Source of the DNA: Actinomycetota bacterium
GTDB lineage: Bacteria > Actinomycetota > Acidimicrobiia > Acidimicrobiales > JAJPHE01
Reading direction: 5' to 3'
Assembly: GCA_027315345.1 (NCBI GenBank)
Contig: DAHUYE010000091.1
Location: 1 to 64,000 of the forward strand
DNA: 64,000 bases
The notes under the pieces were generated by a model, which ran no database searches, was not told the origin of the DNA, and worked only from the letters and a program-made list of their open reading frames with translations. A program made the translations under genes and the position numbers. Below are positions 1 through 64,000 of this stretch, one piece after another. Each line of letters opens with the position of its first letter. Within the stretch, counting starts at the first letter, position 1.

Positions 1-1
1 A

Positions 2-136
2 AAGATCCGCCGCATCGGCCATGGCTTCCGCAACTTCGCCAACTACCGGCTACGCCTCTTGCTCCACTCAGGAGTTCAATGGAACACTCCGGTAACTGCA
101 CGAATCAGGGGCCGTCACCCACAGCTCGCCGCGTAG
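2..136 (+). pseudogene. C-terminal end of an ISL3-like transposase (truncated by window edge)
   Basis: Frame 2 reads KIRRIGHGFRNFANYRLRLLLHSGVQWNTPVTARIRGRHPQLAA*, similar to the ISL3 transposase C-terminus (G-F-R-N-F-x-N-Y-R-x-R). Confidence 0.6.
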
Positions 137-185
137 ACCCAGATATCCCCTCGCTGCCCGACGGGGGCCTTTGTAGCTTGTCGTC

Positions 186-1577
186 ATGGAGGCGGCCAAC
201 CTCGTCTCTCGGCTGGCTCGCCTGGTCGAGGGGCGGCGAGTGGTGGTCTTGGCCGGCGTTCTGGCCGGAGCCACCGCCCGTGTCTCCCGGCTCCGCCAGA
301 TGGGGACGGAGCGAATCCTGGTCCTGGCCGCAGGGACCGGCACGGGCCCCCTGCCGGCCCCGGAGGATGCGGACTGGGTGGTGCACGAGGTGACGGCTCC
401 CGACATCATCGCCGGTGTACGGGCCAGCCGGGCCCTCTTCGCCGACCCGCCGCCCGAGATGGTCGAGGCGGTGGGGCGGTATGACCCGGCCGGAGACGCC
501 CTGGTCCTGGGGGGGCCAGGGCCGGACAGCGACGGCGGCCTTGGCGCGCGCCGCTGCTACGGCGGCCGGCCTGCGGAATGGGTCGCTTTGGAGGACAAGG
601 TCGTTGTCGATGGGCTCTGGGACGACTTCGGAGTCCACCGGGCCCCCTCGGAGGTGGTCCAGGCGTCGTTGGACGACCTGGCGGCGGCGGCTCAGAGGCT
701 TGACCGCGGGCTGGGAACGGCCTGGGCCGGTGACGCCAGGGAGGGCTTCAACGGTGGAGCGGTCTACCTGCGCTGGGTCCGCAGCCTTGACCAGGCGGCG
801 GAGGCGGCCGCCTTCTTCGGGGCTCACTGTGATCGGGTGCGGATCCTGCCCTTCCTCGAAGGCGTCCCGGCCAGCATCCACGGCGTGGTCCTTCCGGACG
901 GGACCGCCGCCATGCGCCCGGTGGAGATGATCACCCTGCGCCGCCCCGGCCAGTCGCGACTTCTCTACGGCGGCTTCGCCACCTTCTACGACCCCGAGCC
1001 CCCGGTCCGCGAGGAGATGCGCGAGCTCGCTAGGACCGTCGGGGAGGGCCTGCGGCGTCGGGTGGGCTACCGCGGCGGCTTCACCGTCGACGGCGTGGTT
1101 ACGGACGATGGCTTCCTGCCGACCGAGCTCAACCCCCGCTTGGGAGCCCTTGGAGCGATCCTGAGAGGGTCCGATCTTCCTGTGGACCTGCTGCAGTGCG
1201 CCCTCGTGGAGGCGGAGGACCTGGGTCTCGGCACTCAAGACCTGGAGGACCTCGTGCTATCCGCCGCCGACGCGCAGCGCGCCGGTGGGGCCGCCACCGT
1301 AACGGAGTCGTCGCCTCCAGCCGGCACCACTGAGGAGGTCTCCGTCATGCTGGACGATCTGGGCTGTCGCCTCCCCGAGGTCGGCGAGGTGCCCACTGCC
1401 ACGATCTCGTTCGGGCCCGGCCAGGTCGGGGGCTTCGTCCGGGCCCAGTTCGACCCGGACGGCACCCCGAAGGGTCCATCGGTGGCGGCGCGGGCGGTGC
1501 GGGCTCTCGCGTTCGCCGACACGACCTTCGGCACGGGCATCGGGGCCCTGGAGGCGTGTCGGCCACCACGGTCATGA
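186..1577 (+). CDS. ATP-grasp domain protein
   Basis: 463-aa ORF; C-terminal half has ATP-grasp-like features (GFTVDGVVTDDGFLPTELNPRLG). Confidence 0.65.
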   Translation: MEAANLVSRLARLVEGRRVVVLAGVLAGATARVSRLRQMGTERILVLAAGTGTGPLPAPEDADWVVHEVTAPDIIAGVRASRALFADPPPEMVEAVGRYDPAGDALVLGGPGPDSDGGLGARRCYGGRPAEWVALEDKVVVDGLWDDFGVHRAPSEVVQASLDDLAAAAQRLDRGLGTAWAGDAREGFNGGAVYLRWVRSLDQAAEAAAFFGAHCDRVRILPFLEGVPASIHGVVLPDGTAAMRPVEMITLRRPGQSRLLYGGFATFYDPEPPVREEMRELARTVGEGLRRRVGYRGGFTVDGVVTDDGFLPTELNPRLGALGAILRGSDLPVDLLQCALVEAEDLGLGTQDLEDLVLSAADAQRAGGAATVTESSPPAGTTEEVSVMLDDLGCRLPEVGEVPTATISFGPGQVGGFVRAQFDPDGTPKGPSVAARAVRALAFADTTFGTGIGALEACRPPRS

Positions 1578-1665
1578 GGTCCCGCTCGTGCTTCTCCGTG
1601 ACCGCCGATCTTCGCCCGTCTTCGCCGATCCGGTAGAAGATCCGGTAGAAGATCGGCCGCTCAGC

Positions 1666-1754
1666 AGAAGGGCCGGTGCTCGCGCACCGGCCCTGACCTG
1701 CGGTTTCTTCGGTGGCGGGGGCAAGATTTGAACTTGCGACCTTCGGGTTATGAG
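1666..1754 (-). repeat. attL-like site: tRNA(CAT) 3' half plus downstream hairpin
   Basis: cagaagggccggtgctcgcgcaccggccctgacctgc...ggtggcgggggcaagatttgaacttgcgaccttcgggttatgag; matches 38994-39083; on the minus strand reads CTCATAACCCGAAGGTCGCAAGTTCAAATCTTGCCCCCGCCACC (anticodon loop to acceptor). Confidence 0.8.
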
Positions 1755-1998
1755 ACCTATCCGGCCCGTCTGACCCGTTACCCCGGGTGCTCTCCCGTAG
1801 TCCAGATTTGGCCTCTGACCTGGGCTTTGATGGGTGACTGCCCATCTGGCCTCGGATGCCGCTCCGGACGATCTCCCGCCGATTGGTGAGATTTTGGTGG
1901 GATGCCCGACGGGCAGATTCCGGCGTTTTCGACCTTCGGGTTCACTGTCGGGTTGCGCCTTTGACGGAGCAGCGGAGCCGAGCGACATCTCCGAGTTG

Positions 1999-2445
1999 TC
2001 AGTCACGGCGTGGGCGACGGCGTAGTCGGCGCCAGGCTCTCGTGACCCATCCATGCCGACCAGGCTGGGCCGGTTCCCGTTCCGCTGCCACGGCGCCCAC
2101 CCGACCGGCGTAGTACCGGCGCACGTCTTCGGCATCATGCTCACGACCCGCGGCGATCTCCTCGGGCGTCCAACGGCGAGCCCAACGGACTTGGTTGTTC
2201 GTGATGACGTAGTGAGATTGGCATGGGAGCTGCCAGCTGCCCACCGAGGGCTTCAGTGACACGGTGTCACCGTCGAAGGTGATATGCCACCGGGCCGGTC
2301 GGATCGGCGTCACGACCTTCTCGCCGCAGCCGCAAGCGCAACGATGAACCGCCGTTCGGTACCTGATGGAGATGTAGAGGACACCGTCCTCTGGATCGCC
2401 TGGGATCAGGTCAACGAACTCGTGCGTCAACGAGTTTCGCCGCAT
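1999..2445 (-). CDS. DUF6527-like protein (putative Ubl-processing peptidase)
   Basis: 148 aa; RCACGCGEKVVTPI..WHITFDGDTVSLKPSVGSWQLPCQSHYVITNNQVRWA pattern; downstream of Ubl and E1 genes. Confidence 0.7.
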   Translation of the reverse strand: MRRNSLTHEFVDLIPGDPEDGVLYISIRYRTAVHRCACGCGEKVVTPIRPARWHITFDGDTVSLKPSVGSWQLPCQSHYVITNNQVRWARRWTPEEIAAGREHDAEDVRRYYAGRVGAVAAEREPAQPGRHGWVTRAWRRLRRRPRRD

Positions 2446-3626
2446 TAGACTTGGTCTCCGTTATCAATGCGGTTCTGGGCTACCGTGTAAAGACTGTTGA
2501 ACTCGCCCTTCCGGTCGGTGTAGAAGCCCCGCAATCTCTTCCATCGAAGGACGGCCATAGCAGCGTTGAGCATGTTCAGGTCTCCGGTCTGGATGTTCCG
2601 GTCGTATTCATCCTCGCCCTGATCCTTGTAGGCGATGCGCTCAGCGAGATGATCGTGCGTTTCCGGGGTGCTGAGGGTGATCCGGGCCGTTCCGGCAAGG
2701 GCATTGTCCGGCTCACGGTGCAGCCCGATCCCACAGTCCACAAACGGAATGCTCCGTTCAACCAGACCCTCGATGACGACGCGCTTCCCCTGGCTCTCGT
2801 CGATTGCAACGAACACGAAGGTCAAAGAGCCAAGTTCGGCGACGTTCGTGTCGTCCACGAGAACGGGATGCGCCACCACCTTCGAGTGGACCGCGTCGTA
2901 CTGACTGAAGAGGTAGTCCACTTTCTTAGGTTCGGTGGTCAGAACCGAGAGAGGAGCTGCTCCAGGGGCTCGAAAGGCATTGTGAGCATGGAAGATGTCG
3001 TCGTCATACAGGTGAATCTCGGCAACCGGAGTCTTCGCCAGAAGATCGAGGATGTACGAACCCGTGCCGCCAAGGCCGACAATCCCAATCCGCTCAGCCT
3101 TGAGCTTATGTGACACCGCCGTAATCCCGGCCCGACTCGACGCAGAGTCGAGATAGCGAAATACGGTTTCGTCGTCGTGCCGAGGTGCGTGAGCTGGCCA
3201 GGTCGTGGGCGAGGCTTCGGGATCGATGGCCCGAGCTTCCTGGGACAAGAGCCGGGCGTAGTTCGACATCTTGTCGAAGTAGTTCGCTGGCATCTGACGA
3301 TCTCGCTTGCCGGAAAGCGAACAAACGGCCGTGATGCCGCCACCAACATCGCGCGGAGTCCGCTGGTTAATGATGATCAGCTCTTGACCGACGTGGTCAC
3401 GGGGGGTCGATCTCCCCGCGAACCACACTTCATGACTGCCAGGCGTGATCGTGGTCTCCCCGTTGTGGGACAGCTCGGAGATCAGGATTCCACGATCCAC
3501 ATCACGATCAGCCGTCACGTAGGGGACGTTGTGGATAAGGAGATTGGCGTCGCGTATCTCCAGGTCGTAGCCGTCAGCGACGAGTCGGCTCAGGTCCTCA
3601 CTACGACTTACCAGTGCGCTCGACAT
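2445..3626 (-). CDS. E2-like (DUF6791-like) N-terminus fused to ThiF/E1-type adenylyltransferase
   Basis: IGIVGLGGTGSYILDLLAKTPVAEIHLYDDD Rossmann/E1 motif; N-terminus DLEIRDANLLIHNVPYVTADRDVDRGILISEL. Confidence 0.8.
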   Translation of the reverse strand: MSSALVSRSEDLSRLVADGYDLEIRDANLLIHNVPYVTADRDVDRGILISELSHNGETTITPGSHEVWFAGRSTPRDHVGQELIIINQRTPRDVGGGITAVCSLSGKRDRQMPANYFDKMSNYARLLSQEARAIDPEASPTTWPAHAPRHDDETVFRYLDSASSRAGITAVSHKLKAERIGIVGLGGTGSYILDLLAKTPVAEIHLYDDDIFHAHNAFRAPGAAPLSVLTTEPKKVDYLFSQYDAVHSKVVAHPVLVDDTNVAELGSLTFVFVAIDESQGKRVVIEGLVERSIPFVDCGIGLHREPDNALAGTARITLSTPETHDHLAERIAYKDQGEDEYDRNIQTGDLNMLNAAMAVLRWKRLRGFYTDRKGEFNSLYTVAQNRIDNGDQV

Positions 3627-3864
3627 CGAACTCAGTGCCGTCCTTGACGATCACGTGCTCGCCCTTGCGCAGTTCTCCCTCGGGCGGCTTTTCGGCCTTC
3701 TCGAACGTGATCGAGTAGAGGGTGTCCGGCTCGATTTTCCCGTATGCGAGACGCACGGCTTCGTCGAACGTCACCACGTCTGACCTGACGACCTTCGGTT
3801 CGCCGTTGACGACGATGCGGTACTCCTTCTCGTGTTCGTCACCCGTCGCTGCGGTGTCCGTCAT
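3601..3864 (-). CDS. Multiubiquitin-family ubiquitin-like protein
   Basis: EKEYRIVVNGEPKVVRSDVVTFDEAVRLAYG...GTEFDVERTGKS*; Met start chosen at 3864. Confidence 0.7.
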   Translation of the reverse strand: MTDTAATGDEHEKEYRIVVNGEPKVVRSDVVTFDEAVRLAYGKIEPDTLYSITFEKAEKPPEGELRKGEHVIVKDGTEFDVERTGKS

Positions 3865-4127
3865 TGCCTTCTCCTGTGCTGACTCGCGTGGAAAGATGCT
3901 GTTCGGAGCTGGTGTGAGACCACACTCCGCACCCACGATACCAGATCAAGCGAACGCATGTTCGTACGAGTGGACCAGGTCCTCATGTCGCCTTGTGGCG
4001 CTCCGAGCGGCTTCACTGCGCACCGGGTACCGCCACCGTCCGCTGAGGCTCCGGCCTCCAGCCGTGCTCGCATCGCTGGCGCTCACTCGGGCGCTCCGCC
4101 ACGGACGGGCGGCAGGGCGGGCTCTCC

Positions 4128-4637
4128 ATGAATCCACCGTCACTGGAGGGCACCACGATGGCCCCGACAACTTCACTCCACTCCTTCTTCCGAGCACTCA
4201 CCGGGCGCTCTTGCCGCACAGCGTCACACCCGGACGCTGTCCCGGAGGCAGGGCTCAACCTGCCCCGGCGGATCGACGACCCGGCATCGGCTGCACGGGT
4301 CGCTCGGGACCTCCTCCGCTCCCGTAGGGAGGACGTGACCCTCGTCCTCTACATGGACGACCGTCACCGCTTCGTTGGGCACGCGGTCGTCGCCGTCGGC
4401 TGGGTCCAGGCCGCGAGGCTGTCCGCCCACCCGGTGCTCCTGGGAGCCCAGGCGTGCCGCGCGACGGGCTCCATCCTCGTCCGCTACCGCCGCTGCGGGG
4501 CGCTCAGTGCCACGGAAGCCGAACAGGCGTCCTTCCGGTCCATCGCCGCAGCGTGCGGGCGTCACGGGCTCGCTGTGGTGGATCACCTGGTCGTGACCTC
4601 CACGGGCGGGTACGGCTCCGAGCACCTCGGGCTGTAA
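4128..4637 (+). CDS. RadC-like JAB/MPN domain protein
   Basis: HRFVGHAVVAVGW...GLAVVDHLVVTSTGGYGS resembles the RadC JAB core. Confidence 0.6.
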   Translation: MNPPSLEGTTMAPTTSLHSFFRALTGRSCRTASHPDAVPEAGLNLPRRIDDPASAARVARDLLRSRREDVTLVLYMDDRHRFVGHAVVAVGWVQAARLSAHPVLLGAQACRATGSILVRYRRCGALSATEAEQASFRSIAAACGRHGLAVVDHLVVTSTGGYGSEHLGL

Positions 4638-4759
4638 CAATGGCGACCCACCCAGGTCGTCGAGGGTGCCTTCTCGTATCATCAGGCTATGTTCCGGCTG
4701 GTCCCCTCTCGTTGCCCTGGCGCCGTCTTGACCTGCGCTCTGGCATGGAGGGCTGGGCG

Positions 4760-5911
4760 ATGACCGTCCGGGTGCCCGTCCGCCCAGCGATGCTCGCCTG
4801 GGCGCGGGAGCGGTCCCGGCAGACCCCGGAAGACCTCTTCACTCGCTTCCCGGCACTCTATGAGTGGGAGCAGGGGACGAGGCAGCCGACGCTCAAGCAG
4901 CTTGAGAAGTTCGCCCAGGCGACGCATACGCCGGTTGGCTACCTCTTCCTTCCCGAGCCGCCCGAGGAGCCGCTCCCGGTACCGGACTTCCGGACCATCG
5001 GGGACGTGGAGATCGGGCACGCAAGTCCGGACCTCCTCGACACGGTGTACCAGTGTCAACAGCGCCAGGAGTGGTATCGGGACTACGCCCGGCTTCATCG
5101 AGAGTCGCCCGTCCCCTTCGTTGGCACGTTCACGGTCGGCTCTGACGTCGAAGAGGCAGCCACCCGGATGCGCGAGGTGCTGGAGTTCGCTCCCGACGAG
5201 CGAGGCAGTAGTTGGAGCGAAGCGCTTCGTCGGCTTATCGAGGAGGCAGACCGCAACGGCGTGTTGGTCATGGTCAGCGGGATCGTCGGGAGCAACACGC
5301 ATCGGAAGCTGGACCCTGACGAGTTTCGAGGGTTCGCTCTCGCCGATGACCTCGCCCCTCTCATCTTCGTCAACGGTGCCGACACGAAGGCAGCGCAGAT
5401 TTTCACGCTCGCGCACGAGCTGGTTCACATCTGGATTGGCGAGTCTGCAGTCTCCGATGCCGATATGGCATCGACGTCGGGCAATGCCATCGAGCGCTGG
5501 TGCAACCAGGTGGCTGCCGAGTTTCTCGTGCCCGGTTCTGCTCTCCGGGGCTACCAGCTCAACCGGGACGACCTCACGGACGAGCTGGAGACGCTCGCTC
5601 GGCGCTTCAAGGTGAGCACCCTTGTCGTTCTTCGACGTCTCTTCGATGCGAACTACTTCACCGCGACGCAGTATCGGGAGGAGTTCTCTTCCGAGCTGGA
5701 CCGCATCCGGACGCTTATGGAAGAGCGTGGCACTGGAAGCGGAGGCAACTTCTACAACACGCAACCCGTTCGTGTCAGCAAGCGATTCGCCCGCGCTCTC
5801 ATTGAGAGCACCCTTGAGGGACAGACGCTCCATCGAGATGCCTTCCAGATGCTTGGCTTCAAGAAGGTGTCCACCTTCAACGAGCTGGCAGCGAGGCTCG
5901 GAGTCGTCTGA
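4760..5911 (+). CDS. ImmA/IrrE metallopeptidase, HTH-type
   Basis: LAHELVHIWIG (HExxH); XRE-like N-terminus; 1-nt overlap with the next ORF. Confidence 0.85.
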   Translation: MTVRVPVRPAMLAWARERSRQTPEDLFTRFPALYEWEQGTRQPTLKQLEKFAQATHTPVGYLFLPEPPEEPLPVPDFRTIGDVEIGHASPDLLDTVYQCQQRQEWYRDYARLHRESPVPFVGTFTVGSDVEEAATRMREVLEFAPDERGSSWSEALRRLIEEADRNGVLVMVSGIVGSNTHRKLDPDEFRGFALADDLAPLIFVNGADTKAAQIFTLAHELVHIWIGESAVSDADMASTSGNAIERWCNQVAAEFLVPGSALRGYQLNRDDLTDELETLARRFKVSTLVVLRRLFDANYFTATQYREEFSSELDRIRTLMEERGTGSGGNFYNTQPVRVSKRFARALIESTLEGQTLHRDAFQMLGFKKVSTFNELAARLGVV

Positions 5912-6405
5912 TGCCGTACTTGCTCGACTCGAACATCTTCATACAGGCGAAGAACCTCCACTACAGCTTCGACTTCTGCCCGGCCTTCTGGGAGTGGATC
6001 GATCAGGAGCACGCCAACGGCAAGGTCTATTCGATCGAGAAGGTGAGGGACGAGCTGATTGGTGGCGATGACGAGCTGGCAGAGTGGGCGAAGCTGCGGG
6101 GCGACGACTTCTTTTTGCCACCGGATAACGCCGTCCTTCCGAGCCTGGCAGCAGTCAGCACGTGGGCCGGGAGTGGCAACTACGAGCCGGGTGCTGTCAG
6201 TCAGTTCCTGCAGGTCGCCGACTACTACCTCGTTGCCCAAGCCCACGCTCACGGCTTCGATGTGGTGACGCACGAGGTCGCTGCTAACTCGGTCAAGAAG
6301 ATCAAGATTCCGAATGCCTGCATTGGGATGAGCGTGAAGTTCCTGAGTCCGTACGAGATGCTCCGGACCGAGAAGGCCCGGTTCGTCCTGGGAGCTGTGC
6401 GCTAA
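5911..6405 (+). CDS. DUF4411 PIN-like toxin
   Basis: MPYLLDSNIFIQAKN..YYLVAQAHAHGFDVVTHE. Confidence 0.8.
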   Translation: MPYLLDSNIFIQAKNLHYSFDFCPAFWEWIDQEHANGKVYSIEKVRDELIGGDDELAEWAKLRGDDFFLPPDNAVLPSLAAVSTWAGSGNYEPGAVSQFLQVADYYLVAQAHAHGFDVVTHEVAANSVKKIKIPNACIGMSVKFLSPYEMLRTEKARFVLGAVR

Positions 6406-6407
6406 CA

Positions 6408-6941
6408 ATGAAGTTCTCGGAGGTCGCCCGCAGAGTTACCGGATTCTCCTGCCCGATATTCGGCGTGAGCTGGGACCCAGGAGTAGCGAAAGTCACGGCA
6501 GCTCGTCGGGTACTCGTCTACCTAGAGGACCGTCGGGTGCTCTTCGAACCGTTTGAAGCCGAATCTCCAGGGCACTGTGTCAGCTCGATTCTCGATATGC
6601 GTCAGTTCCTCACGACCGAGCTTGGACAGCTTGATGACAAGGAAGACGACATCGCACCCCATCTCCGGGCCATGCGGGCTTCGTGTCGGAAGTTCCTACG
6701 CAGCACGGACGTGCTGGATCGCGGTGCGGGCGGCTTCCGAGGCCCCTTCTACGGCTCTCACGAATGGGTCTTCAATCAGGCGCTTGGCGAGCTGCGGGGC
6801 ACCTTCGGAGTGCACATCGCCATGCTTTCGTCGAAGTTCGGCATCGACGTCGAGGATGACCTCGCGACCATCCTCCCAGAAGCTGACCTGGACTCCGGCG
6901 ACGATGCCGACTCGCCCATCCGACCTGGTCGGAAGCGCTGA
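6408..6941 (+). CDS. DUF6650-like hypothetical protein
   Basis: MKFSEVARRVTGFSCPIFGVSWDPG..ARRVLVYLEDRRVL. Confidence 0.5.
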   Translation: MKFSEVARRVTGFSCPIFGVSWDPGVAKVTAARRVLVYLEDRRVLFEPFEAESPGHCVSSILDMRQFLTTELGQLDDKEDDIAPHLRAMRASCRKFLRSTDVLDRGAGGFRGPFYGSHEWVFNQALGELRGTFGVHIAMLSSKFGIDVEDDLATILPEADLDSGDDADSPIRPGRKR

Positions 6942-7049
6942 CGAGCATCAGAAGCCGGACAGGCGACACAGCGTTCTCGTACCATCTCATCATGGCCACG
7001 ACCTACCTGACCTGGTTCTCGATCCTCGCCGACACTGGAGCTACGTCTC

Positions 7050-8663
7050 ATGGCGCCTAGGGGACGACCTCGGAAGGTAGCGAGCGGCAGCGCGGCCGAC
7101 GGCGGTGCGGCCCCCACGAACGGAACCTTCGATGTGAAGGCGCTTGAGACCTGGCTCTGGGACGCAGCCTGCCAAATCCGTGGGCCGCTCGACGCTCCGA
7201 AGTTCAAGGACTACATCCTCCCTCTCATCTTCCTCAAGCGGCTCTCCGATGTCTTCGACGACGAAGTCCAGCGGGTCGCTGACGAGGTCGGGGACCTGGA
7301 TACGGCGAAAGAGATCATCGACCAGGACCACGGACTGGTCCGCTTCTACCTTCCCGCCGAGAGCCGATGGCCGTCGATCGCGCTCAAGACCACGGGGCTG
7401 GGGGAAGCGCTGACGGATGCCGTGCGGGCTGTCGCTCGACAGAATCCACGGCTCCAGGGAGTCATCGACACCGTGGACTTCAACGCCACGGCAGCCGGAC
7501 AACCGATCGTCGATAACGACCGGCTCGCATCGCTGGTCAAGACCCTTGGCCAGCATCGCCTGGGCCTGAACGACGTACAGCCGGACCTCCTTGGTAGGGC
7601 CTACGAGTACCTCCTCAGAAAGTTCGCCGAAGGCCAGGGACAGAGTGCTGGCGAGTTCTACACGCCCGCCGAGGTTGCGCGGGTCATGGCACGCATCCTT
7701 GATCCCCAGCCCGGCATGACGGTGTACGACCCGTGCTGCGGCTCGTCGGGGTTGCTCATAAAGTGCCACCTCCGACTTCTGGAGACCCACGGCAACGCCG
7801 ACAACGAGCACCGGGAGCTGCCTCCTGAAGTCGCTCCCTTGAAGCTCTTTGGCCAGGAGATCAACCCGTCAACCTTCGCTCTGTCGAGGATGAACGCATT
7901 CCTCCATGACATGGACGCCGAAATCGCCCTCGGCGACACGATGCGCAACCCAGCCTTCACGGACCGCTCAGGTCACCTGCGGCAGTTCGACATCGTGACG
8001 GCGAATCCCATGTGGAACCAGGACTTTGCAGAGGACGTCTACCGGAACGACACCAGCGACAGGTTCGACCGTGGTATCCCACCGTCATCGTCTGCGGACT
8101 GGGGATGGGTGCAGCACATGGTGGCTTCCCTCAAGCCAACGGGACGAATGGCGATCGTCCTCGATACGGGAGCCGTGAGCCGAGGCAGCGGGAATGCTGG
8201 AGCGAATCGAGAACGGGACATCCGGCGAGCCTTCGTCGAGGCAGACCTCGTCGAGGCTGTACTCCTTCTCCCCGAGAACCTCTTCTACAACACGACGGCA
8301 CCAGGCATCGTCATGGTGCTCAACCGGAAGAAGCTGCACCCTGGTCAGATCGCGCTCATCAACGCCTCTCAGCTTTTCGCAAAGGGAAAGCCCAAGAATG
8401 AGCTGACCGAGGATCAGATTGCAGCCATTCATCAGCTCTTTGCCGACTGGCAGTCCGTGGACGAGCGTTGCGCCATCGTTACCACGCAGGACGTGGCGAC
8501 TAACGACTACAACCTGTCCCCAAGTCGCTATGTTGCTGGAGCTGCTGCCTCGGATGTCCTTCCTCTCGATGAGGCCGTCAAGCTTCTCCGGGAAGCGGAA
8601 ACGGAGCGCGCGGCGGCAGATGCCGAGTTGTGGAAGGTGCTAGCCGAGTTAGGGATAGAATGA
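7050..8663 (+). CDS. hsdM: Type I restriction-modification methyltransferase subunit
   Basis: LKRLSDVFDDEV; GEFYTPAEVARVM; YDPCCGSSGLL; TANPMWNQ. Confidence 0.95.
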   Translation: MAPRGRPRKVASGSAADGGAAPTNGTFDVKALETWLWDAACQIRGPLDAPKFKDYILPLIFLKRLSDVFDDEVQRVADEVGDLDTAKEIIDQDHGLVRFYLPAESRWPSIALKTTGLGEALTDAVRAVARQNPRLQGVIDTVDFNATAAGQPIVDNDRLASLVKTLGQHRLGLNDVQPDLLGRAYEYLLRKFAEGQGQSAGEFYTPAEVARVMARILDPQPGMTVYDPCCGSSGLLIKCHLRLLETHGNADNEHRELPPEVAPLKLFGQEINPSTFALSRMNAFLHDMDAEIALGDTMRNPAFTDRSGHLRQFDIVTANPMWNQDFAEDVYRNDTSDRFDRGIPPSSSADWGWVQHMVASLKPTGRMAIVLDTGAVSRGSGNAGANRERDIRRAFVEADLVEAVLLLPENLFYNTTAPGIVMVLNRKKLHPGQIALINASQLFAKGKPKNELTEDQIAAIHQLFADWQSVDERCAIVTTQDVATNDYNLSPSRYVAGAAASDVLPLDEAVKLLREAETERAAADAELWKVLAELGIE

Positions 8664-9778
8664 CAACCTCCTCCCCACCACGCTCCAGTGTTCGTTCCTG
8701 CCGATTGGGCGATATTGCTTCAGTCCGGTACGGGAAGGCAAGGCCAGCCAATTCCGGAGACGTGCCGGTGATCGGTTCCGGTGGTGTCTACGCGTATACC
8801 GACGAGCCGCTAGCCGATGAAAATGCGATAGTGGTGGGACGCAAGGGAACTGCTGGCCGGGTGATTTTTCCGCAGCGCCCGTCATGGCCATCGGACACTA
8901 CGTTCTTCGTCGAACCTGATACTTCTAGCATCTCTCCAGCATTTCTAGCGCTGTACTTGCAGCATGCCAATCTGGGCAGTGACTCGACCAAGACCACCAT
9001 GCCCAGTCTTCAGGCTCAGCAACTGACCGAGCTTCAAGTCAACCTTCCGGACCTGCAGGAGCAGCGGCGGATCGCACGGATTCTCTCGACGATCCAGGCA
9101 GCGTCGAACTCTGTTCGGGCGGTACTCGAACGCCAACACGGGTTCTCGAATGCCCTTGAGAACTACCTCTTTTCCCCTAGTACTTGCGGCGATTGGCCTA
9201 TGCAGCCCTTGGGCGAGGTTACGACTCAACGGCAGTACGGTCTGTCAGTTAGAGGTGCGCCCATCGGGGACCTGCCAATTCTCCGAATGACGAATCTGTT
9301 GCGCGGAGTGGTGAACTACGACAACCTCCAGTTCGTTGACTCGGACTCTGTTAACGTCAAACAGTATTTGCTGCGGCAAGGTGACATCTTATTCAATCGG
9401 ACCAACAGTCCCGAACTCGTGGGAAGAGTTGGAATCGTTGAACAGTCAACTCCAAGCGTGTTTGCTTCATACCTCATCCGCTTGATTTGTGATACCTCGG
9501 TAATCCGACCGGAGTTCCTGAATGCCTTTCTGAATTGGGAGCCCACGCAAGTGCGGCTCCGCGGAATGGCTACGCGGGGCGTTAGCCAAGCGAATATCAG
9601 CGCCTCGACTCTTGCAACCCTGAACACCCCCACTCCGCCACTTGACGTCCAACTTGACATTGTCCGTGCTTGGCGAGCTTCTCGTCGGGTGGTGGATGCG
9701 TCGTTCGCCGAAACGAGGGCATTGTCGGGGGTCTTTAGGACCGTACTGAGGCAGTTGGCTGGGGGCCTCGCGTCATGA
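8660..9778 (+). CDS. hsdS: Type I restriction specificity subunit
   Basis: Two target-recognition-like halves (LGDIASVRYGK.., LPDLQEQRRIARIL); ATGA overlap with hsdM. Confidence 0.9.
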   Translation: MTTSSPPRSSVRSCRLGDIASVRYGKARPANSGDVPVIGSGGVYAYTDEPLADENAIVVGRKGTAGRVIFPQRPSWPSDTTFFVEPDTSSISPAFLALYLQHANLGSDSTKTTMPSLQAQQLTELQVNLPDLQEQRRIARILSTIQAASNSVRAVLERQHGFSNALENYLFSPSTCGDWPMQPLGEVTTQRQYGLSVRGAPIGDLPILRMTNLLRGVVNYDNLQFVDSDSVNVKQYLLRQGDILFNRTNSPELVGRVGIVEQSTPSVFASYLIRLICDTSVIRPEFLNAFLNWEPTQVRLRGMATRGVSQANISASTLATLNTPTPPLDVQLDIVRAWRASRRVVDASFAETRALSGVFRTVLRQLAGGLAS

Positions 9779-12675
9779 CGACCGGCTCCGAGAGCGGCTC
9801 CGTCCAGTATCCCTTCATCCACTACGCACACGAAGCCGGATGGACCGTACTCTCCCGTGACGAGGCTCTTCAGCTCCGTGGCGGCGAGACCGGGGTCGTC
9901 TTCACGGACATCCTGGTGGATCAGCTCCGGAGACTCAACCCCGGCACGGTCAACCACGACCGCGCCGTTGATCTCGCTCATCGGGTAGTGAGAGCCCTTC
10001 CCAACATCAAGGGGAACGAGGATGTCTGGGAGTACCTGCGTGGCTTGAAGAAAGTCTTCGTCGAGGAGGAGAGCAGGGAGCGGGATGTCCGCTTCCTGGA
10101 CCTCGATGACCCGTCCAACAACGTCTTCCACGTTACGGACGAGTTCTCCTTCCGTCCCCGACCCGATGCGGAAGCGATCCGCTTTGACATCGCGCTCCTC
10201 ATCAACGGAATACCAGTGATCCTTGTCGAGACCAAATCCGCTACGAAGCGGGACGGTATGGCAGAGGCGCTGGTTCAGGTGCGCCGGTACCACGAGCAGG
10301 GACCGGAGGCGCTCGCTGTTCTGCAACTCTTCGCCATCACGCACCTTCATCGTTTCCTCTACGGAGCGACCTGGAACGCCAACAGAAAGTCGCTCTACAA
10401 CTGGCGGGACGAGGTAACCGGGAACTACGAGGACCTGGTCAAGGCGTTTGTAGCGCCAGAACGGGTGCTGCGCGTCGTCTCAGACTTCATCGTCTTCAGC
10501 AGCATCGACGGTGAGCTGAACAAGTTCGTCCTCCGGCCGCATCAGATGCGGGCAGCGGATCGAGTGGTCGAACGGGCGAAGGACCCCGCCAAGCGACGGG
10601 CGCTCGTCTGGCACACGCAGGGCTCTGGCAAGACGTACACGATGATCACGGCAGCGAAGCTCCTGATCGAGGACAAGGCGCTGGAGCATCCGACTGTGCT
10701 CGTGCTCGTGGACCGTACCGAGCTTGAGACGCAGTTGGCTGGGAATCTCGAAGCGCTTGGCTATGGGGATGTCCGGATCGCCCAGAGCAAGAAGGACCTC
10801 GAAGGGCTTCTCCGTTCGGACTGGCGAGGACTTATCGTCTCGATGATCCACAAGTTCGACGGGATGCCACCAGACCTGTGCTTGAGGGAAAACGTCTTCG
10901 TCCTCATCGACGAGGCACACCGCACGACCGGAGGTGCTCTCGGCACGTACCTGATGGCAGCGCTTCCAAACGCCACGTACGTCGGCTTCACCGGGACGCC
11001 CATCGACAAGACCGAACACGGCAAGGGGACGTTCAAGACCTTCGGCCCTGACGACGAGAGCGGCTTCCTCGACAAGTACTCGATCCGTGAATCCATCGAG
11101 GATGGTACGACGGTCCCGCTCAACTACGTCCTCGCTCCGAACGAGCTGCTCGTGGACCGGGAGACCCTGGAGGCGGAGTTCCTCCAGGTGGCGGAGCTGG
11201 AGGGCGTGTCGGACATCGAGACGCTCAACAAGGTGCTCGAACGGGCAGTCACGCTCCGGAACATGATGAAGAACCGGGAGCGGGTGGACGGCGTCGCGAA
11301 GTTCATTGCTGGGCACTACCGATCCAACGTCGAGCCGATGGGCTACAAGGCGTTCGTCGTCGGGGTCGATCGGGAGGCATGTGCTCTCTACAAGGACGCT
11401 CTCGACCGGTACCTGCCACCGGAGTACTCGGATGTCGTCATCAGTCACGGCCACAACGATCCTGCGGAACTGCGGCGCTTTCACTACGACGAGACCAAGG
11501 AGCTAGAGATACGGAAAGCATTCCGCAAGCCGGACGGCCTTCCGAAGATTTTCATCGTGACGGAGAAGCTCCTCACCGGGTTCGATGCCCCGATCCTGTA
11601 TGCGATGTACCTCGACAAGCCGATGCGGGACCACGTGCTGCTGCAATGCATCGCTCGGGTAAACCGGCCCTACGAGGATGCGGACGACAGGGCGAAGCCT
11701 GCCGGGTTCGTTCTGGACTTCGTGGGCATCTTCGAGAAGTTGGAGCAGGCGCTCGCCTTCGACTCGAAGGATGTCTCTGGCGTGGTGACGGGCATCCCGG
11801 ACCTGCAGAAGCGGTTCGCCGAGTTGATGGCTCAAGCCCGTGCCGAGTACCTCGGCATCGGCAACGGACTCCACGCCGACAAGGAAGTCGAGGCGATCGT
11901 CGAGTACTTCCGAGACGAGGAGCGTCGTACGGCTCTCCAGGAGTTCGTCTCCGAACTAGAGAACCTCTTCGAGATCATCTCCCCCGACGCCTTCCTCCGC
12001 CCCTACCTTGACGACTACGACGCCGTAATGCGCATCTCGGCCATCGTGAGGGAAGCGTTCTACCCGGGCATCGACGTGGATCGGTCGTTCCTTCGCAAGA
12101 CGGCGGAACTTGTCCAGGAGCACACCGCTACCTCCCCAATCCAAGGGATCAGCAAGGTCTACACGCTGAGCGAGGACTCGCTCGATCAGTTGACTCTTAT
12201 GGATGCGCCAGACACCGTGAAGGTCGTCAACCTCGTGAAGCTCCTCCACGATCTCGTGGCGAACGAACGAGACACGAAGCCCTTCCTGCTGTCCATCGGG
12301 GAAAAGGCGGAGGAGATTGCGGCAGCGTTCCGGGATCGGCAGATGTCAACCGAAGACGCTCTCGCGGCGCTGGCCCGGCTGGCAACGGAAGCAATACAAG
12401 CGGAGAAGGAGCAAGAGGCAACTGGCCTCAAGCCAGAAGCCTTCGCCGTGCTCTGGTACCTGAAGGGGAAGGGTGTCGAGGAAGCCAAGGCTCAGATCGT
12501 TGCTGGAGCCGCCGCCGCAGTCTTCGACGAGTGTCCACAGTGGCGCCTACGGACCGACCAGGAACGGCAGGTGCGCATCAAGCTCCACGCCGCATTGATC
12601 AAAGCGGGTGAGAAGGACGGATCGAGCGACTACGTGGAGGACATCATCGAGTCACTGCGCAGGGTGCAACCATGA
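9775..12675 (+). CDS. hsdR: Type I restriction endonuclease subunit
   Basis: 966 aa; WHTQGSGKTYTM, LIDEAHRT, FTGTPI helicase motifs. Confidence 0.95.
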   Translation: MTTGSESGSVQYPFIHYAHEAGWTVLSRDEALQLRGGETGVVFTDILVDQLRRLNPGTVNHDRAVDLAHRVVRALPNIKGNEDVWEYLRGLKKVFVEEESRERDVRFLDLDDPSNNVFHVTDEFSFRPRPDAEAIRFDIALLINGIPVILVETKSATKRDGMAEALVQVRRYHEQGPEALAVLQLFAITHLHRFLYGATWNANRKSLYNWRDEVTGNYEDLVKAFVAPERVLRVVSDFIVFSSIDGELNKFVLRPHQMRAADRVVERAKDPAKRRALVWHTQGSGKTYTMITAAKLLIEDKALEHPTVLVLVDRTELETQLAGNLEALGYGDVRIAQSKKDLEGLLRSDWRGLIVSMIHKFDGMPPDLCLRENVFVLIDEAHRTTGGALGTYLMAALPNATYVGFTGTPIDKTEHGKGTFKTFGPDDESGFLDKYSIRESIEDGTTVPLNYVLAPNELLVDRETLEAEFLQVAELEGVSDIETLNKVLERAVTLRNMMKNRERVDGVAKFIAGHYRSNVEPMGYKAFVVGVDREACALYKDALDRYLPPEYSDVVISHGHNDPAELRRFHYDETKELEIRKAFRKPDGLPKIFIVTEKLLTGFDAPILYAMYLDKPMRDHVLLQCIARVNRPYEDADDRAKPAGFVLDFVGIFEKLEQALAFDSKDVSGVVTGIPDLQKRFAELMAQARAEYLGIGNGLHADKEVEAIVEYFRDEERRTALQEFVSELENLFEIISPDAFLRPYLDDYDAVMRISAIVREAFYPGIDVDRSFLRKTAELVQEHTATSPIQGISKVYTLSEDSLDQLTLMDAPDTVKVVNLVKLLHDLVANERDTKPFLLSIGEKAEEIAAAFRDRQMSTEDALAALARLATEAIQAEKEQEATGLKPEAFAVLWYLKGKGVEEAKAQIVAGAAAAVFDECPQWRLRTDQERQVRIKLHAALIKAGEKDGSSDYVEDIIESLRRVQP

Positions 12676-12995
12676 GGCGAGACGCACGCCAACACTCGTT
12701 CGCACCTGCGGCTCCGCTGAGCACGCCGCTCTCCGCTGAGGAACTGAGAAGCGAGGTGCGTTCTTGGTCGGAGCGGCTCGAAGTCGCTCCGAGGGAAGTG
12801 CGCGTCGCCGAGATGACCCGCAAGTGGGCGAGCTGCTCCACCCGTGGGCGAGTCACCTTTGCCTTGGACCTTCTGGCCCAACCCGAGGAGGTGCGCCGCG
12901 AGGTGATCGTCCACGAGCTACTGCATCTCAAGGTTCCGAACCATGGGCCACTATTCAAGGCATTGCTCGCTGCGCACCTGAGTGGCGAGTCCTGA
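12672..12995 (+). CDS. YgjP/WLM-type M48-like metallopeptidase
   Basis: VREVIVHELLHLKVPNHGPLFKALL; overlaps the hsdR stop. Confidence 0.8.
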   Translation: MRRDARQHSFAPAAPLSTPLSAEELRSEVRSWSERLEVAPREVRVAEMTRKWASCSTRGRVTFALDLLAQPEEVRREVIVHELLHLKVPNHGPLFKALLAAHLSGES

Positions 12996-13072
12996 TCATG
13001 CCCACGCCATGGCCTGGCGCCTGCTGGTGCCGTAGAGCCACACAGACCTAGCCACCTGCGACAATCAACTAC

Positions 13073-14059
13073 ATGGCACAGGTCCATAAGCAGCACATCA
13101 CCCTGGGAGGCGGTCGATTAGTAGGGACCGTCTCCGTGGATGGCGGAGCAGTTCGAGGCGAAGGTGGCCCCATCCGACCGCAGCTCGTCATCCCGCTCAC
13201 TCTCGACATGAATCCTCAGCCGGACGAGGCGATGCTTGCCGTGGTCTGGCTCCATGCACGGCTCGGCTTCGACCAGCATGCGTCGCCACAGCAGATTGCG
13301 TGCCAGCCCATCTCCCATCCGCTCGTGGACGGCTTTCACGCTCACTCGCTTCCCCATGGAGCAGCGGACTACACGGCGCACCTTCGCTTTTTCCTGACGC
13401 CGGCTGAGGTAGAGGACTTGGAGCGCCGACGTCATGCAGGAACTCCCGACGTCTTCCAGCTCTACCTCGGCCTCGACCCCATCATCGCGGGAATGAAGAC
13501 CTATAACAGTTTCGGTCCGGGACGGGCTCCCGAGCAGACGCCGTGGGACATCCAGTTCGGGATGTTCTCGCAGGTGCTCCCTTTCTGGACGGTCCGCATC
13601 GAGCCCGTGTGGGTACAGATCGAGCAGTCCACGTGGGTACGGAACGTCCTTCCGGGTCTTGGCTACGACAGGCTTCGGCTCCTGGAGATGACGTTCCCGC
13701 CTCCGCTCCCGGACCACACGAGCGCTGCGTCACAGTTTGACAAGGCGAAGCGTGCGCTCGACGAGCGTCGGTACGGCGACTGCATCCAAGAGTGCCGCGG
13801 TCTCCTGAACATGTGGGAGAAACAGCACAGCGCCACCGGGAAGCAGCGCATCGCCGAGATTGTCGCTACGGACCGGGGATGGGCTCAGGACGACATCCGC
13901 CGTCAGCTCCTCGACGTCCTCTGGAGGGAGATCGGCGATGTGGCAAACGCTCCGCACCATCCCGAGGGCGACGTAAGTGCGGAGCTGTTCGATAGTCGCG
14001 ATGCTCGTCTCCTTCTTATCCTCACGGCAGCACTTTCAGAATACGTTGGCGGATTTTGA
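13073..14059 (+). CDS. Hypothetical protein, partner of the TIR protein
   Basis: 328 aa, no recognised domain; TGATG junction with the downstream TIR gene. Confidence 0.7.
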   Translation: MAQVHKQHITLGGGRLVGTVSVDGGAVRGEGGPIRPQLVIPLTLDMNPQPDEAMLAVVWLHARLGFDQHASPQQIACQPISHPLVDGFHAHSLPHGAADYTAHLRFFLTPAEVEDLERRRHAGTPDVFQLYLGLDPIIAGMKTYNSFGPGRAPEQTPWDIQFGMFSQVLPFWTVRIEPVWVQIEQSTWVRNVLPGLGYDRLRLLEMTFPPPLPDHTSAASQFDKAKRALDERRYGDCIQECRGLLNMWEKQHSATGKQRIAEIVATDRGWAQDDIRRQLLDVLWREIGDVANAPHHPEGDVSAELFDSRDARLLLILTAALSEYVGGF

Positions 14060-15003
14060 TGGCCGCAGCAGTCCTTACTCCAGCGAAACGTGCAGACCTT
14101 CTCCTCCGTCTGCTTGCACGCCTCTTCGAAATGGATTGGAACGACATCGACGTAATTCTTACTTCTTTTGGACTAGATGGGCTCGACCTCGATGGCAATC
14201 CGGACTACGCGACTGCTCACAGTCAATGTCGCTCTTCTTTGCAGGCCGCTGACGCTAATACCCTGCAACAGCTCGCAGCATATGTCTTGGGCTCTGATTG
14301 GGACCTAAGAGACTCCGAGGTCCCTGGGAGCGGAAGTGCGGATGACCTATGGGGGGACGGCATCGCAAGGGTATTCCTGTCACACCTCGCGACGGAGAAA
14401 GCATTCGTGGCAGAGATCAGTGAGCACTTAGCTGGCATCCAAGTATGTTCTTTTGTTGCGCACGACACGATCGATGTATCCCGAGAATGGCAAGCTGACA
14501 TAGAACGAGCACTCGGGTCCGCGGATGTTCTCGTAGGTCTTGCACATCCAGGGTTCCATAACAGCTACTGGACCCAACAGGAGGTCGGCTGGGCTCTAGG
14601 ACGTAACCTGCCCGTCTTGATGATTGGACTCGGGGAGACTCCTCAGGGCTTTCCAGCTCGATATCAGTCGCCGATGCTGAGTGGACCTTCGGCTTGGAAG
14701 GTCGCCTCTACGATTGCGGTGTGGTTAACTCGCGATGAGCGTTGGCGAGACGAGGTGGTAGGAGCGCTGGTACACGACCTTCAAGACGCCAGAAGCTTCG
14801 TTGCAGGAGAGGCTGCTGCTAAGCGTCTGTCTGAAGTTGGCAAGCTCACGCCCGCTGTACTAGATGCGATTGAACAAGCCTATTTATCGAATGACCAACT
14901 CTATCCCAACCATATAGGGGCACGAGTAGTCGAACAGATTCTTCAGAATCACAACCGCAAGCTCCCACGAGATCAGCAATTTATTGGCCCGAAGCGTAGG
15001 TAG
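14059..15003 (+). CDS. TIR-domain protein
   Basis: RVFLSHLATEKAFVAEISEHLAG..CSFVAHDTIDVSREWQADIERALGSADVLVGLAHPGFHNSYWTQQEVGWALGR. Confidence 0.85.
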   Translation: MAAAVLTPAKRADLLLRLLARLFEMDWNDIDVILTSFGLDGLDLDGNPDYATAHSQCRSSLQAADANTLQQLAAYVLGSDWDLRDSEVPGSGSADDLWGDGIARVFLSHLATEKAFVAEISEHLAGIQVCSFVAHDTIDVSREWQADIERALGSADVLVGLAHPGFHNSYWTQQEVGWALGRNLPVLMIGLGETPQGFPARYQSPMLSGPSAWKVASTIAVWLTRDERWRDEVVGALVHDLQDARSFVAGEAAAKRLSEVGKLTPAVLDAIEQAYLSNDQLYPNHIGARVVEQILQNHNRKLPRDQQFIGPKRR

Positions 15004-15019
15004 TCACCCGTCGGCTCTG

Positions 15020-15274
15020 TCACGACTCGGCGCAGAGGAAGTCGCCGTCGTCGGCGTAGTGGTGGCCGTCGGGGTGAATCAGTTCGGCATCAACTGAGCA
15101 CCCGCAGCGGTCGCAGAAGACCCAGGTCACCTCACGGTAGAGGGGCCGAGGCGCCAGTAGCTCGAGCTGCTGCACGAGCTGAACGAGGTTGGCGTGGGCG
15201 GCATCGTCGTCCCGGGCGGATGCAACGAGGTGGCACTCCACCAGCTCTGCAATGTCGGTGATCGTGTAGACCAT
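15020..15274 (-). CDS. Small hypothetical protein
   Basis: 84 aa; VFCDRCGCSVDAELIHPDGHHYADDGDFLC, Cys-rich zinc-ribbon-like. Confidence 0.5.
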   Translation of the reverse strand: MVYTITDIAELVECHLVASARDDDAAHANLVQLVQQLELLAPRPLYREVTWVFCDRCGCSVDAELIHPDGHHYADDGDFLCAES

Positions 15275-15516
15275 GTCTGCAACTCCTTTCCCTTCTCGGT
15301 TCATGGGCGCGAACGGGTACGGAGGGAAGCACGGGGTCAAGGGAAGAGGACGGAGTCCTCCGGGAGAACCGGAGCGAAGCGGCGGCTCGGACCGCCTTGA
15401 CGCTGTGCGGCTCCGTGCAACCCTGTGCGACCGAACCCGAGAAAGAACCGTTGCGGATCGGGCTTGCGATCCCCGAGAGGGCTGGGCGAGAGCCCCCTCG
15501 GGGACGAGCCCCGGCG

Positions 15517-15903
15517 CTACGCCGCCGGTGCCTCCGAAGCGCTCTTCCCGGAGAGTGCCTGGAGCCTGTTGGCGACGATCTCGACGGTCCGTCGAGTGCT
15601 GCCGTCGGTGGCCTGCCACTGGCGGCTCTGGAGCCGACCCTCGATGTAGACGAGGCGCCCCTTGCCGAGGTACTGGCAGGCGAAGTCGGCGAGCTGGTCC
15701 CAGAGGACCACGTAGTGGAACTCGGCGTGGCTCTTGCCGTTCGTGGCGACCCGGACGGTCGTGACGTGCTTGCCGGATGCGGTCTCCCGCAGCTCCGGGG
15801 CGGCGACGAGGCGCCCGATGAGGGTCACCTGGTTCACCGAGTCTCCCCGGCTCTGGACAGAAGCTGTCTGCTTCTTCGTGCTGTTGGTCTTGTTGCTGCG
15901 CAT
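15517..15903 (-). CDS. ssb: Single-stranded DNA-binding protein
   Basis: NQVTLIGRLVAAPELRETASGKHVTTVRVATN..YLGKGRLVYIEGRLQSRQW. Confidence 0.9.
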   Translation of the reverse strand: MRSNKTNSTKKQTASVQSRGDSVNQVTLIGRLVAAPELRETASGKHVTTVRVATNGKSHAEFHYVVLWDQLADFACQYLGKGRLVYIEGRLQSRQWQATDGSTRRTVEIVANRLQALSGKSASEAPAA

Positions 15904-15955
15904 TGCTGCACCTCCTGTGATGTGGATCGATGCCACGGTGATGAGCGGGCCGACT

Positions 15956-16047
15956 GCCGAGCGGAACAGGTCACGCCGGAACGGCGTCTCGCTCTTGGGC
16001 CTTGCAGCGGACAGGCAGCGGCCTGCTACCGGGGACGCTCGCGTCCC
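15956..16047 (-). promoter_or_regulatory. Structured ssb leader with conserved motifs
   Basis: Hairpins ACGCCG-gaa-CGGCGT (15973-15987), CAGGC-agcg-GCCTG (16012-16025), GGGACGC-tc-GCGTCCC (16032-16047); CTTGCAGC at 16001. Confidence 0.5.
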
Positions 16048-16145
16048 GTATGGCGTTCGAAGACGATCCACATGACGTCAAGGAGGGGCTTGCGCAGCGA
16101 TGACCATCCGAAGCAGGGCGGAACCGGGGCCGGGGTGCTGGTGGC

Positions 16146-17180
16146 CTACGTCAGGGTGATGTAGCCAACGTCCCTCAGCGTTGCGGTGAAGTGGTCCGCA
16201 TACGGCCCGTCAGCAAGTTCGGGTCGCTCGGCGCAGAGCCGAGTCCACTCAGCGGGGCCGCTCTCGCCGACGAGATACAGGTACAGAGCAGTCGCCCATG
16301 CGGCGACCGTCGGGGCATCGGTGGCTGCAGCGAGAGCCGTTCGGCGGGCAAGTCTCCGGCAGTCGGGGTCCTCGAAGAGGAGCATGTAGATGCACTGGCC
16401 GATTGACCCACGCTCGAAGGCGGTTTCGGGATCGACCATCTCCAGGAGCTGCCATACCTCGGGCACGGTCCAGCGCATCGACGCGCAGACGACCTGCTGG
16501 ATGGGGCCTGGAAGCATGTTCTGCTTCGTCCAGGCGACGTCAGGGTGTGGAGTGCAGAACGCAAGAGCGACAAGCCCAGCAAGCCGCCCACGCTCGCCGA
16601 GCGCCAGGAAGGATCGCCGCACGGCGATGAGCGCATCGGCGTTGCGACGTGCGATGGCAAAGCAGTCCCATGCGGCTGCTTCCTGCTCGTCGTCGTTGGC
16701 GCTGCCAAGGGCAAGCGGAAGCCCCGGCCGAGTGGTCGTCCGTACCGACTCCATAAGGAGCTGGAGCTGGTGGTCATCATCGAGGCGTGCGTCCTCGGGG
16801 ACGTGGATGGACACGAGCTGTCGGTCCTCGCGGAGTGCTGCCGTGAGGTTGGCCCATCGGAGCCTGCCGTCTCTCGGGTCGTGAACGACCCCGATGACGG
16901 GGACCGGAGAGTTCATCCATACTTCCCGATGCTTGCCGACCGGGATGCGGTACCCGTCAGTGGCACTCCATGACTCTCCACCCTTGACCTGGACCGAGAA
17001 CAGCTCGCCCGTGAGGGTCCCGTCGTCGTCCGTGATATCGACGTAGCCGTCCTTGCCGAAGTCGTTGCTGGCATCGACCGGCTGGAAGACCCACGACCGA
17101 GCGGTGCACCAAGTCGTGAAGATGTTGACGGCCTGCTTGCTCGTGACCCACGTGTCCAGCACCCTCACGGGGCCAGTCAA
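16146..17180 (-). CDS. DUF4365-like protein (PD-(D/E)xK-like)
   Basis: NDFGKDGYVDITDDDG..LFSVQVKGG nuclease-like motif. Confidence 0.65.
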   Translation of the reverse strand: MTGPVRVLDTWVTSKQAVNIFTTWCTARSWVFQPVDASNDFGKDGYVDITDDDGTLTGELFSVQVKGGESWSATDGYRIPVGKHREVWMNSPVPVIGVVHDPRDGRLRWANLTAALREDRQLVSIHVPEDARLDDDHQLQLLMESVRTTTRPGLPLALGSANDDEQEAAAWDCFAIARRNADALIAVRRSFLALGERGRLAGLVALAFCTPHPDVAWTKQNMLPGPIQQVVCASMRWTVPEVWQLLEMVDPETAFERGSIGQCIYMLLFEDPDCRRLARRTALAAATDAPTVAAWATALYLYLVGESGPAEWTRLCAERPELADGPYADHFTATLRDVGYITLT

Positions 17181-17207
17181 GCACCGTGAGGGTTAGGAGG
17201 AGACGGC

Positions 17208-18023
17208 TCACGCCGCCTCCTCCTGTGCTGCGGGCTCGAAGGCCCGGAGGATGGTCGCTGCGGTGCGCTGGATGCGCTCGCAGGATGCCTTGATCCCGGC
17301 AATCGCCTGGTCGCCGCCACCCGCCCAGGTTGCGACGTAGCCGAAGGAGTAGTCGCTGCTGTCGATCCCGAGCGCCTGGCAGACGACGTACGCAGTGGAT
17401 TCGGCCTCCAGCTCGGCAAGCGCCCGGCTGTCGAAGCTCTCGTGGAGCAGGGCGTGTGCGATCTCGTGGGCGAGCGTCTTCACCCGCTGGGCGGGGGTGT
17501 TCCGGGTCTCGACCCGGATGCGGTGCTCGCTGTGCGTGCAGTCGCCGTTCGTGGTCCCGTTGAACTCGTGGTCCTCGACCGTGAAGCCGATGGAGTCGGC
17601 CACCGTGAGGAGCGTGGCGTAGTGCCCGGCAGGGTCGTCGCCGTCGAGGCGGTTGCAGATGGCGGGAAGGTCTTCGCCGTCGGTCTGGGCGACGTCGAAC
17701 ACCGGGACGAAGTTGAAGCCCCGGATGATGCGCTCGTCCTCGCCATCTTCGGCATCGGCGTTCTTGTAGACCATGGGGGCGAGAATCCAGATGGCCTTCT
17801 CTCCCTTGCGGACGAAGCGGTTCATCTTCCGCCAGGCGTTGAAGCCTGCCACCTGACTCGCCTCGTGGCACTGGGCAGCGATGAGGAGCACATTGTTGAA
17901 GCTGTAGCGGTGGAACTTGGACTGGAAGTCGAGGTGGCGCTGCCACTCCTCGGACGTCGTGAGGTTGCTGATCCCCTCTGCCAGCTTCTCGATGAGTTCC
18001 GGGTGGTTGTTCTTGGCGGTCAT
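17208..18023 (-). CDS. ArdC-like antirestriction protein
   Basis: N-terminal FHRYSFNNVLLIAAQ..FNAWRKMNRFVRKGEKAIWI plus TLAHEIAHALLHE metallopeptidase. Confidence 0.85.
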   Translation of the reverse strand: MTAKNNHPELIEKLAEGISNLTTSEEWQRHLDFQSKFHRYSFNNVLLIAAQCHEASQVAGFNAWRKMNRFVRKGEKAIWILAPMVYKNADAEDGEDERIIRGFNFVPVFDVAQTDGEDLPAICNRLDGDDPAGHYATLLTVADSIGFTVEDHEFNGTTNGDCTHSEHRIRVETRNTPAQRVKTLAHEIAHALLHESFDSRALAELEAESTAYVVCQALGIDSSDYSFGYVATWAGGGDQAIAGIKASCERIQRTAATILRAFEPAAQEEAA

Positions 18024-18537
18024 TGCTGAGTCCCTCCATGTGGTGCTGATCTGATGCACCCGACACGGCAGGGCAAGGCCGAGCGGAATAGCCCCGAGCG
18101 CAGCGAGTGCACTTCAGGGCTTGCAGCTCGTAGGACGCAGCTCTGCCAGGGTGAAGCAGCAGAGAGGCCCGCATGGGGCGGGCGAAGGACCGCACCAGCA
18201 CACCCGGACATCCCGAGGCTGGCGGTCGAGAGGGGATCACGAACGATCCGAGCTGGCAGGAGACGCTACCGGGGACCAGTGACAGCCATCGCTCCATCAC
18301 CCGTGCTCCCGCTGCCTCCACGGGGCGACCGGCAGGCAGCCCGGCGGGACCGCTACGTCAACGAGTAGGCCATCATGGATCCCACGCCACGGTTACCCGA
18401 TGCCGAGATTCGATCGGGGCGCATAACGGGGCTTCGACGTAGCCTGTCCGCTCGCCCGCACGACGGGGTCCTCCCACCTCAGCCGCCATGGCAGTACCCT
18501 GGAGCGAACACCAGTTCGCTTCCGTGGAGGAACTGAT

Positions 18538-18801
18538 ATGAGCTTCGAGTTCAACGAAGACGCGATCCGAGACCTCGCCAACCGAGCCGTCACGATTCGA
18601 GCGCAGGAGATGCAGGCGCTCCTCGACGAGGTGCGCACGACGGAGCAGGGCAAGGACGTGGATGACGTCAAGGCAGTCCTGGCCGCTCGTTGGCGGGAGA
18701 CGTTCGAGCGCGACCTCACCGATCCCCACCTGAGCGCCTGGGCCGAGCAGTTGGCCAAGGGTGGTCAGGTCATCGTCAAGCCGGAGCTGGAGGGCGCCTG
18801 A
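18538..18801 (+). CDS. Small hypothetical protein
   Basis: 87-aa ORF following ggaggaactgat. Confidence 0.5.
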   Translation: MSFEFNEDAIRDLANRAVTIRAQEMQALLDEVRTTEQGKDVDDVKAVLAARWRETFERDLTDPHLSAWAEQLAKGGQVIVKPELEGA

Positions 18802-18823
18802 CGAGCGGGAAACTCTTTCGCTG

Positions 18824-19534
18824 TTACTTGGTCGCCGGAACGGTCCACTTGACTACGGAGTTCTTCTGCAAGAAGGCGGAGCCTGCAAACTGCACATAGG
18901 TAGGCGTAGCTGCATTCGGTACCTCAAAGACAACCCAACCTCGCACACACTGATTCGGCGCCAATGACGTGATGTTGTAGCCAAATTGAGTTAGCGAGGA
19001 GAGTTGTGGCGTGGTCAGAGGGCCACTCACGATGGGCGAACTCGATGCCGTGGAGCCATTCGATAGCAGGACCGAGAAGTCGGTTGGATCAACGCCGAGA
19101 CTTGTGCCGTTGTGACCCGCGCAGGCGGTGACGTCAATGGCATCCCACGTTGTTCCGCTCGACGGCGACTCGTACTGATTTGACGACGACACGTTCGTGT
19201 ACCAACCGTTCACCTGCACTGAGTCGATCCCTCCAATGGTCTCGGGGATCGCAACCTTTGTGCCCATCGGGTGCGGTTTAGAGGAGACGGTGACGGTCGC
19301 AGTTGTGCTGAGATTTGCGGCACTGCGGCCGACGATCAGGACAACGATAAGCGCGACAATGGCGACCAGGCCACACCCGCTTCCACAAGCGACAAGCGTC
19401 TTTTGAAAGCCGGACATCCCACTTTTCGGCGCTGGCCCTTGGGGAACCTGCGGCGCATATTGCATGGGGGGCTGTTGGGGATATTGCGATGGATTTGGCG
19501 GTGTTGACGACATAGTTACAACATTGTCCGACAA
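18824..19534 (-). CDS. Membrane-anchored secreted protein (DUF4352-like)
   Basis: Pro-rich N-terminus, one TM (LVAIVALIVVLIVG), extracellular beta-rich domain. Confidence 0.6.
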   Translation of the reverse strand: MSDNVVTMSSTPPNPSQYPQQPPMQYAPQVPQGPAPKSGMSGFQKTLVACGSGCGLVAIVALIVVLIVGRSAANLSTTATVTVSSKPHPMGTKVAIPETIGGIDSVQVNGWYTNVSSSNQYESPSSGTTWDAIDVTACAGHNGTSLGVDPTDFSVLLSNGSTASSSPIVSGPLTTPQLSSLTQFGYNITSLAPNQCVRGWVVFEVPNAATPTYVQFAGSAFLQKNSVVKWTVPATK

Positions 19535-19809
19535 TTAATAGCCCATGTGCAATGGGACCGGTCGCCGGGCTGCCTGCCACTCTATGTAAGCAGCCGCATC
19601 CTTCTCATAAACGGTGGTCCAGCGAGAATGATCTTCAGCGGGCGGAGCCCATATCGCCGACCTCGGCCGACGTTCTCACAACCCGATTTCGTATCATTGT
19701 CTCGATACCTCCGGTTCTCCATGGGCCAGTGAGAACCGGTCATCGGGGGATCGGATGTGTTGATCGGCTGCCTCCGCTGGGGGCTGGCGAGGGGACGCTA
19801 CGCCGAGCT

Positions 19810-20649
19810 TCAGTGTTCGGCGTGCCGTTCCGAATAGTCGTCAAGACCACGGCGGAGCACCTGCGAGATGACGTCCATGCTGTCTGAAATCAGCTCGTCC
19901 GTGAGAAGCGTCTGGCCCGTCCAGTTCTCCGGATCGGTCCGGGAGAACGACATGACGCGGATCATCGACTTGTCGTGGGCGGAGCCCCGGTCGTGGAAGT
20001 GGTGCCACGACTCTCCGGCCATCGTTCCGCCGATCGGATGCCCGGCAACGATGTTGCGCGCGACCTTGACAGCCTTGCCTCCATCCATGGCGTCTGCTCG
20101 GACCCGCGCGCCAAGACACCGAGCGACGGCTTCGGCACCATCGAAGCCGACCTGCATCGCCTGCAGTAGGCCGTACTTCGCGAGGTACGCCTCATCCACG
20201 TGATCGAACGGTGGCAGCGCGCTGTATCCCTCGATCGCATTCACGGCGTCCTCGACCACCATGAGGGCAGCCATCAGTTCGTTCGGGTGGCTGTCCAACT
20301 CTCCGACGTGCTCGACACTGCTCCGTACCTGGTTGCACAGGCGCAGGACGTCACGAGCCTCCGGCGAGCGGAGATGCTGCCGTGCGATGGAGTAGAGCCC
20401 GCGCAGCAGGACTCCAAGAGGAGCATCTGCCCACGGATGATCCGGTCCAGTTGCCTCCGGAGCGGTGTCGATGAACGCCTGGAGGAAGCGACGAAGCTCC
20501 GCATCATCCGGGGCGTTCTCCACGCTCTGGATCGAGTCTCGGAGCCGGTCCGGCGGAGTGCCGCCGTTCGCGTCGTCCGTCCAGTGATCGAGGCAGGCAT
20601 GAGCCAGAGCCCGCGCCCGATCGTCCAGCTCGTCGGGATTCCACACCAT
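19810..20649 (-). CDS. Hypothetical protein
   Basis: 280-codon ORF starting MVWNPDELDDRARALAHACLDHW. Confidence 0.6.
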   Translation of the reverse strand: MVWNPDELDDRARALAHACLDHWTDDANGGTPPDRLRDSIQSVENAPDDAELRRFLQAFIDTAPEATGPDHPWADAPLGVLLRGLYSIARQHLRSPEARDVLRLCNQVRSSVEHVGELDSHPNELMAALMVVEDAVNAIEGYSALPPFDHVDEAYLAKYGLLQAMQVGFDGAEAVARCLGARVRADAMDGGKAVKVARNIVAGHPIGGTMAGESWHHFHDRGSAHDKSMIRVMSFSRTDPENWTGQTLLTDELISDSMDVISQVLRRGLDDYSERHAEH

Positions 20650-20705
20650 CGAGCTATCTTGCCTGCAACCGATCCCGCCCGACGCTGGCGAGGGGGTCGC
20701 TGGGG

Positions 20706-21131
20706 CTACCAGCGACCGTTCTCCTGTGCGCAGTATCGGCACTCCAGCGGGAAGTTCGCTCCCGCCCAGTCGGCGAGCATCCGACGGCTCTGGCCTTCCG
20801 GCGCGTACCACGCCTGGTGCCAGGCCTGGTACTGGAATTCGGCCCACTTCACTTCACCGTTGACGTCCACCTCGACGAGGACTCGGGCAGCAGGTCCGCC
20901 GCTGGTGATGAGGATTTCCCACTCGCAGTTGCCCCGGAACGAGTGCGTGAGCTGTTCAACCGAGAGGACGCTCTCGGCTTCCTCCTCCCGTAGCTCGTCA
21001 ACGGCGTCGTAGTCGCCTTCCTCCTCGGCCTTGAGGATCGTCTCGTAGCGCTTCGCCCGGTCGGACTCTGGACCGAAACATGCTTCGTAGTAGTGCTGTG
21101 CATCCTGGTGGAACTCTGCTGTGCCCTTCAT
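20706..21131 (-). CDS. Hypothetical acidic protein
   Basis: MKGTAEFHQDAQHYYEACFGPESDRAKRYETILKAEEEGDYDAVDELREEE. Confidence 0.6.
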   Translation of the reverse strand: MKGTAEFHQDAQHYYEACFGPESDRAKRYETILKAEEEGDYDAVDELREEEAESVLSVEQLTHSFRGNCEWEILITSGGPAARVLVEVDVNGEVKWAEFQYQAWHQAWYAPEGQSRRMLADWAGANFPLECRYCAQENGRW

Positions 21132-21713
21132 GTCGTTCTCCTTGTGTGAAGGCTGGTAATGGCCTTCAGGAGGCGACGTCGAGGCACGCTGCAAGGGCGA
21201 GGCGCAGTCCTCGTTCATCTCGACCCTTGCAGCGGAGAAGCCAATGACGGCGCGAAGGTCCATTGGAGCGCACCAGCCCACAAGGGACGACTTGGGCCAT
21301 GCAGACCACCACGCACAGCCCTACGAGGCAGGCGAAGGTCCGCCGAATCGGCGCTACCCCGATCCGGTCCCGGGGGTGACGCAGCCAGAGACGACGGGCG
21401 AAAAGCCAACCGTGTCCCTCACGCCCTCGTTCCGACGCGACAAGTCCTCAGCACCACCAGGGGTGCTGATCCTCGGCGGGAACGTCACGGTGTGGGCCGA
21501 TTCCATACCAGGCAGACCAGCCTGCCCGGAAGCTGGATGCTCACCGAAGGGGCAGTTCCCATGGAGTGCTGGCGCAGAAGCAACCCGAACCCCGGTGAGT
21601 GTCGCCAAGGGTGCTACGAAAGGATTTCCTTTCGTACCGCCAGGGTCACCGCGTCCTCCGAAGTCGTCCGAGACCCCGAACGGGGCCACGCTTTTCGTAT
21701 CTGGCCTTCAGCC

Positions 21714-22298
21714 CTACGTCGCCGACGCTCCCGAACGCTGGACGATGCGATACACGGTCGAGCGAGTCACGCCGAACAGTTCAGCCAACTCCGACGGACT
21801 CTTCTCCCCGGATGCGTGCAGCTCCACAAGATGCTCCTCCTGTCGCGGCGAGAGCTTTGGCTTGCGACCCCGGAGCTTCCCGGCAGCACGGGCAGCGGCC
21901 ATGCCCTCCCGAGTGCGTGTCCGGATGAGGTCCGCCTCGAACTCTGCGACCATGGCCAGCACGTTGAACAGGAGACGCCCAACGGGATCGGCAGGGTCGT
22001 GAAGCGATCCGCCGATGTTGAGCACTACTCCCCGCCTTGTCAGCTCGTCCACGATGTCTCTCGCATCCGATACCGAGCGAGCGAGCCGATCCAGCTTCGT
22101 GACGACGAGCGTGTCTCCGGCCCGGCACGCAGCCATCGCCTGCGACATGCCCGGTCGGTCTCGATTCGTGCCGGTCAGTCCGTGATCGACGTAGATGCGA
22201 TCTGTCGGGACTCCAAGACCCTGAAGAGCGTTGCGCTGCACGGACAGGTCCTGTTCGACCGTTGAGACTCTTGCATAACCGACCTTCAGTCCGTCCAT
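21714..22298 (-). CDS. Serine recombinase / resolvase
   Basis: VGYARVSTVEQDLSVQ..TKLDRLARSV..HTH C-terminus. Confidence 0.93.
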   Translation of the reverse strand: MDGLKVGYARVSTVEQDLSVQRNALQGLGVPTDRIYVDHGLTGTNRDRPGMSQAMAACRAGDTLVVTKLDRLARSVSDARDIVDELTRRGVVLNIGGSLHDPADPVGRLLFNVLAMVAEFEADLIRTRTREGMAAARAAGKLRGRKPKLSPRQEEHLVELHASGEKSPSELAELFGVTRSTVYRIVQRSGASAT

Positions 22299-22458
22299 TC
22301 ACTCATTGTGTGCCATATGGCGTCCCGTTGTGCGAATCAATTGCGGACGGGTCTATTGCGACACGGCCCTCAGTTCATCCGCAGGTCTGAGACCAGCAAC
22401 CAACGGTGTCGCGCTAACCGTTCCTCATTTGCACATCTGTCGTAGAAGCCGCGGATTG

Positions 22459-24669
22459 CTATTGCCATCCTCCCGGGTTCCAGCCAGGTGCAATCTCAAA
22501 CGGTGTCGATGGAGGACTGATCCAGAGATCGCGAGTCGCCTCAACTTCGTAGTAGAGAGGGTACGGAGTAATAGCGATCCCTGCGGGACTGGATATGCCA
22601 CCAATCGTGGCAATGACGGTATCCGTGCCTGCCGATATGACCGAGACAGTCCCCGATGAGCGATTTGCCACGAATATTCTTGCGCTGTCTGGAGTCACAC
22701 TCATCGCCATAGGGTCACCAAGGGTACCGACTGGTACTGCTGTGACAAAGGCATCCGTAGACACCCCTACAACATCGATTGCATCGTTCGCAGCATCAGC
22801 AACATAGAACTGACAGCCATTGGGCGGCATGAGCAGGCCGTTAGGCTTGGCCCCGGCGGGAAGGATAATGGTTGATGTCACTGTATCCGTCGCCGTTGCA
22901 ATGACTGAGACCGTGCCAGAAGAGACGTTTGCCACGAAGAGGTTCGCACCGTTTGGGGTAATCGAGAGGATGTTCGGGTCCGATACGGTGAAGAGCAACA
23001 GATTCGTATCGGCCAGATTCCCGACTGCGATCGGGCCGGAGATGATATTCGATGCAGTCGCGATATCCCAGATGGCGTTGTCCTTCTGGTCTGCGACGTA
23101 CACGTGAGCGCTATCGGGTGTCACTGCGAGCGCTTCGGGGCTTCCACTCCCACCATTCACCGGGATGGTCGCGACGACAGTGTTCGACGCAGTGGAGATA
23201 GCCGAGACTGTCCCGCTTGTGTAGTTTGCAACATAGACATCACTGCCGTTGGGTAGCATGACCATTGCGGTCGGGTCCGTCAGCGTCCCGACGGTGATCC
23301 CTGTTCCAAGGGTTGCCGTGGCTCCTGCGATGGATATTGGGTACACAACGGCATTGTTATGGTCGCTAACGTACGCAGTATTGCCGTCTGGGGTAATGAC
23401 GACAGCATTTGGAGCAGCGGGTGACAGAAGTCCTCCGCTTGGGATTGTGATGGTCTGGACTGCGTTGGTCGCCGTTGTGATGACCGACACTGTGCCGGAC
23501 GCCTCGTTTGCGACGACGACCTTGCTTCCATCCGGCGTTATCGCGATGTCATTCGGCTCAGAACTCTGGGTTCCCGTCGTGATCGGGGTCGCCGTGTACG
23601 TTGATCCATTGACACTCTCGACTGTCCCTGCGCTATCGGACACGAAGACTGTCGGTGTTGGGAACCCCGTGATGTTCGTATCGGTGAATGCGTTCGGGGG
23701 CGGCGATCCACTCGTCGTCCCAACAGCCGTATACGGCCCCAGGGAGGCGGTGCTGCGCAGGGCTGTGTAGCCCGTAACGAGATACCCGTTGTCGTAGTCA
23801 CGCAGTACGGACGCGTTCCACGTGAGCGTCACGTTGCTCTGCGTTGGCGACCCGGAGCACGAACCCGTCCCTGTCAACCCGGTCGGAGCAGAGACGTTCG
23901 TTGTCTGGAGCGTCTCTGTGGGCGCCGTTGCTACTGCTCCCCATGCCGTTGCCCCGACGGTCATCACCAGCACTCCACTCGTCACCATGGCGAGAGGGAA
24001 CGCTACAAGTGGCTTCAGCGGTGAAGCCCGACGACGACGTTTGCCGGAACTCCCCGTGCGACCCGTCCGCTGCCGTGCCGGGCGGGACACTCCCAATCCA
24101 GCGTCTGGGGGAGGGTTTAGGGTGCCATCCTCATATGCAGGAGCATCATCCGGAGGGGGCATCCGTCGCTGGCGCCTGAGGAAGTCCACGACGAGCCACA
24201 CCCCCACGGAAATACAGCCGAGGACGACCACGAATCTGGCGACTCCGCTACTCGCCCAGAGGAGAAGAAAGCCGATCTTCGGGACAACGAGAGATACTCT
24301 CCACACGGATGTCCCGATGATTTGCAGGTGCCACGGGTCCATCGCTGTGTTCGCATCACCCTTGGTGCGGATCACGATGGAGCCGTGATCGCGGGCAACC
24401 TCCACGACGCGGTGAACGACCGTGACAGACAGTTCGGACGGTGGGTGGAACGCAACGATCTGTCCCACTCGAAGCGCTGCAACCGGCTCAGACGTCAGGA
24501 TGACAACATCCCCGGGCAGGATCGCTGGCTCCATGGAACCAGTGAGCACTGTGTCAACCCTGAACCAGCCCGTGATGATACTGAACGCTGCTACACCAAA
24601 CAACGTAACTGCGATGGCTAAACATCCGTTCGGCCACCGCAGCCCCGTGCGAGAACGCGCTTTGGCCAT
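22459..24669 (-). CDS. SipW-type signal peptidase fused to a YVTN-type beta-propeller
   Basis: VLTGSMEPAILPGDVVI..VVHRVVEV, then a second TM and repeated VANxxSGTVSVI..AITPDG blades. Confidence 0.85.
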   Translation of the reverse strand: MAKARSRTGLRWPNGCLAIAVTLFGVAAFSIITGWFRVDTVLTGSMEPAILPGDVVILTSEPVAALRVGQIVAFHPPSELSVTVVHRVVEVARDHGSIVIRTKGDANTAMDPWHLQIIGTSVWRVSLVVPKIGFLLLWASSGVARFVVVLGCISVGVWLVVDFLRRQRRMPPPDDAPAYEDGTLNPPPDAGLGVSRPARQRTGRTGSSGKRRRRASPLKPLVAFPLAMVTSGVLVMTVGATAWGAVATAPTETLQTTNVSAPTGLTGTGSCSGSPTQSNVTLTWNASVLRDYDNGYLVTGYTALRSTASLGPYTAVGTTSGSPPPNAFTDTNITGFPTPTVFVSDSAGTVESVNGSTYTATPITTGTQSSEPNDIAITPDGSKVVVANEASGTVSVITTATNAVQTITIPSGGLLSPAAPNAVVITPDGNTAYVSDHNNAVVYPISIAGATATLGTGITVGTLTDPTAMVMLPNGSDVYVANYTSGTVSAISTASNTVVATIPVNGGSGSPEALAVTPDSAHVYVADQKDNAIWDIATASNIISGPIAVGNLADTNLLLFTVSDPNILSITPNGANLFVANVSSGTVSVIATATDTVTSTIILPAGAKPNGLLMPPNGCQFYVADAANDAIDVVGVSTDAFVTAVPVGTLGDPMAMSVTPDSARIFVANRSSGTVSVISAGTDTVIATIGGISSPAGIAITPYPLYYEVEATRDLWISPPSTPFEIAPGWNPGGWQ

Positions 24670-24671
24670 TG

Positions 24672-25388
24672 CTACATGGGCTGACCGGGACGTGTAGTGG
24701 CGCTGAAGACATACTCAACCGTGGAGGTCAAGTTCTCCATTGTCGATGGCGATCCCGTAGCGAACGTCAGGGTGACCAGCAGATGATCTGTGCCACCCCC
24801 AGCAAGCTCGGCATTCAAGCCTGAGAGCGTTGCAGGCGTTGTTTCCAACGTCCCCATAGGGGTGCTTGCGAGAGCACTCGTCGTGGTCCCTGAACACGTA
24901 TACGTGTACCCCCCATCAGGGAGTGCGGCGGACCGTGTCCACGCAACTGAGCATTCCGTAACCACAACCTGAAGCCCGGCTGTCGATGACGTCGTCGTGT
25001 CCATCGTGCTTGCAGCACAGGTTCCGCACGCATCAGTGACACCAAGCGTGATCGTGGTTGCGACTTGTGTTGCCGCGGTGTCCGTGAGATCGACAGCTCG
25101 CTGGATCGTATCTCCTGGCGCTATATAGGCGGCGCCCGTTCCAAGATCATCTGCTGTTCCAAATCCAATGATGACCTCGCCACTCTTTAGTGTTTGGGTC
25201 GGACTCGTAGCAGACGCTGTCCATGTCGCAAAGGCAGCGGAGAACAGGATACTTAGCGCTCCGAGAGTGATGAGCGCTGAGAGCGTTACCTTTGACCGCG
25301 CTAGAGAGAGATGGCCTTCATTCACGAGTTTCGTGTCCTCCGGAACGCTGCGTGCGACGACCTCGACATGAGCGTGATTACGCTTCAA
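24672..25388 (-). CDS. TasA/CalY-like SipW-dependent secreted protein
   Basis: SKVTLSALITLGALSILFSAAFATWTASATS alternate-type signal peptide. Confidence 0.7.
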   Translation of the reverse strand: MKRNHAHVEVVARSVPEDTKLVNEGHLSLARSKVTLSALITLGALSILFSAAFATWTASATSPTQTLKSGEVIIGFGTADDLGTGAAYIAPGDTIQRAVDLTDTAATQVATTITLGVTDACGTCAASTMDTTTSSTAGLQVVVTECSVAWTRSAALPDGGYTYTCSGTTTSALASTPMGTLETTPATLSGLNAELAGGGTDHLLVTLTFATGSPSTMENLTSTVEYVFSATTRPGQPM

Positions 25389-25494
25389 TTACCCGTCTGA
25401 CACCCAGCACATGGTACTTCTGTAACTCCGATTATCACACAGTGTGGGCAGGATTAGGCAAGCATCCCGTATCTGTCCGACTCTGACAATGAAG

Positions 25495-26013
25495 CTACGA
25501 AGTCTGTTCCAGCGTGAGAGAAGACGATGCAGTGAGAGTCATCCCAGAGGGATCGATGGTCTTGAACAGCGGAGTGATCGGGTCATACACGATTGCTGCC
25601 GACACCTGTACGACGGTCACTCCCTGGACGAGACAGTTCCCCTCGGTAAAACCCGGCTGCGCAACGAAGCTGTCCGTACCCGTGGAATAGGTGCCACACT
25701 CGACAACGCCGCTTGGCTCGGGCAGGAAATACGCAATCGCAATCTGGCTGCTCGCTATCGTGTCCAGAAGGGCGTTCTCCTGCACTGCTCCCTGAATCGT
25801 ACCCGCAGACGCTGGATTGGTCGGATCATACGCGAGGGGTGACACTGCTGCGAACCGGGCACCAACCCGTACTGCACCGTTGAGAGAGAGACTCGATGCC
25901 TCGCCCAGCCCCAAATCCAGGAAGCCGAACAGGATCAGAAGCAGGAACGGAGAGACAACGGCGAACTCCACAAGCGCCTGCGCATGCTGCCGTCCCTGTG
26001 TCCGGTATCTCAT
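25495..26013 (-). CDS. TadE-like pilus assembly protein
   Basis: AQALVEFAVVSPFLLLILFGFLDLG. Confidence 0.8.
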   Translation of the reverse strand: MRYRTQGRQHAQALVEFAVVSPFLLLILFGFLDLGLGEASSLSLNGAVRVGARFAAVSPLAYDPTNPASAGTIQGAVQENALLDTIASSQIAIAYFLPEPSGVVECGTYSTGTDSFVAQPGFTEGNCLVQGVTVVQVSAAIVYDPITPLFKTIDPSGMTLTASSSLTLEQTS

Positions 26014-26561
26014 TCGACGACCATCCAGATGTTCTGCGACAGTGACGTGCTGAAACTTGCAACAGGAATCACAGGCACGAAACTCGCTGTGAGCGTGACC
26101 TGCACAAGGTTGCCACCTGATATGCAGCTTGCTTCAGGCTGAGGTCCTGTAGCAACGAATGTCCCGGATGCAGCGCTGTAATACCCGCATTCCGTCGTCG
26201 TCCCGGTGAGCGGAGAGAAGTCATAATAGGCGATGGTGATATTGCTATCGGTATTGGGAACAGTAATCCCATCTCCTGCACTCTCAATCTGGCCCTCGAT
26301 CGTTGGCGCTGGCGGTGTGGCAGCCGCACTCCACTGCTCCGGATACAAGGAGGCATACCGGGCTCCCTGGCGAGCCATGTTCGTTACCTGCGCGATGCGG
26401 GCACCATATGACGCAATGTTGATAAAGCCTACGAACAACCCAAAGAACAGCGGGGCTATGAGGGCAAACTCAACAACCGCCTGCCCAATACTGGCTCTTT
26501 GAGCCCTTGGACCCGCTCGCAGAATATTCGTGGCGATAGTTGGTCCCCGTGTTGTGCACAT
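26010..26561 (-). CDS. TadE-like pilus assembly protein
   Basis: IGQAVVEFALIAPLFFGLFVGFINI; overlaps the next gene by 4 nt. Confidence 0.8.
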   Translation of the reverse strand: MCTTRGPTIATNILRAGPRAQRASIGQAVVEFALIAPLFFGLFVGFINIASYGARIAQVTNMARQGARYASLYPEQWSAAATPPAPTIEGQIESAGDGITVPNTDSNITIAYYDFSPLTGTTTECGYYSAASGTFVATGPQPEASCISGGNLVQVTLTASFVPVIPVASFSTSLSQNIWMVVE

Positions 26562-26743
26562 GCTGTTCTCGCATCAAATACTGCAAGCCAGAGCAGGACG
26601 TTGCAGTCACCGTCGATGGGGTCATTGTATCTGGCTGTACGGTGTGTGAGGGATACGCGTACACGATGTTGCGAATAGTTGATGGATTGTTACCGGGTCG
26701 CTGCCGGTATAGGCGCACCACCGCATATTCTTGAATCACAAAA

Positions 26744-28426
26744 ATGAAAGGAATACCTCTTATACTCCCGTTTGCTCGTCGCTGGGTGCCTGGCGCCGTG
26801 ATGCACCGACTTCGACGACCATCAACGCCCCCTCACTCACGACGGCGGTCGCAGCGAGGCCAGACGCTCATCGTTGCAGTTCTCATGGTGACCGTTGTGG
26901 TGACCATTGCTGGAGGAGTCATTGATCTGACCGCGGCGCAACTGCACCATGCGCAGGATCAGGCGGCTGCTGATGCCGCATCCCTCACTGCAGCGAGCGA
27001 AGTCGAGCTTGCACTGCGAAGCTTCGATACGCCGGTTCAGGCACTGGCCCAGGCAAATGATGCAGGAACGCATATTGCAGCGTCAGATGGCTGTGGTGCG
27101 AGCTGCACGGTGACCTTCCAGTACGAGGAGGCAAACGGCTCGGTCGCTCCGACAGTCGCTGATGCCACGGAAGTCACTGCAACCCTCGTCGATGGATCAT
27201 CGCCACTCGCATTCGGGAGCATCCCTGGACTCGGTCCGATTGCTCTCACGCTTTACGCAACAGCCCTGATCCCCACCGGATCAAGCGAGCTAGCCCTCGG
27301 GTGTACCGTGTGCACGCTTGGCTCCTCCGGAACGGGCGGGAACCTGACATTCACTCCCGGCGTCACCATCCCCCCGATCTGTGTGCTGCTCGTGTGTGCA
27401 CCCACGATAACTGCGTCGCTGGAGCAGACCCTCAACGTGACAGGAACGATCCAGGCGAATGGCGACACCGGAGTCATCGCGCCAGCAGGACTGAATCTCA
27501 ACGTCGGGGACGGTGTGATGTCCAGCGGGTTTACCGCTACTGGCACAGCCTCGTACCCAGCAGGATGGACTGTCAACCCTGCAGTCGTCACGGGCGCAGC
27601 AGTGGCACCCGATCCACTGCAGAACTCCCTTCCTCCCTCGGATGCTGGCCTGTCCGTTCAGGGCACGAACGGGGTCGTGACACTGCCTTCCACGGGCGGG
27701 ACCCTGAGCCCCGGGTTCTACAGCGAGATTTGCGGCTCGGGCCTCAACAGTGCAACCGTCACGTTCCAGCCAGGTACGTACTTCATCATTGGAAGCGGCG
27801 CCGCATCATCGACGTCAAGCTGCTCGTCGTTCGGATCTGGGCTGTATCTCAATGATGCCAGCGGTTCCGGGACGAGCACCGTTACCGGTACTGGCGTGAC
27901 GTTCTTCTTTGGATGCGGCTCGATCCTGAGCGGTGTCGCCATGCCAACCGCCTGTACTCCTGGTGAAGTGGGACCGAATGTCACACTCACCGGAAGCATC
28001 GACCCCTCGCTCAACGCTCCGACCTCCGGGACGGGACAGAACCTCTTGTTCTACTTCGACCGGAACGATACAGGGACGTTGTCAATATCGCTCCTGCCGT
28101 TCACCATCACGGGATCGCCCGGCTTCTACGGCTCGATCTACGGAAGGTCGATGACAGCCGCGATCTCGACCGGGCTCGCGACCGTGAACACGACTGCCAT
28201 CATGGATCTCATCTCGTGCATCACAAGCGCGATAACAAGCCTGAATCTCACGGCGGCATATCTGACGTCGTGCCTCGGCTCGCTCTCCGGGCTCATGAAC
28301 CTGTCGATCGGGAGCCTCATCGTTAAGTCCGCAACGTTCTCGGGAACGCTCGTGCAGTACAACCTCTACGACTCGACTCCAGTGGATGCTGGACTCGGTC
28401 AGTCGTTCCTAACGGTGAATCCGTAG
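26744..28426 (+). CDS. TadG-like pilus-assembly / secreted protein
   Basis: RRGQTLIVAVLMVTVVVTIAGGVIDLTAAQLHHAQDQAAADAASLTAA, long beta-rich extracellular region. Confidence 0.75.
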   Translation: MKGIPLILPFARRWVPGAVMHRLRRPSTPPHSRRRSQRGQTLIVAVLMVTVVVTIAGGVIDLTAAQLHHAQDQAAADAASLTAASEVELALRSFDTPVQALAQANDAGTHIAASDGCGASCTVTFQYEEANGSVAPTVADATEVTATLVDGSSPLAFGSIPGLGPIALTLYATALIPTGSSELALGCTVCTLGSSGTGGNLTFTPGVTIPPICVLLVCAPTITASLEQTLNVTGTIQANGDTGVIAPAGLNLNVGDGVMSSGFTATGTASYPAGWTVNPAVVTGAAVAPDPLQNSLPPSDAGLSVQGTNGVVTLPSTGGTLSPGFYSEICGSGLNSATVTFQPGTYFIIGSGAASSTSSCSSFGSGLYLNDASGSGTSTVTGTGVTFFFGCGSILSGVAMPTACTPGEVGPNVTLTGSIDPSLNAPTSGTGQNLLFYFDRNDTGTLSISLLPFTITGSPGFYGSIYGRSMTAAISTGLATVNTTAIMDLISCITSAITSLNLTAAYLTSCLGSLSGLMNLSIGSLIVKSATFSGTLVQYNLYDSTPVDAGLGQSFLTVNP

Positions 28427-28449
28427 GCCAGTCCTGCGTGACGTGTCCG

Positions 28450-28638
28450 TCACGGCCCGCTTGTAATCGTGAAGGTCCATGTGGACGTATATGTCCCAGA
28501 GTACGCAGAACCTGGGACGGTGACCGCGAAGTTCAGTGCCACGTTTGATGGTCCTTCACCCGTAACGGTGTTCACACTGTAGATGGGCGCCGCAGTCGGC
28601 GCAGTCGCTCCTGCGGGAACCGTGATGGGGTACGACGT
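28450..28638 (-). pseudogene. C-terminal remnant of a secreted beta-rich protein
   Basis: Reads TSYPITVPAGATAPTAAPIYSVNTVTGEGPSNVALNFAVTVPGSAYSGTYTSTWTFTITSGP* directly after the stop of the 28639-29082 ORF, no start codon. Confidence 0.5.
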
Positions 28639-29082
28639 CTACCAGCAGTACCGATCAGCACGTTTCCTGTTCACGTGGGACACGCCAGCAACGCCTCCGG
28701 CGTACGCTGCCCAGAGGATGCCGACGAGGATGCGCTCCTGCGAAAACGCATTGAGGGCGTAAATACCAATGACTGCCCACTGGATGCCGTAACACGCCTC
28801 CATGACGCCGAGGACCCACGTCCAGGGCCATTCCGTCGATCCCCACGTCCAGGTGAGGATGGCGAGCGGGATGATCAGCCACAGGACGGCAGGAGACTCA
28901 GAGCCCGCGAGCGTGACGGCGAGGATCGCAAGGGGAAGAGCAACGAGACACAGGTACGGACGGTCCCGTCTGGCAGCGACCACTGACAGGGCCAAGGTCC
29001 AAACCCGTCCGTGGTGTTGTGCGTGCCAGTCGTGGCACGCATGCACTGGCTGCGTTTTGTTCAGGAAGTAGCTGTGGTTCAT
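28639..29082 (-). CDS. Hypothetical membrane protein
   Basis: 147 aa, three or four hydrophobic segments. Confidence 0.5.
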   Translation of the reverse strand: MNHSYFLNKTQPVHACHDWHAQHHGRVWTLALSVVAARRDRPYLCLVALPLAILAVTLAGSESPAVLWLIIPLAILTWTWGSTEWPWTWVLGVMEACYGIQWAVIGIYALNAFSQERILVGILWAAYAGGVAGVSHVNRKRADRYCW

Positions 29083-29362
29083 GCGTTGCTGCGACGTTGT
29101 GCTCGTGCTCTATGCCACCATTGTCAGGCGACTGCTTTCTCTGAGCACGATGCATCGCTGCACTGCGACAGGACTGCGCCATAGTTCACCGAAACGCCAT
29201 GTTTTCGTCGAAACGGGCGCACGGCATCACGGTGGACGAGAGGGGCTGCGCCGAAGCGCAGCCGGACTTCTCCTGAACGCAGCGGATGAACCTCGACCCC
29301 AGTATCCGCCTTCTCGCCCGGTCAGGGGACGGACGTCACCACCTTGTGACGGAGCGGACGCC

Positions 29363-30742
29363 TCACCACGGCCAGTACCCGCTGTGGTGGAGGTGGGCGT
29401 GGTAGCCGGGGATGAACGGTGCGAGCGCTACGCCAAGGAGCACGACGAGCACGGTCCACGTCACGCCGACGTGGGTCCGGTTGAGCGTGCCCTTCTCCTC
29501 CGGCGGGTCCACGTCGTGGTCCTCCAGCGCCTCGATGCGTAGCTCCATCGGCGGGTGCGTGGCGGAGAGCACGGCTTCCCAGGCCGTCCGTCCGCCTTCC
29601 CAGGGAGCGATGCGCTCCAGCGCCCGCTGGAGCCCACCCCCGAGCCCGGCTGCTGCTGCTCCAGCATCCGCCTGGTACTCGGCGGTCCGGGAGTCCCGGG
29701 CTGCAGCAGGAACCATGACGAACTTCGTGAGGAGGTAGGAAGGCCAGAGGAGCATCCACCCAAGGACTGCCATGACGGACGTCGTGCCCTTCACGACGGA
29801 CTGGGTACTCACGTGCGTTCCTGCTGCCGTCCCGCCGGCGGCAGGAACGATCCCTCCCTGCGCCACGCCCTGTTGGGCCTTCGGGCCGAAGCGGGCACCG
29901 GAGAGGAACATCCCGAGGCTGTAGAGGGCAGCGACCGGCCAGCCGAAGGCGAGGATCATGCGGTTCGCGATGGCGTCCCCCTGCTGCCAGTGCACCATCT
30001 CATGCGCGATGACGCCTGCAAGCTCCCCGGAGTCGAGTCCTTCCACGAGGCCCTTCGAGAGCACGATGGTCCGGCTGTGCGTCCATGCCTGCGGGACCGG
30101 CGTGTCCATGATGAGGAGCTTCGGCGTCGTGCGGAGCCGCATGTTGTCCACGACGGTCTGCATGGCATCCGTCAGGTGCAGCTCCCACTCCCGTCGCGAC
30201 GGCCTCCGGTACCCCTTCCACCGGAGGAGCGTCGGCTCCATGACCGTCGCCACGATGCCTATGACGAGACCGAGGAGGATGCCGACGAAGAGTGCTGCTG
30301 CGACGACGGGGAGCGCTCCGAGGTAGGAGCTGGCGTACGTCGCTGCGAACCCGCTCCCGAACCCTATGACTGCCGAAGCGATGGCTGCGATGAAGGTGAG
30401 CCCGCCTGCCGTGTGCGAGCTGAAGTTCAGGACACCAGCGGTGTGTCCGGAGAACGTGATGCCAAAGAGCGTCACGACGACGGAGCCGATGGCGCTCACG
30501 AGTGCGACCCAGAGCGCGACGACGACAGCCGTCCAGGCTGAGGCGAGCGCTGCCGTCGCAGCTCCCGGCATGCGGAACGCTCCTGCCATGCACCACTCGA
30601 TCGTCCCGAGGCCCGGCGGGAGTCCATCGCAGCGCCAGGCAAGCACGCGGTCGTAGAGACCAAGTAGTCCTCGCCTCCCCTGCCGTGATCTCGCGACCGG
30701 AGACGCATCCCCCGGCGGCACTGGGATTGCCTCATCGGACAC
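29363..30742 (-). CDS. M48-family metallopeptidase (HtpX-like), membrane
   Basis: VIAHEMVHWQQGDAIANR; several TMs; GTG start assumed. Confidence 0.85.
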   Translation of the reverse strand: MSDEAIPVPPGDASPVARSRQGRRGLLGLYDRVLAWRCDGLPPGLGTIEWCMAGAFRMPGAATAALASAWTAVVVALWVALVSAIGSVVVTLFGITFSGHTAGVLNFSSHTAGGLTFIAAIASAVIGFGSGFAATYASSYLGALPVVAAALFVGILLGLVIGIVATVMEPTLLRWKGYRRPSRREWELHLTDAMQTVVDNMRLRTTPKLLIMDTPVPQAWTHSRTIVLSKGLVEGLDSGELAGVIAHEMVHWQQGDAIANRMILAFGWPVAALYSLGMFLSGARFGPKAQQGVAQGGIVPAAGGTAAGTHVSTQSVVKGTTSVMAVLGWMLLWPSYLLTKFVMVPAAARDSRTAEYQADAGAAAAGLGGGLQRALERIAPWEGGRTAWEAVLSATHPPMELRIEALEDHDVDPPEEKGTLNRTHVGVTWTVLVVLLGVALAPFIPGYHAHLHHSGYWPW

Positions 30743-30770
30743 GGTCGTGACTCCTTTCTCCTCGGTGCGG

Positions 30771-32546
30771 CTATTGGACGGGGATGACCTCCACGATGGC
30801 GTGGCGGTCCGTGGCAACAGAGCGAACAGCAGCAGTCCCGACAGGGAGCCTGCGGAGCGTGTTCGGATGGACGACGTACTCCTCGACGTCGCGGATGGAG
30901 CCCTTTGCCGTCGTGCCGGTCTCCCAGTCGATCTGGTGGGTGACCTTCCACGTGGGACGGGTCCCGAACTGTGCTGCGACGTCCTGGGCGTCGGCAGCTT
31001 CGAGGCGGTGCACGACGAGGAGTCCTGCTTGGAGGACAGCCTTCCGGAGGTCAGGGTCCTGGGGGAGGAACTGCGTTGCTAGAAGGAGGGGCATCGCTGC
31101 CTGCCGTGCCTGGAGCAGAAGGTCGATGATCTGCTTCGCTTCGTTGAGTGCAGCGAACTCGTCGATGGCACAGAGCACTGGGGCGACGGTCCCGCCCCGG
31201 GCGACGATCCGGAGGCGCCGGGCACAGGCTTGCTTCAGGTCCTGGATGAGGACCCGGCCCATGAGGTCCACGTCCTCGGAGGCTGCGGTCGCGGAGAGGC
31301 AGATGTAGACGACGGACGGACGACTGAAGACGTTCTCCCAGTCGAGGACCTTGTCGGCCGTGAAGAGCGGTCCGAAGGCGCCCTGGAGGAGGGCGCCGAA
31401 GCGGTGCTGGAGCGAGATGATCCCCGATTTCCCGGCAGCATCGGCATCGTCCACGATGGCGGTGAGTTCGTCCTGGAGCCCTTCGTCTGCGATCTTCCTC
31501 GTGAGGAGACGGAGCCCGTTCAGGGAGCAGGACTCTGCGAGCTGGCGGAGCGTGAGGGGAAGTCCTGCTGCCAGCATCCCCCGGATGACGAGCGGCACGA
31601 CGTGCATGCCGACCTGCTTGTAAATCTCTCCGGCCTCACCGAAGGTGAACGAGCCGATGAGCTTGTTCGCGATGTCGGCCGGGGATCCCTGGCAGGGGTT
31701 GTACCCGATGGTTTCCGGGTCGTCGGGGTCCACGACGAGGAAGGGCAGGCGGTAGCGCTTTGCGAGGCGCTCCGCTGCCCCACCGAGTCCTCCGCCCTTG
31801 CAGTCGATGATGACGAGCCCGGCGCCGTTCCGCATGGCACCATCCGCCAGGCGCTCCAGCGTCGTCGTCTTCCCTGAGCCCGAGGCGCCGGGGAGGAAGG
31901 TGTGGAGCCGCAGCTCCGACGGGTCGAGGTCGAACGGCTTTCGTCGGTTGTCACGGAGCGCTCCGAGGCGGATGCCACCCGGCGGGTGGTCCGCATCGGC
32001 AAGCATCAACTTCGCGACTGGCGACACGATGGAAGCGTAGTGATGGAGGAGGCTTCCGAGCTGGGATGATCCGGTTCGCTCACGCTCCCTCGCCTGGGTG
32101 AAGAGGCCAGAGGTGAGCGTCCGCTCCCGGGTGGAGAGGAACGCTTCCGTCCCAAGGAGCAGCAGTGGTCCGCCCTGCAGCTCGACAGCACAGCCGTGCC
32201 AGACCGCAGTGCCCCATGGGAGGACGCTCGACGTCGGGAGGAGGTCGTAGAGGCGGCCCGGGAAGAGGAAGCCGAGCGGCCAGAGCCACGGGATGAGCTG
32301 TGCCTCGATGACGAGGCCCGCTGCGAAGCCGACCGAGAGGATGGCGATGGTCGGCCAGGATGGCCTCGTGATCTTCCACGCTCCCCAGGCGAGGACAGCG
32401 CCGAGGAGCATGCCCGGCATGAGGACGACGCATATCCCGATGACGACGCCGAGCGACACGGTGACGTTCGACCAGAGGTTGTACTCGGTTCCGACGTCGG
32501 AGGTCGCAGGGGCGGGGACGTGGCGGTCACTCAGCGGCCCTGCCAT
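30771..32546 (-). CDS. VirD4/TraD-like coupling ATPase
   Basis: FLPGASGSGKTTTLERLA, IDCKGGG, CAIDEFAALNEAK, LATQFLPQ. Confidence 0.88.
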   Translation of the reverse strand: MAGPLSDRHVPAPATSDVGTEYNLWSNVTVSLGVVIGICVVLMPGMLLGAVLAWGAWKITRPSWPTIAILSVGFAAGLVIEAQLIPWLWPLGFLFPGRLYDLLPTSSVLPWGTAVWHGCAVELQGGPLLLLGTEAFLSTRERTLTSGLFTQARERERTGSSQLGSLLHHYASIVSPVAKLMLADADHPPGGIRLGALRDNRRKPFDLDPSELRLHTFLPGASGSGKTTTLERLADGAMRNGAGLVIIDCKGGGLGGAAERLAKRYRLPFLVVDPDDPETIGYNPCQGSPADIANKLIGSFTFGEAGEIYKQVGMHVVPLVIRGMLAAGLPLTLRQLAESCSLNGLRLLTRKIADEGLQDELTAIVDDADAAGKSGIISLQHRFGALLQGAFGPLFTADKVLDWENVFSRPSVVYICLSATAASEDVDLMGRVLIQDLKQACARRLRIVARGGTVAPVLCAIDEFAALNEAKQIIDLLLQARQAAMPLLLATQFLPQDPDLRKAVLQAGLLVVHRLEAADAQDVAAQFGTRPTWKVTHQIDWETGTTAKGSIRDVEEYVVHPNTLRRLPVGTAAVRSVATDRHAIVEVIPVQ

Positions 32547-33304
32547 GGTCGAACCTCGATGAAGTCACCCGTCTTCATGCGCCTTACGATCTCCCGGATG
32601 AAGTCCACCCGGTTCGGGCGGACGTACCAGAGGACCTCGTCGTACTTTTCGGCGATGTACGCCTTGATGACCGTCTCGGCATCCATCCGGCTCCGAGGCG
32701 AGCGGTCCAGCTCGATGGCGATGCTGCGTTCCTTCGTTCCGTTGCGGGGCGCAAGGACGAGGACTGCATCGGGGATGCGCCCCGTCGTCTTCCGCTCCCC
32801 GGCGCGCTTTTCCCGGTAGCGCTGCGCCCGGCGCTCCCGCTCCGTGAGGAGCGTTGCGCCCGGGTGGGCTGCGAGGAGTTCCTCGGCAAGGTCCACGATG
32901 GCGAGTGCATGATGCACCTCGGCGGGCACGATCCGGGCAGGAGACAACCCGGTGTCGGCGAGCTTTGCGCCCTGGGTCGTCACCCGGAGAACGGACGGTT
33001 CCCGGTAGTGGGTTCTCGTGCGCTGAAGGAGCGGCGGGTGGGCATCACAGAGCTTCCGGACGCGCTGGAAGGCTGCCGACTTGCCGTGCGGAGTGGGAAA
33101 GAATTTCGCTGCGATCTGGTCCACGGTCACGATGCCGTGCCGTGCGACCCAGACGAGAATGTCGAGGTCTCGTTCGGTGAGGTGCATATGGCCCGCTGCT
33201 CGAAGCGGCATGCGGCCATTGCCATTCGGAAGGGTACGACCGCCGTTTGCGGACGGCTGCGACTCCAAGGCTCCTGTGCGCTTCGGTTGTCCGGGCGCAT
33301 TCAT
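32531..33304 (-). CDS. Replication-relaxation family protein
   Basis: LTERDLDILVWVARHGIVTVDQIAAKFFP..AIELDRSPRSRMD. Confidence 0.75.
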   Translation of the reverse strand: MNAPGQPKRTGALESQPSANGGRTLPNGNGRMPLRAAGHMHLTERDLDILVWVARHGIVTVDQIAAKFFPTPHGKSAAFQRVRKLCDAHPPLLQRTRTHYREPSVLRVTTQGAKLADTGLSPARIVPAEVHHALAIVDLAEELLAAHPGATLLTERERRAQRYREKRAGERKTTGRIPDAVLVLAPRNGTKERSIAIELDRSPRSRMDAETVIKAYIAEKYDEVLWYVRPNRVDFIREIVRRMKTGDFIEVRPWQGR

Positions 33305-33626
33305 CGCTGTCTCTACCGGGCTCCCACGGCCTTGGTCCGTGGTCCCTCTGTTGCACCCTGATTATCTCCCGACACGCGACATTTGCCAATATCCCATATC
33401 GCAGAAGAACGCTCGCCTGGACTTCCCCTTTTCTCCCCTCTCCCTATCCCTGTCAGGAAGCCGAGCCTCTTTCTCTCTTTACTTTCCCCGTTGTCGCCTG
33501 CACTGCAGGTCCCTCTTACCAACCCAACCCTCCCCCTGAACTCCTCCCCCAACTCCTCCGCCTTGTCGTTCTCACCGCCGCCCCGCTGCACTGTGCTCCT
33601 CCTTGGCCCCCAACCTGTCCTCCTGG

Positions 33627-33685
33627 TTCGACACCCCAGTCACACGTTGTGGGGGTGGGGTGTCGAAGGATTGCCTCTGCAATCC
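33627..33685. repeat. Inverted repeats, candidate oriT/origin element
   Basis: TTCGACACCCC(33627-33637)/GGGGTGTCGAA(33657-33667), then GGATTGC-ctct-GCAATCC (33668-33685). Confidence 0.6.
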
Positions 33686-34000
33686 AGGGAGGGCAGCGTG
33701 GGGCCGTATCCCCTGTTCAGGAGCGCAGCGGGGCGGCGGCGGGCAGTCGGGAATGTTCAGGCAGAGGCTCTGCACCACAGCAGCAGAGGCTAGTGCAGAG
33801 GGTTTCGGGAGGAGCGGACCTGCTCGTCCGGAGTGGTCCACCGGGTGCCAGGAGCCGCTAGTGCCACGCTACTCGCCTCCGGGAGGGGGATACAAGGACC
33901 ATCAAGGGGAGGTGGTGCGATTGGCGCGTTTGCTCGGTTCCCTCCTTGCTGGGGAGGGAGCTGAACGATCCCGTAGCGCTGAATGTGGCGTGCGGGATGG

Positions 34001-34199
34001 CCCCCGTTTATGCGTGAGCTTGAGCCCATGAGCGTTAGCTCAGAATCAATCGTGACCTACTACAGGATAACTATCGGAAGAACTACAGGTATTAATGAGC
34101 TTCTCGGCGTTTATGCGTAGAAACCTCGGCGTTTATGCGTAAGGGGAGATCACAGAAACCTCGGCGTTTATGCGTGGATAAGTCCTGGTGTTTAGTCCT
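34001..34199 (+). repeat. Iteron array
   Basis: TCGGCGTTTATGCGT at 34104-34118, 34126-34140, 34161-34175; degenerate copies at 34001-34015 and 34185-34199. Confidence 0.85.
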
Positions 34200-35097
34200 A
34201 CTGTGGACGAGACGGAATGTGAGTTGGCGAGGGTCTGAGGATGAGGCCGTCTTTGGATGCCTCGACTACCGCGGGATAGACGTCAACAATTTTGTGCAGC
34301 GCTTGGATAGCCTCAGGCTTGAAGTGCCACACATTTGCGTAGTCCGCTCCGAGCTGAAGATGAAGAGCCGCCCACGGGACACGCGTGGACGTCCGCAGGT
34401 AGCTCATGCGATACGTGAGCCACATGTACAAGTCGAGCGCCAACGGTGACCTTCGAAGCCGCTGGAGAGCCTCCATGCTGACCGGAACCGGGTGTTCGGT
34501 GATCTCGCGGAAAAAGTGTTCTCCGAGAGTGATCGTCGATTCCCAGAGGACCGGCTGATCGGGTCGCTTCGGGTCCCACCACAACTGATAGTCGTCCGCG
34601 ACCATCCACCCGGTTCCAGCCGTGACCCTCTCGCCGTTGTATCGGACCCAGATCGAGGTACTGAACAGTCGCTCCATCTGCGATCGCAGGCGTCGGATCG
34701 TTCCCCAGCGTCCGCCAGTCGGGATGATCCTGAGCTGCCGCATGAACCCTGACAGGTGATCGCCGAGCACCAGTTCCCGGCTCTTGGTGCGGACAGCCTC
34801 CGTCGTGATCCAGGCCAGGAGCAAACGGGGAATCGACCCGTAGGGAAGGCCGACGCTCGGAGGTGCGGCCATGCTGAGGGACAGTGAGCCGTTCCGACGT
34901 TCGAAGATCGGAACCTTGGGGTCGCTGTGTGGCAGGGTCGCCTGGGTGAGCACCCGAGCGTAGAAGCCCACATTGCCTACGGTACGGGCGTGATCCAGCT
35001 CTTCCTGAAAGTAGTCGGCAAGTATCGAGCTGAGACGCGCTTCAGCGCTGTCGCGCTCTAACGCTACCGCGCTACCGCGCTGTTCACGATCACTCAC
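34198..35097 (-). CDS. Plasmid replication initiator, RepA_C-like
   Basis: LPYGSIPRLLLAWITTEAVRTKSRELVLGDHLSGFMRQLRI; GTG start (VSDREQ) overlapping the RHH gene. Confidence 0.8.
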   Translation of the reverse strand: MSDREQRGSAVALERDSAEARLSSILADYFQEELDHARTVGNVGFYARVLTQATLPHSDPKVPIFERRNGSLSLSMAAPPSVGLPYGSIPRLLLAWITTEAVRTKSRELVLGDHLSGFMRQLRIIPTGGRWGTIRRLRSQMERLFSTSIWVRYNGERVTAGTGWMVADDYQLWWDPKRPDQPVLWESTITLGEHFFREITEHPVPVSMEALQRLRRSPLALDLYMWLTYRMSYLRTSTRVPWAALHLQLGADYANVWHFKPEAIQALHKIVDVYPAVVEASKDGLILRPSPTHIPSRPQ

Positions 35098-35356
35098 GGC
35101 CGAGCACCTCGACGACCTTTCGGCGGACGTCTTCGTCCTCTGCGAGTAGAGCCAGCAGGGACTTGGTGACGGCGTAGGTACTCGTGTCGTGATCCATGGC
35201 AAAGACCTTCAACTCACGGTGCAGGTGCTTGGGTATCTCCGCCGTATACCGGACGATGCTCTCGTTCGGTGATGGGGGTGCCGGAGCGACGGGGTGCGGC
35301 GTTGCCGTGATCTCCGCAAGACGGGCGAGAGCTGAGACCTTCTTCGGTGTACTCAT
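35090..35356 (-). CDS. Ribbon-helix-helix partition partner
   Basis: [41 protein letters not shown]; between parA and rep. Confidence 0.7.
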
Positions 35357-35970
35357 GCTGCTCCCTCCCTTTCGGCCAGCAGCTCGTCGAGGAGCTGGCC
35401 GTAGCGGTGTCCCTCCGGCGGAACCATGCCGTAGCCCCATCCGTAGGCTTCCAAGAGCGGTATCTCGGTCCGCAGCACTGGGAGTCCACGATCCTCCAAC
35501 AGTTCACGAGCACTGCGTGAGCCACGGGTTCTGGACCGCACCCGCGTGAGGAGCACGTACACGTCGGGGTCGTTCGCAAGCGCCGTTTTCGAGAGCAGCT
35601 CGATCGTCGGACTGAGACGGTCGAGGTCCATCGCCAGCGGCTCGACCGGGATGATGACCGTGTCAACGGATGAGACTGCAGCGGCGACTATGTCCGTGTG
35701 CCCAGGGGGCGTGTCGATCACGAGGTGCGAGGCTCCACCCAGCAGCTCGGGAAGTCGGCTGCCCAAGTCCGACTTCGGGTAGCTCACGGTTCGACATGGA
35801 AGGGTCTCGGCGAGTTGGTCCCAGCGAGACGCGGAGCCCTGTGGGTCGGAATCGACCAGAACGGTAGGTGCCTGCCGAGCGAGTCCTACGGCAAGGTGGA
35901 CGGCCGTCGTCGTCTTACCGACGCCGCCCTTGAGGTTGACGACTGCAATGCGCACATTGGTTTCCCACAT
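35353..35970 (-). CDS. parA: ParA-like partition ATPase
   Basis: [21 protein letters not shown]. Confidence 0.92.
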
Positions 35971-36062
35971 CGCCAGCGCTTGCGCGCTACAGCGCGACCG
36001 CGCGGACGCGATTGTTGCTTATGCAATGACGATACGGATTTCGGAACCCCTTTGTCCATGGG

Positions 36063-37331
36063 TCACTGCCGCCGTGGGACGCGACGGACGGGTTCACTCG
36101 TGAGCGTGTCGCCTTCGGGGCTTGCGAGCTGGCGCTCCAGGTCGGTGAAGGCAGCGATGATGTCGGGCGCTTCGAAGGCTCGGTTGCGGCGACCGACGGT
36201 CACCTGCTTCAGGATGCCAGCCTCGACGAGGCGTGAGACGGCCTCGTTCGTCTGGATGAAGCTCCGGGAGATCATGTCGGCTGCGCTGTTGACGGTGACG
36301 ACGGGAGCGCCGACGAGCGCTCCGAGGAGGAGGTCGGCTGCCGACCGGGCACGGACTCGGCCGAGGCGTTCCCGCCACGATGCTTCTATGGCACGGGCGC
36401 GTTCCTCGAAGCTCGACGCATCATCGACAGCCCGCTTGCACGCAGTGGCAAAGCGTCCTATCCAGAGGTTTATGCCTTCGCTCGCTGCCTTGCCAGATGC
36501 CGGTCCCCGGTACCTGGTCGCTTCGAGACCACCGACGTAGTCCTGTGCCCAGGTCGCAAGGACGAGCGACACCGGAGGAAGGACGTGGGGGGCCACGCCC
36601 CGACGTCGGAAGATGAGGTGCACGAGGGCTCTGCCGGTCCGACCGTTGCCGTCCACGAAGGGGTGGATCGTCTCGAACTGGGCGTGCGCGATGGCTGCTT
36701 GGGCGACAGGGGGGAGCGAGTCGTCGTTGGCGAAGGCGACGAGGTCGGCGACGAGTTCGGCGACGTACTCCGGCGGTGGAGGGACGAAGGCAGCGCTGCA
36801 GGGGTTGTAGGCGCTCCCCCCGATCCAGTTCTGCTGTTCCCGGAACTTCCCGGCGTACTGCTCCAGTCGCGTCTTGGCGAGGAGACGCTGGTGGACATCG
36901 AGCACCAACTCCACCGTGATCGGGTCTCCTGCATCGACGTGCTCGATGGCGAAGACCATGGCGTCGATGTTCCCGAGGACCTCGACGGCCGTGACATCGG
37001 ACGGGTCGTCGCCAAGACCTCTGGCGGCTTCTGCCCGCAGAAGTCGTCGTGCTCCGATCTCCAGTCCTTCGATCCGAGACGAGGCGACGGACTCCGCACG
37101 GAGCAGGATGCGGGCGAGCGCCTCGGTATCGACGAGGCTCGTCGCTTCAGCGTTGAGGCGAGCGATGGCAGCTTCGGCATCCGCGATGTCGGCTGCGACC
37201 TCACCGTCGATGGTGAACGCACGTCCGACGAGCGGGTCGGGGACGTAGGCTTCGTACTCGCACCCGCGGTTGTCCTTGCGGGACGGGCCGGTGTAGTCGT
37301 TGATCCAGCGGCGGCGGATAACCCGAGACAT
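36063..37331 (-). CDS. Fic family protein
   Basis: HPFVDGNGRTGRALVHLI (HPFx[D/E]GNGRxxR). Confidence 0.93.
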   Translation of the reverse strand: MSRVIRRRWINDYTGPSRKDNRGCEYEAYVPDPLVGRAFTIDGEVAADIADAEAAIARLNAEATSLVDTEALARILLRAESVASSRIEGLEIGARRLLRAEAARGLGDDPSDVTAVEVLGNIDAMVFAIEHVDAGDPITVELVLDVHQRLLAKTRLEQYAGKFREQQNWIGGSAYNPCSAAFVPPPPEYVAELVADLVAFANDDSLPPVAQAAIAHAQFETIHPFVDGNGRTGRALVHLIFRRRGVAPHVLPPVSLVLATWAQDYVGGLEATRYRGPASGKAASEGINLWIGRFATACKRAVDDASSFEERARAIEASWRERLGRVRARSAADLLLGALVGAPVVTVNSAADMISRSFIQTNEAVSRLVEAGILKQVTVGRRNRAFEAPDIIAAFTDLERQLASPEGDTLTSEPVRRVPRRQ

Positions 37332-37384
37332 GGTTGCTCCTTAGATAGGGTTATCATACAACCCTAAATACAGCTCTGGAGTAT

Positions 37385-37756
37385 TTAGGGTTGCACTCCG
37401 CCTCCAGCCCCGTCCAGCAACCGCTCCAGGGCGACCTTGGGGATGAGGATGCGCCTGCCGATGCGGATGCAGGGAATCTCGCCACGGCTCACGGCGTCGT
37501 AGGCAGTCGCCCGGGAGATGCCGAGCACGACTGCAGCCTCCTCGACGGTCATGGTGAGCCGCTGCGGTGGGCGCTCCTCGATGACCGGCCCGACGGTGCG
37601 GCGCTCGACGTGCAGCTCGTCCCACTCGATGACGGCGACGGCTTCGCTGAAGGCATCAGAGTGTGCGTTCCACCAGTCCAACTGGGTGACCGTGATGCGC
37701 CCGACGGTCTCGGCGCCAGCAAGCTCGGGAAGGTCGAGGTCGGTCTCGTCGGACAC
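37385..37756 (-). CDS. Excisionase-type HTH_17 protein
   Basis: LTMTVEEAAVVLGISRATAYDAVSRGEIPCIRIGRRILIPKVALERLL; GTG start. Confidence 0.75.
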   Translation of the reverse strand: MSDETDLDLPELAGAETVGRITVTQLDWWNAHSDAFSEAVAVIEWDELHVERRTVGPVIEERPPQRLTMTVEEAAVVLGISRATAYDAVSRGEIPCIRIGRRILIPKVALERLLDGAGGGVQP

Positions 37757-37766
37757 GAGCCCAGTT

Positions 37767-38927
37767 TTATGCGCCAGACGGCAGTCCGGCGGGTTCCTTC
37801 TTGGCGGCGAGGACCTGGCCCATGATGGTGGCAGCAGCCCGGTTCCGTTCCTCGATGGCGTGGGAGTACACCCGGAGGGTGAGGGAGGGATCGGAATGGC
37901 CGAGGAAGTCGGCGACGGTCCGGATGTCCATGCCTGCATGGATGAGCTGGGTTGCCGTGAAGTGGCGGAGGTCGTGGAGACGCACGTCGGGTGCTCCGAC
38001 GGCGTCCCGCACCCGGATGAAGAACGACGTCACGTTGTCCGGCCGGAAGGGCGTGGTCGCCTCGACGTAGGGCGAGAAGACGAAGGCGTCGGCGGCGAGG
38101 GTTCCTCCGGCGTCGGTGATCCAGTCCTCGACCCGCTTCCGGTGCGCAGTGAGGAGGGCGATGCCAACGGGGTCGAGCGCGACCTTCCGGGAGCGGTCGG
38201 TCTTGGTGCTCTTCTCGGCGAGCCCGCCACGGGCCACGACGACAGAGCGGGCAACGTCAAGCACGCCGACGTCGAGGTTCACGTCGGACCAGCGAAGGGC
38301 GCACAGCTCCCCCCGGCGCATCCCCGTGAGCGCAGCGAGCATGAGGAGCGGAGCAAGCCGGGGATCCCGCCGTTCTGCCTCTTCGATGACCTGCTGGACG
38401 ACCTCCACGGCGGGAGCGGTTACTCGGCGGTTCGACACCCGGGGAGGCTTCGCCCGGTCAGCGATGTTCTCCCGGAGCCATCCCCAGCGCACAGCTTGGT
38501 GGAGGGCAGCGGAGAGGATGGCGTGGACGTTCCGGATGGTCTTGGGGGACTTCCCGGCGTCCTTCAGGGTGCCGTAGAGGTCGTCGAGGTGCTTCGCCGT
38601 GAGCTGGTGGAGCTTGATCTTCCCGAGCCGGGGACGGATGGTCCCGTTCACCTGCGAGGTGTAGTTGCGGACCGTCGTCGGCGAGAGGTCGAGGCGTTCG
38701 CACTCCTCCAGCCAGCGGTCGAGGAGCTGGCCGACCGTGACGCCCATGCCGTCGGTGCGGCTGGGGGCCTGATGGTCCACGAGGTCCCGGAGGGCAGCAT
38801 CGGCTGCCCGGGCGCCGCCATGGAACGTCTTCGAGACCTGGTGGCGCTTGCCGGTCTCCGGGTCGTAGCCGAGGGAGACCCGCAGCTCCCAGACCCCAGG
38901 ACGCAGCTCGCGCTTCGATCCACGCAT
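37767..38927 (-). CDS. int: Tyrosine site-specific integrase (element 1)
   Basis: AALTGMRRGELCALRWSDV.., LHDLRHFTATQLIHAG.., LGHSDPSLTLRVYSH. Confidence 0.95.
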   Translation of the reverse strand: MRGSKRELRPGVWELRVSLGYDPETGKRHQVSKTFHGGARAADAALRDLVDHQAPSRTDGMGVTVGQLLDRWLEECERLDLSPTTVRNYTSQVNGTIRPRLGKIKLHQLTAKHLDDLYGTLKDAGKSPKTIRNVHAILSAALHQAVRWGWLRENIADRAKPPRVSNRRVTAPAVEVVQQVIEEAERRDPRLAPLLMLAALTGMRRGELCALRWSDVNLDVGVLDVARSVVVARGGLAEKSTKTDRSRKVALDPVGIALLTAHRKRVEDWITDAGGTLAADAFVFSPYVEATTPFRPDNVTSFFIRVRDAVGAPDVRLHDLRHFTATQLIHAGMDIRTVADFLGHSDPSLTLRVYSHAIEERNRAAATIMGQVLAAKKEPAGLPSGA

Positions 38928-38993
38928 GTAGGCATCGTAGCGGTGGGATGTGACGGGATTGGTGAGAATCCGGTGGGACGCGATCCCGGGCAG

Positions 38994-39083
38994 CAGAAGG
39001 GCCGGTGCTTGCGCACCGGCCCTGACCTGCACTTTCTCTGGTGGCGGGGGTTGGATTTGAACCAACGACCTTCGGGTTATGAG
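38994..39083 (-). repeat. attR-like site: tRNA(CAT) 3' half plus downstream hairpin
   Basis: Minus strand CTCATAACCCGAAGGTCGTTGGTTCAAATCCAACCCCCGCCACCA; shares an 18-bp core and a 37-bp hairpin block with 1666-1754. Confidence 0.85.
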
Positions 39084-39319
39084 CCATCCTTGTGGGGTGG
39101 GTGATAGGCAGCTCTGGTGGGTGTCTCTCCTGGTCAGACGGCTTCCCAGCCGCCCCCTCGTAGGCGTTGGTAGGTCCTGAGAGGAGCCGGTATGCAGCGC
39201 TCTGGGTGACAAACGGGTGACAAGCCGGCTCAATCAACCTTAACGCCCCTCTGTCGCGTCACCACTGCTCGGGGCCTTTCCTGGAGCCCCGCCGCGGGCG
39301 AGGCGAGGACCCGGCGCTC

Positions 39320-40879
39320 TCAGCTACGGCCATGTCCCACGCCCGTGCCGCCATGAGTGGAGTGGAAGGCCAATAGGAGCGCGGCGGCGACCACCGCCAC
39401 GAAGCAAGCCAGGTAGATCACGGTGCTGGCCCGTGCCACCGAGGCGACGGCCCGATCAGCTTGGCCGACGGCCCTGGACTCCCGAATGGCAGCAATGTCA
39501 TCGGCGGCCAAGGCGTCTCGGAACTGGTCGAGGTCTGCAATGGCCGCCCAAAGACTCGCTCGGATGCCAGGGACCGTGATGTATCGACTGGTATATAGAA
39601 GGACAATGGTCAGGAGTCCAATTCCGGCCAAGACGCCGACAGCCTGTGCCCGGGTTATGACGCCGTTGAACTGGGCGACCAGTACTCCCCCAATGGCCGC
39701 AACTTGGACGATGGTTCTCTCCATCACCGATCCGGCTGCATCGCGGGCCGCCCCTGTCGCCGTTTGGGCGGCGGCGGCCACCGCCCCGCGAGCTGTGCGT
39801 CTTGCGGCGAGGGCTTCTGCGACCGCCCCACTGCGTGACAACTCGTAAACGGACTTCGCCGTACGGAGAGAAGGCCCAGCCGCACCAGCCAGGTCGTCGG
39901 CACCGATCACAGCGAGAGAGATCGCATGCTCCACGGCTTCGAGCCGAGCTGGGTCGCTGTTACTCACCGCCCACCGGTATAGATCCAGTTCGTCGCGAAC
40001 CGCTTCGGCATCATCCGACACCGCCAGGGGAAACTGTACAAGGCGAGCTCCGCTCACCACTGCTATCGGCGGAACCCCCAACTCGAGATCGGAGGCTAGC
40101 CAGTACCACACGAGTACGCGGGCCAACCCAATCAGGGCACCGAGCATCTTTGTCACCTCCTCCGTGGCGCTCGCGAAGACTGCATTCCCGTCGAACATGA
40201 TGGGCGAGGGCAGTCTGGGTCGGCCTCGGCTGACCCGATCGTCGATGAAGTCCAGATCAAGGGATGACGTCGGAGGAGGCTCAATCTGCGAGTGGCCGTT
40301 CGAGATCGCCAGCTCACCGAAGATCAGGGGTTCGGACGGAAAGTCATCAATGACCAACTGACGGACTGGGCCTATGAACCCTGACGCCGCTGCAACCCAC
40401 TCTGCCGATGTCAGAAGCTCGTTGACCACCCCAGAAGCCATGCACCAATGGACCCCTGACTGGCCTGGTTCGTTCATGATCTCCAGCGTCAGACGGGCAT
40501 CCTTCGATGACACAAGGTCGAGGCCGCCAACGGCGTCTCCCCGGTCTACAGCTCGCTCGAGTATGGGGGCATCAACCGGCCCGAGCACCTCGGTGGTGTC
40601 GCCGGTCAGCGTGATCAGCGGAGCCGACTGGCCTGAAGCCTCGACCGCCAGTCTCCACGAGCCATCGATGACGACAATCTCGATGCGGTGGCCGTACTGA
40701 CCGAGGTCGAGCACCGCTTGGAGCGGAATGTCGGCCACGGGCATGATGCCCGAGGCCTTGAGGCGATTGATATTCGGAGACTCCGCCAGGTTGACAAGGG
40801 AGCCTCGCAGCGAACGGTATAGATCCAGCGCCTCGTAGAGGTTCGCCAGACCTGGGACTACGCTGTCTTCAGCGGCCAT
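39320..40879 (-). CDS. Hypothetical membrane protein
   Basis: 519 aa, C-terminal hydrophobic segments; 11-nt overlap with the upstream gene. Confidence 0.65.
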   Translation of the reverse strand: MAAEDSVVPGLANLYEALDLYRSLRGSLVNLAESPNINRLKASGIMPVADIPLQAVLDLGQYGHRIEIVVIDGSWRLAVEASGQSAPLITLTGDTTEVLGPVDAPILERAVDRGDAVGGLDLVSSKDARLTLEIMNEPGQSGVHWCMASGVVNELLTSAEWVAAASGFIGPVRQLVIDDFPSEPLIFGELAISNGHSQIEPPPTSSLDLDFIDDRVSRGRPRLPSPIMFDGNAVFASATEEVTKMLGALIGLARVLVWYWLASDLELGVPPIAVVSGARLVQFPLAVSDDAEAVRDELDLYRWAVSNSDPARLEAVEHAISLAVIGADDLAGAAGPSLRTAKSVYELSRSGAVAEALAARRTARGAVAAAAQTATGAARDAAGSVMERTIVQVAAIGGVLVAQFNGVITRAQAVGVLAGIGLLTIVLLYTSRYITVPGIRASLWAAIADLDQFRDALAADDIAAIRESRAVGQADRAVASVARASTVIYLACFVAVVAAALLLAFHSTHGGTGVGHGRS

Positions 40880-41819
40880 ACTCGGTGGTCGGCTCGTTCT
40901 GGACGGTCACGGTTATGACGTAGCCCCCAGTTGGTCCCGGCGTCATGCGGACCGCCTGGTTCATGCGCTGGACCAAGCCCGAGATGGTTATTCCGTCCGC
41001 TCGGATGGTCTTGCGCAATGGCGCGCTCGTGTCGACGCGCCGAGCGGGTCTTGGCAGAGCGTTGAGTGCCGCTGCTGCCCGCTGTTGGACGTCAACGCTG
41101 AGCTCCGGGAGCTCCTCGGCCGCCCGAGCCAAGACGTCTTCAACTCGCCCCGAGTCGAGTTCTGGCATCGACACGGCAACCTTCTCTGCCACGTCCGGCG
41201 AGATGGCCTGGATGGCCTTGACCATGGCCGCGGCAGCCGGAATGGCCTTCTCCTCCACTCGAACCCCGAGCGCTCGTGGAAAGTAGAGTGCCTCCCGAGG
41301 CAGCCGATCACCCAGGACGATCTGGCTCTGGGGACGACGGTCGGGATATACGGCTCCTTTCTGAAGGTCACCCGGAGCATCCAGGACGTTGGTGACCGAG
41401 GACAACACCTCCTCGCCGCTGTCGAGCCGGTCCAAGACGGCGGAGTTGGGCGTGATCACCTCCAGCTTCAGTGCGGCTGCAAGGTTCGGCTCGTTTGGCT
41501 CAGCAAGCCTCAGGCACACGAGTAGGCCCGGGGACGTTCTGCCATCCATCTCTCCGACCAACCGAAGCGCCATCTGATGGGCGGCGTCGTAGAACGACTT
41601 AGGCTTGCCCTCGGCCAGCTGCGCGAACAACCCGGCCGTCTCGACGTCGACCACCTCGGCCAACGGTGCGTCTCCCGAGGCCGCCCTGGTCATGAGTGAT
41701 TCGACGTGACCGATGAGGAATGCGTCTATTCCAGCGTCACGGGGTCGCGAACCTCTTCGAACCGGCGCGCCGCCAGCGACAACCCGGCAGTACGTCATCA
41801 GGGCGATTCTTTTGGCCAT
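40869..41819 (-). CDS. Nucleoid-associated protein (NdpA/YejK)-like
   Basis: GLLVCLRLAEPNEPNLAAALKLEV..VLDAPGDLQKGAVYPD..LGDRLPREALYFPRALGV. Confidence 0.5.
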   Translation of the reverse strand: MAKRIALMTYCRVVAGGAPVRRGSRPRDAGIDAFLIGHVESLMTRAASGDAPLAEVVDVETAGLFAQLAEGKPKSFYDAAHQMALRLVGEMDGRTSPGLLVCLRLAEPNEPNLAAALKLEVITPNSAVLDRLDSGEEVLSSVTNVLDAPGDLQKGAVYPDRRPQSQIVLGDRLPREALYFPRALGVRVEEKAIPAAAAMVKAIQAISPDVAEKVAVSMPELDSGRVEDVLARAAEELPELSVDVQQRAAAALNALPRPARRVDTSAPLRKTIRADGITISGLVQRMNQAVRMTPGPTGGYVITVTVQNEPTTEYGR

Positions 41820-42147
41820 CGTCCGTGCTCCTTAGCGGCTCATAGCGAGTTCGTCTATAGCCGGTTCTGGCTGATCGGAGTTGCACACCCGGCGGAGTCC
41901 TCACATGAGGCCGGGTGCCAATCCGTGCTCGCGTCGCCACGAGAGCGAAGGCGAGGCCTCTTCGGGAAGTCGACCGAGCTGACGCTACCGGCTGCTCCGC
42001 CGAGTTCCACCCCGACCGGATCGTCGGGTGGTGCTCCGCTTGGTCTGTGCGAGGTCACTCGCCGCCACTCGCCGCTCCGCTTTGGTTGAGGACTTACTGG
42101 CCAACTGGCGGCCTGCCGCCGACGCTGCCCGCTTTCCTGTCGCCACC

Positions 42148-42564
42148 TCAAACTCCTTTCTTCTCATGCAGGTCGTACTTGGTAAGGATCACTGACAGCG
42201 TGCGTTCCACGGCTGTCTCGAACAGATCCTTGATGTCCTTGTCGTAACGGGCCATTTGCTGTTCTATGGCCTTCTTCTGCTCGTGGAGCTGGGCTTCCAA
42301 CTCGATCACCCGATCCACCAAGGCATGTGATGGACTGGCGCCTGACTCGACATCCAGTCTCTCCAGGACCCATTGGCGGATGAGCCCCGTTGGCTGCATG
42401 CCCCACTCCTCGGCCAGTCGGCGCAGATGATCCAGTCTCTCGACCGGGAGCCGCACCGAATAGACCTGAGAGGGCTGGCGGGCGGGGGCTGGCGATTCCA
42501 GCGGACCTTCCTCCTCATCGAAATCAGGCACCGCCGCCATAGCGGTCCTCAACTCGTTCTTCAT
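42148..42564 (-). CDS. RHH-type DNA-binding protein (BrnA-like antitoxin candidate)
   Basis: SQVYSVRLPVERLDHLRRLAEEWGMQPTGLIRQWVLERL. Confidence 0.6.
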   Translation of the reverse strand: MKNELRTAMAAVPDFDEEEGPLESPAPARQPSQVYSVRLPVERLDHLRRLAEEWGMQPTGLIRQWVLERLDVESGASPSHALVDRVIELEAQLHEQKKAIEQQMARYDKDIKDLFETAVERTLSVILTKYDLHEKKGV

Positions 42565-42896
42565 GACATGCCTCCCTTCATCTCTCTGTAATGGCGTTGG
42601 TTCGTGGAGTTGGCTTCGCAGGCCGACGCGCCGTACCACTCGCCGGCTTCCAGGTCTTTCGGCAGGAGCCACACCTTCAGGATCCGGCGACAGGACTCTG
42701 ACCAACCGACCACCTGTAGCGACTGGCCCGTGCCCGCTGGACCAGCCAGCCGATCAGGGTCCATCGCCGCTTCGGTCGCCCACTCCGGCTCGATATCCAC
42801 CTCGCCGGGGCCATACCGCTTGGTACGGGTGCGAATGTGTTCGGCTCTCTCCTCGCTCCATTCCAGCGCTTCGATCCGCAGGCCGCTGATCGGCAC
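42561..42896 (-). CDS. BrnT-like toxin candidate
   Basis: ALEWSEERAEHIRTRTKRYGPGEVDIEP...RRILKVWLLPK; 4-nt overlap with RHH gene; GTG start uncertain (ORF open to 43070). Confidence 0.5.
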   Translation of the reverse strand: MPISGLRIEALEWSEERAEHIRTRTKRYGPGEVDIEPEWATEAAMDPDRLAGPAGTGQSLQVVGWSESCRRILKVWLLPKDLEAGEWYGASACEANSTNQRHYREMKGGMS

Positions 42897-43156
42897 GCCC
42901 TGGTACTCCACCCACTCATCGTAATACACGTAATACGATCTGACAAGACTCCTGGGTATGGATGACCCGAGGACCGGCGCGGAAGGGGGCCGGGAGGGAG
43001 CTGCCGGACGACTGCGGAGGACTCCAAACCAACCGGCTTTGAGGACGCCCAGCGCAAGAGCGCTTGACATCCTGGGTCAAGTCACGGCGTCTGGATCCGG
43101 ACGCCGTGGTGTGTCGGGAGCATCTACGAAGGACACTGGATCGCCAGATCGGCGGT

Positions 43157-45163
43157 TCAGCTGGCGATCCTGCGAACCGATGCCCTCTGCTGGCGGACCA
43201 GCTTTCGCCTCCAAGGCGACATTCCCTGATTGGTCCTGACCCGGATGCCGAAGGACCCCAACGCGGTCAGCACCGCGTCGAAGGGCTGGCCCGTGAGCAG
43301 TTCGATGTGGTGGGAGGACAGCCCGATACCGCAATAAGCGTCCCTCAGTAGGTCCTCGGTGAGCGGTACCGGCAGTGGGAAGCGCTGGGCGATGGTGCCC
43401 GGCTGTCGGCGTTGGGGTACCCGGTGACGGACGAGGAGGTCATGCACCTCGGGGTCCTCGTAGAGCTCATCGACCAGCTGGAGTGCCCATGCGGCTCCGC
43501 CGTTGCCGGGGCGGACCGGGATGCCGTGGTCGTGCAGAGAGCGCCGGACTAGCTGGGGCGAGGCGTCCAGCTCGGCCGCCACCTGGGGCGCCGTCATTTC
43601 CGCGCCTACGTACAGCTCCCCCAGCGGCTCGCGAGGCAGAAGCCTCCGGGTAGCCCTCGTCGTACGGCGAGCCACCGGGATACCGGCGGTCTCCAACCAG
43701 CCCCGCACCACCGGCGCCGAGGTGTGGTAGCGCCGGGCGATCTCCACCAGGGTCAGGCCCTGCTCGACGTACAGCCCGTCGAGCATGCGGGGCGGCGGAG
43801 CGACGACGGGCGGGGGATGGGGTGGAGGCGAGGCGGGGCGATGAACGCCCAGCTCCCGGCGCCGCAGGCAGACCTGGTAGGCGGTGGTGCCGAGCCGTTC
43901 GGCGATCTCCTGGTCGGAGAGACGCCGGTCGACGTACATCGCCGCCAGTTCCTCGGCCGTGGCAGTGACCGGGACAGGGATGCGACGCCGTGAACGCAGG
44001 GGGATCCCGAGCCGGCGTAGCGCCGATTGGACCCCGCCGGGCGCGAAGCCGACCCGGGCCGCCACCTCCTCGATCTCGAGGCCCTCGCCCACGTAAAGCT
44101 TCTCGATCAGGTCCGGAGAGACGCCGGTGGCTGGCTGTCCCGGCTTCCAGCTCCGGGGTCGGATGGCCACCCCCTCCCGTCGCAGGGTGTCCAGGACCCA
44201 GGTGTACGAACAACCCAGGCGCTGGGCGACCTGCGCGGCAGAAAGGCCGTTCGCCTCATAGAGGTCGATGACCTTCTGGACCGGGATGGCGGCCAAGTGG
44301 TCCGGAGCGCGCCGGGTCCGGCGGATGCCGAGGCGAGCCAACTCGGCCTGCACGAAGGTCTGGGAGGTCCCGAAGGCCCGGGCCAGCGCGGCCAGTTCAA
44401 TTCGATCATCCACCCAGGCCCGGCGCAGCTCGTCGGGGTCGATCACCGGGCGACGCCGCGCGGCGGCCTGGCGGCGGGGAATCCCGGCCCGGTCCAGCCA
44501 ATAGCCCACGACGTAGGTCGAGCGGCCGACGGCGGCGGCCACCGCCGCCATGGACAAGCCCTCCTCGACGTAGAGCTTGACCAGCTGGGCTCGCAGGTCC
44601 TCGGGTACCGGACGGGTGAGGCTCTCGCTCCGCGGGCGCCTCTCGACGCCCAGGCGTTCCAGGGCCTTGGCCACGGCCCCATGGCACGCCCCCACCCGCT
44701 CGGCGATGGCGCTAAGAGTCAGACCTTCGTCCAGGTACAGCCGTCGGAGCTTGTCGTCGCCCAGCTCGGCCAGGCCGGGATGACGGGCCGCCCGAGAACG
44801 CAGCAGGATCCCGTGGCGGCGCAGGTCGTCGCGCACCTTCTGCGGAGAGACCCCGAGGCGCTCGGCGATGATGCCCGCCGACAGCCCCTGGTTGGTGTAC
44901 AGCTCGTCGAGCACATCGCCGGGAAGGAGGTTGAGCCGGCCGTCGGTGGGCTCATGGCCCATGGTATAGAGCACCTGGGAGACCCGTCCGGCGGTGATCC
45001 CGTGCGCCCGTCCGATGGCCGCCAGTGATCGGCCCGCCTGGTACAGGCCTTTGATCTGGCGCGCTTGGCTGGTGGAGACTCCGGTGGGCAGGACCGGGCC
45101 ACCCCGGGTGCGGCTGTTCCTGCTCCCAGCCCCTCGACGTGGCTTCCCCAGCGCTTCAGTCAA
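43157..45163 (-). CDS. Protein of about 11 tandem helix-turn-helix units
   Basis: Repeated LYV-(D/E)-(E/Q)GL-x3-IA-x-R-x-G...V-x3-LRRLGI-x-R units every 50-60 aa across 668 aa. Confidence 0.8.
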   Translation of the reverse strand: MTEALGKPRRGAGSRNSRTRGGPVLPTGVSTSQARQIKGLYQAGRSLAAIGRAHGITAGRVSQVLYTMGHEPTDGRLNLLPGDVLDELYTNQGLSAGIIAERLGVSPQKVRDDLRRHGILLRSRAARHPGLAELGDDKLRRLYLDEGLTLSAIAERVGACHGAVAKALERLGVERRPRSESLTRPVPEDLRAQLVKLYVEEGLSMAAVAAAVGRSTYVVGYWLDRAGIPRRQAAARRRPVIDPDELRRAWVDDRIELAALARAFGTSQTFVQAELARLGIRRTRRAPDHLAAIPVQKVIDLYEANGLSAAQVAQRLGCSYTWVLDTLRREGVAIRPRSWKPGQPATGVSPDLIEKLYVGEGLEIEEVAARVGFAPGGVQSALRRLGIPLRSRRRIPVPVTATAEELAAMYVDRRLSDQEIAERLGTTAYQVCLRRRELGVHRPASPPPHPPPVVAPPPRMLDGLYVEQGLTLVEIARRYHTSAPVVRGWLETAGIPVARRTTRATRRLLPREPLGELYVGAEMTAPQVAAELDASPQLVRRSLHDHGIPVRPGNGGAAWALQLVDELYEDPEVHDLLVRHRVPQRRQPGTIAQRFPLPVPLTEDLLRDAYCGIGLSSHHIELLTGQPFDAVLTALGSFGIRVRTNQGMSPWRRKLVRQQRASVRRIAS

Positions 45164-45198
45164 CCTGCCCGGCCCCCAATCCCAAGCTGACGCCGATA

Positions 45199-46434
45199 TT
45201 ACGGCGAGGGCGACTCGTCGTGCCCCTCGACCGTGCCGGGCTCGTTCTGCTCGTCGTCACCAGTCGGGGCGCGACCGGGGGAGCCGGCCGGTTCACCGAA
45301 GATGAGCCGGCCCAGGCGGTCGGCCGCCGCATCCTCCATCGGTGGGATCGAGTGCGTGTAGACGTCCTGAGTGAAGGCCACCGTGGCGTGACCGAGCCGC
45401 TCGGACATGATCTTGGGTGCGATCCCGGCGGCCAGTCCCAGGCTGGCGTGTGTGTGTCGGAGGTCGTGCAGGCGAATTCGAGGCAGGCCGAGGCGGCGCA
45501 CGGCCCGATCGAAGCTCTGGGAGAAAAAGTCGGGGTGGATCGGGTCTCCGTCCTCCCGGGCGAAGACAAGGTCTTGGTCCCGGTAGGCCCAGCCCACCAC
45601 GGACTTCTCCTTGAGCTGACGGTCCCGGTGTAGGGCCAGCGCCGCCACCGTATGGGTGTCCAGGGCGATGGAGCGGCGACCCTTGGCCGTCTTGGGCGCC
45701 CCGAGCATCACCTTGTAAGCCACCGAGACGACGGTCTGGCGCACGGCCAGGCGCCGGGCGATGAGGTCAACGTCCAACCAGCGAAGTCCGAGGACCTCGC
45801 CCCGACGCATCCCAGTGCTGGCGGCCAAGAGAAAGGCGGTCGCGAGTCGGTCGCCGGCCATGCCGGCCAGGAAGTTCCCCAGCTCCTCGGCCGTCCAGAT
45901 CCGCAGGTCGGCGTCATGCCGAGCGAGTCGAGGCGGATCGGCGGCGTCGGCCACGTTCCGCACCACCAGGCCCTTGCGGACGGCGTCTTTGAGGGCGCGG
46001 TGCAGGATGGTGTGGAGGTGGCGGACGGTCTTGGGGGACAGCCCCCGGGGAGCAGCCCGGTGCCCGCTGGCCAGCTTCTTGGCGTAGAAGGCATCGAGCT
46101 GGTCGACGGTCAGTCCTTGGAGGCGGACCGAGCCCAACTCAGGGAGAATGTGTAACTCGATGTTGCGCCGGTAAGCATCGTAGGTGCTGGGGCGCAGCCA
46201 GGTCTTGGCCGCCGGGAGCCACCGTTCGGTCAGGTACTCCCCGACCGTGATCCGGGACGGAACGGTCTGCACTCCGGCCTGCAGGTTGGACAAGGTGACA
46301 TTCAGAAACGCGGCCGCGTCTGAGCGGGTGCGAAAGCCGCCCTTGGTCTGCTGAGTCAGACCACTGGCTCCGGCCACCTTCCAATAGGCGGTCCAGGTCG
46401 CGCCTCGCCGCTTGATAAATCCACGCTGGGCCAT
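45199..46434 (-). CDS. int: Tyrosine site-specific integrase (element 2)
   Basis: AASTGMRRGEVLGLRWLDV, LHDLRHTHASLGLAAG, LGHATVAFTQDVYTH. Confidence 0.95.
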   Translation of the reverse strand: MAQRGFIKRRGATWTAYWKVAGASGLTQQTKGGFRTRSDAAAFLNVTLSNLQAGVQTVPSRITVGEYLTERWLPAAKTWLRPSTYDAYRRNIELHILPELGSVRLQGLTVDQLDAFYAKKLASGHRAAPRGLSPKTVRHLHTILHRALKDAVRKGLVVRNVADAADPPRLARHDADLRIWTAEELGNFLAGMAGDRLATAFLLAASTGMRRGEVLGLRWLDVDLIARRLAVRQTVVSVAYKVMLGAPKTAKGRRSIALDTHTVAALALHRDRQLKEKSVVGWAYRDQDLVFAREDGDPIHPDFFSQSFDRAVRRLGLPRIRLHDLRHTHASLGLAAGIAPKIMSERLGHATVAFTQDVYTHSIPPMEDAAADRLGRLIFGEPAGSPGRAPTGDDEQNEPGTVEGHDESPSP

Positions 46435-46536
46435 GGCCCTTTCTCCACGATCCGCCCGTCGGGGCATCTCCGAGGTGAGGGCACATGGCCAAGGCGACTC
46501 GTCCCCGTTATACGGGGCCAAGCAGCGTGAGCAAGC

Positions 46537-46938
46537 TTACGACAGGGCGGTGACAGCCGGGGGCTCGGCCGGGTCGGGTTCGAGGAGGCGCAACAGGGCG
46601 ACGGTGGGAATGCGCAGCTGTCGGCCCACGCGGATGATCGGGAGAGGGAAGGTTCCGTCCCGGATGGTCCGGTAACCCGTCGTCCGATCGATGTTGAGCA
46701 ACTCGAAGGCTTCCTGCGCACTGATGACTGGCCTCCGTCGCGGGTCGGGGATGCCGACACCGCCGAGGGCGGCGGCGGGCGATGCAGCCCTGGGCCGGTC
46801 AAGCTCGGGCTCGTCGCCACCAACAGGGTGGTGAGACGACTGCTCCACCGCTTCGCAGACGTTGTCACGGCCAGTGGTGTCGTTTGGGCCAGCTCGGGAC
46901 GGGGATCTCGGGGGGCGGAGTGGGGTTGGGTGCCTCAT
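46537..46938 (-). CDS. Excisionase-type HTH protein
   Basis: VISAQEAFELLNIDRTTGYRTIRDGTFPLPIIRVGRQLRIPTVALLRLL; start uncertain. Confidence 0.75.
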   Translation of the reverse strand: MRHPTPLRPPRSPSRAGPNDTTGRDNVCEAVEQSSHHPVGGDEPELDRPRAASPAAALGGVGIPDPRRRPVISAQEAFELLNIDRTTGYRTIRDGTFPLPIIRVGRQLRIPTVALLRLLEPDPAEPPAVTALS

Positions 46939-47112
46939 GACTACATCCTGCGAAACGCTGCTGGGACAACCTCCGTGACAACGTCTGTAGCGGAGTCTCG
47001 CCTTTCCGCCGACCCGCAGAAGGGCGAGGTTGGAGCTTCCTAACCGACGAGCCGGGAAGCAAGCGAGAAAAAGTCAGGGATTGGGCTCTTCCTGAGACCC
47101 TTGTCAAAGGTT

Positions 47113-47133
47113 CTGTCACAGAAGTCGTCACAG
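47113..47133. promoter_or_regulatory. CTGTCACAG operator-like sites
   Basis: CTGTCACAG 47113-47121 and tCGTCACAG 47125-47133; same motif at 57973 and 57994. Confidence 0.4.
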
Positions 47134-47284
47134 TTGCGAGCGACATAGTCGTCGTGTGGTCACCCCGCGACGCCTCAGTCCGGCGCCCTCGTCACAGTGC
47201 CTGGGTACGGTTATCCCGCGGCCGCCCAGCTGTTGGCCGGAACGCCCGCCGGGCCTCAATCAGCGAACTGGAGGGAGGCCGAAG

Positions 47285-47938
47285 ATGCGAGCGGTGGAAC
47301 GCAGTGGCAGACGTCCGGCTTGTGGACTATTACTACGCTCTGTGGCAGCTGGGGGCAGCGGGTTCACGGCTGGATGGTCGGCACTCGGTGGCCTCTGCAT
47401 GGTGGTCCTGCTCTCGGCAGGCTGCGGTGGAGCTCCTCGGGTGACTATTCCGACCGGGACAACCGCCAGAGGGCCATCGTCGACGACGAGCCTGCTGGAT
47501 GGTCAGATACTCACCGCCTGGCGGGCGGCAGAAACGGCGTTCTACGAAGCTGAGGCGAACCCAAAGGGCCTATTTTCCCCGGCCCTGAACGACGCCCTGG
47601 CCGACCCCTTGCTATTGCAGGTCAAGCGGAACCTCGCCGGCGACGAGCACGCGGGCATCATCGGGAGGGGCATCTGGGACCTTGGCCAGCCGCGAGTGAC
47701 GTCCCTGTCTCCGAATCTGACTGATCCGACCGTGGCTGTTGTGGAGTCGTGCATCCATGACGCTCAGATCCTCGTCTTCCAGTCGAGTGGGAAGCCTTTG
47801 CCTGGCTTGGCCGGGCAGCCCGACTGGTCGGGTCAGGTCTCAACGATGGTCCGAAGCGGGACGACGTGGAGGCTGTCCAACCAAACCGGAGTGGCCAATC
47901 CCACCAAGGCAACGGCATGCGCATCAATCGACTATTAG
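47285..47938 (+). CDS. Lipoprotein
   Basis: MVVLLSAGCGG lipobox. Confidence 0.65.
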   Translation: MRAVERSGRRPACGLLLRSVAAGGSGFTAGWSALGGLCMVVLLSAGCGGAPRVTIPTGTTARGPSSTTSLLDGQILTAWRAAETAFYEAEANPKGLFSPALNDALADPLLLQVKRNLAGDEHAGIIGRGIWDLGQPRVTSLSPNLTDPTVAVVESCIHDAQILVFQSSGKPLPGLAGQPDWSGQVSTMVRSGTTWRLSNQTGVANPTKATACASIDY

Positions 47939-48786
47939 TAATCGCCGCGATCGCCGCTGCGCCGATTGGATGGCAGTCCGAGGCGTACGCGGGGTCCGTG
48001 CTGGCACAAGGAGACACTTCAGTGTCGGAGGGCTCCGTCCTCGCCTCAGCAACGGAGGCATCGGCTACGCCCTCTCCGACCCTGAATGAAGCGCCAGCGA
48101 GCAACGCTCCGCCGCCAGCTTGCTTCTACTACCCGGTCGATCCCGCCACCGCCGCCGCTCTCGGTCCCGGCGGATCGACGCCCGGCGCCTGGTATTTCCC
48201 GACCTGTGGCCCCTACCTCTATGCCTCGGGTCTCTCGGTGCTGCCGGCGCCAGTTTGGTTTCCCGCCGGAGCCGCCCCCGTCAATGGAGTCTCGGTCCCC
48301 GGCCTTCTTCAGCGGGCGAAGTCAGCCGCAGCACTGACTCAAGCCGGCATCATCCTCAATCCAACTGGTTATCAGATGGTCAACTTCGCCACCTGGCTGG
48401 CCATCCCCCGCTCTGACTGGCACCCGATCACGGCCACGGCCAAGGCCGGCGGCATCACCGCCACCATCACCGCCACGCCCACCTCGGTGACCTGGGACAT
48501 GGGTGACGGAGACAGCGTCTCCTGTGCCGGCCCCGGCGTCATCTACAACCCGAACGAGCCGGCTTCCTCCCAGTCCACCTCCTGCTCGTACACCTGGCCC
48601 CGCTCGTCGGCCACCCAGCCCAACGGCACCTTCACCGTGACCGCCACCATCAACTACGCCATCACCTCCACCGTCATCGGGGCACTCGATCCCAACCCCG
48701 TATTGGGAACCGCTGCCGGACCAACCGGGACTGACGCGGTGGCAGTCACCGAGGTCGAGGCGCTGGGCTCGGATTCAAATTCGTGA
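47917..48786 (+). CDS. Secreted PKD-like protein
   Basis: N-terminal signal; ITATPTSVTWDMGDGDSVSC..CSYTWPRSSA. Confidence 0.65.
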   Translation: MRINRLLVIAAIAAAPIGWQSEAYAGSVLAQGDTSVSEGSVLASATEASATPSPTLNEAPASNAPPPACFYYPVDPATAAALGPGGSTPGAWYFPTCGPYLYASGLSVLPAPVWFPAGAAPVNGVSVPGLLQRAKSAAALTQAGIILNPTGYQMVNFATWLAIPRSDWHPITATAKAGGITATITATPTSVTWDMGDGDSVSCAGPGVIYNPNEPASSQSTSCSYTWPRSSATQPNGTFTVTATINYAITSTVIGALDPNPVLGTAAGPTGTDAVAVTEVEALGSDSNS

Positions 48787-48797
48787 GGGAGACAGCC

Positions 48798-49478
48798 ATG
48801 ACCACCACCGACATCCCCGACCGCCTGGCGCCCGGCTTCGACCTCTTCGAGGGCATGGCCAAGGCCCGGCCCCGCCCGCGCCGAGCGTGGGCCCGAGCCG
48901 GTGGTGCCCTGGCCCTGGCCGTAGCCTGTGGAGCCGGCTTCGTCGGCTTGTACGCCTCCGCCGGTGACCGCCACCCGGTGCTCGGTGTCGCCCGGGCCGT
49001 GCCCGCCGGGGCCACCATCACCGCTGGCGATCTGCGGGTGGTGCGGCTCAGCTCCGATCCCGGCGTGGCCGCCCTGCCCGCCACCGAGGCCTCAGCGGTG
49101 ATCGGGCGCAGTGCGGCGGTGGGCCTGGTCCCTGGAGGCCTATTGGTGGGCGCCGATCTGGCTACGGCCCCGGCGGTACCGACGGGATGGGCCACCGTGG
49201 GCCTCGAGCTCAAGGCCGACCAGGTGCCGGCCAGCCTGGTCCCCGGCGCCTCGGTCATGGTGGTGGTCACCACCGCCCCCGGCCAGGCCACCGCCCCGAC
49301 CGCGCAGCCCCCGGTCCTCACCGTGGCCAAGGTGATCGAGATCGCTCCCCCGAACCCGGACTCCACCGACACCATCCTCACCCTGGCCGTACCGGGGGAG
49401 GCCGCCGCGGCGGTGGCCCAAGCCGCCGCCGCCAACACCGCCGCCCTGGTCGGTCTGGGTCCCGGAGCGGGGCAGTGA
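48798..49478 (+). CDS. SAF-domain (CpaB/RcpC-like) protein
   Basis: GVARAVPAGATITAGDLRVVRLSS..VIGRSAAVGLVPGGLL. Confidence 0.8.
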   Translation: MTTTDIPDRLAPGFDLFEGMAKARPRPRRAWARAGGALALAVACGAGFVGLYASAGDRHPVLGVARAVPAGATITAGDLRVVRLSSDPGVAALPATEASAVIGRSAAVGLVPGGLLVGADLATAPAVPTGWATVGLELKADQVPASLVPGASVMVVVTTAPGQATAPTAQPPVLTVAKVIEIAPPNPDSTDTILTLAVPGEAAAAVAQAAAANTAALVGLGPGAGQ

Positions 49479-50251
49479 TCCTGGCCCTGGCCGGGACCAA
49501 GGGGGCTCCCGGCACCACCACCGCCGCCTTCGGTCTGGCCGCGGCCACCGCCGCCCAAGGCCAGCCGGCCATCTTCGTCGAGGCCGACCCCGACGGCGGT
49601 GAGGCCGCACTGCGCCTGGGGATATCTCGACATCCGGGGCTGGCCAGCCTGGCCACCGTCGGGCGTCACGGGCTCAGCCCGGAAATGCTCCGGGGCGCCG
49701 CCCAGGCGCTGGGGGAAGGACTGGGCGTGGTGGTGGCCCCCTCGGCCCCCCACCAGGTCAGAGCCTGCCTGGACCAGTTGGGCCCGTCCTTCAGCGCCGC
49801 GCTGTCCGAGCTGGCGGAGCGATCGGGGGCCTTGGTGGTGATCGACGGGGGCCGCTGGCGCCAGGACGCCGCGGTCCTGGGCCCCGCCCCGGAAATCGTG
49901 GTCGTTTCCCCCACCTTGGAAGGAGTCGATGGCGCCGCCGGTCGCCTGGCCGGCGTCGACGCCGCCCATCGACCGCGCTGGCTACTTGTCGTGGGGGAAG
50001 GCCCGCATGATCCTCCCGAGTTGGCCGACCACCTCGGCCTGGAGCTGTTGGGCGCCTTGGGCTCCGACGGTGCCGGAGCCGAAGCGCTGTGGGCCGGACG
50101 GGGCGAGCCCAGGGCCTTGCGATCGCCTCTGGGCCGGGGACTGCGCCAGATCACCGACCGCCTCAGCGCGCCGCCAACCGCCAACCTCGACGCCGACGAG
50201 CCAAGCCGGGACCTCGGAGCCCAGCCGACCCGGGAGCCGGCTCGGTCATGA
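49475..50251 (+). CDS. CpaE/TadZ-like MinD-family protein
   Basis: VILALAGTKGAPGTTTAAFGLA; GTG start. Confidence 0.75.
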   Translation: MILALAGTKGAPGTTTAAFGLAAATAAQGQPAIFVEADPDGGEAALRLGISRHPGLASLATVGRHGLSPEMLRGAAQALGEGLGVVVAPSAPHQVRACLDQLGPSFSAALSELAERSGALVVIDGGRWRQDAAVLGPAPEIVVVSPTLEGVDGAAGRLAGVDAAHRPRWLLVVGEGPHDPPELADHLGLELLGALGSDGAGAEALWAGRGEPRALRSPLGRGLRQITDRLSAPPTANLDADEPSRDLGAQPTREPARS

Positions 50252-51546
50252 CCACCGTGTCCAACCCCGGCCCGCGCATGGCTGACGATCCCGGTGTCGA
50301 GCGCGCCCTCGTGCGCCGGATCCGAGCGGCGGTGGCGGCCGAGCTGGCCGCCCGAACAGAGCTGGCCGGGCCCGACCGCGACGCCCTGGCTGCCGAGCTG
50401 GTGGCCCGGGCCCTGGCCGAACACGCCGCCCAGGCCCTGAGGGCCGGGCGGGCGGCCCTGGGCGATGCCGAGGAGGCCCGGGTGGCCCAAGCGGTGCTCG
50501 ACGCCTTCTCCGGCCTGGGCCGGCTCGGACCGCTGTTGGGGGAGGACTCCTGGACTGACCTGCACGCCGAAGGCACCGAGCCGGTCACCGTCAACCTCCT
50601 CGATGGCACCACGGCCCGCTGGGAGCCGGTGGCCGATTCCGACGAGGAGCTGGTCGAGCTGATCCGGGCCCTCGGCCGCAACGAGGGCATCTCGGAGCGG
50701 AGATTCGACCTGGCCCATCCCCAGCTCAACGTTCAGCTCCGCGACGGGTCACGCCTCTTTGCCGTCGGCTGGGTAACGGCCCGGCCCCATCTCTTCCTCC
50801 GCCGCCACCACCACCTGGTGGTCAGCCTGGATGACCTGGTCGGGCTGGGCAGCCTGGACGCCGATCTGGCCCGCTTCCTCACCGCCGCCGTGCGAGCTCG
50901 CTTGTCCATCCTGGTCGGCGGGGGCACCGGAGCGGGCAAGACCACGATGCTGCGAGCCCTGGCCGCCGCCGCTGAGCCCGACGAGCGCTGGGTGACCGTG
51001 GAGACCGACTACGAGTTGGGCCTGGACCGCAACCGGGCCTCCCACCGCTCGGTCATCGCCATGGAGTCCCGGGAGGCCAACGTGGAGGGGGCCGGGGCGG
51101 TCAGCTGCGCCGATCTGGTGCGCTGGGCTATGCGCATGACCTCGCCCCGCCTGGCGGTGGGAGAGGTGCTGGGGGCCGAGGTAATCCCCATGCTCAATGC
51201 CATGCACTCCGGCGCCGCCGTGTTATCGACCGTACACGCCAACTCCTCGGCCGACGTCTTGGACAAGCTGTCCATCCTGGCCCTGCAGGCCCCCGAGCGA
51301 CTGGAGCCGGCCCATACCTATGCCCTGGCCGCCCGGGCGGTGGACCTGGTGGTCTTCATGGCCCAGCTCGACGGCGGACGACGGGTGGTGGCCTCGGTGC
51401 GGGAGCTGACCGGATCCGACGCCGGCCAGGTCCTCACCAACGAGCTGTGGGCACCGGGCCCGGACGGCGCGGCCCGGCGCAGCGGGGTGTCGATCTCCGA
51501 GCGGCGCCGTCGGGCCCTGGCGGCGGCGGGCTGGAGCCCGAGATGA
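50248..51546 (+). CDS. CpaF/TadA-family ATPase
   Basis: LVGGGTGAGKTTMLRALAAAA; RWAMRMTSPRLAVGEVLGAE; STVHANSS. Confidence 0.93.
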   Translation: MTTVSNPGPRMADDPGVERALVRRIRAAVAAELAARTELAGPDRDALAAELVARALAEHAAQALRAGRAALGDAEEARVAQAVLDAFSGLGRLGPLLGEDSWTDLHAEGTEPVTVNLLDGTTARWEPVADSDEELVELIRALGRNEGISERRFDLAHPQLNVQLRDGSRLFAVGWVTARPHLFLRRHHHLVVSLDDLVGLGSLDADLARFLTAAVRARLSILVGGGTGAGKTTMLRALAAAAEPDERWVTVETDYELGLDRNRASHRSVIAMESREANVEGAGAVSCADLVRWAMRMTSPRLAVGEVLGAEVIPMLNAMHSGAAVLSTVHANSSADVLDKLSILALQAPERLEPAHTYALAARAVDLVVFMAQLDGGRRVVASVRELTGSDAGQVLTNELWAPGPDGAARRSGVSISERRRRALAAAGWSPR

Positions 51547-52373
51547 GTGGGCTGGTCTTCATCCTCGGAGTGACGATGATCGGGGCGGTCGTGGCCGCCA
51601 TCGCCATGCTGTCCGGCTCGGGCCTCTCCCGGCCCGGCGCCCGGAGCGTCAGCCTGCCCGGTGATCTCCGGATCCGCCTTCTTCTGGCGCTGTGCGGCGC
51701 CGCCCTGCTCGGATTGGTCACCCGCTGGCCGGTGGCGGCCCTGGCCGGCGGCGTCGGGGGCTACTTCGCCCGGGACCTGCTCGCTCCCCCCTCTCTCCGC
51801 CAGGCCCCCATCGAGCGCACCGAGGCCATCGCCGAGTGGACCGAACAGCTCCGCGACACCATGGCCGCCGCCGCCGGCCTGCAGCAGGCCATCGCCGCCA
51901 CCGCCCCTCTGGCTCCCCTGCCCATCTGGGCCGAGGTGTCCGCCTTCGCCCTGCGGGCCCGCCGGGAGCCGATGGTTCCTCTGCTGGAGGAGCTGGGCGA
52001 GGCCCTGGCCGATCCCACCGGGGATCTGGTCATCACCGCTCTGTCCCTGGCCGCCGCCGGGGAGGCCCAGGACCTCGGCGAGGTGCTTTCCTCCCTGGCC
52101 GGCGCCGCTCGGGACGACGCCACTATGCGCCGCTACGTGGACGCCTCCCGCTCTCGCACCCGCACCGGGGTACGAATCATCACCGCCATGACCCTCCTGT
52201 CCCTGGTGGCCTTGTTGGTCTTCGGCCAGGGCTACCTGGCCCCTTACGACTCCGCCGCCGGCCAGGGGATGCTGGGGTTGATCCTCGGACTGTTCGGCGC
52301 CGGCATCTGGTCGCTGTCCCGCATGGGGGCCGAATCCGCGCCCCCCCGGCTCCTGGGCCGGCCGACGCCATGA
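51543..52373 (+). CDS. TadB-like type II secretion F protein
   Basis: ATG overlaps the previous stop; TMs; EAIAEWTEQLRDTMAAAAGLQQAI. Confidence 0.8.
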   Translation: MSGLVFILGVTMIGAVVAAIAMLSGSGLSRPGARSVSLPGDLRIRLLLALCGAALLGLVTRWPVAALAGGVGGYFARDLLAPPSLRQAPIERTEAIAEWTEQLRDTMAAAAGLQQAIAATAPLAPLPIWAEVSAFALRARREPMVPLLEELGEALADPTGDLVITALSLAAAGEAQDLGEVLSSLAGAARDDATMRRYVDASRSRTRTGVRIITAMTLLSLVALLVFGQGYLAPYDSAAGQGMLGLILGLFGAGIWSLSRMGAESAPPRLLGRPTP

Positions 52374-53248
52374 CCGCCGTATTCCTGCTCGGGGCGATGG
52401 GTGGTCTCGGCCTCTACGCCGCCCTGCGGCTCCTCGTGCCCGGTCCGCGTCCCCTGGCCCGGGCGCTGGCCGATCTGGAGGAGACCTCCCTCACCGACTC
52501 CACCGGCCAGGGCGCGCCGGGACTGGGACGGATCCTGGCCAAGGCCGCCGGCGCCGACCGCTGGGTCGGTCCGGGCCTGGCCGCCGATCTGGCCGTGGCT
52601 GGCCATGACGCCACCTGGTTCGCCGCCTGGGCGGTGCTCTTGGGCGGGGTTGGTCTGGCCTTCGGCCCGGTGCTGTGGATCTTCGCCTGGGCGGCGGGGA
52701 CCGCCCTTCCCCCCGCCCTGCCCGTGGGGGCCTCCCTCCTCGGCGCGGCGGGTTGTGCAGGCGCCCATCTGCTCTCGGTTCGCTCCGAGGCCGCCCGCCG
52801 CCGAGGTGAGTTCTCCTTCGCCCTGTCCGGTTTCTTGGACCTGGTGGTGGTGTCGATGGCGGCCGGGCGGGGAGTCGAAGGGGCCTTGAGCGTGGCCTCC
52901 GAGTCCGGCGCCGGCTGGGCCTTCGAGGCCCTGCACTCCGCCATGGTCTCGGCCCGCCTGGCCGGCCAGAGCCCCTGGGTGGGCCTGGACGAGTTGGGCC
53001 GGTCCTGGGGCTTGCCCGAGCTGCGGGGCCTGGCTTCTTCCATCGAGCTGGCCGGGGCGTCGGGGGCCAAAGTCAGGGCCTCGGTGGCGGCCCGGGCCCG
53101 AGCGCTACGCCTGCGGGGAGTCTCCGACGCCCGGGCGGCGGCCGAGTCGGCCACCGAACGTATGTCGGTACCGGTAGTGCTGTTGGTCATCGGTTTCCTG
53201 TTGCTCATCGGCTATCCGGCCGTGGTCCAGATCACGACGCGGATCTGA
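52370..53248 (+). CDS. TadC-like type II secretion F protein
   Basis: FSFALSGFLDLVVVSMAAGRGVEGAL. Confidence 0.8.
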   Translation: MTAVFLLGAMGGLGLYAALRLLVPGPRPLARALADLEETSLTDSTGQGAPGLGRILAKAAGADRWVGPGLAADLAVAGHDATWFAAWAVLLGGVGLAFGPVLWIFAWAAGTALPPALPVGASLLGAAGCAGAHLLSVRSEAARRRGEFSFALSGFLDLVVVSMAAGRGVEGALSVASESGAGWAFEALHSAMVSARLAGQSPWVGLDELGRSWGLPELRGLASSIELAGASGAKVRASVAARARALRLRGVSDARAAAESATERMSVPVVLLVIGFLLLIGYPAVVQITTRI

Positions 53249-53349
53249 GAAAGCCAGGAGCTCACCAATCCCGAAACGGCGTTGACCTCACGACGAAAGA
53301 TCGAGACCTCGAAGACCGACACCTCGAAGACAAGAAAGGAACAAAGAAG

Positions 53350-53559
53350 ATGCTGGGACCGCTTGAGACCTACCTCATCACCTGGATGCGCGTCGTCGCT
53401 GCCCGCCGCGGCGCCGTGGTCGGCCAGGAGGGATACGCCACCCAGGTGGTGATCCTGACCGCGGCTCTGGCCGCGCTGGCCTTGGCCGTGGCCGTCATCA
53501 TCACCACCAAGGTGTTGTCCAAGGCCAACTCCATCAACCTGAACAGCAGTGGCGGTTAG
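53350..53559 (+). CDS. Flp-pilin-like small TM protein
   Basis: 69 aa; GYATQVVILTAALAALALAVAVIITTKVLSKA. Confidence 0.6.
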   Translation: MLGPLETYLITWMRVVAARRGAVVGQEGYATQVVILTAALAALALAVAVIITTKVLSKANSINLNSSGG

Positions 53560-53935
53560 GCACATCCTCCGCCGCCAAGACCAGGCCGGCACGGTGGAGC
53601 TGGTCATCGTCTTCCCGGTGGCCATGGTGGTGATCCTGCTGGCCATCCAGACCGGGCTGTGGTTCCTGGCCCGCTCGGCCGCCACCGACGCCGCCACCGA
53701 TGGGGCCCGGGCCGCGGCCGAAGTGGGCGGGTCGCCCGCCATCGGCCAGGCTCAGGCCGCCTCGGCTCTGGCCCAGGTGGCCGGTCCCGTCCTCGCCGGG
53801 ACGAGTATCCAGGTGAGCAAGACCAACACCACCGCCACCGTGACCATCACCGGGCACTCCGAGTCGATCCTGCCCGGCCTCTCGCTGCCCATAGATGTTT
53901 CGGTGTCCCGGCCCCGGGAGGTGTTCCATCCGTGA
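53549..53935 (+). CDS. TadE-like protein
   Basis: QAGTVELVIVFPVAMVVILLAIQTGLWF. Confidence 0.8.
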   Translation: MAVRHILRRQDQAGTVELVIVFPVAMVVILLAIQTGLWFLARSAATDAATDGARAAAEVGGSPAIGQAQAASALAQVAGPVLAGTSIQVSKTNTTATVTITGHSESILPGLSLPIDVSVSRPREVFHP

Positions 53936-54366
53936 GGGCTACCCGCGACCAGGCTGGCTCGGCTGCGGTGGAACTGGCCATCCTGGCCCCGGTGCTGGTC
54001 ATCGTGTTGTTGTTCACGGTGGCGGTAGGGCGACTGGTGCTGGCCCGCCAGGAGGTGGACAACGCCGCCGCTGACGCCGTCCGGGCCGCCTCAGTGGCCG
54101 GCACACCAGAGGGCGCCCTGTCGGAGGCGCAATCGGTTGCCGCCGCCGATCTGAGCGCGGACCACATCACCTGTGCTCCGATTGCCACCGTCACCGACAC
54201 GTCCAGCTTCTTCCCGGGCGGGGTGGTCAAGGTATCGGTGAGCTGTGCCACCACGCTGTCGGACCTGTCGCTGCTGGCCCTGCCCGGGCACACCACCCTG
54301 GTCGCGTCGGCGGCCGAGGTCATCGACCGCTACCGAAGCCTTCCAACACTGGGAGGAGGCGGGTGA
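53932..54366 (+). CDS. TadE-like protein
   Basis: GSAAVELAILAPVLVIVLLFTVAVGRLVL; GTG start. Confidence 0.75.
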   Translation: MRATRDQAGSAAVELAILAPVLVIVLLFTVAVGRLVLARQEVDNAAADAVRAASVAGTPEGALSEAQSVAAADLSADHITCAPIATVTDTSSFFPGGVVKVSVSCATTLSDLSLLALPGHTTLVASAAEVIDRYRSLPTLGGGG

Positions 54367-54797
54367 AGTTCTCCCCAGCCCGCCGCGCCCGAGACCAGTC
54401 CGGTCAGATCACCGTGTTCGTCACCGTGGTCATGGCCGGCCTGGTGGCCATCGCCGGGTTGGTGGCCGACGGGGGGACGGTCATGGCTGCCCACCAGGAG
54501 GCGGTCTCGGAGGCCTTCTCGGCCGCCCGGGCCGCCGCCCAGGACCTGGAGGTCGGCACGCTTCGATCCAACGACACCGTCCTCGTCGATCCCGCCGCCG
54601 CCGAGGCCACCGTGGCCAGCTTCATAACCGCCGAGGGTCACCGGGCCACCGTCTCGGTCAACGGCGATCAGGTCACCGTCACGGTGTCATTCAGCCAGCC
54701 GATGGCCATCCTGTCCGCCTTCGGGATCGGACCGGCCCATGTCTCGGGCACCGCCACCGTTACCGCCTACCGTTCGGTGGCCGGAGCTCAGCAATGA
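54363..54797 (+). CDS. TadG-like protein
   Basis: QSGQITVFVTVVMAGLVAIAGLVADGGTVMAAHQEAVSEAFSAARAAAQ. Confidence 0.75.
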   Translation: MKFSPARRARDQSGQITVFVTVVMAGLVAIAGLVADGGTVMAAHQEAVSEAFSAARAAAQDLEVGTLRSNDTVLVDPAAAEATVASFITAEGHRATVSVNGDQVTVTVSFSQPMAILSAFGIGPAHVSGTATVTAYRSVAGAQQ

Positions 54798-57700
54798 CTC
54801 GAACACGGCTTCGGGGCCTGGGCGCCGCCGGCGCGCTGGGGGCGCTGATGGTCGGCCCGCCGGTAGGGCTGGTCTTGGCCGGGATGCCCCTGCCCCGGCG
54901 CTGGCCGGATTGGTCCAACGTCTCGGTCGACCTGCACACCGGCTACCTGCCGGCGGTCTTCGTCACCCACGTCGGCCTGGTGGCGGCCTGGCTGGCCTGG
55001 GCCTTCCTCGCCTACGAGATCAGCGCCGAGATATCCAGCTGGGCTCGGCGGGCCATGAGCCGCCGATCGAGCCTGCTGGGGCCCCTCCAGCCCGTCCTAG
55101 CCCGCTTGGCCGCCACCGCCGTTCTGTCCCTGCCCGCCTTCTCCCGGACCGCACCGGCCCCTCCGGCCCCTGCCGCCGCGCTGGTGATCCCTCCGACCAG
55201 GGACCGCCCCTACCCGCCCGACCTGCCCCGCTGGGGCCTGCGCTTCATCCGCTCGGCCGACACCGACACCGAGTTGGTCTCCGACCTGGCCGCTCAGCCG
55301 TCCTCGCCGACCCCGGAACGGGGACAAAACCTGTTGCAAGATCCGGGACAGCCCGCTTCGCTGCCCGTCTACACCGTGGTGCGGGGCGACACCCTTTGGG
55401 GCATCGCCGCTCGGCATCTGGGCGATCCCCGGCGCTGGTCGGAGATCGCCGAGCTCAATGCTGGACGCTTCGAGGGCTCGGCCCGGTTCTCCAACCCGCA
55501 CTGGATCTATCCCGGCTGGGCCCTGGTGCTGCCCGCCGATGCCACCGGGGTCGTACCGGCGCCTGCCTCCGCCGCGGGCGTCGGTGCGACCCCCATGGCC
55601 TCGCCGGCTGCCTCCGGAACCGCCGAGGCGCTCAAGGGGTCGAGCGAACCGTCCGACCGCCCAGCACCGGTACCGATCACACCGGCTCGCGCCCGGCGCG
55701 ACGAGGACCGTCGTCCGGAAGGTGGTCGGGATGAGAACGGCGATCGTCGGGTAGCGGAGGCGAGCGCCGCCCTGGCCTTGCTCGGCGCCGGGCTGGTCGT
55801 GGCCATCGCCCGGCTGCGCCGAGCCCAACAGCGCGCCCGGCGCCTCGGTCGACGGATCCCACTGCCCACCGGGCCGGGCGCTGCGGCCGAGTTGGCCCTG
55901 GGAGACGCCGCCGATACCGCACTGGCGACCGCCACCGATCGGTCGTTGCGCCAACTGTCGGCCTGGCTGGCCGGGGTCGGCATGGTCCCGGCCGAGATTG
56001 CCGCCGTACGGGTGGATGGGCCAGGACAGCTGTCCCTGCGGACTATCGACCCTGGTGTCCTGGAAGGGGTCCGACTGGCCCCGGATAGCGAGGGTTGGGC
56101 GGCGGTGTTGCCGATCGATTCTCCCACCGGAGACGACACCGCCGCTTTCCCGCTGCCCGGGTTGGTCAGCGTCGGAGCCGACGCCGGCCGCCCGGTGCTG
56201 TTGAACCTGGAGGCGGCGGGTCTGGTCTCCCTCTCGGGCGAACTTTCCGATGCCACCGCCACCGCCGGGGCCTTGGCCCTGGAGCTGGCCTCCTCTCCAT
56301 GGGCCGACGCCGCCGATCTCTACGTTGTCGGAGTCCCCGCCCCGCCGGCGGCTTGGCCCGAGGTGACCTTCACCGAGGATCTCGACGGGGTGATCGAGGC
56401 CCTGGTCGCCCACGGATCGCTGGTGGCCGAGCAGCTGGCCGACGCCGGAGCTCCCTCGGTCTCCCAGGCCCGCCTGGTCGATCCCGGTCCGGATTGGCGC
56501 CCGACGCTGGCCATCTGCGCCCGCCCGTTGGAAGGCGACGAGCTGGAGGCCCTGGCCCAGCTCCGGGCCGCAGGCTGGCCCCCCGCAGTGGTACTGGTCG
56601 CTCCCAATATCCCGGGCGCCACCTGGACCATCGAGCTGAGCGAGAAGGTCATCAAGGTCCATCCGCTGGAGTTGGAGTTGGGCAGGGCGACGACCTGGGG
56701 CCAGGACTTCTCCGCCGCCGTCTTCGATCTGTTGGTCGTCGCCACCGTCCTGGGCGACGTGGCCCCCGACACTCCGCCCTATGACCGCCTCGATCCTTCG
56801 ATCCGACCCCGGGCGGCGATGCAGCCGGACGCCACCGCAACCGCAACCGCCACCGTCGTCGACCACGGTGATATCGACGACGTCGAGGTCGAGGTCGAGG
56901 ACGACGGCGTCGAGATCGAGGAGCTTGAGCTCGGTGATGTCGGCGACGAGACCGAGGATGATCCTGAGCTTGGTGATGTCGGCAACGAGGCCGAGCACGA
57001 TTTTGACCTCGGCGACGCACCCATCCAAAACGTCGAGGACCTTGAGGTGGTCGAGAACCTCGACGTCGCGCTGACCGCCATCGACCAGGGCGAGGAGCGC
57101 GATCCGTCCACGGCGGAGAAGAACGCGCCAGGGGAGACGGACACGGCGGGAAGAGACCTTGAGCCATGCCCCGCGCCGGAAGCCGGAGGCCCGGTCTCCA
57201 TCGACGTTCTGGGCCCGCCCCTCGTCCGCGGCCAAGCCGTCGAGCCCCGCCGCCCCAAGACGTTGCAGCTTCTGTTCTGGGTGGCCACCCATCCCCATGC
57301 TCTGCGCCGAGACGAGGCGTTGGGAGACCTCTGGCCCAACTCGCGGCCCACCCCCGACACCATCTACGGCGTCTGGTCCGACGCTCGCCGGGTGCTCGGT
57401 CTCGATTCGGCGGGCAAGTCCCATCTGCCCCGGCGAGCCCCGGAGGGGCTGTTGGGACCGGAGGTCTCCAGCGACTGGCGGACGTTCTGCGCCCTGTCCG
57501 ACAGCGACGACCCCGCCGACTGGTTCAAAGCCCTGGGGTTGGTGCGCGGCATGCCCTTCGCCGGGGTCGACTACGGCTGGGCCGGGGTCGTGGCCCATGT
57601 GATCACGGCCCGCATCGTCGACACCGCCATCCGCCTGGTCGACCATGGCGTGGCCGTGGGCCAACCCCAATTGGTCCGCTTCGCCGCCGAGGCCGCCCTG

Positions 57701-57928
57701 GCCGCCGTCTCCTACGACGAACGGCCGTACAGGGCCCTCATGCAAGCTGCTGACCTGGAGGGCAATCGCCTGGGGGTGCGGGCGGTAATGGATCGGCTGA
57801 GAAAGGCGGTGGGTGAGGAGATCGCCGACGGCGATCCCTTCTACGCCGAGACCCTCGAGCTCTACCGCCGCCTGACCACTCCGGGTCGGGCGGATACCGA
57901 GAGCGGCCCCGACAGCCTCTCGGCCTGA
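54794..57928 (+). CDS. Membrane LysM plus BTAD (SARP-like) domain protein
   Basis: VYTVVRGDTLWGIAARHLGDPRRW; C-terminal VSIDVLGPPLVRGQAVEPRRPKTLQLLFWVATHP..LGDLWP; 1044 aa. Confidence 0.85.
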   Translation: MTRTRLRGLGAAGALGALMVGPPVGLVLAGMPLPRRWPDWSNVSVDLHTGYLPAVFVTHVGLVAAWLAWAFLAYEISAEISSWARRAMSRRSSLLGPLQPVLARLAATAVLSLPAFSRTAPAPPAPAAALVIPPTRDRPYPPDLPRWGLRFIRSADTDTELVSDLAAQPSSPTPERGQNLLQDPGQPASLPVYTVVRGDTLWGIAARHLGDPRRWSEIAELNAGRFEGSARFSNPHWIYPGWALVLPADATGVVPAPASAAGVGATPMASPAASGTAEALKGSSEPSDRPAPVPITPARARRDEDRRPEGGRDENGDRRVAEASAALALLGAGLVVAIARLRRAQQRARRLGRRIPLPTGPGAAAELALGDAADTALATATDRSLRQLSAWLAGVGMVPAEIAAVRVDGPGQLSLRTIDPGVLEGVRLAPDSEGWAAVLPIDSPTGDDTAAFPLPGLVSVGADAGRPVLLNLEAAGLVSLSGELSDATATAGALALELASSPWADAADLYVVGVPAPPAAWPEVTFTEDLDGVIEALVAHGSLVAEQLADAGAPSVSQARLVDPGPDWRPTLAICARPLEGDELEALAQLRAAGWPPAVVLVAPNIPGATWTIELSEKVIKVHPLELELGRATTWGQDFSAAVFDLLVVATVLGDVAPDTPPYDRLDPSIRPRAAMQPDATATATATVVDHGDIDDVEVEVEDDGVEIEELELGDVGDETEDDPELGDVGNEAEHDFDLGDAPIQNVEDLEVVENLDVALTAIDQGEERDPSTAEKNAPGETDTAGRDLEPCPAPEAGGPVSIDVLGPPLVRGQAVEPRRPKTLQLLFWVATHPHALRRDEALGDLWPNSRPTPDTIYGVWSDARRVLGLDSAGKSHLPRRAPEGLLGPEVSSDWRTFCALSDSDDPADWFKALGLVRGMPFAGVDYGWAGVVAHVITARIVDTAIRLVDHGVAVGQPQLVRFAAEAALAAVSYDERPYRALMQAADLEGNRLGVRAVMDRLRKAVGEEIADGDPFYAETLELYRRLTTPGRADTESGPDSLSA

Positions 57929-57961
57929 GCCCAGTCTGGGTTCCTCCCCGGATTTTTTCCA

Positions 57962-58026
57962 AGAAATCGGCTCTGTCACAGAAGAAATCGGCGCTGTCAC
58001 AGCTTCTGTCCCCGAAGCCGTCACGG
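57962..58026. promoter_or_regulatory. Direct-repeat operator-like region upstream of T4SS genes
   Basis: AGAAATCGGCtCTGTCACAG (57962-57981) and AGAAATCGGCgCTGTCACAG (57983-58002), 21-bp period; CCGTCACGG at 58018. Confidence 0.5.
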
Positions 58027-58077
58027 TAAGGGTCCTCAGCATGGCCTCGGTACCCCAACCGAGGAGGAGGCCCACCC

Positions 58078-58527
58078 ATGGCCCGCCAACATGCTCATCG
58101 ATCCAACGCTCATGGACAGCGCCGTCGAGTAGAAGCCCGCCACTCCCGGCGTAGGCGCCGGGCCCGGATGGCCCGGGCCGTGCAACTGCTCAACCGAGCC
58201 GCCGTCGGAGGCGGCCTCGCCCTCACCCTGGCCGCCAGGCGGGCGCAAGCCGATGCCGTCAGCGTCACGCCGTCGTCGTCGGGCCTGCCTGGCACAGCCA
58301 CCTTGGTCAACCTGCTGGACGGTCTGCAGTTCGACGCCATCCTGGCCGCCATAGCCGGGGTCATCGTCTCGGCCGCCGCCTGGGCCCTGTCGGCGCATTC
58401 CAACAACTTTGCCGGCGCCGGGCGGGCCAAGACGGCGCTCTTGGCCTCGGCACTGGCGGCCCTGCTCATCGGCTTCGGTCCCGCCTTGGTCCAGACCCTC
58501 TTCGCCACTGGGGCGGCGGCCCGATGA
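58078..58527 (+). CDS. Small VirB2/TrbC-like (DUF6112-like) membrane protein
   Basis: Two hydrophobic segments; position before the VirB6-like gene. Confidence 0.55.
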   Translation: MARQHAHRSNAHGQRRRVEARHSRRRRRARMARAVQLLNRAAVGGGLALTLAARRAQADAVSVTPSSSGLPGTATLVNLLDGLQFDAILAAIAGVIVSAAAWALSAHSNNFAGAGRAKTALLASALAALLIGFGPALVQTLFATGAAAR

Positions 58528-59537
58528 ACGGAGCCCTACTGGCCTCCATCGTCTCGGGAGCGGCCTCCGACGTGGTCGGGGCCTTCGCCCGGGCTCTGGC
58601 CGGGGGCATCGTCTCCCTGGCCGCCTGGACCCTGGCGCAGCTGACCCGGGTGGCGGCGGAGAACACCACTGTCTCCTTGGACACCTGGTTTGCCGGTCCC
58701 TGGCGGGCCATGTGCGCGGTGGCCGGGATCCTGGCCGTGCCCTTGTTCCTGGCTGGGGTCATCACCTCGCTCTCGCGGGGCGAGGGGGTCTCGGGGCTGG
58801 TCCGGGTGGTGGGACGGCTCATGGCAGCCGCCGCCGGCACCGCCGTTGCCCTGGGACTGGTCAGCCTGGTGCTGACCGCCACCGACGCCGCCTGTGAGGT
58901 GTTCTCCTCCAGCGCCGGAGTGAGCCTGCCCGCCGCCACCGCCCGGCTGGGCACTGCCCTGGGCTTCGCCTCGGCGTTGGCCGGAGGCGCCGGGCCCATC
59001 CTTCTGGCCCTGGTAGCCGCCCTGGCCGGCCTGGTGGTGTGGATCGAATTGGCTGTGCGGGCCGCGCTGATAACCGTCGGGGTGGCCTTCCTGCCCCTCG
59101 GCCTGGCCGGGCTGGTCTGGTCCAACACCGCCGGCTGGCTGCGGCGCCTGGCCGAGGTCATCACGGCCGTGGCCCTCTCCAAGCTGGTCATCGTCGTGGT
59201 CCTGACCCTGGGCGCCGCCGCCCTCTCCGGTGCCGCCGCCTCGGGGGCGGGATCGGAGCTGGACACCACCGTGACCGGCGTGGCCTTCCTGGTGCTGGCC
59301 AGCTTCGGGCTGCCCATGACGCTTCGCTTCCTGCCCCTGGCTGCCGAGGCGGCCGCCCATGCCGGGCGGGGCCGGGCGGCGCTTTCTTGGGCGGCGGGGG
59401 CCCCGGCCCGCCTCGATGCCCGCCTGGCCACCGCCTCGTCCTGGGGCCGGCGCCTGGGCGGCGCCGGTGTCGGTGCCGGAGGTGTCGGAGCCGGGATGGC
59501 GACCACGACGGGCAGGGCGGAGGGTTCCGATGGCTGA
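58524..59537 (+). CDS. VirB6/TrbL-like membrane protein
   Basis: 337 aa polytopic; 4-nt overlap. Confidence 0.7.
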   Translation: MNGALLASIVSGAASDVVGAFARALAGGIVSLAAWTLAQLTRVAAENTTVSLDTWFAGPWRAMCAVAGILAVPLFLAGVITSLSRGEGVSGLVRVVGRLMAAAAGTAVALGLVSLVLTATDAACEVFSSSAGVSLPAATARLGTALGFASALAGGAGPILLALVAALAGLVVWIELAVRAALITVGVAFLPLGLAGLVWSNTAGWLRRLAEVITAVALSKLVIVVVLTLGAAALSGAAASGAGSELDTTVTGVAFLVLASFGLPMTLRFLPLAAEAAAHAGRGRAALSWAAGAPARLDARLATASSWGRRLGGAGVGAGGVGAGMATTTGRAEGSDG

Positions 59538-60885
59538 GGCCCGCTACCGCTTCGCCCCCGGCGGGCCCAAGGCCGTGGTGCTGGGCCTCTCCGCCGCCCA
59601 GCTGGTCATCCTGGGGGCCGGCTCCGCCGCCGCCCTGGGCGCGGTGATGGCCCATACCGTGGCTCTTGGTCTGGTGGCCGGCGGCCTGGCTGTCGCAATC
59701 GCCCTCGTCCCTCTGGCCGGGCGCCCGGCGTATACCTGGGCCGGCCCCGGCACCGCCCATCTCCTCGTCGCCCGGCGCCGGCCGGCACCGCTGACCCGCC
59801 ATCACCCCCGACGGGCGACCAAGTCGGCTCCGTCGCCCCTGCGCCTGCCCGACGGACGCCGGGTCCGCTTCGAGGCCGCCGACGGCGCCGGCCTGGCCCG
59901 GATCGGCCGGCACCACAGCTTCCACTACAGCTTCACCTTGGAGATCAGCGGTCCGGCCCTGTCCCTGGCCGAGCCCGAGGCGCATGAAGCCACCCTGGGG
60001 GCCTGGGGAGAGGTCCTGGCCGGCGCGGCCCGGCGGGGCCTGCGCCGGCTGGTGCTGATCGAGCAGCTCGGCCCCCAGAGCCCCAACAGCGTCGCCGCCT
60101 GGGCCAACGCCCTGGCCGGCCGGGCCGACCCGGCCGCCTTGTCGGCCTACCGGGCCCACCTGTCCGCCGTCGTGGGTTCTTCCCGCGTCCACCGTCTCTA
60201 TCTGTCCGGGTCGGCTGCCTCCGCGCCAGATGCGGCCGCCCAAGCCCAGTGGCTGGCCCAGGCCTTGACCCAGGCCGGATTTCCCAACCGCCGCCTGGTT
60301 GCCAGCGAGCTGGCCGAGGTCACCCGGAGGATCCTGGCGCCCGGGAGCGAGCATCCGGCGCCCCAGCCGTCATGGCACTCTGCCTGGGACCGCATCGGGG
60401 CCGACGGGGCCACCCACGTGGTCTTCGAGGCGGCCGAGCTGCCCCGCATCCCGGTCCCCGGGCCGTGGCTGGCGCCCATGGTCAATGAGGCAACGCTGGG
60501 CACGGCCCGGGTCGTCGCCCTGCAGCTGGAGCTGACTCCCCCCGAAGAAGCGATCCGCCGGGCCGAGCGGGAGGCGTTGTCGGGCGACAACGAAGCCGAG
60601 CTGCGGGCCCGGCTCGGCTTTCGCTTCGGGGCCCGTCAGGCCCTCTCCGCCCAGGCCAGCGCCGAGCGGGAGGCCGAGCTGGCCGGCGGGCAGCCCGAGA
60701 TGAACTTCAGCCTCCTGGTCGGGCTGGCCGTCGAGCATCCCTCCGAACTGGACGTGGCCGCCGCCGGGCTGGTGGCGGCCGGGGCCCGGGCCGGTTTGCG
60801 CCTGCGCCGCTGCTATGGCCGCCAACCCCAGGCCCTCTCCGGCCTGGTCCCGGTCGTGGTTTCCAACGGGGGAGGCCGGCCATGA
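59530..60885 (+). CDS. SCO6880/PrgI-like conjugation protein
   Basis: MAEARYRFAPGGPKAVVLGLSAAQLVILGAGSAAAL..RHHSFHYSFTLEISGPALSLAEPEAHEATLGAWGEVLA. Confidence 0.8.
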   Translation: MAEARYRFAPGGPKAVVLGLSAAQLVILGAGSAAALGAVMAHTVALGLVAGGLAVAIALVPLAGRPAYTWAGPGTAHLLVARRRPAPLTRHHPRRATKSAPSPLRLPDGRRVRFEAADGAGLARIGRHHSFHYSFTLEISGPALSLAEPEAHEATLGAWGEVLAGAARRGLRRLVLIEQLGPQSPNSVAAWANALAGRADPAALSAYRAHLSAVVGSSRVHRLYLSGSAASAPDAAAQAQWLAQALTQAGFPNRRLVASELAEVTRRILAPGSEHPAPQPSWHSAWDRIGADGATHVVFEAAELPRIPVPGPWLAPMVNEATLGTARVVALQLELTPPEEAIRRAEREALSGDNEAELRARLGFRFGARQALSAQASAEREAELAGGQPEMNFSLLVGLAVEHPSELDVAAAGLVAAGARAGLRLRRCYGRQPQALSGLVPVVVSNGGGRP

Positions 60886-62126
60886 GTACGGCGACGCTTC
60901 ACCGATCCAGCCTGCGCAACGCCGCCAGCCTGTACCTCGGCCTGGCCGATCGGGCTCTGCCGGCCGACGGGGCCCTGCTGGGGCTCACCGAACCGGCCGG
61001 TTCGGCCTTCTGCTTCGACCCTTTCGCCGCCTACGGATCGGGGCGGATCACCAATCCCAATCTCTTGATCCTGGGCCAGGTCGGCTCGGGCAAGTCGGCC
61101 CTAGCCAAGACGCTGTGCTGGACCCAGGCGGCCCTGGCCCGGCGCTGGGTCGGCATCCTCGATCCCAAGGGCGAATACGCCCCCCTGGCCGAGGCTCTCG
61201 GCCTGGTCACCCTCCGCCCCGGAGCGGGCGCCGCCAGCGCCGTCAACCCCTTGGCCAGCGCGACGGTTGGCGCCGAGGCCGCCCGCCACCGGGCCGAGGC
61301 GGCCACCGCTCTGGCCGTCGCCCTGGCCGATCGGGCCCTGACCGGCGAGGAGACGGCCGGCGTGTCCGCCGCCGCGGCCGGCTTGGGCCAAGCCCGCCTG
61401 TCCGCGCTGGTCGAGGCCCTGTTGTCCCCACCGGCCTCCCTGGCCGCCGAGCTGCGGGTCGGGCGCCAAGCCCTCACTGGGGCCCTGCGAGAGGTGGGGC
61501 TTCAGCTGCGCCGGCTCACCGAAGGGGACCTGGCTGGGCTGTTCTCCGACCGTCCCGGCGACGCCATCGCCACCTCCGGGACCGGCGTGGTGGTCGACCT
61601 GTCGGGCCTTTATGCCCGGCCCGAGCTGTTGTCCCCCGCCATGGTGGCCGCCGGAGCGGCCCTCTCCGCCGCCCTGGGCGATCAGGGTACCCAGCACGTC
61701 TTGGTCCTCGATGAGGCCTGGTTGGTGTTGGGCAACGTCGGGGTAGTCCGCTGGCTGCGCTCCACCCTCAAGCTGGCCCGAGCCCTGGGCGCCGCGGTGG
61801 TGCTGGTCAGCCACAGCCTGGGCGATTTCGACGCAGTCGGATCGGCCGGTTCGGAGTCGGCCCGAGTGGCGGCCGGGTTGGTCGCCGACCTGTCCACCCA
61901 GGTGGTCATGGCCCAGCCCGCCTCGGCACATCCGGCTCTGCGCTCGGTGCTGCGCCTGGGCCTGGCCGAGACCGAGGCGGCCGGCCGGTTGCGGCGCGGC
62001 CAGGGGATCTGGCGCATCGGCGCCGAGGCGGCGGTGGCCGTCACCCACCACCTACCGGCGCCGCTGGGCCCGATCCTGGATACCGATGCCCGCATGCGGG
62101 CCGAGCCGACCAGGGCCGCGCCATGA
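60882..62126 (+). CDS. VirB4-like conjugation ATPase
   Basis: NLLILGQVGSGKSALAKTL..GILDPKGEYAPLAEA..HVLVLDEAWLVL. Confidence 0.88.
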   Translation: MSTATLHRSSLRNAASLYLGLADRALPADGALLGLTEPAGSAFCFDPFAAYGSGRITNPNLLILGQVGSGKSALAKTLCWTQAALARRWVGILDPKGEYAPLAEALGLVTLRPGAGAASAVNPLASATVGAEAARHRAEAATALAVALADRALTGEETAGVSAAAAGLGQARLSALVEALLSPPASLAAELRVGRQALTGALREVGLQLRRLTEGDLAGLFSDRPGDAIATSGTGVVVDLSGLYARPELLSPAMVAAGAALSAALGDQGTQHVLVLDEAWLVLGNVGVVRWLRSTLKLARALGAAVVLVSHSLGDFDAVGSAGSESARVAAGLVADLSTQVVMAQPASAHPALRSVLRLGLAETEAAGRLRRGQGIWRIGAEAAVAVTHHLPAPLGPILDTDARMRAEPTRAAP

Positions 62127-62608
62127 ACGTATTCGGCAAGGTGGTCGTCGGCGCCCTGGGCCTGTCGGTCAGCGCCTTGGCCGCCTTGGGCGGTGGCCCG
62201 CTTGGCTCCCCGGCAGCAGCCTTCTCGGCGCCGAGCGGCTTCCTGCGCGGTTCGGGGGCGGACCTGTCCCTGTCCCAGATCGGAAGCGTGGCCGAGACAG
62301 CCGGGTTTTCCGGCCCCGGGCTGGCCATGGCCATCGCCGTGGCCGAGGCCGAATCCGGTGGTGACCCCGACGCCACCGACGACGACGCCAACGGCACCAT
62401 CGACCGGGGTCTGTGGCAGATCAACTCGGTGCACGCCGCCTACTCCCCGGCCTGTGACTACGACCCGGCGTGCAACGCCTCGGCCGCCTATGCCATCTCC
62501 GCCGGCGGCCGGGACTGGACGGCCTGGGTCACCTACCAACACGGCTCCGAGATCGCCTTCCTCCCCGCGGCCACGGCGTGGGTGGCGGCCCAGGGGGTCC
62601 GGCCATGA
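62123..62608 (+). CDS. Lytic transglycosylase-like protein
   Basis: GLAMAIAVAEAESGGDPDA..RGLWQINSVHAAY. Confidence 0.8.
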   Translation: MNVFGKVVVGALGLSVSALAALGGGPLGSPAAAFSAPSGFLRGSGADLSLSQIGSVAETAGFSGPGLAMAIAVAEAESGGDPDATDDDANGTIDRGLWQINSVHAAYSPACDYDPACNASAAYAISAGGRDWTAWVTYQHGSEIAFLPAATAWVAAQGVRP

Positions 62609-63987
62609 CGGCGTCGGCCATACCTTCAGCCGACCTGCACGACGCCGCCCTGGTCATCCGACCTTGGTCCGACCCGGTCATCGAGGCCGTCGGCTTTGCC
62701 CCCGAGAATGCCTACCTGGAGCGCTGCTGGACCCCGGTGGTCGGACCGACCACCGTGTTGTTGTGGCGCCGCCTGGCCATCGCCGCCCTGGAGCACCCGG
62801 GCGGGCTGGCCCTGGATAGAACCGAGCTGGCCGGTGAGTTGGGGGTGGGGCCGGCCCAGGGCCTGGAGCGCTCGCTGCGCCGGTTGGTGGACTTCGGCGG
62901 CGCTCGGGTCTTCGGTGACGAGTACTGGGTGCGAACGGCCATCCCACCCCTGCCCCAGCGCCGCCTGGCCCGCCTGCCCGCCTCGGTACAAGCCATTGCC
63001 GCCCACCTGGCCGACGGCCATGGATTGTCCCGACACAATCCGCTGCTCGAGGCCGCCCTCGACTACGCCGGACGGGGCTGGCCCGTCCTGCCCTTGGTCG
63101 CCCAGGGCAAGGTCCCCGACGCTCGCCTGGTGCCCCACGGTCTGACCGAGGCGAGCACCGACGCCGGGTTGATCGAATCATGGTGGGCGGCCTCGCCCCT
63201 GGCCAACGTCGCCATCGCCACCGGATCTCTCAACGGCATCGACGTGGTCGATCTCGATCCCCTACCCGACGGCCCCGGCGAGTCTCCCGACGTCCTGGGC
63301 CAGGTACGGGACGGGCTGGTCCGCCCCGGAGCGGTCGTGGCCACCGGGCGGGGCTGGCATCTCTACTTCGGCGGCGGGGAGCTGCCCACCCGGACCGGGG
63401 TCCTGCCCGGCATCGACGTCCGCGGCGCCGGGGGCTACGTAGTGGCCCCGCCCTCGGTTCATCCCTCCGGTGTTTCCTATCGCTTCGTCGACGCCCAGGG
63501 TGAGGTGCTCGCCCGCCTCGGTCCCGACCCGATGCCCCCGGCGCCGGCCTGGTTGGTGGAGCTGTGCCGGCCAGCCGCGGCGCCGCCTCGGATCAGCGAG
63601 CCCCGCCGGTTGGATCTTCCCGCCTACGCCCGCGCCGCCCTGGACTCGGAATGCGCCGCGGTGGCGGCCACCCCGGAGGGTTCCCGCAACGACCGGCTCA
63701 ACCGGGCCGCCTTCGCCATGGGCACCCTGGCCGGCGCCGGCGTACTCGAGGCCGAGACCGCCGGCGACGCTCTGGTAAATGCCGGACGGGCGGCGGGACT
63801 TCCCGAAACCGAGGCCCGCCGCACGGTCGCCTCCGGGCTCTCCGCCGGACTGAACCATCCGCGCACCCTCCAAGCCGAGGATGTAGCCACCGGCGGGGAG
63901 CTGGTCGTGGCCGACCAGCTCGGGCCCGGCCCGGCCCGAGAGCGCGCTCGCCCGCCGGCCGGACGGGCCAGAGGCAGGGGCCGATGA
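62605..63987 (+). CDS. Bifunctional primase/polymerase (Prim-Pol) N-terminal domain protein
   Basis: ALDYAGRGWPVLPLVAQGKVP..NVAIATGSLNGIDVVDLDP..GRGWHLYFGGGE..IDVRGAGGYVVAPPSVHPSG. Confidence 0.9.
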   Translation: MTASAIPSADLHDAALVIRPWSDPVIEAVGFAPENAYLERCWTPVVGPTTVLLWRRLAIAALEHPGGLALDRTELAGELGVGPAQGLERSLRRLVDFGGARVFGDEYWVRTAIPPLPQRRLARLPASVQAIAAHLADGHGLSRHNPLLEAALDYAGRGWPVLPLVAQGKVPDARLVPHGLTEASTDAGLIESWWAASPLANVAIATGSLNGIDVVDLDPLPDGPGESPDVLGQVRDGLVRPGAVVATGRGWHLYFGGGELPTRTGVLPGIDVRGAGGYVVAPPSVHPSGVSYRFVDAQGEVLARLGPDPMPPAPAWLVELCRPAAAPPRISEPRRLDLPAYARAALDSECAAVAATPEGSRNDRLNRAAFAMGTLAGAGVLEAETAGDALVNAGRAAGLPETEARRTVASGLSAGLNHPRTLQAEDVATGGELVVADQLGPGPARERARPPAGRARGRGR

Positions 63988-64000
63988 GCGAGGCCGTCAA
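63984..64000 (+). CDS. Start of a further operon gene (truncated)
   Basis: ATGAGCGAGGCCGTCAA overlapping the previous stop. Confidence 0.4.

Follow-up and report, generated by a model that had tools for sequence, protein, structure and literature searches.

A covarying leader hairpin upstream of ardC, ssb and radC genes on mobile elements of acid-loving actinobacteria

RESULTS

One structured leader family precedes ardC, ssb and radC

The leaders of an ardC-like gene and of ssb in a 64,000-nt stretch of actinobacterial DNA (hereafter, the window), together with leaders of radC elsewhere, are members of one structured leader family. Its core is an imperfect hairpin whose 3' limit lies 52-58 nt upstream of the start codon, at a fixed spacing to the ATG, and which comprises (i) the stems P00, P0, and P1, (ii) a sequence-conserved internal loop (TGCA/RTTCC), and (iii) a freely replaced tip hairpin. 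Using a covariance model of the leader (R2), and discarding genome matches with E >1e-5, which lay inside coding sequence or in unrelated contexts, we found the hairpin in 14 of 398 genomes of the order, spanning eight family-level groups, as well as in further MAGs. Its hosts are mobile DNA elements of acid-loving actinobacteria, where the downstream gene is ardC, ssb, radC, or one 65-aa ORF; the first three belong to the kind of gene on which an element depends to establish itself once it has been transferred as a single strand. None of the leaders matched an Rfam family at the gathering threshold, and the hairpin is outside any catalogued family.

In the window, the ardC-like gene (17208-18023, minus strand; 271 aa) encodes an ArdC N-terminal domain (PF08401, E = 8e-11) and a zinc metallopeptidase domain (PF06114). 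Its leader hairpin (18058-18152, minus strand) has an ACCC/GGGT closing, is supported by covariation, and matches R2 at 18080-18130 with 69 bits. On this strand, P00 pairs 18140-18147 with 18067-18074, P0 pairs 18126-18130 with 18080-18084, and P1 pairs 18116-18121 with 18090-18095; TGCA (18122-18125) faces ATTCC (18085-18089) in the internal loop, and the tip, P2, is variable. By nhmmer and alignment, the entire conserved stretch covers ~290 nt (18024-18310, minus strand) and recurs at 14 loci besides the window with E values of 1e-53 to 1e-83, the part upstream of the hairpin being conserved only in closer relatives. By eye, the upstream helix of this leader shows apparent G.U changes. Directly downstream of ardC, and probably in the same operon, lies a gene for a DUF4365 protein (16146-17171, minus strand) that weakly resembles a defence nuclease profile. 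The ssb gene (15517-15903, minus strand; 128 aa; PF00436, E = 4e-29) is preceded by a hairpin delimited by alignment (15944-16027, minus strand; R2 match at 15958-16011, 55 bits), in which AGCAGGCCG and CGGCCCGCT form P00, the internal loop is TGCA/GTTCC, and the tip is ACGCCG-TTC-CGGCGT.

The initial annotation of this DNA had placed GCTGCAAG on the minus strand at 16001-16008, 18120-18127, and 21226-21233, at nearly equal distances upstream of ssb, ardC, and a third gene, and had reported CTrTTCCGCTCGGC before the first two (15956-15969 and 18078-18091). Both motifs lie at these positions; counted from its first base, GCTGCAAG precedes the three start codons by 105, 104, and 102 nt. Rather than being separate motifs, they face each other across a single internal loop of the ~95-nt imperfect hairpin, one on each of its arms. 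The window contains seven copies of GCTGCAAG, where 2.0 would be expected (0 of 100 shuffles), and none of 20,000 random triples of element segments shared an 8-mer at matching offsets. CTrTTCCGCTCGGC has no further exact copy in the window or in the whole assembly, and 70 of 20,000 random segment pairs shared any 13-mer. A lack of conservation of the motifs in related elements had been named as one observation that would refute the initial interpretation; instead, many other genomes keep both of them before ssb and ardC.

Covariation analysis showed that the pairing, rather than the sequence of the stems, is maintained. The full hairpin carries 36 double-sided changes against 14.8 in shuffles (0 of 500), P0 and P1 taken together were likewise equalled in 0 of 500 shuffles, and 82.7% of the full hairpin is paired compared with 31-52% in slid controls. 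Indeed, the ssb tip stem is swapped wholesale in relatives (AGACCC/GGGTCT, AAGCCG/CGGCTT) with its complementarity kept. The leaders of the window's ssb and ardC align with a score of 236, above every null segment (maximum, 180).

A third gene is set aside and a fourth leader is added

The proposed common leader of three genes stands for ssb and ardC but is not supported for the third gene, a 141-aa ORFan (20706-21131, minus strand). The 11-bp inverted repeat described before it is present in the sequence (21187-21197 and 21224-21234, minus strand), and its leader has a DNA fold z of about -3 on either strand. However, against R2, which was built without this leader, it scored at chance (7.0 bits, E = 3.8), and neither plasmids nor 23 related genomes yielded a homolog of the gene; we therefore rejected it as a family member. 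Its alignment with the ssb leader did not exceed the null (p = 0.24), and that with the ardC leader did so marginally (230 versus a maximum of 225). What stands for this leader is the octamer and the palindrome alone.

A further structured leader (about 15275-15440, minus strand), overlooked in the initial annotation, precedes an 84-aa conserved ORF (15020-15274, minus strand; ATG at 15274) with no NCBIfam match. It is conserved at four other loci, and homologs of the ORF carry the same kind of leader at three of these. In it, GTCAAGG (15395-15401) pairs with CCTTGAC (15336-15342) below a GAGGAC-TCC-GTCCTC tip (15346-15360), and its DNA fold z is -2.97 on the plus strand.

The leaders lie on an integrative mobilizable element

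All of the window leaders reside on a 37.3-kb element integrated at tRNA-Met. One attachment repeat (1657-1754) lies in the 3' end of the tRNA-Met(CAT) gene and shares 87% identity over 98 nt with the second (38986-39083), which adjoins the integrase (37767-39233). The element also encodes a Replic_Relax protein (PF13814; 32531-33304, minus strand), of a class that Coluzzi et al. 2017 (PMC5357655) assign to the MobC relaxases, and a TraD/VirD4-like coupling ATPase (30771-32546, minus strand; TIGR03743, E = 4e-17, under the curated cutoff). Among the proteins scanned, in a scan that was not exhaustive, there was no mating-pore operon. With an integrase, tRNA attachment repeats, a relaxase, and no full mating-pore set seen, it qualifies as an integrative mobilizable element. 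The relaxase and coupling protein imply single-strand transfer. Our oriT search of the repA-mobC gap yielded repA-type iterons and a conserved CAAGG/CCTTG block, within which gap no nic site could be named. The leader-bearing genes share one strand, and their class would fit a leading region.

Strand signature of the hairpin

To assign the fold to DNA or RNA, we compared the two strands. Among distinct 3-nt tip loops, 8 of 16 read TNC in the mRNA sense against a 6% background (p = 1.7e-6, for loops that are not phylogenetically independent), and thus GNA on the template strand; tips of the UUCG or GNRA type were absent from the leaders. G.U cells in the sense orientation were depleted to 0.32 of the shuffled expectation compared with 0.74 for A.C, and the leader tree placed 17 origins of A.C against 6 of G.U. 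The raw excess of A.C over G.U was rejected as strand evidence, falling within column composition (748 of 5000 shuffles), and the relative depletion remains as a hint. The initial annotation had also proposed folding of the leaders as ssDNA. Covariation bears out the hairpin itself, whereas composition-corrected energies favour neither strand: raw energies favoured the template strand, an advantage that was gone after dinucleotide-shuffle correction, with MFE z-scores favouring the template in 27 of 48 cases under RNA parameters and in 26 of 48 under DNA parameters.

DISCUSSION

How recipients switch on establishment genes outside Gammaproteobacteria is largely open, the EGeRS1 mechanism of the pLS20 family included. 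The present hairpin family is compact, covaries, comes in many natural variants, and is defined well enough for pair-by-pair mutation. Its strand signature opens the choice between DNA and RNA to direct test, and a complete single-contig genome (G014; 2,158,157 bp) offers an entry point. Searches with the leader model can also serve to locate establishment and anti-defence genes carried by elements of uncultured actinobacteria.

As the best mechanism we tentatively favour, at a little below even likelihood, a template-strand single-stranded-DNA promoter that acts as an on-switch for entry. In donor duplex DNA the hairpin would be absent and the establishment genes quiet; upon entry as single-stranded DNA, the template strand would fold into the hairpin, its GNA-type tip would resist SSB coating, and RNA polymerase would start there, so that ArdC, SSB, and RadC could be made before second-strand synthesis, with conversion to duplex switching the promoter off. 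The tip accords with the finding that the extraordinarily stable DNA mini-hairpins are those in which a GNA loop is combined with two or more G-C pairs (PMC4686876). That these leaders also constitute an undescribed promoter class in Actinomycetota, in which the internal loop replaces -35/-10 elements, an SSB-resistant GNA-type tip caps a template-strand hairpin, and ardC, ssb, and radC are on only while the element is single-stranded, appears rather unlikely as a whole.

In this proposal the leader would work like the F-plasmid Frpo, an analogy for which we claim no homology. Like Frpo/ssi of F and related plasmids (Masai and Arai 1997; Samuel et al. 2024), it is an imperfect hairpin that occurs in several copies on one strand of transferred elements and precedes ssb and anti-restriction genes, and its same-strand copies within one island resemble Frpo islands (PMC11541004). 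The Frpo-like promoter suggested by the initial annotation accordingly gains from the conserved, covarying hairpins on mobilizable elements, the GNA loops, and the G.U depletion. It loses, however, in that the leaders gave no sigma-70-like site and no -35/-10 is visible in the hairpin stems, where the Frpo candidates of Samuel et al. have them (PMC11541004), and in that the F leading region matched R2 only at chance (best 10.8 bits, E = 0.22). The composition-corrected energies and the apparent G.U changes in the upstream helix of the ardC leader also count against it. The leaders here further differ in being more GC-rich and in having actinobacterial hosts, and they are putative ssDNA promoters. 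Phage N4 early promoters, recognised by a virion RNA polymerase, provide a second parallel as short template-strand DNA hairpins that have a 3-nt loop and are not disrupted by SSB (PMC4496689), but the present hairpin is longer and has an internal loop, so that the resemblance is one of loop type only; no N4-type RNA polymerase was found among the element proteins scanned.

The main rival is a cis-acting RNA leader in the 5' untranslated mRNA that controls read-through or translation as an attenuator or protein-binding site, which we consider possible, at well under even likelihood. The hairpin sits just ahead of the RBS at a constant distance, which speaks for this reading; its conserved internal loop with covarying stems is as in regulatory RNAs, and in the ardC leader GGGTGC can pair with either an upstream CACCC or an RBS-adjoining GCACC, a possible switch. 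The same gene supplies a precedent: EGeRS1 (Val-Calvo et al. 2021) is, like the leaders here, a GC-rich structured leader of several hundred nt with no recognisable promoter, of which several copies adjoin the RBS of establishment operons, that of ardC included, and is proposed to block read-through from upstream promoters (PMC8708921). Here, too, multiple copies immediately precede establishment operons, namely those of ardC, ssb, and the 84-aa gene of one element. The pLS20 authors argued against an ssDNA promoter on the ground that in their system it is the non-template strand that is transferred (PMC8708921), which, given how alike the leaders look, we count as a point against the ssDNA-promoter view. 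The conserved core of the leaders here, though, is a compact ~95-nt covarying hairpin, and 31.8 kb of pLS20 (1-12000 and 46000-65774) gave R2 scores at chance only (best 8.9 bits); by this indirect test with the hairpin model, the leaders lack the >60% sequence identity to pLS20 EGeRS1 that marks that family. Against an RNA leader stand the threefold depletion in the sense strand of G.U pairs, which RNA tolerates, the TNC loops (GNA on the other strand) in place of UUCG/GNRA tips, and the lack of an Rfam family and of terminator-like sites in the leaders. The STAXI and radC RNA motifs (Weinberg et al. 2010) are comparable in being structured and lying close to ssb, antirestriction, or radC genes, and RNA-or-ssDNA action is open for STAXI; but STAXI forms a tandem pseudoknot that frequently has UUCG loops, neither of which is seen here, and the covariance models of both motifs returned no match at E ≤ 5.

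A double-stranded operator/promoter regulon, in which the inverted repeats would bind an element repressor to give zygotic induction (the EGeRS2/Reg type of p576), is improbable. Shared sequence blocks, fixed spacing, several operons, and the HTH and resolvase proteins encoded by the element agree with it, but the tip and outer stems change sequence while retaining complementarity, and a sequence-reading repressor would not allow such stem replacement. Nor did the leaders contain a sigma-70-like site, in a scan that covers actinobacterial promoters poorly.

More improbable still is a reading in which the leaders are single-strand initiation (ssi) sites, or serve otherwise in DNA processing to prime the complementary strand, and the genes are mere passengers. 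Frpo itself primes replication too, according to the title of Masai and Arai 1997 as cited in PMC11541004, and the hairpins of the third-gene and fourth leaders are stable as single-stranded DNA, but the leaders keep strictly to a distance of 52-58 nt from the start codons of a single class of genes and occur in several copies per element, both of which argue against this reading.

The ardC and ssb leaders share one conserved hairpin

The initial annotation had noted two motifs, GCTGCAAG and CTrTTCCGCTCGGC, shared by the ssb and ardC leaders, and its coordinates all proved correct when we rechecked the sequence. Approximately 290 nt upstream of ardC is kept in 14 of the 22 loci retrieved with the ArdC protein, and the ssb leader is kept in seven loci. 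The two leaders are homologous, as a profile of the ardC leader matches the ssb leader of locus L012 (E 2e-14), which is a relationship with which the pairwise alignment score agrees. Alignment of many copies resolves to a single hairpin, in which the two motifs, although both real, are not separate: GCTGCAAG comprises the 5' side of one internal loop plus its flanks, and CTrTTCCGCTCGGC comprises the 3' side. Their fixed distances are explained by these opposed positions.

The hairpin consists of an outer stem, P00; a second stem, P0 (CGAGC/GCTCG in the window ardC leader); a conserved internal loop, with TGCA facing RTTCC; a third stem, P1 (AGCCC/GGGCT); and a tip hairpin, P2. Judged by shuffles that preserve column make-up but ignore the relatedness of the sequences, so that the counts are not to be taken as probabilities, P0 and P1 in 21 distinct sequences showed (i) 19 double-sided changes versus 7.4 shuffled and (ii) a covariation score of 0.229 versus 0.102 (0/500), and P00, P0, and P1 in 19 ardC-type hairpins showed 82.7% paired cells versus 75.5% and 36 double-sided changes versus 14.8 (0/500). 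Sliding the latter stems out of register lowered pairing to ≤52%. P00 occurs as GGCAG/CTGCC, GCCAG/CTGGC, or ACCAG/CTGGT, and P0 as CGAGC/GCTCG, CGGGC/GCCCG, GGGGC/GCCCC, CTGGC/GCCAG, or GGCGC/GCGCC. The P2 tip stem is swapped as a whole between copies with complementarity kept (ACGCCG/CGGCGT, AGACCC/GGGTCT, AAGCCG/CGGCTT, CGGAGC/GCTCCG, and AGGAC/GTCCT).

The third gene (20706-21131), also assigned a leader of this kind in the initial annotation, fared differently. The palindrome in its leader is strong (DNA fold z about -3), but the leader scores at chance level with R2, a covariance model of the core built without it, and the gene has no homolog among the plasmids or related genomes searched; despite the palindrome, this leader cannot be assigned to the hairpin family. 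An 84-aa gene (15020-15274) is preceded by a fourth leader, kept in four loci, which has a GTCAAGG/CCTTGAC stem with the tip GAGGAC-TCC-GTCCTC.

Distribution and downstream genes

When 398 genomes of the order were searched with R2, 14 proved to carry real copies (E up to 3e-6), and these 14 span eight family-level groups; weaker R2 matches were chance matches in coding sequence. R1, the model that includes the third-gene leader, found no host beyond the same order in 398 genomes across the phylum. Further copies came from two family searches and from searches of MAGs. Where the ORF was readable, the downstream gene was ardC, ssb, a RadC-family gene (L058, L061, and L063), or a 65-aa ORF (L036), and some copies precede broken genes. 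The three RadC genes are near-identical and lie in one MAG; in another locus, L068, an ArdC-like gene is immediately upstream of radC.

An integrated element carries the leader genes

The window belongs to a 72-kb contig in an assembly totaling 3.84 Mb. The relatives comprise Acidimicrobiaceae and other MAGs, of which several bear names pointing to peat and bog samples. A 98-nt attachment repeat (1657-1754 and 38986-39083; 87% identity between copies) terminates within a tRNA-Met(CAT) gene, in the 3' half, and has a tyrosine integrase alongside, which places the leader genes on a 37.3-kb integrated element. Its backbone, transcribed leftward, runs integrase, excisionase-like, Fic, ParA, RepA, Replic_Relax protein, TraD-like coupling ATPase, Tad-type proteins, resolvase, third gene, ardC, DUF4365, ssb, and the 84-aa gene. 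Coluzzi et al. (PMC5357655) place Replic_Relax (PF13814) among the MobC relaxases. A matching order, parA-repA-Replic_Relax-ATPase-resolvase-ardC-ssb, with gene identities partly taken from ORF position, occurs in another genome (L067), and the ssb copy of a complete genome (G014) likewise adjoins a tRNA-Met gene.

The repA-mobC gap (33304-34198), a candidate oriV/oriT, contains ACGCATAAACGCCGAGG iterons and a CAAGG...CCTTG block that is kept in L029 and L067. Next to the antirestriction gene, the element carries a type I restriction-modification set and a TIR-domain protein (7050-15003, plus strand). Two TadE-like proteins and one Tad-like protein (25495-28426) are encoded on this mobilizable element. 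A 176-nt stretch (19602-19777), perhaps a resolvase site or junction, shares 95% identity with L021 and 88% with L026, both with resolvase-like genes nearby.

Outside the element, 39320-46938 reads as a second adjacent element or a remnant of one, with a second integrase (45199-46521), an excisionase-like protein of the HTH_17 family, two large proteins that match no family, and a protein of 668 aa containing several HTH-like segments. Just beyond the window (G000:C48:64023-64853) is a gene for another ArdC-like protein, a distant one at 36% identity.

Mode of action and the folding strand

The leader is best read as an Frpo-like switch that acts on entry; the initial annotation had named Frpo-like single-stranded DNA promoters as one option. 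For ardC and ssb, the template would be the strand that is transferred; this strand would fold into the hairpin, RNA polymerase would initiate on it in that state, and the switch would shut off once the DNA became duplex. The hairpin, the gene class, and the element type in this reading are observed; we infer single-stranded DNA as the active form, promoter activity, and the polarity of transfer. Entry of the relaxase gene last is the usual order (PMC11541004), and if oriT adjoins mobC and that order holds, it would be the template strand that is transferred.

The main competing explanation is an RNA leader resembling EGeRS1 of pLS20. EGeRS1 lies ahead of ardC, lacks a promoter, and blocks read-through, and it has been argued not to be a single-stranded DNA promoter (PMC8708921). 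No Rfam family matches the hairpin leaders, and a search of the F leading region and of stretches of pLS20 with our hairpin model gave no match; the leader may work like Frpo or EGeRS1, but these searches give no ground for placing it in either family. We found no description of such leaders in Actinomycetota in the literature searched, which covered few subscription journals or preprints.

Between a folded RNA and the folded template strand of an entry switch, the tip loops and wobble pairs are informative. Among the 16 distinct tip loops of 3 nt, eight read TNC in the mRNA sense (background, 6%), and hence GNA on the template strand. GNA loops with closing G-C pairs form extraordinarily stable DNA mini-hairpins (PMC4686876), and the hairpin on the template strand of phage N4 early promoters withstands SSB, whereas that of the opposite strand is melted (PMC4496689). 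Sense G.U cells occur at 0.32 of the shuffled expectation, compared with 0.74 for sense A.C cells, which are G.T on the template; the raw A.C-over-G.U excess is no more than composition gives, and the leader tree places 17 origins of A.C versus six of G.U. Dinucleotide-corrected folding energy prefers neither strand; with this test neutral, the loop and wobble tests together lean toward folding of the template DNA strand.
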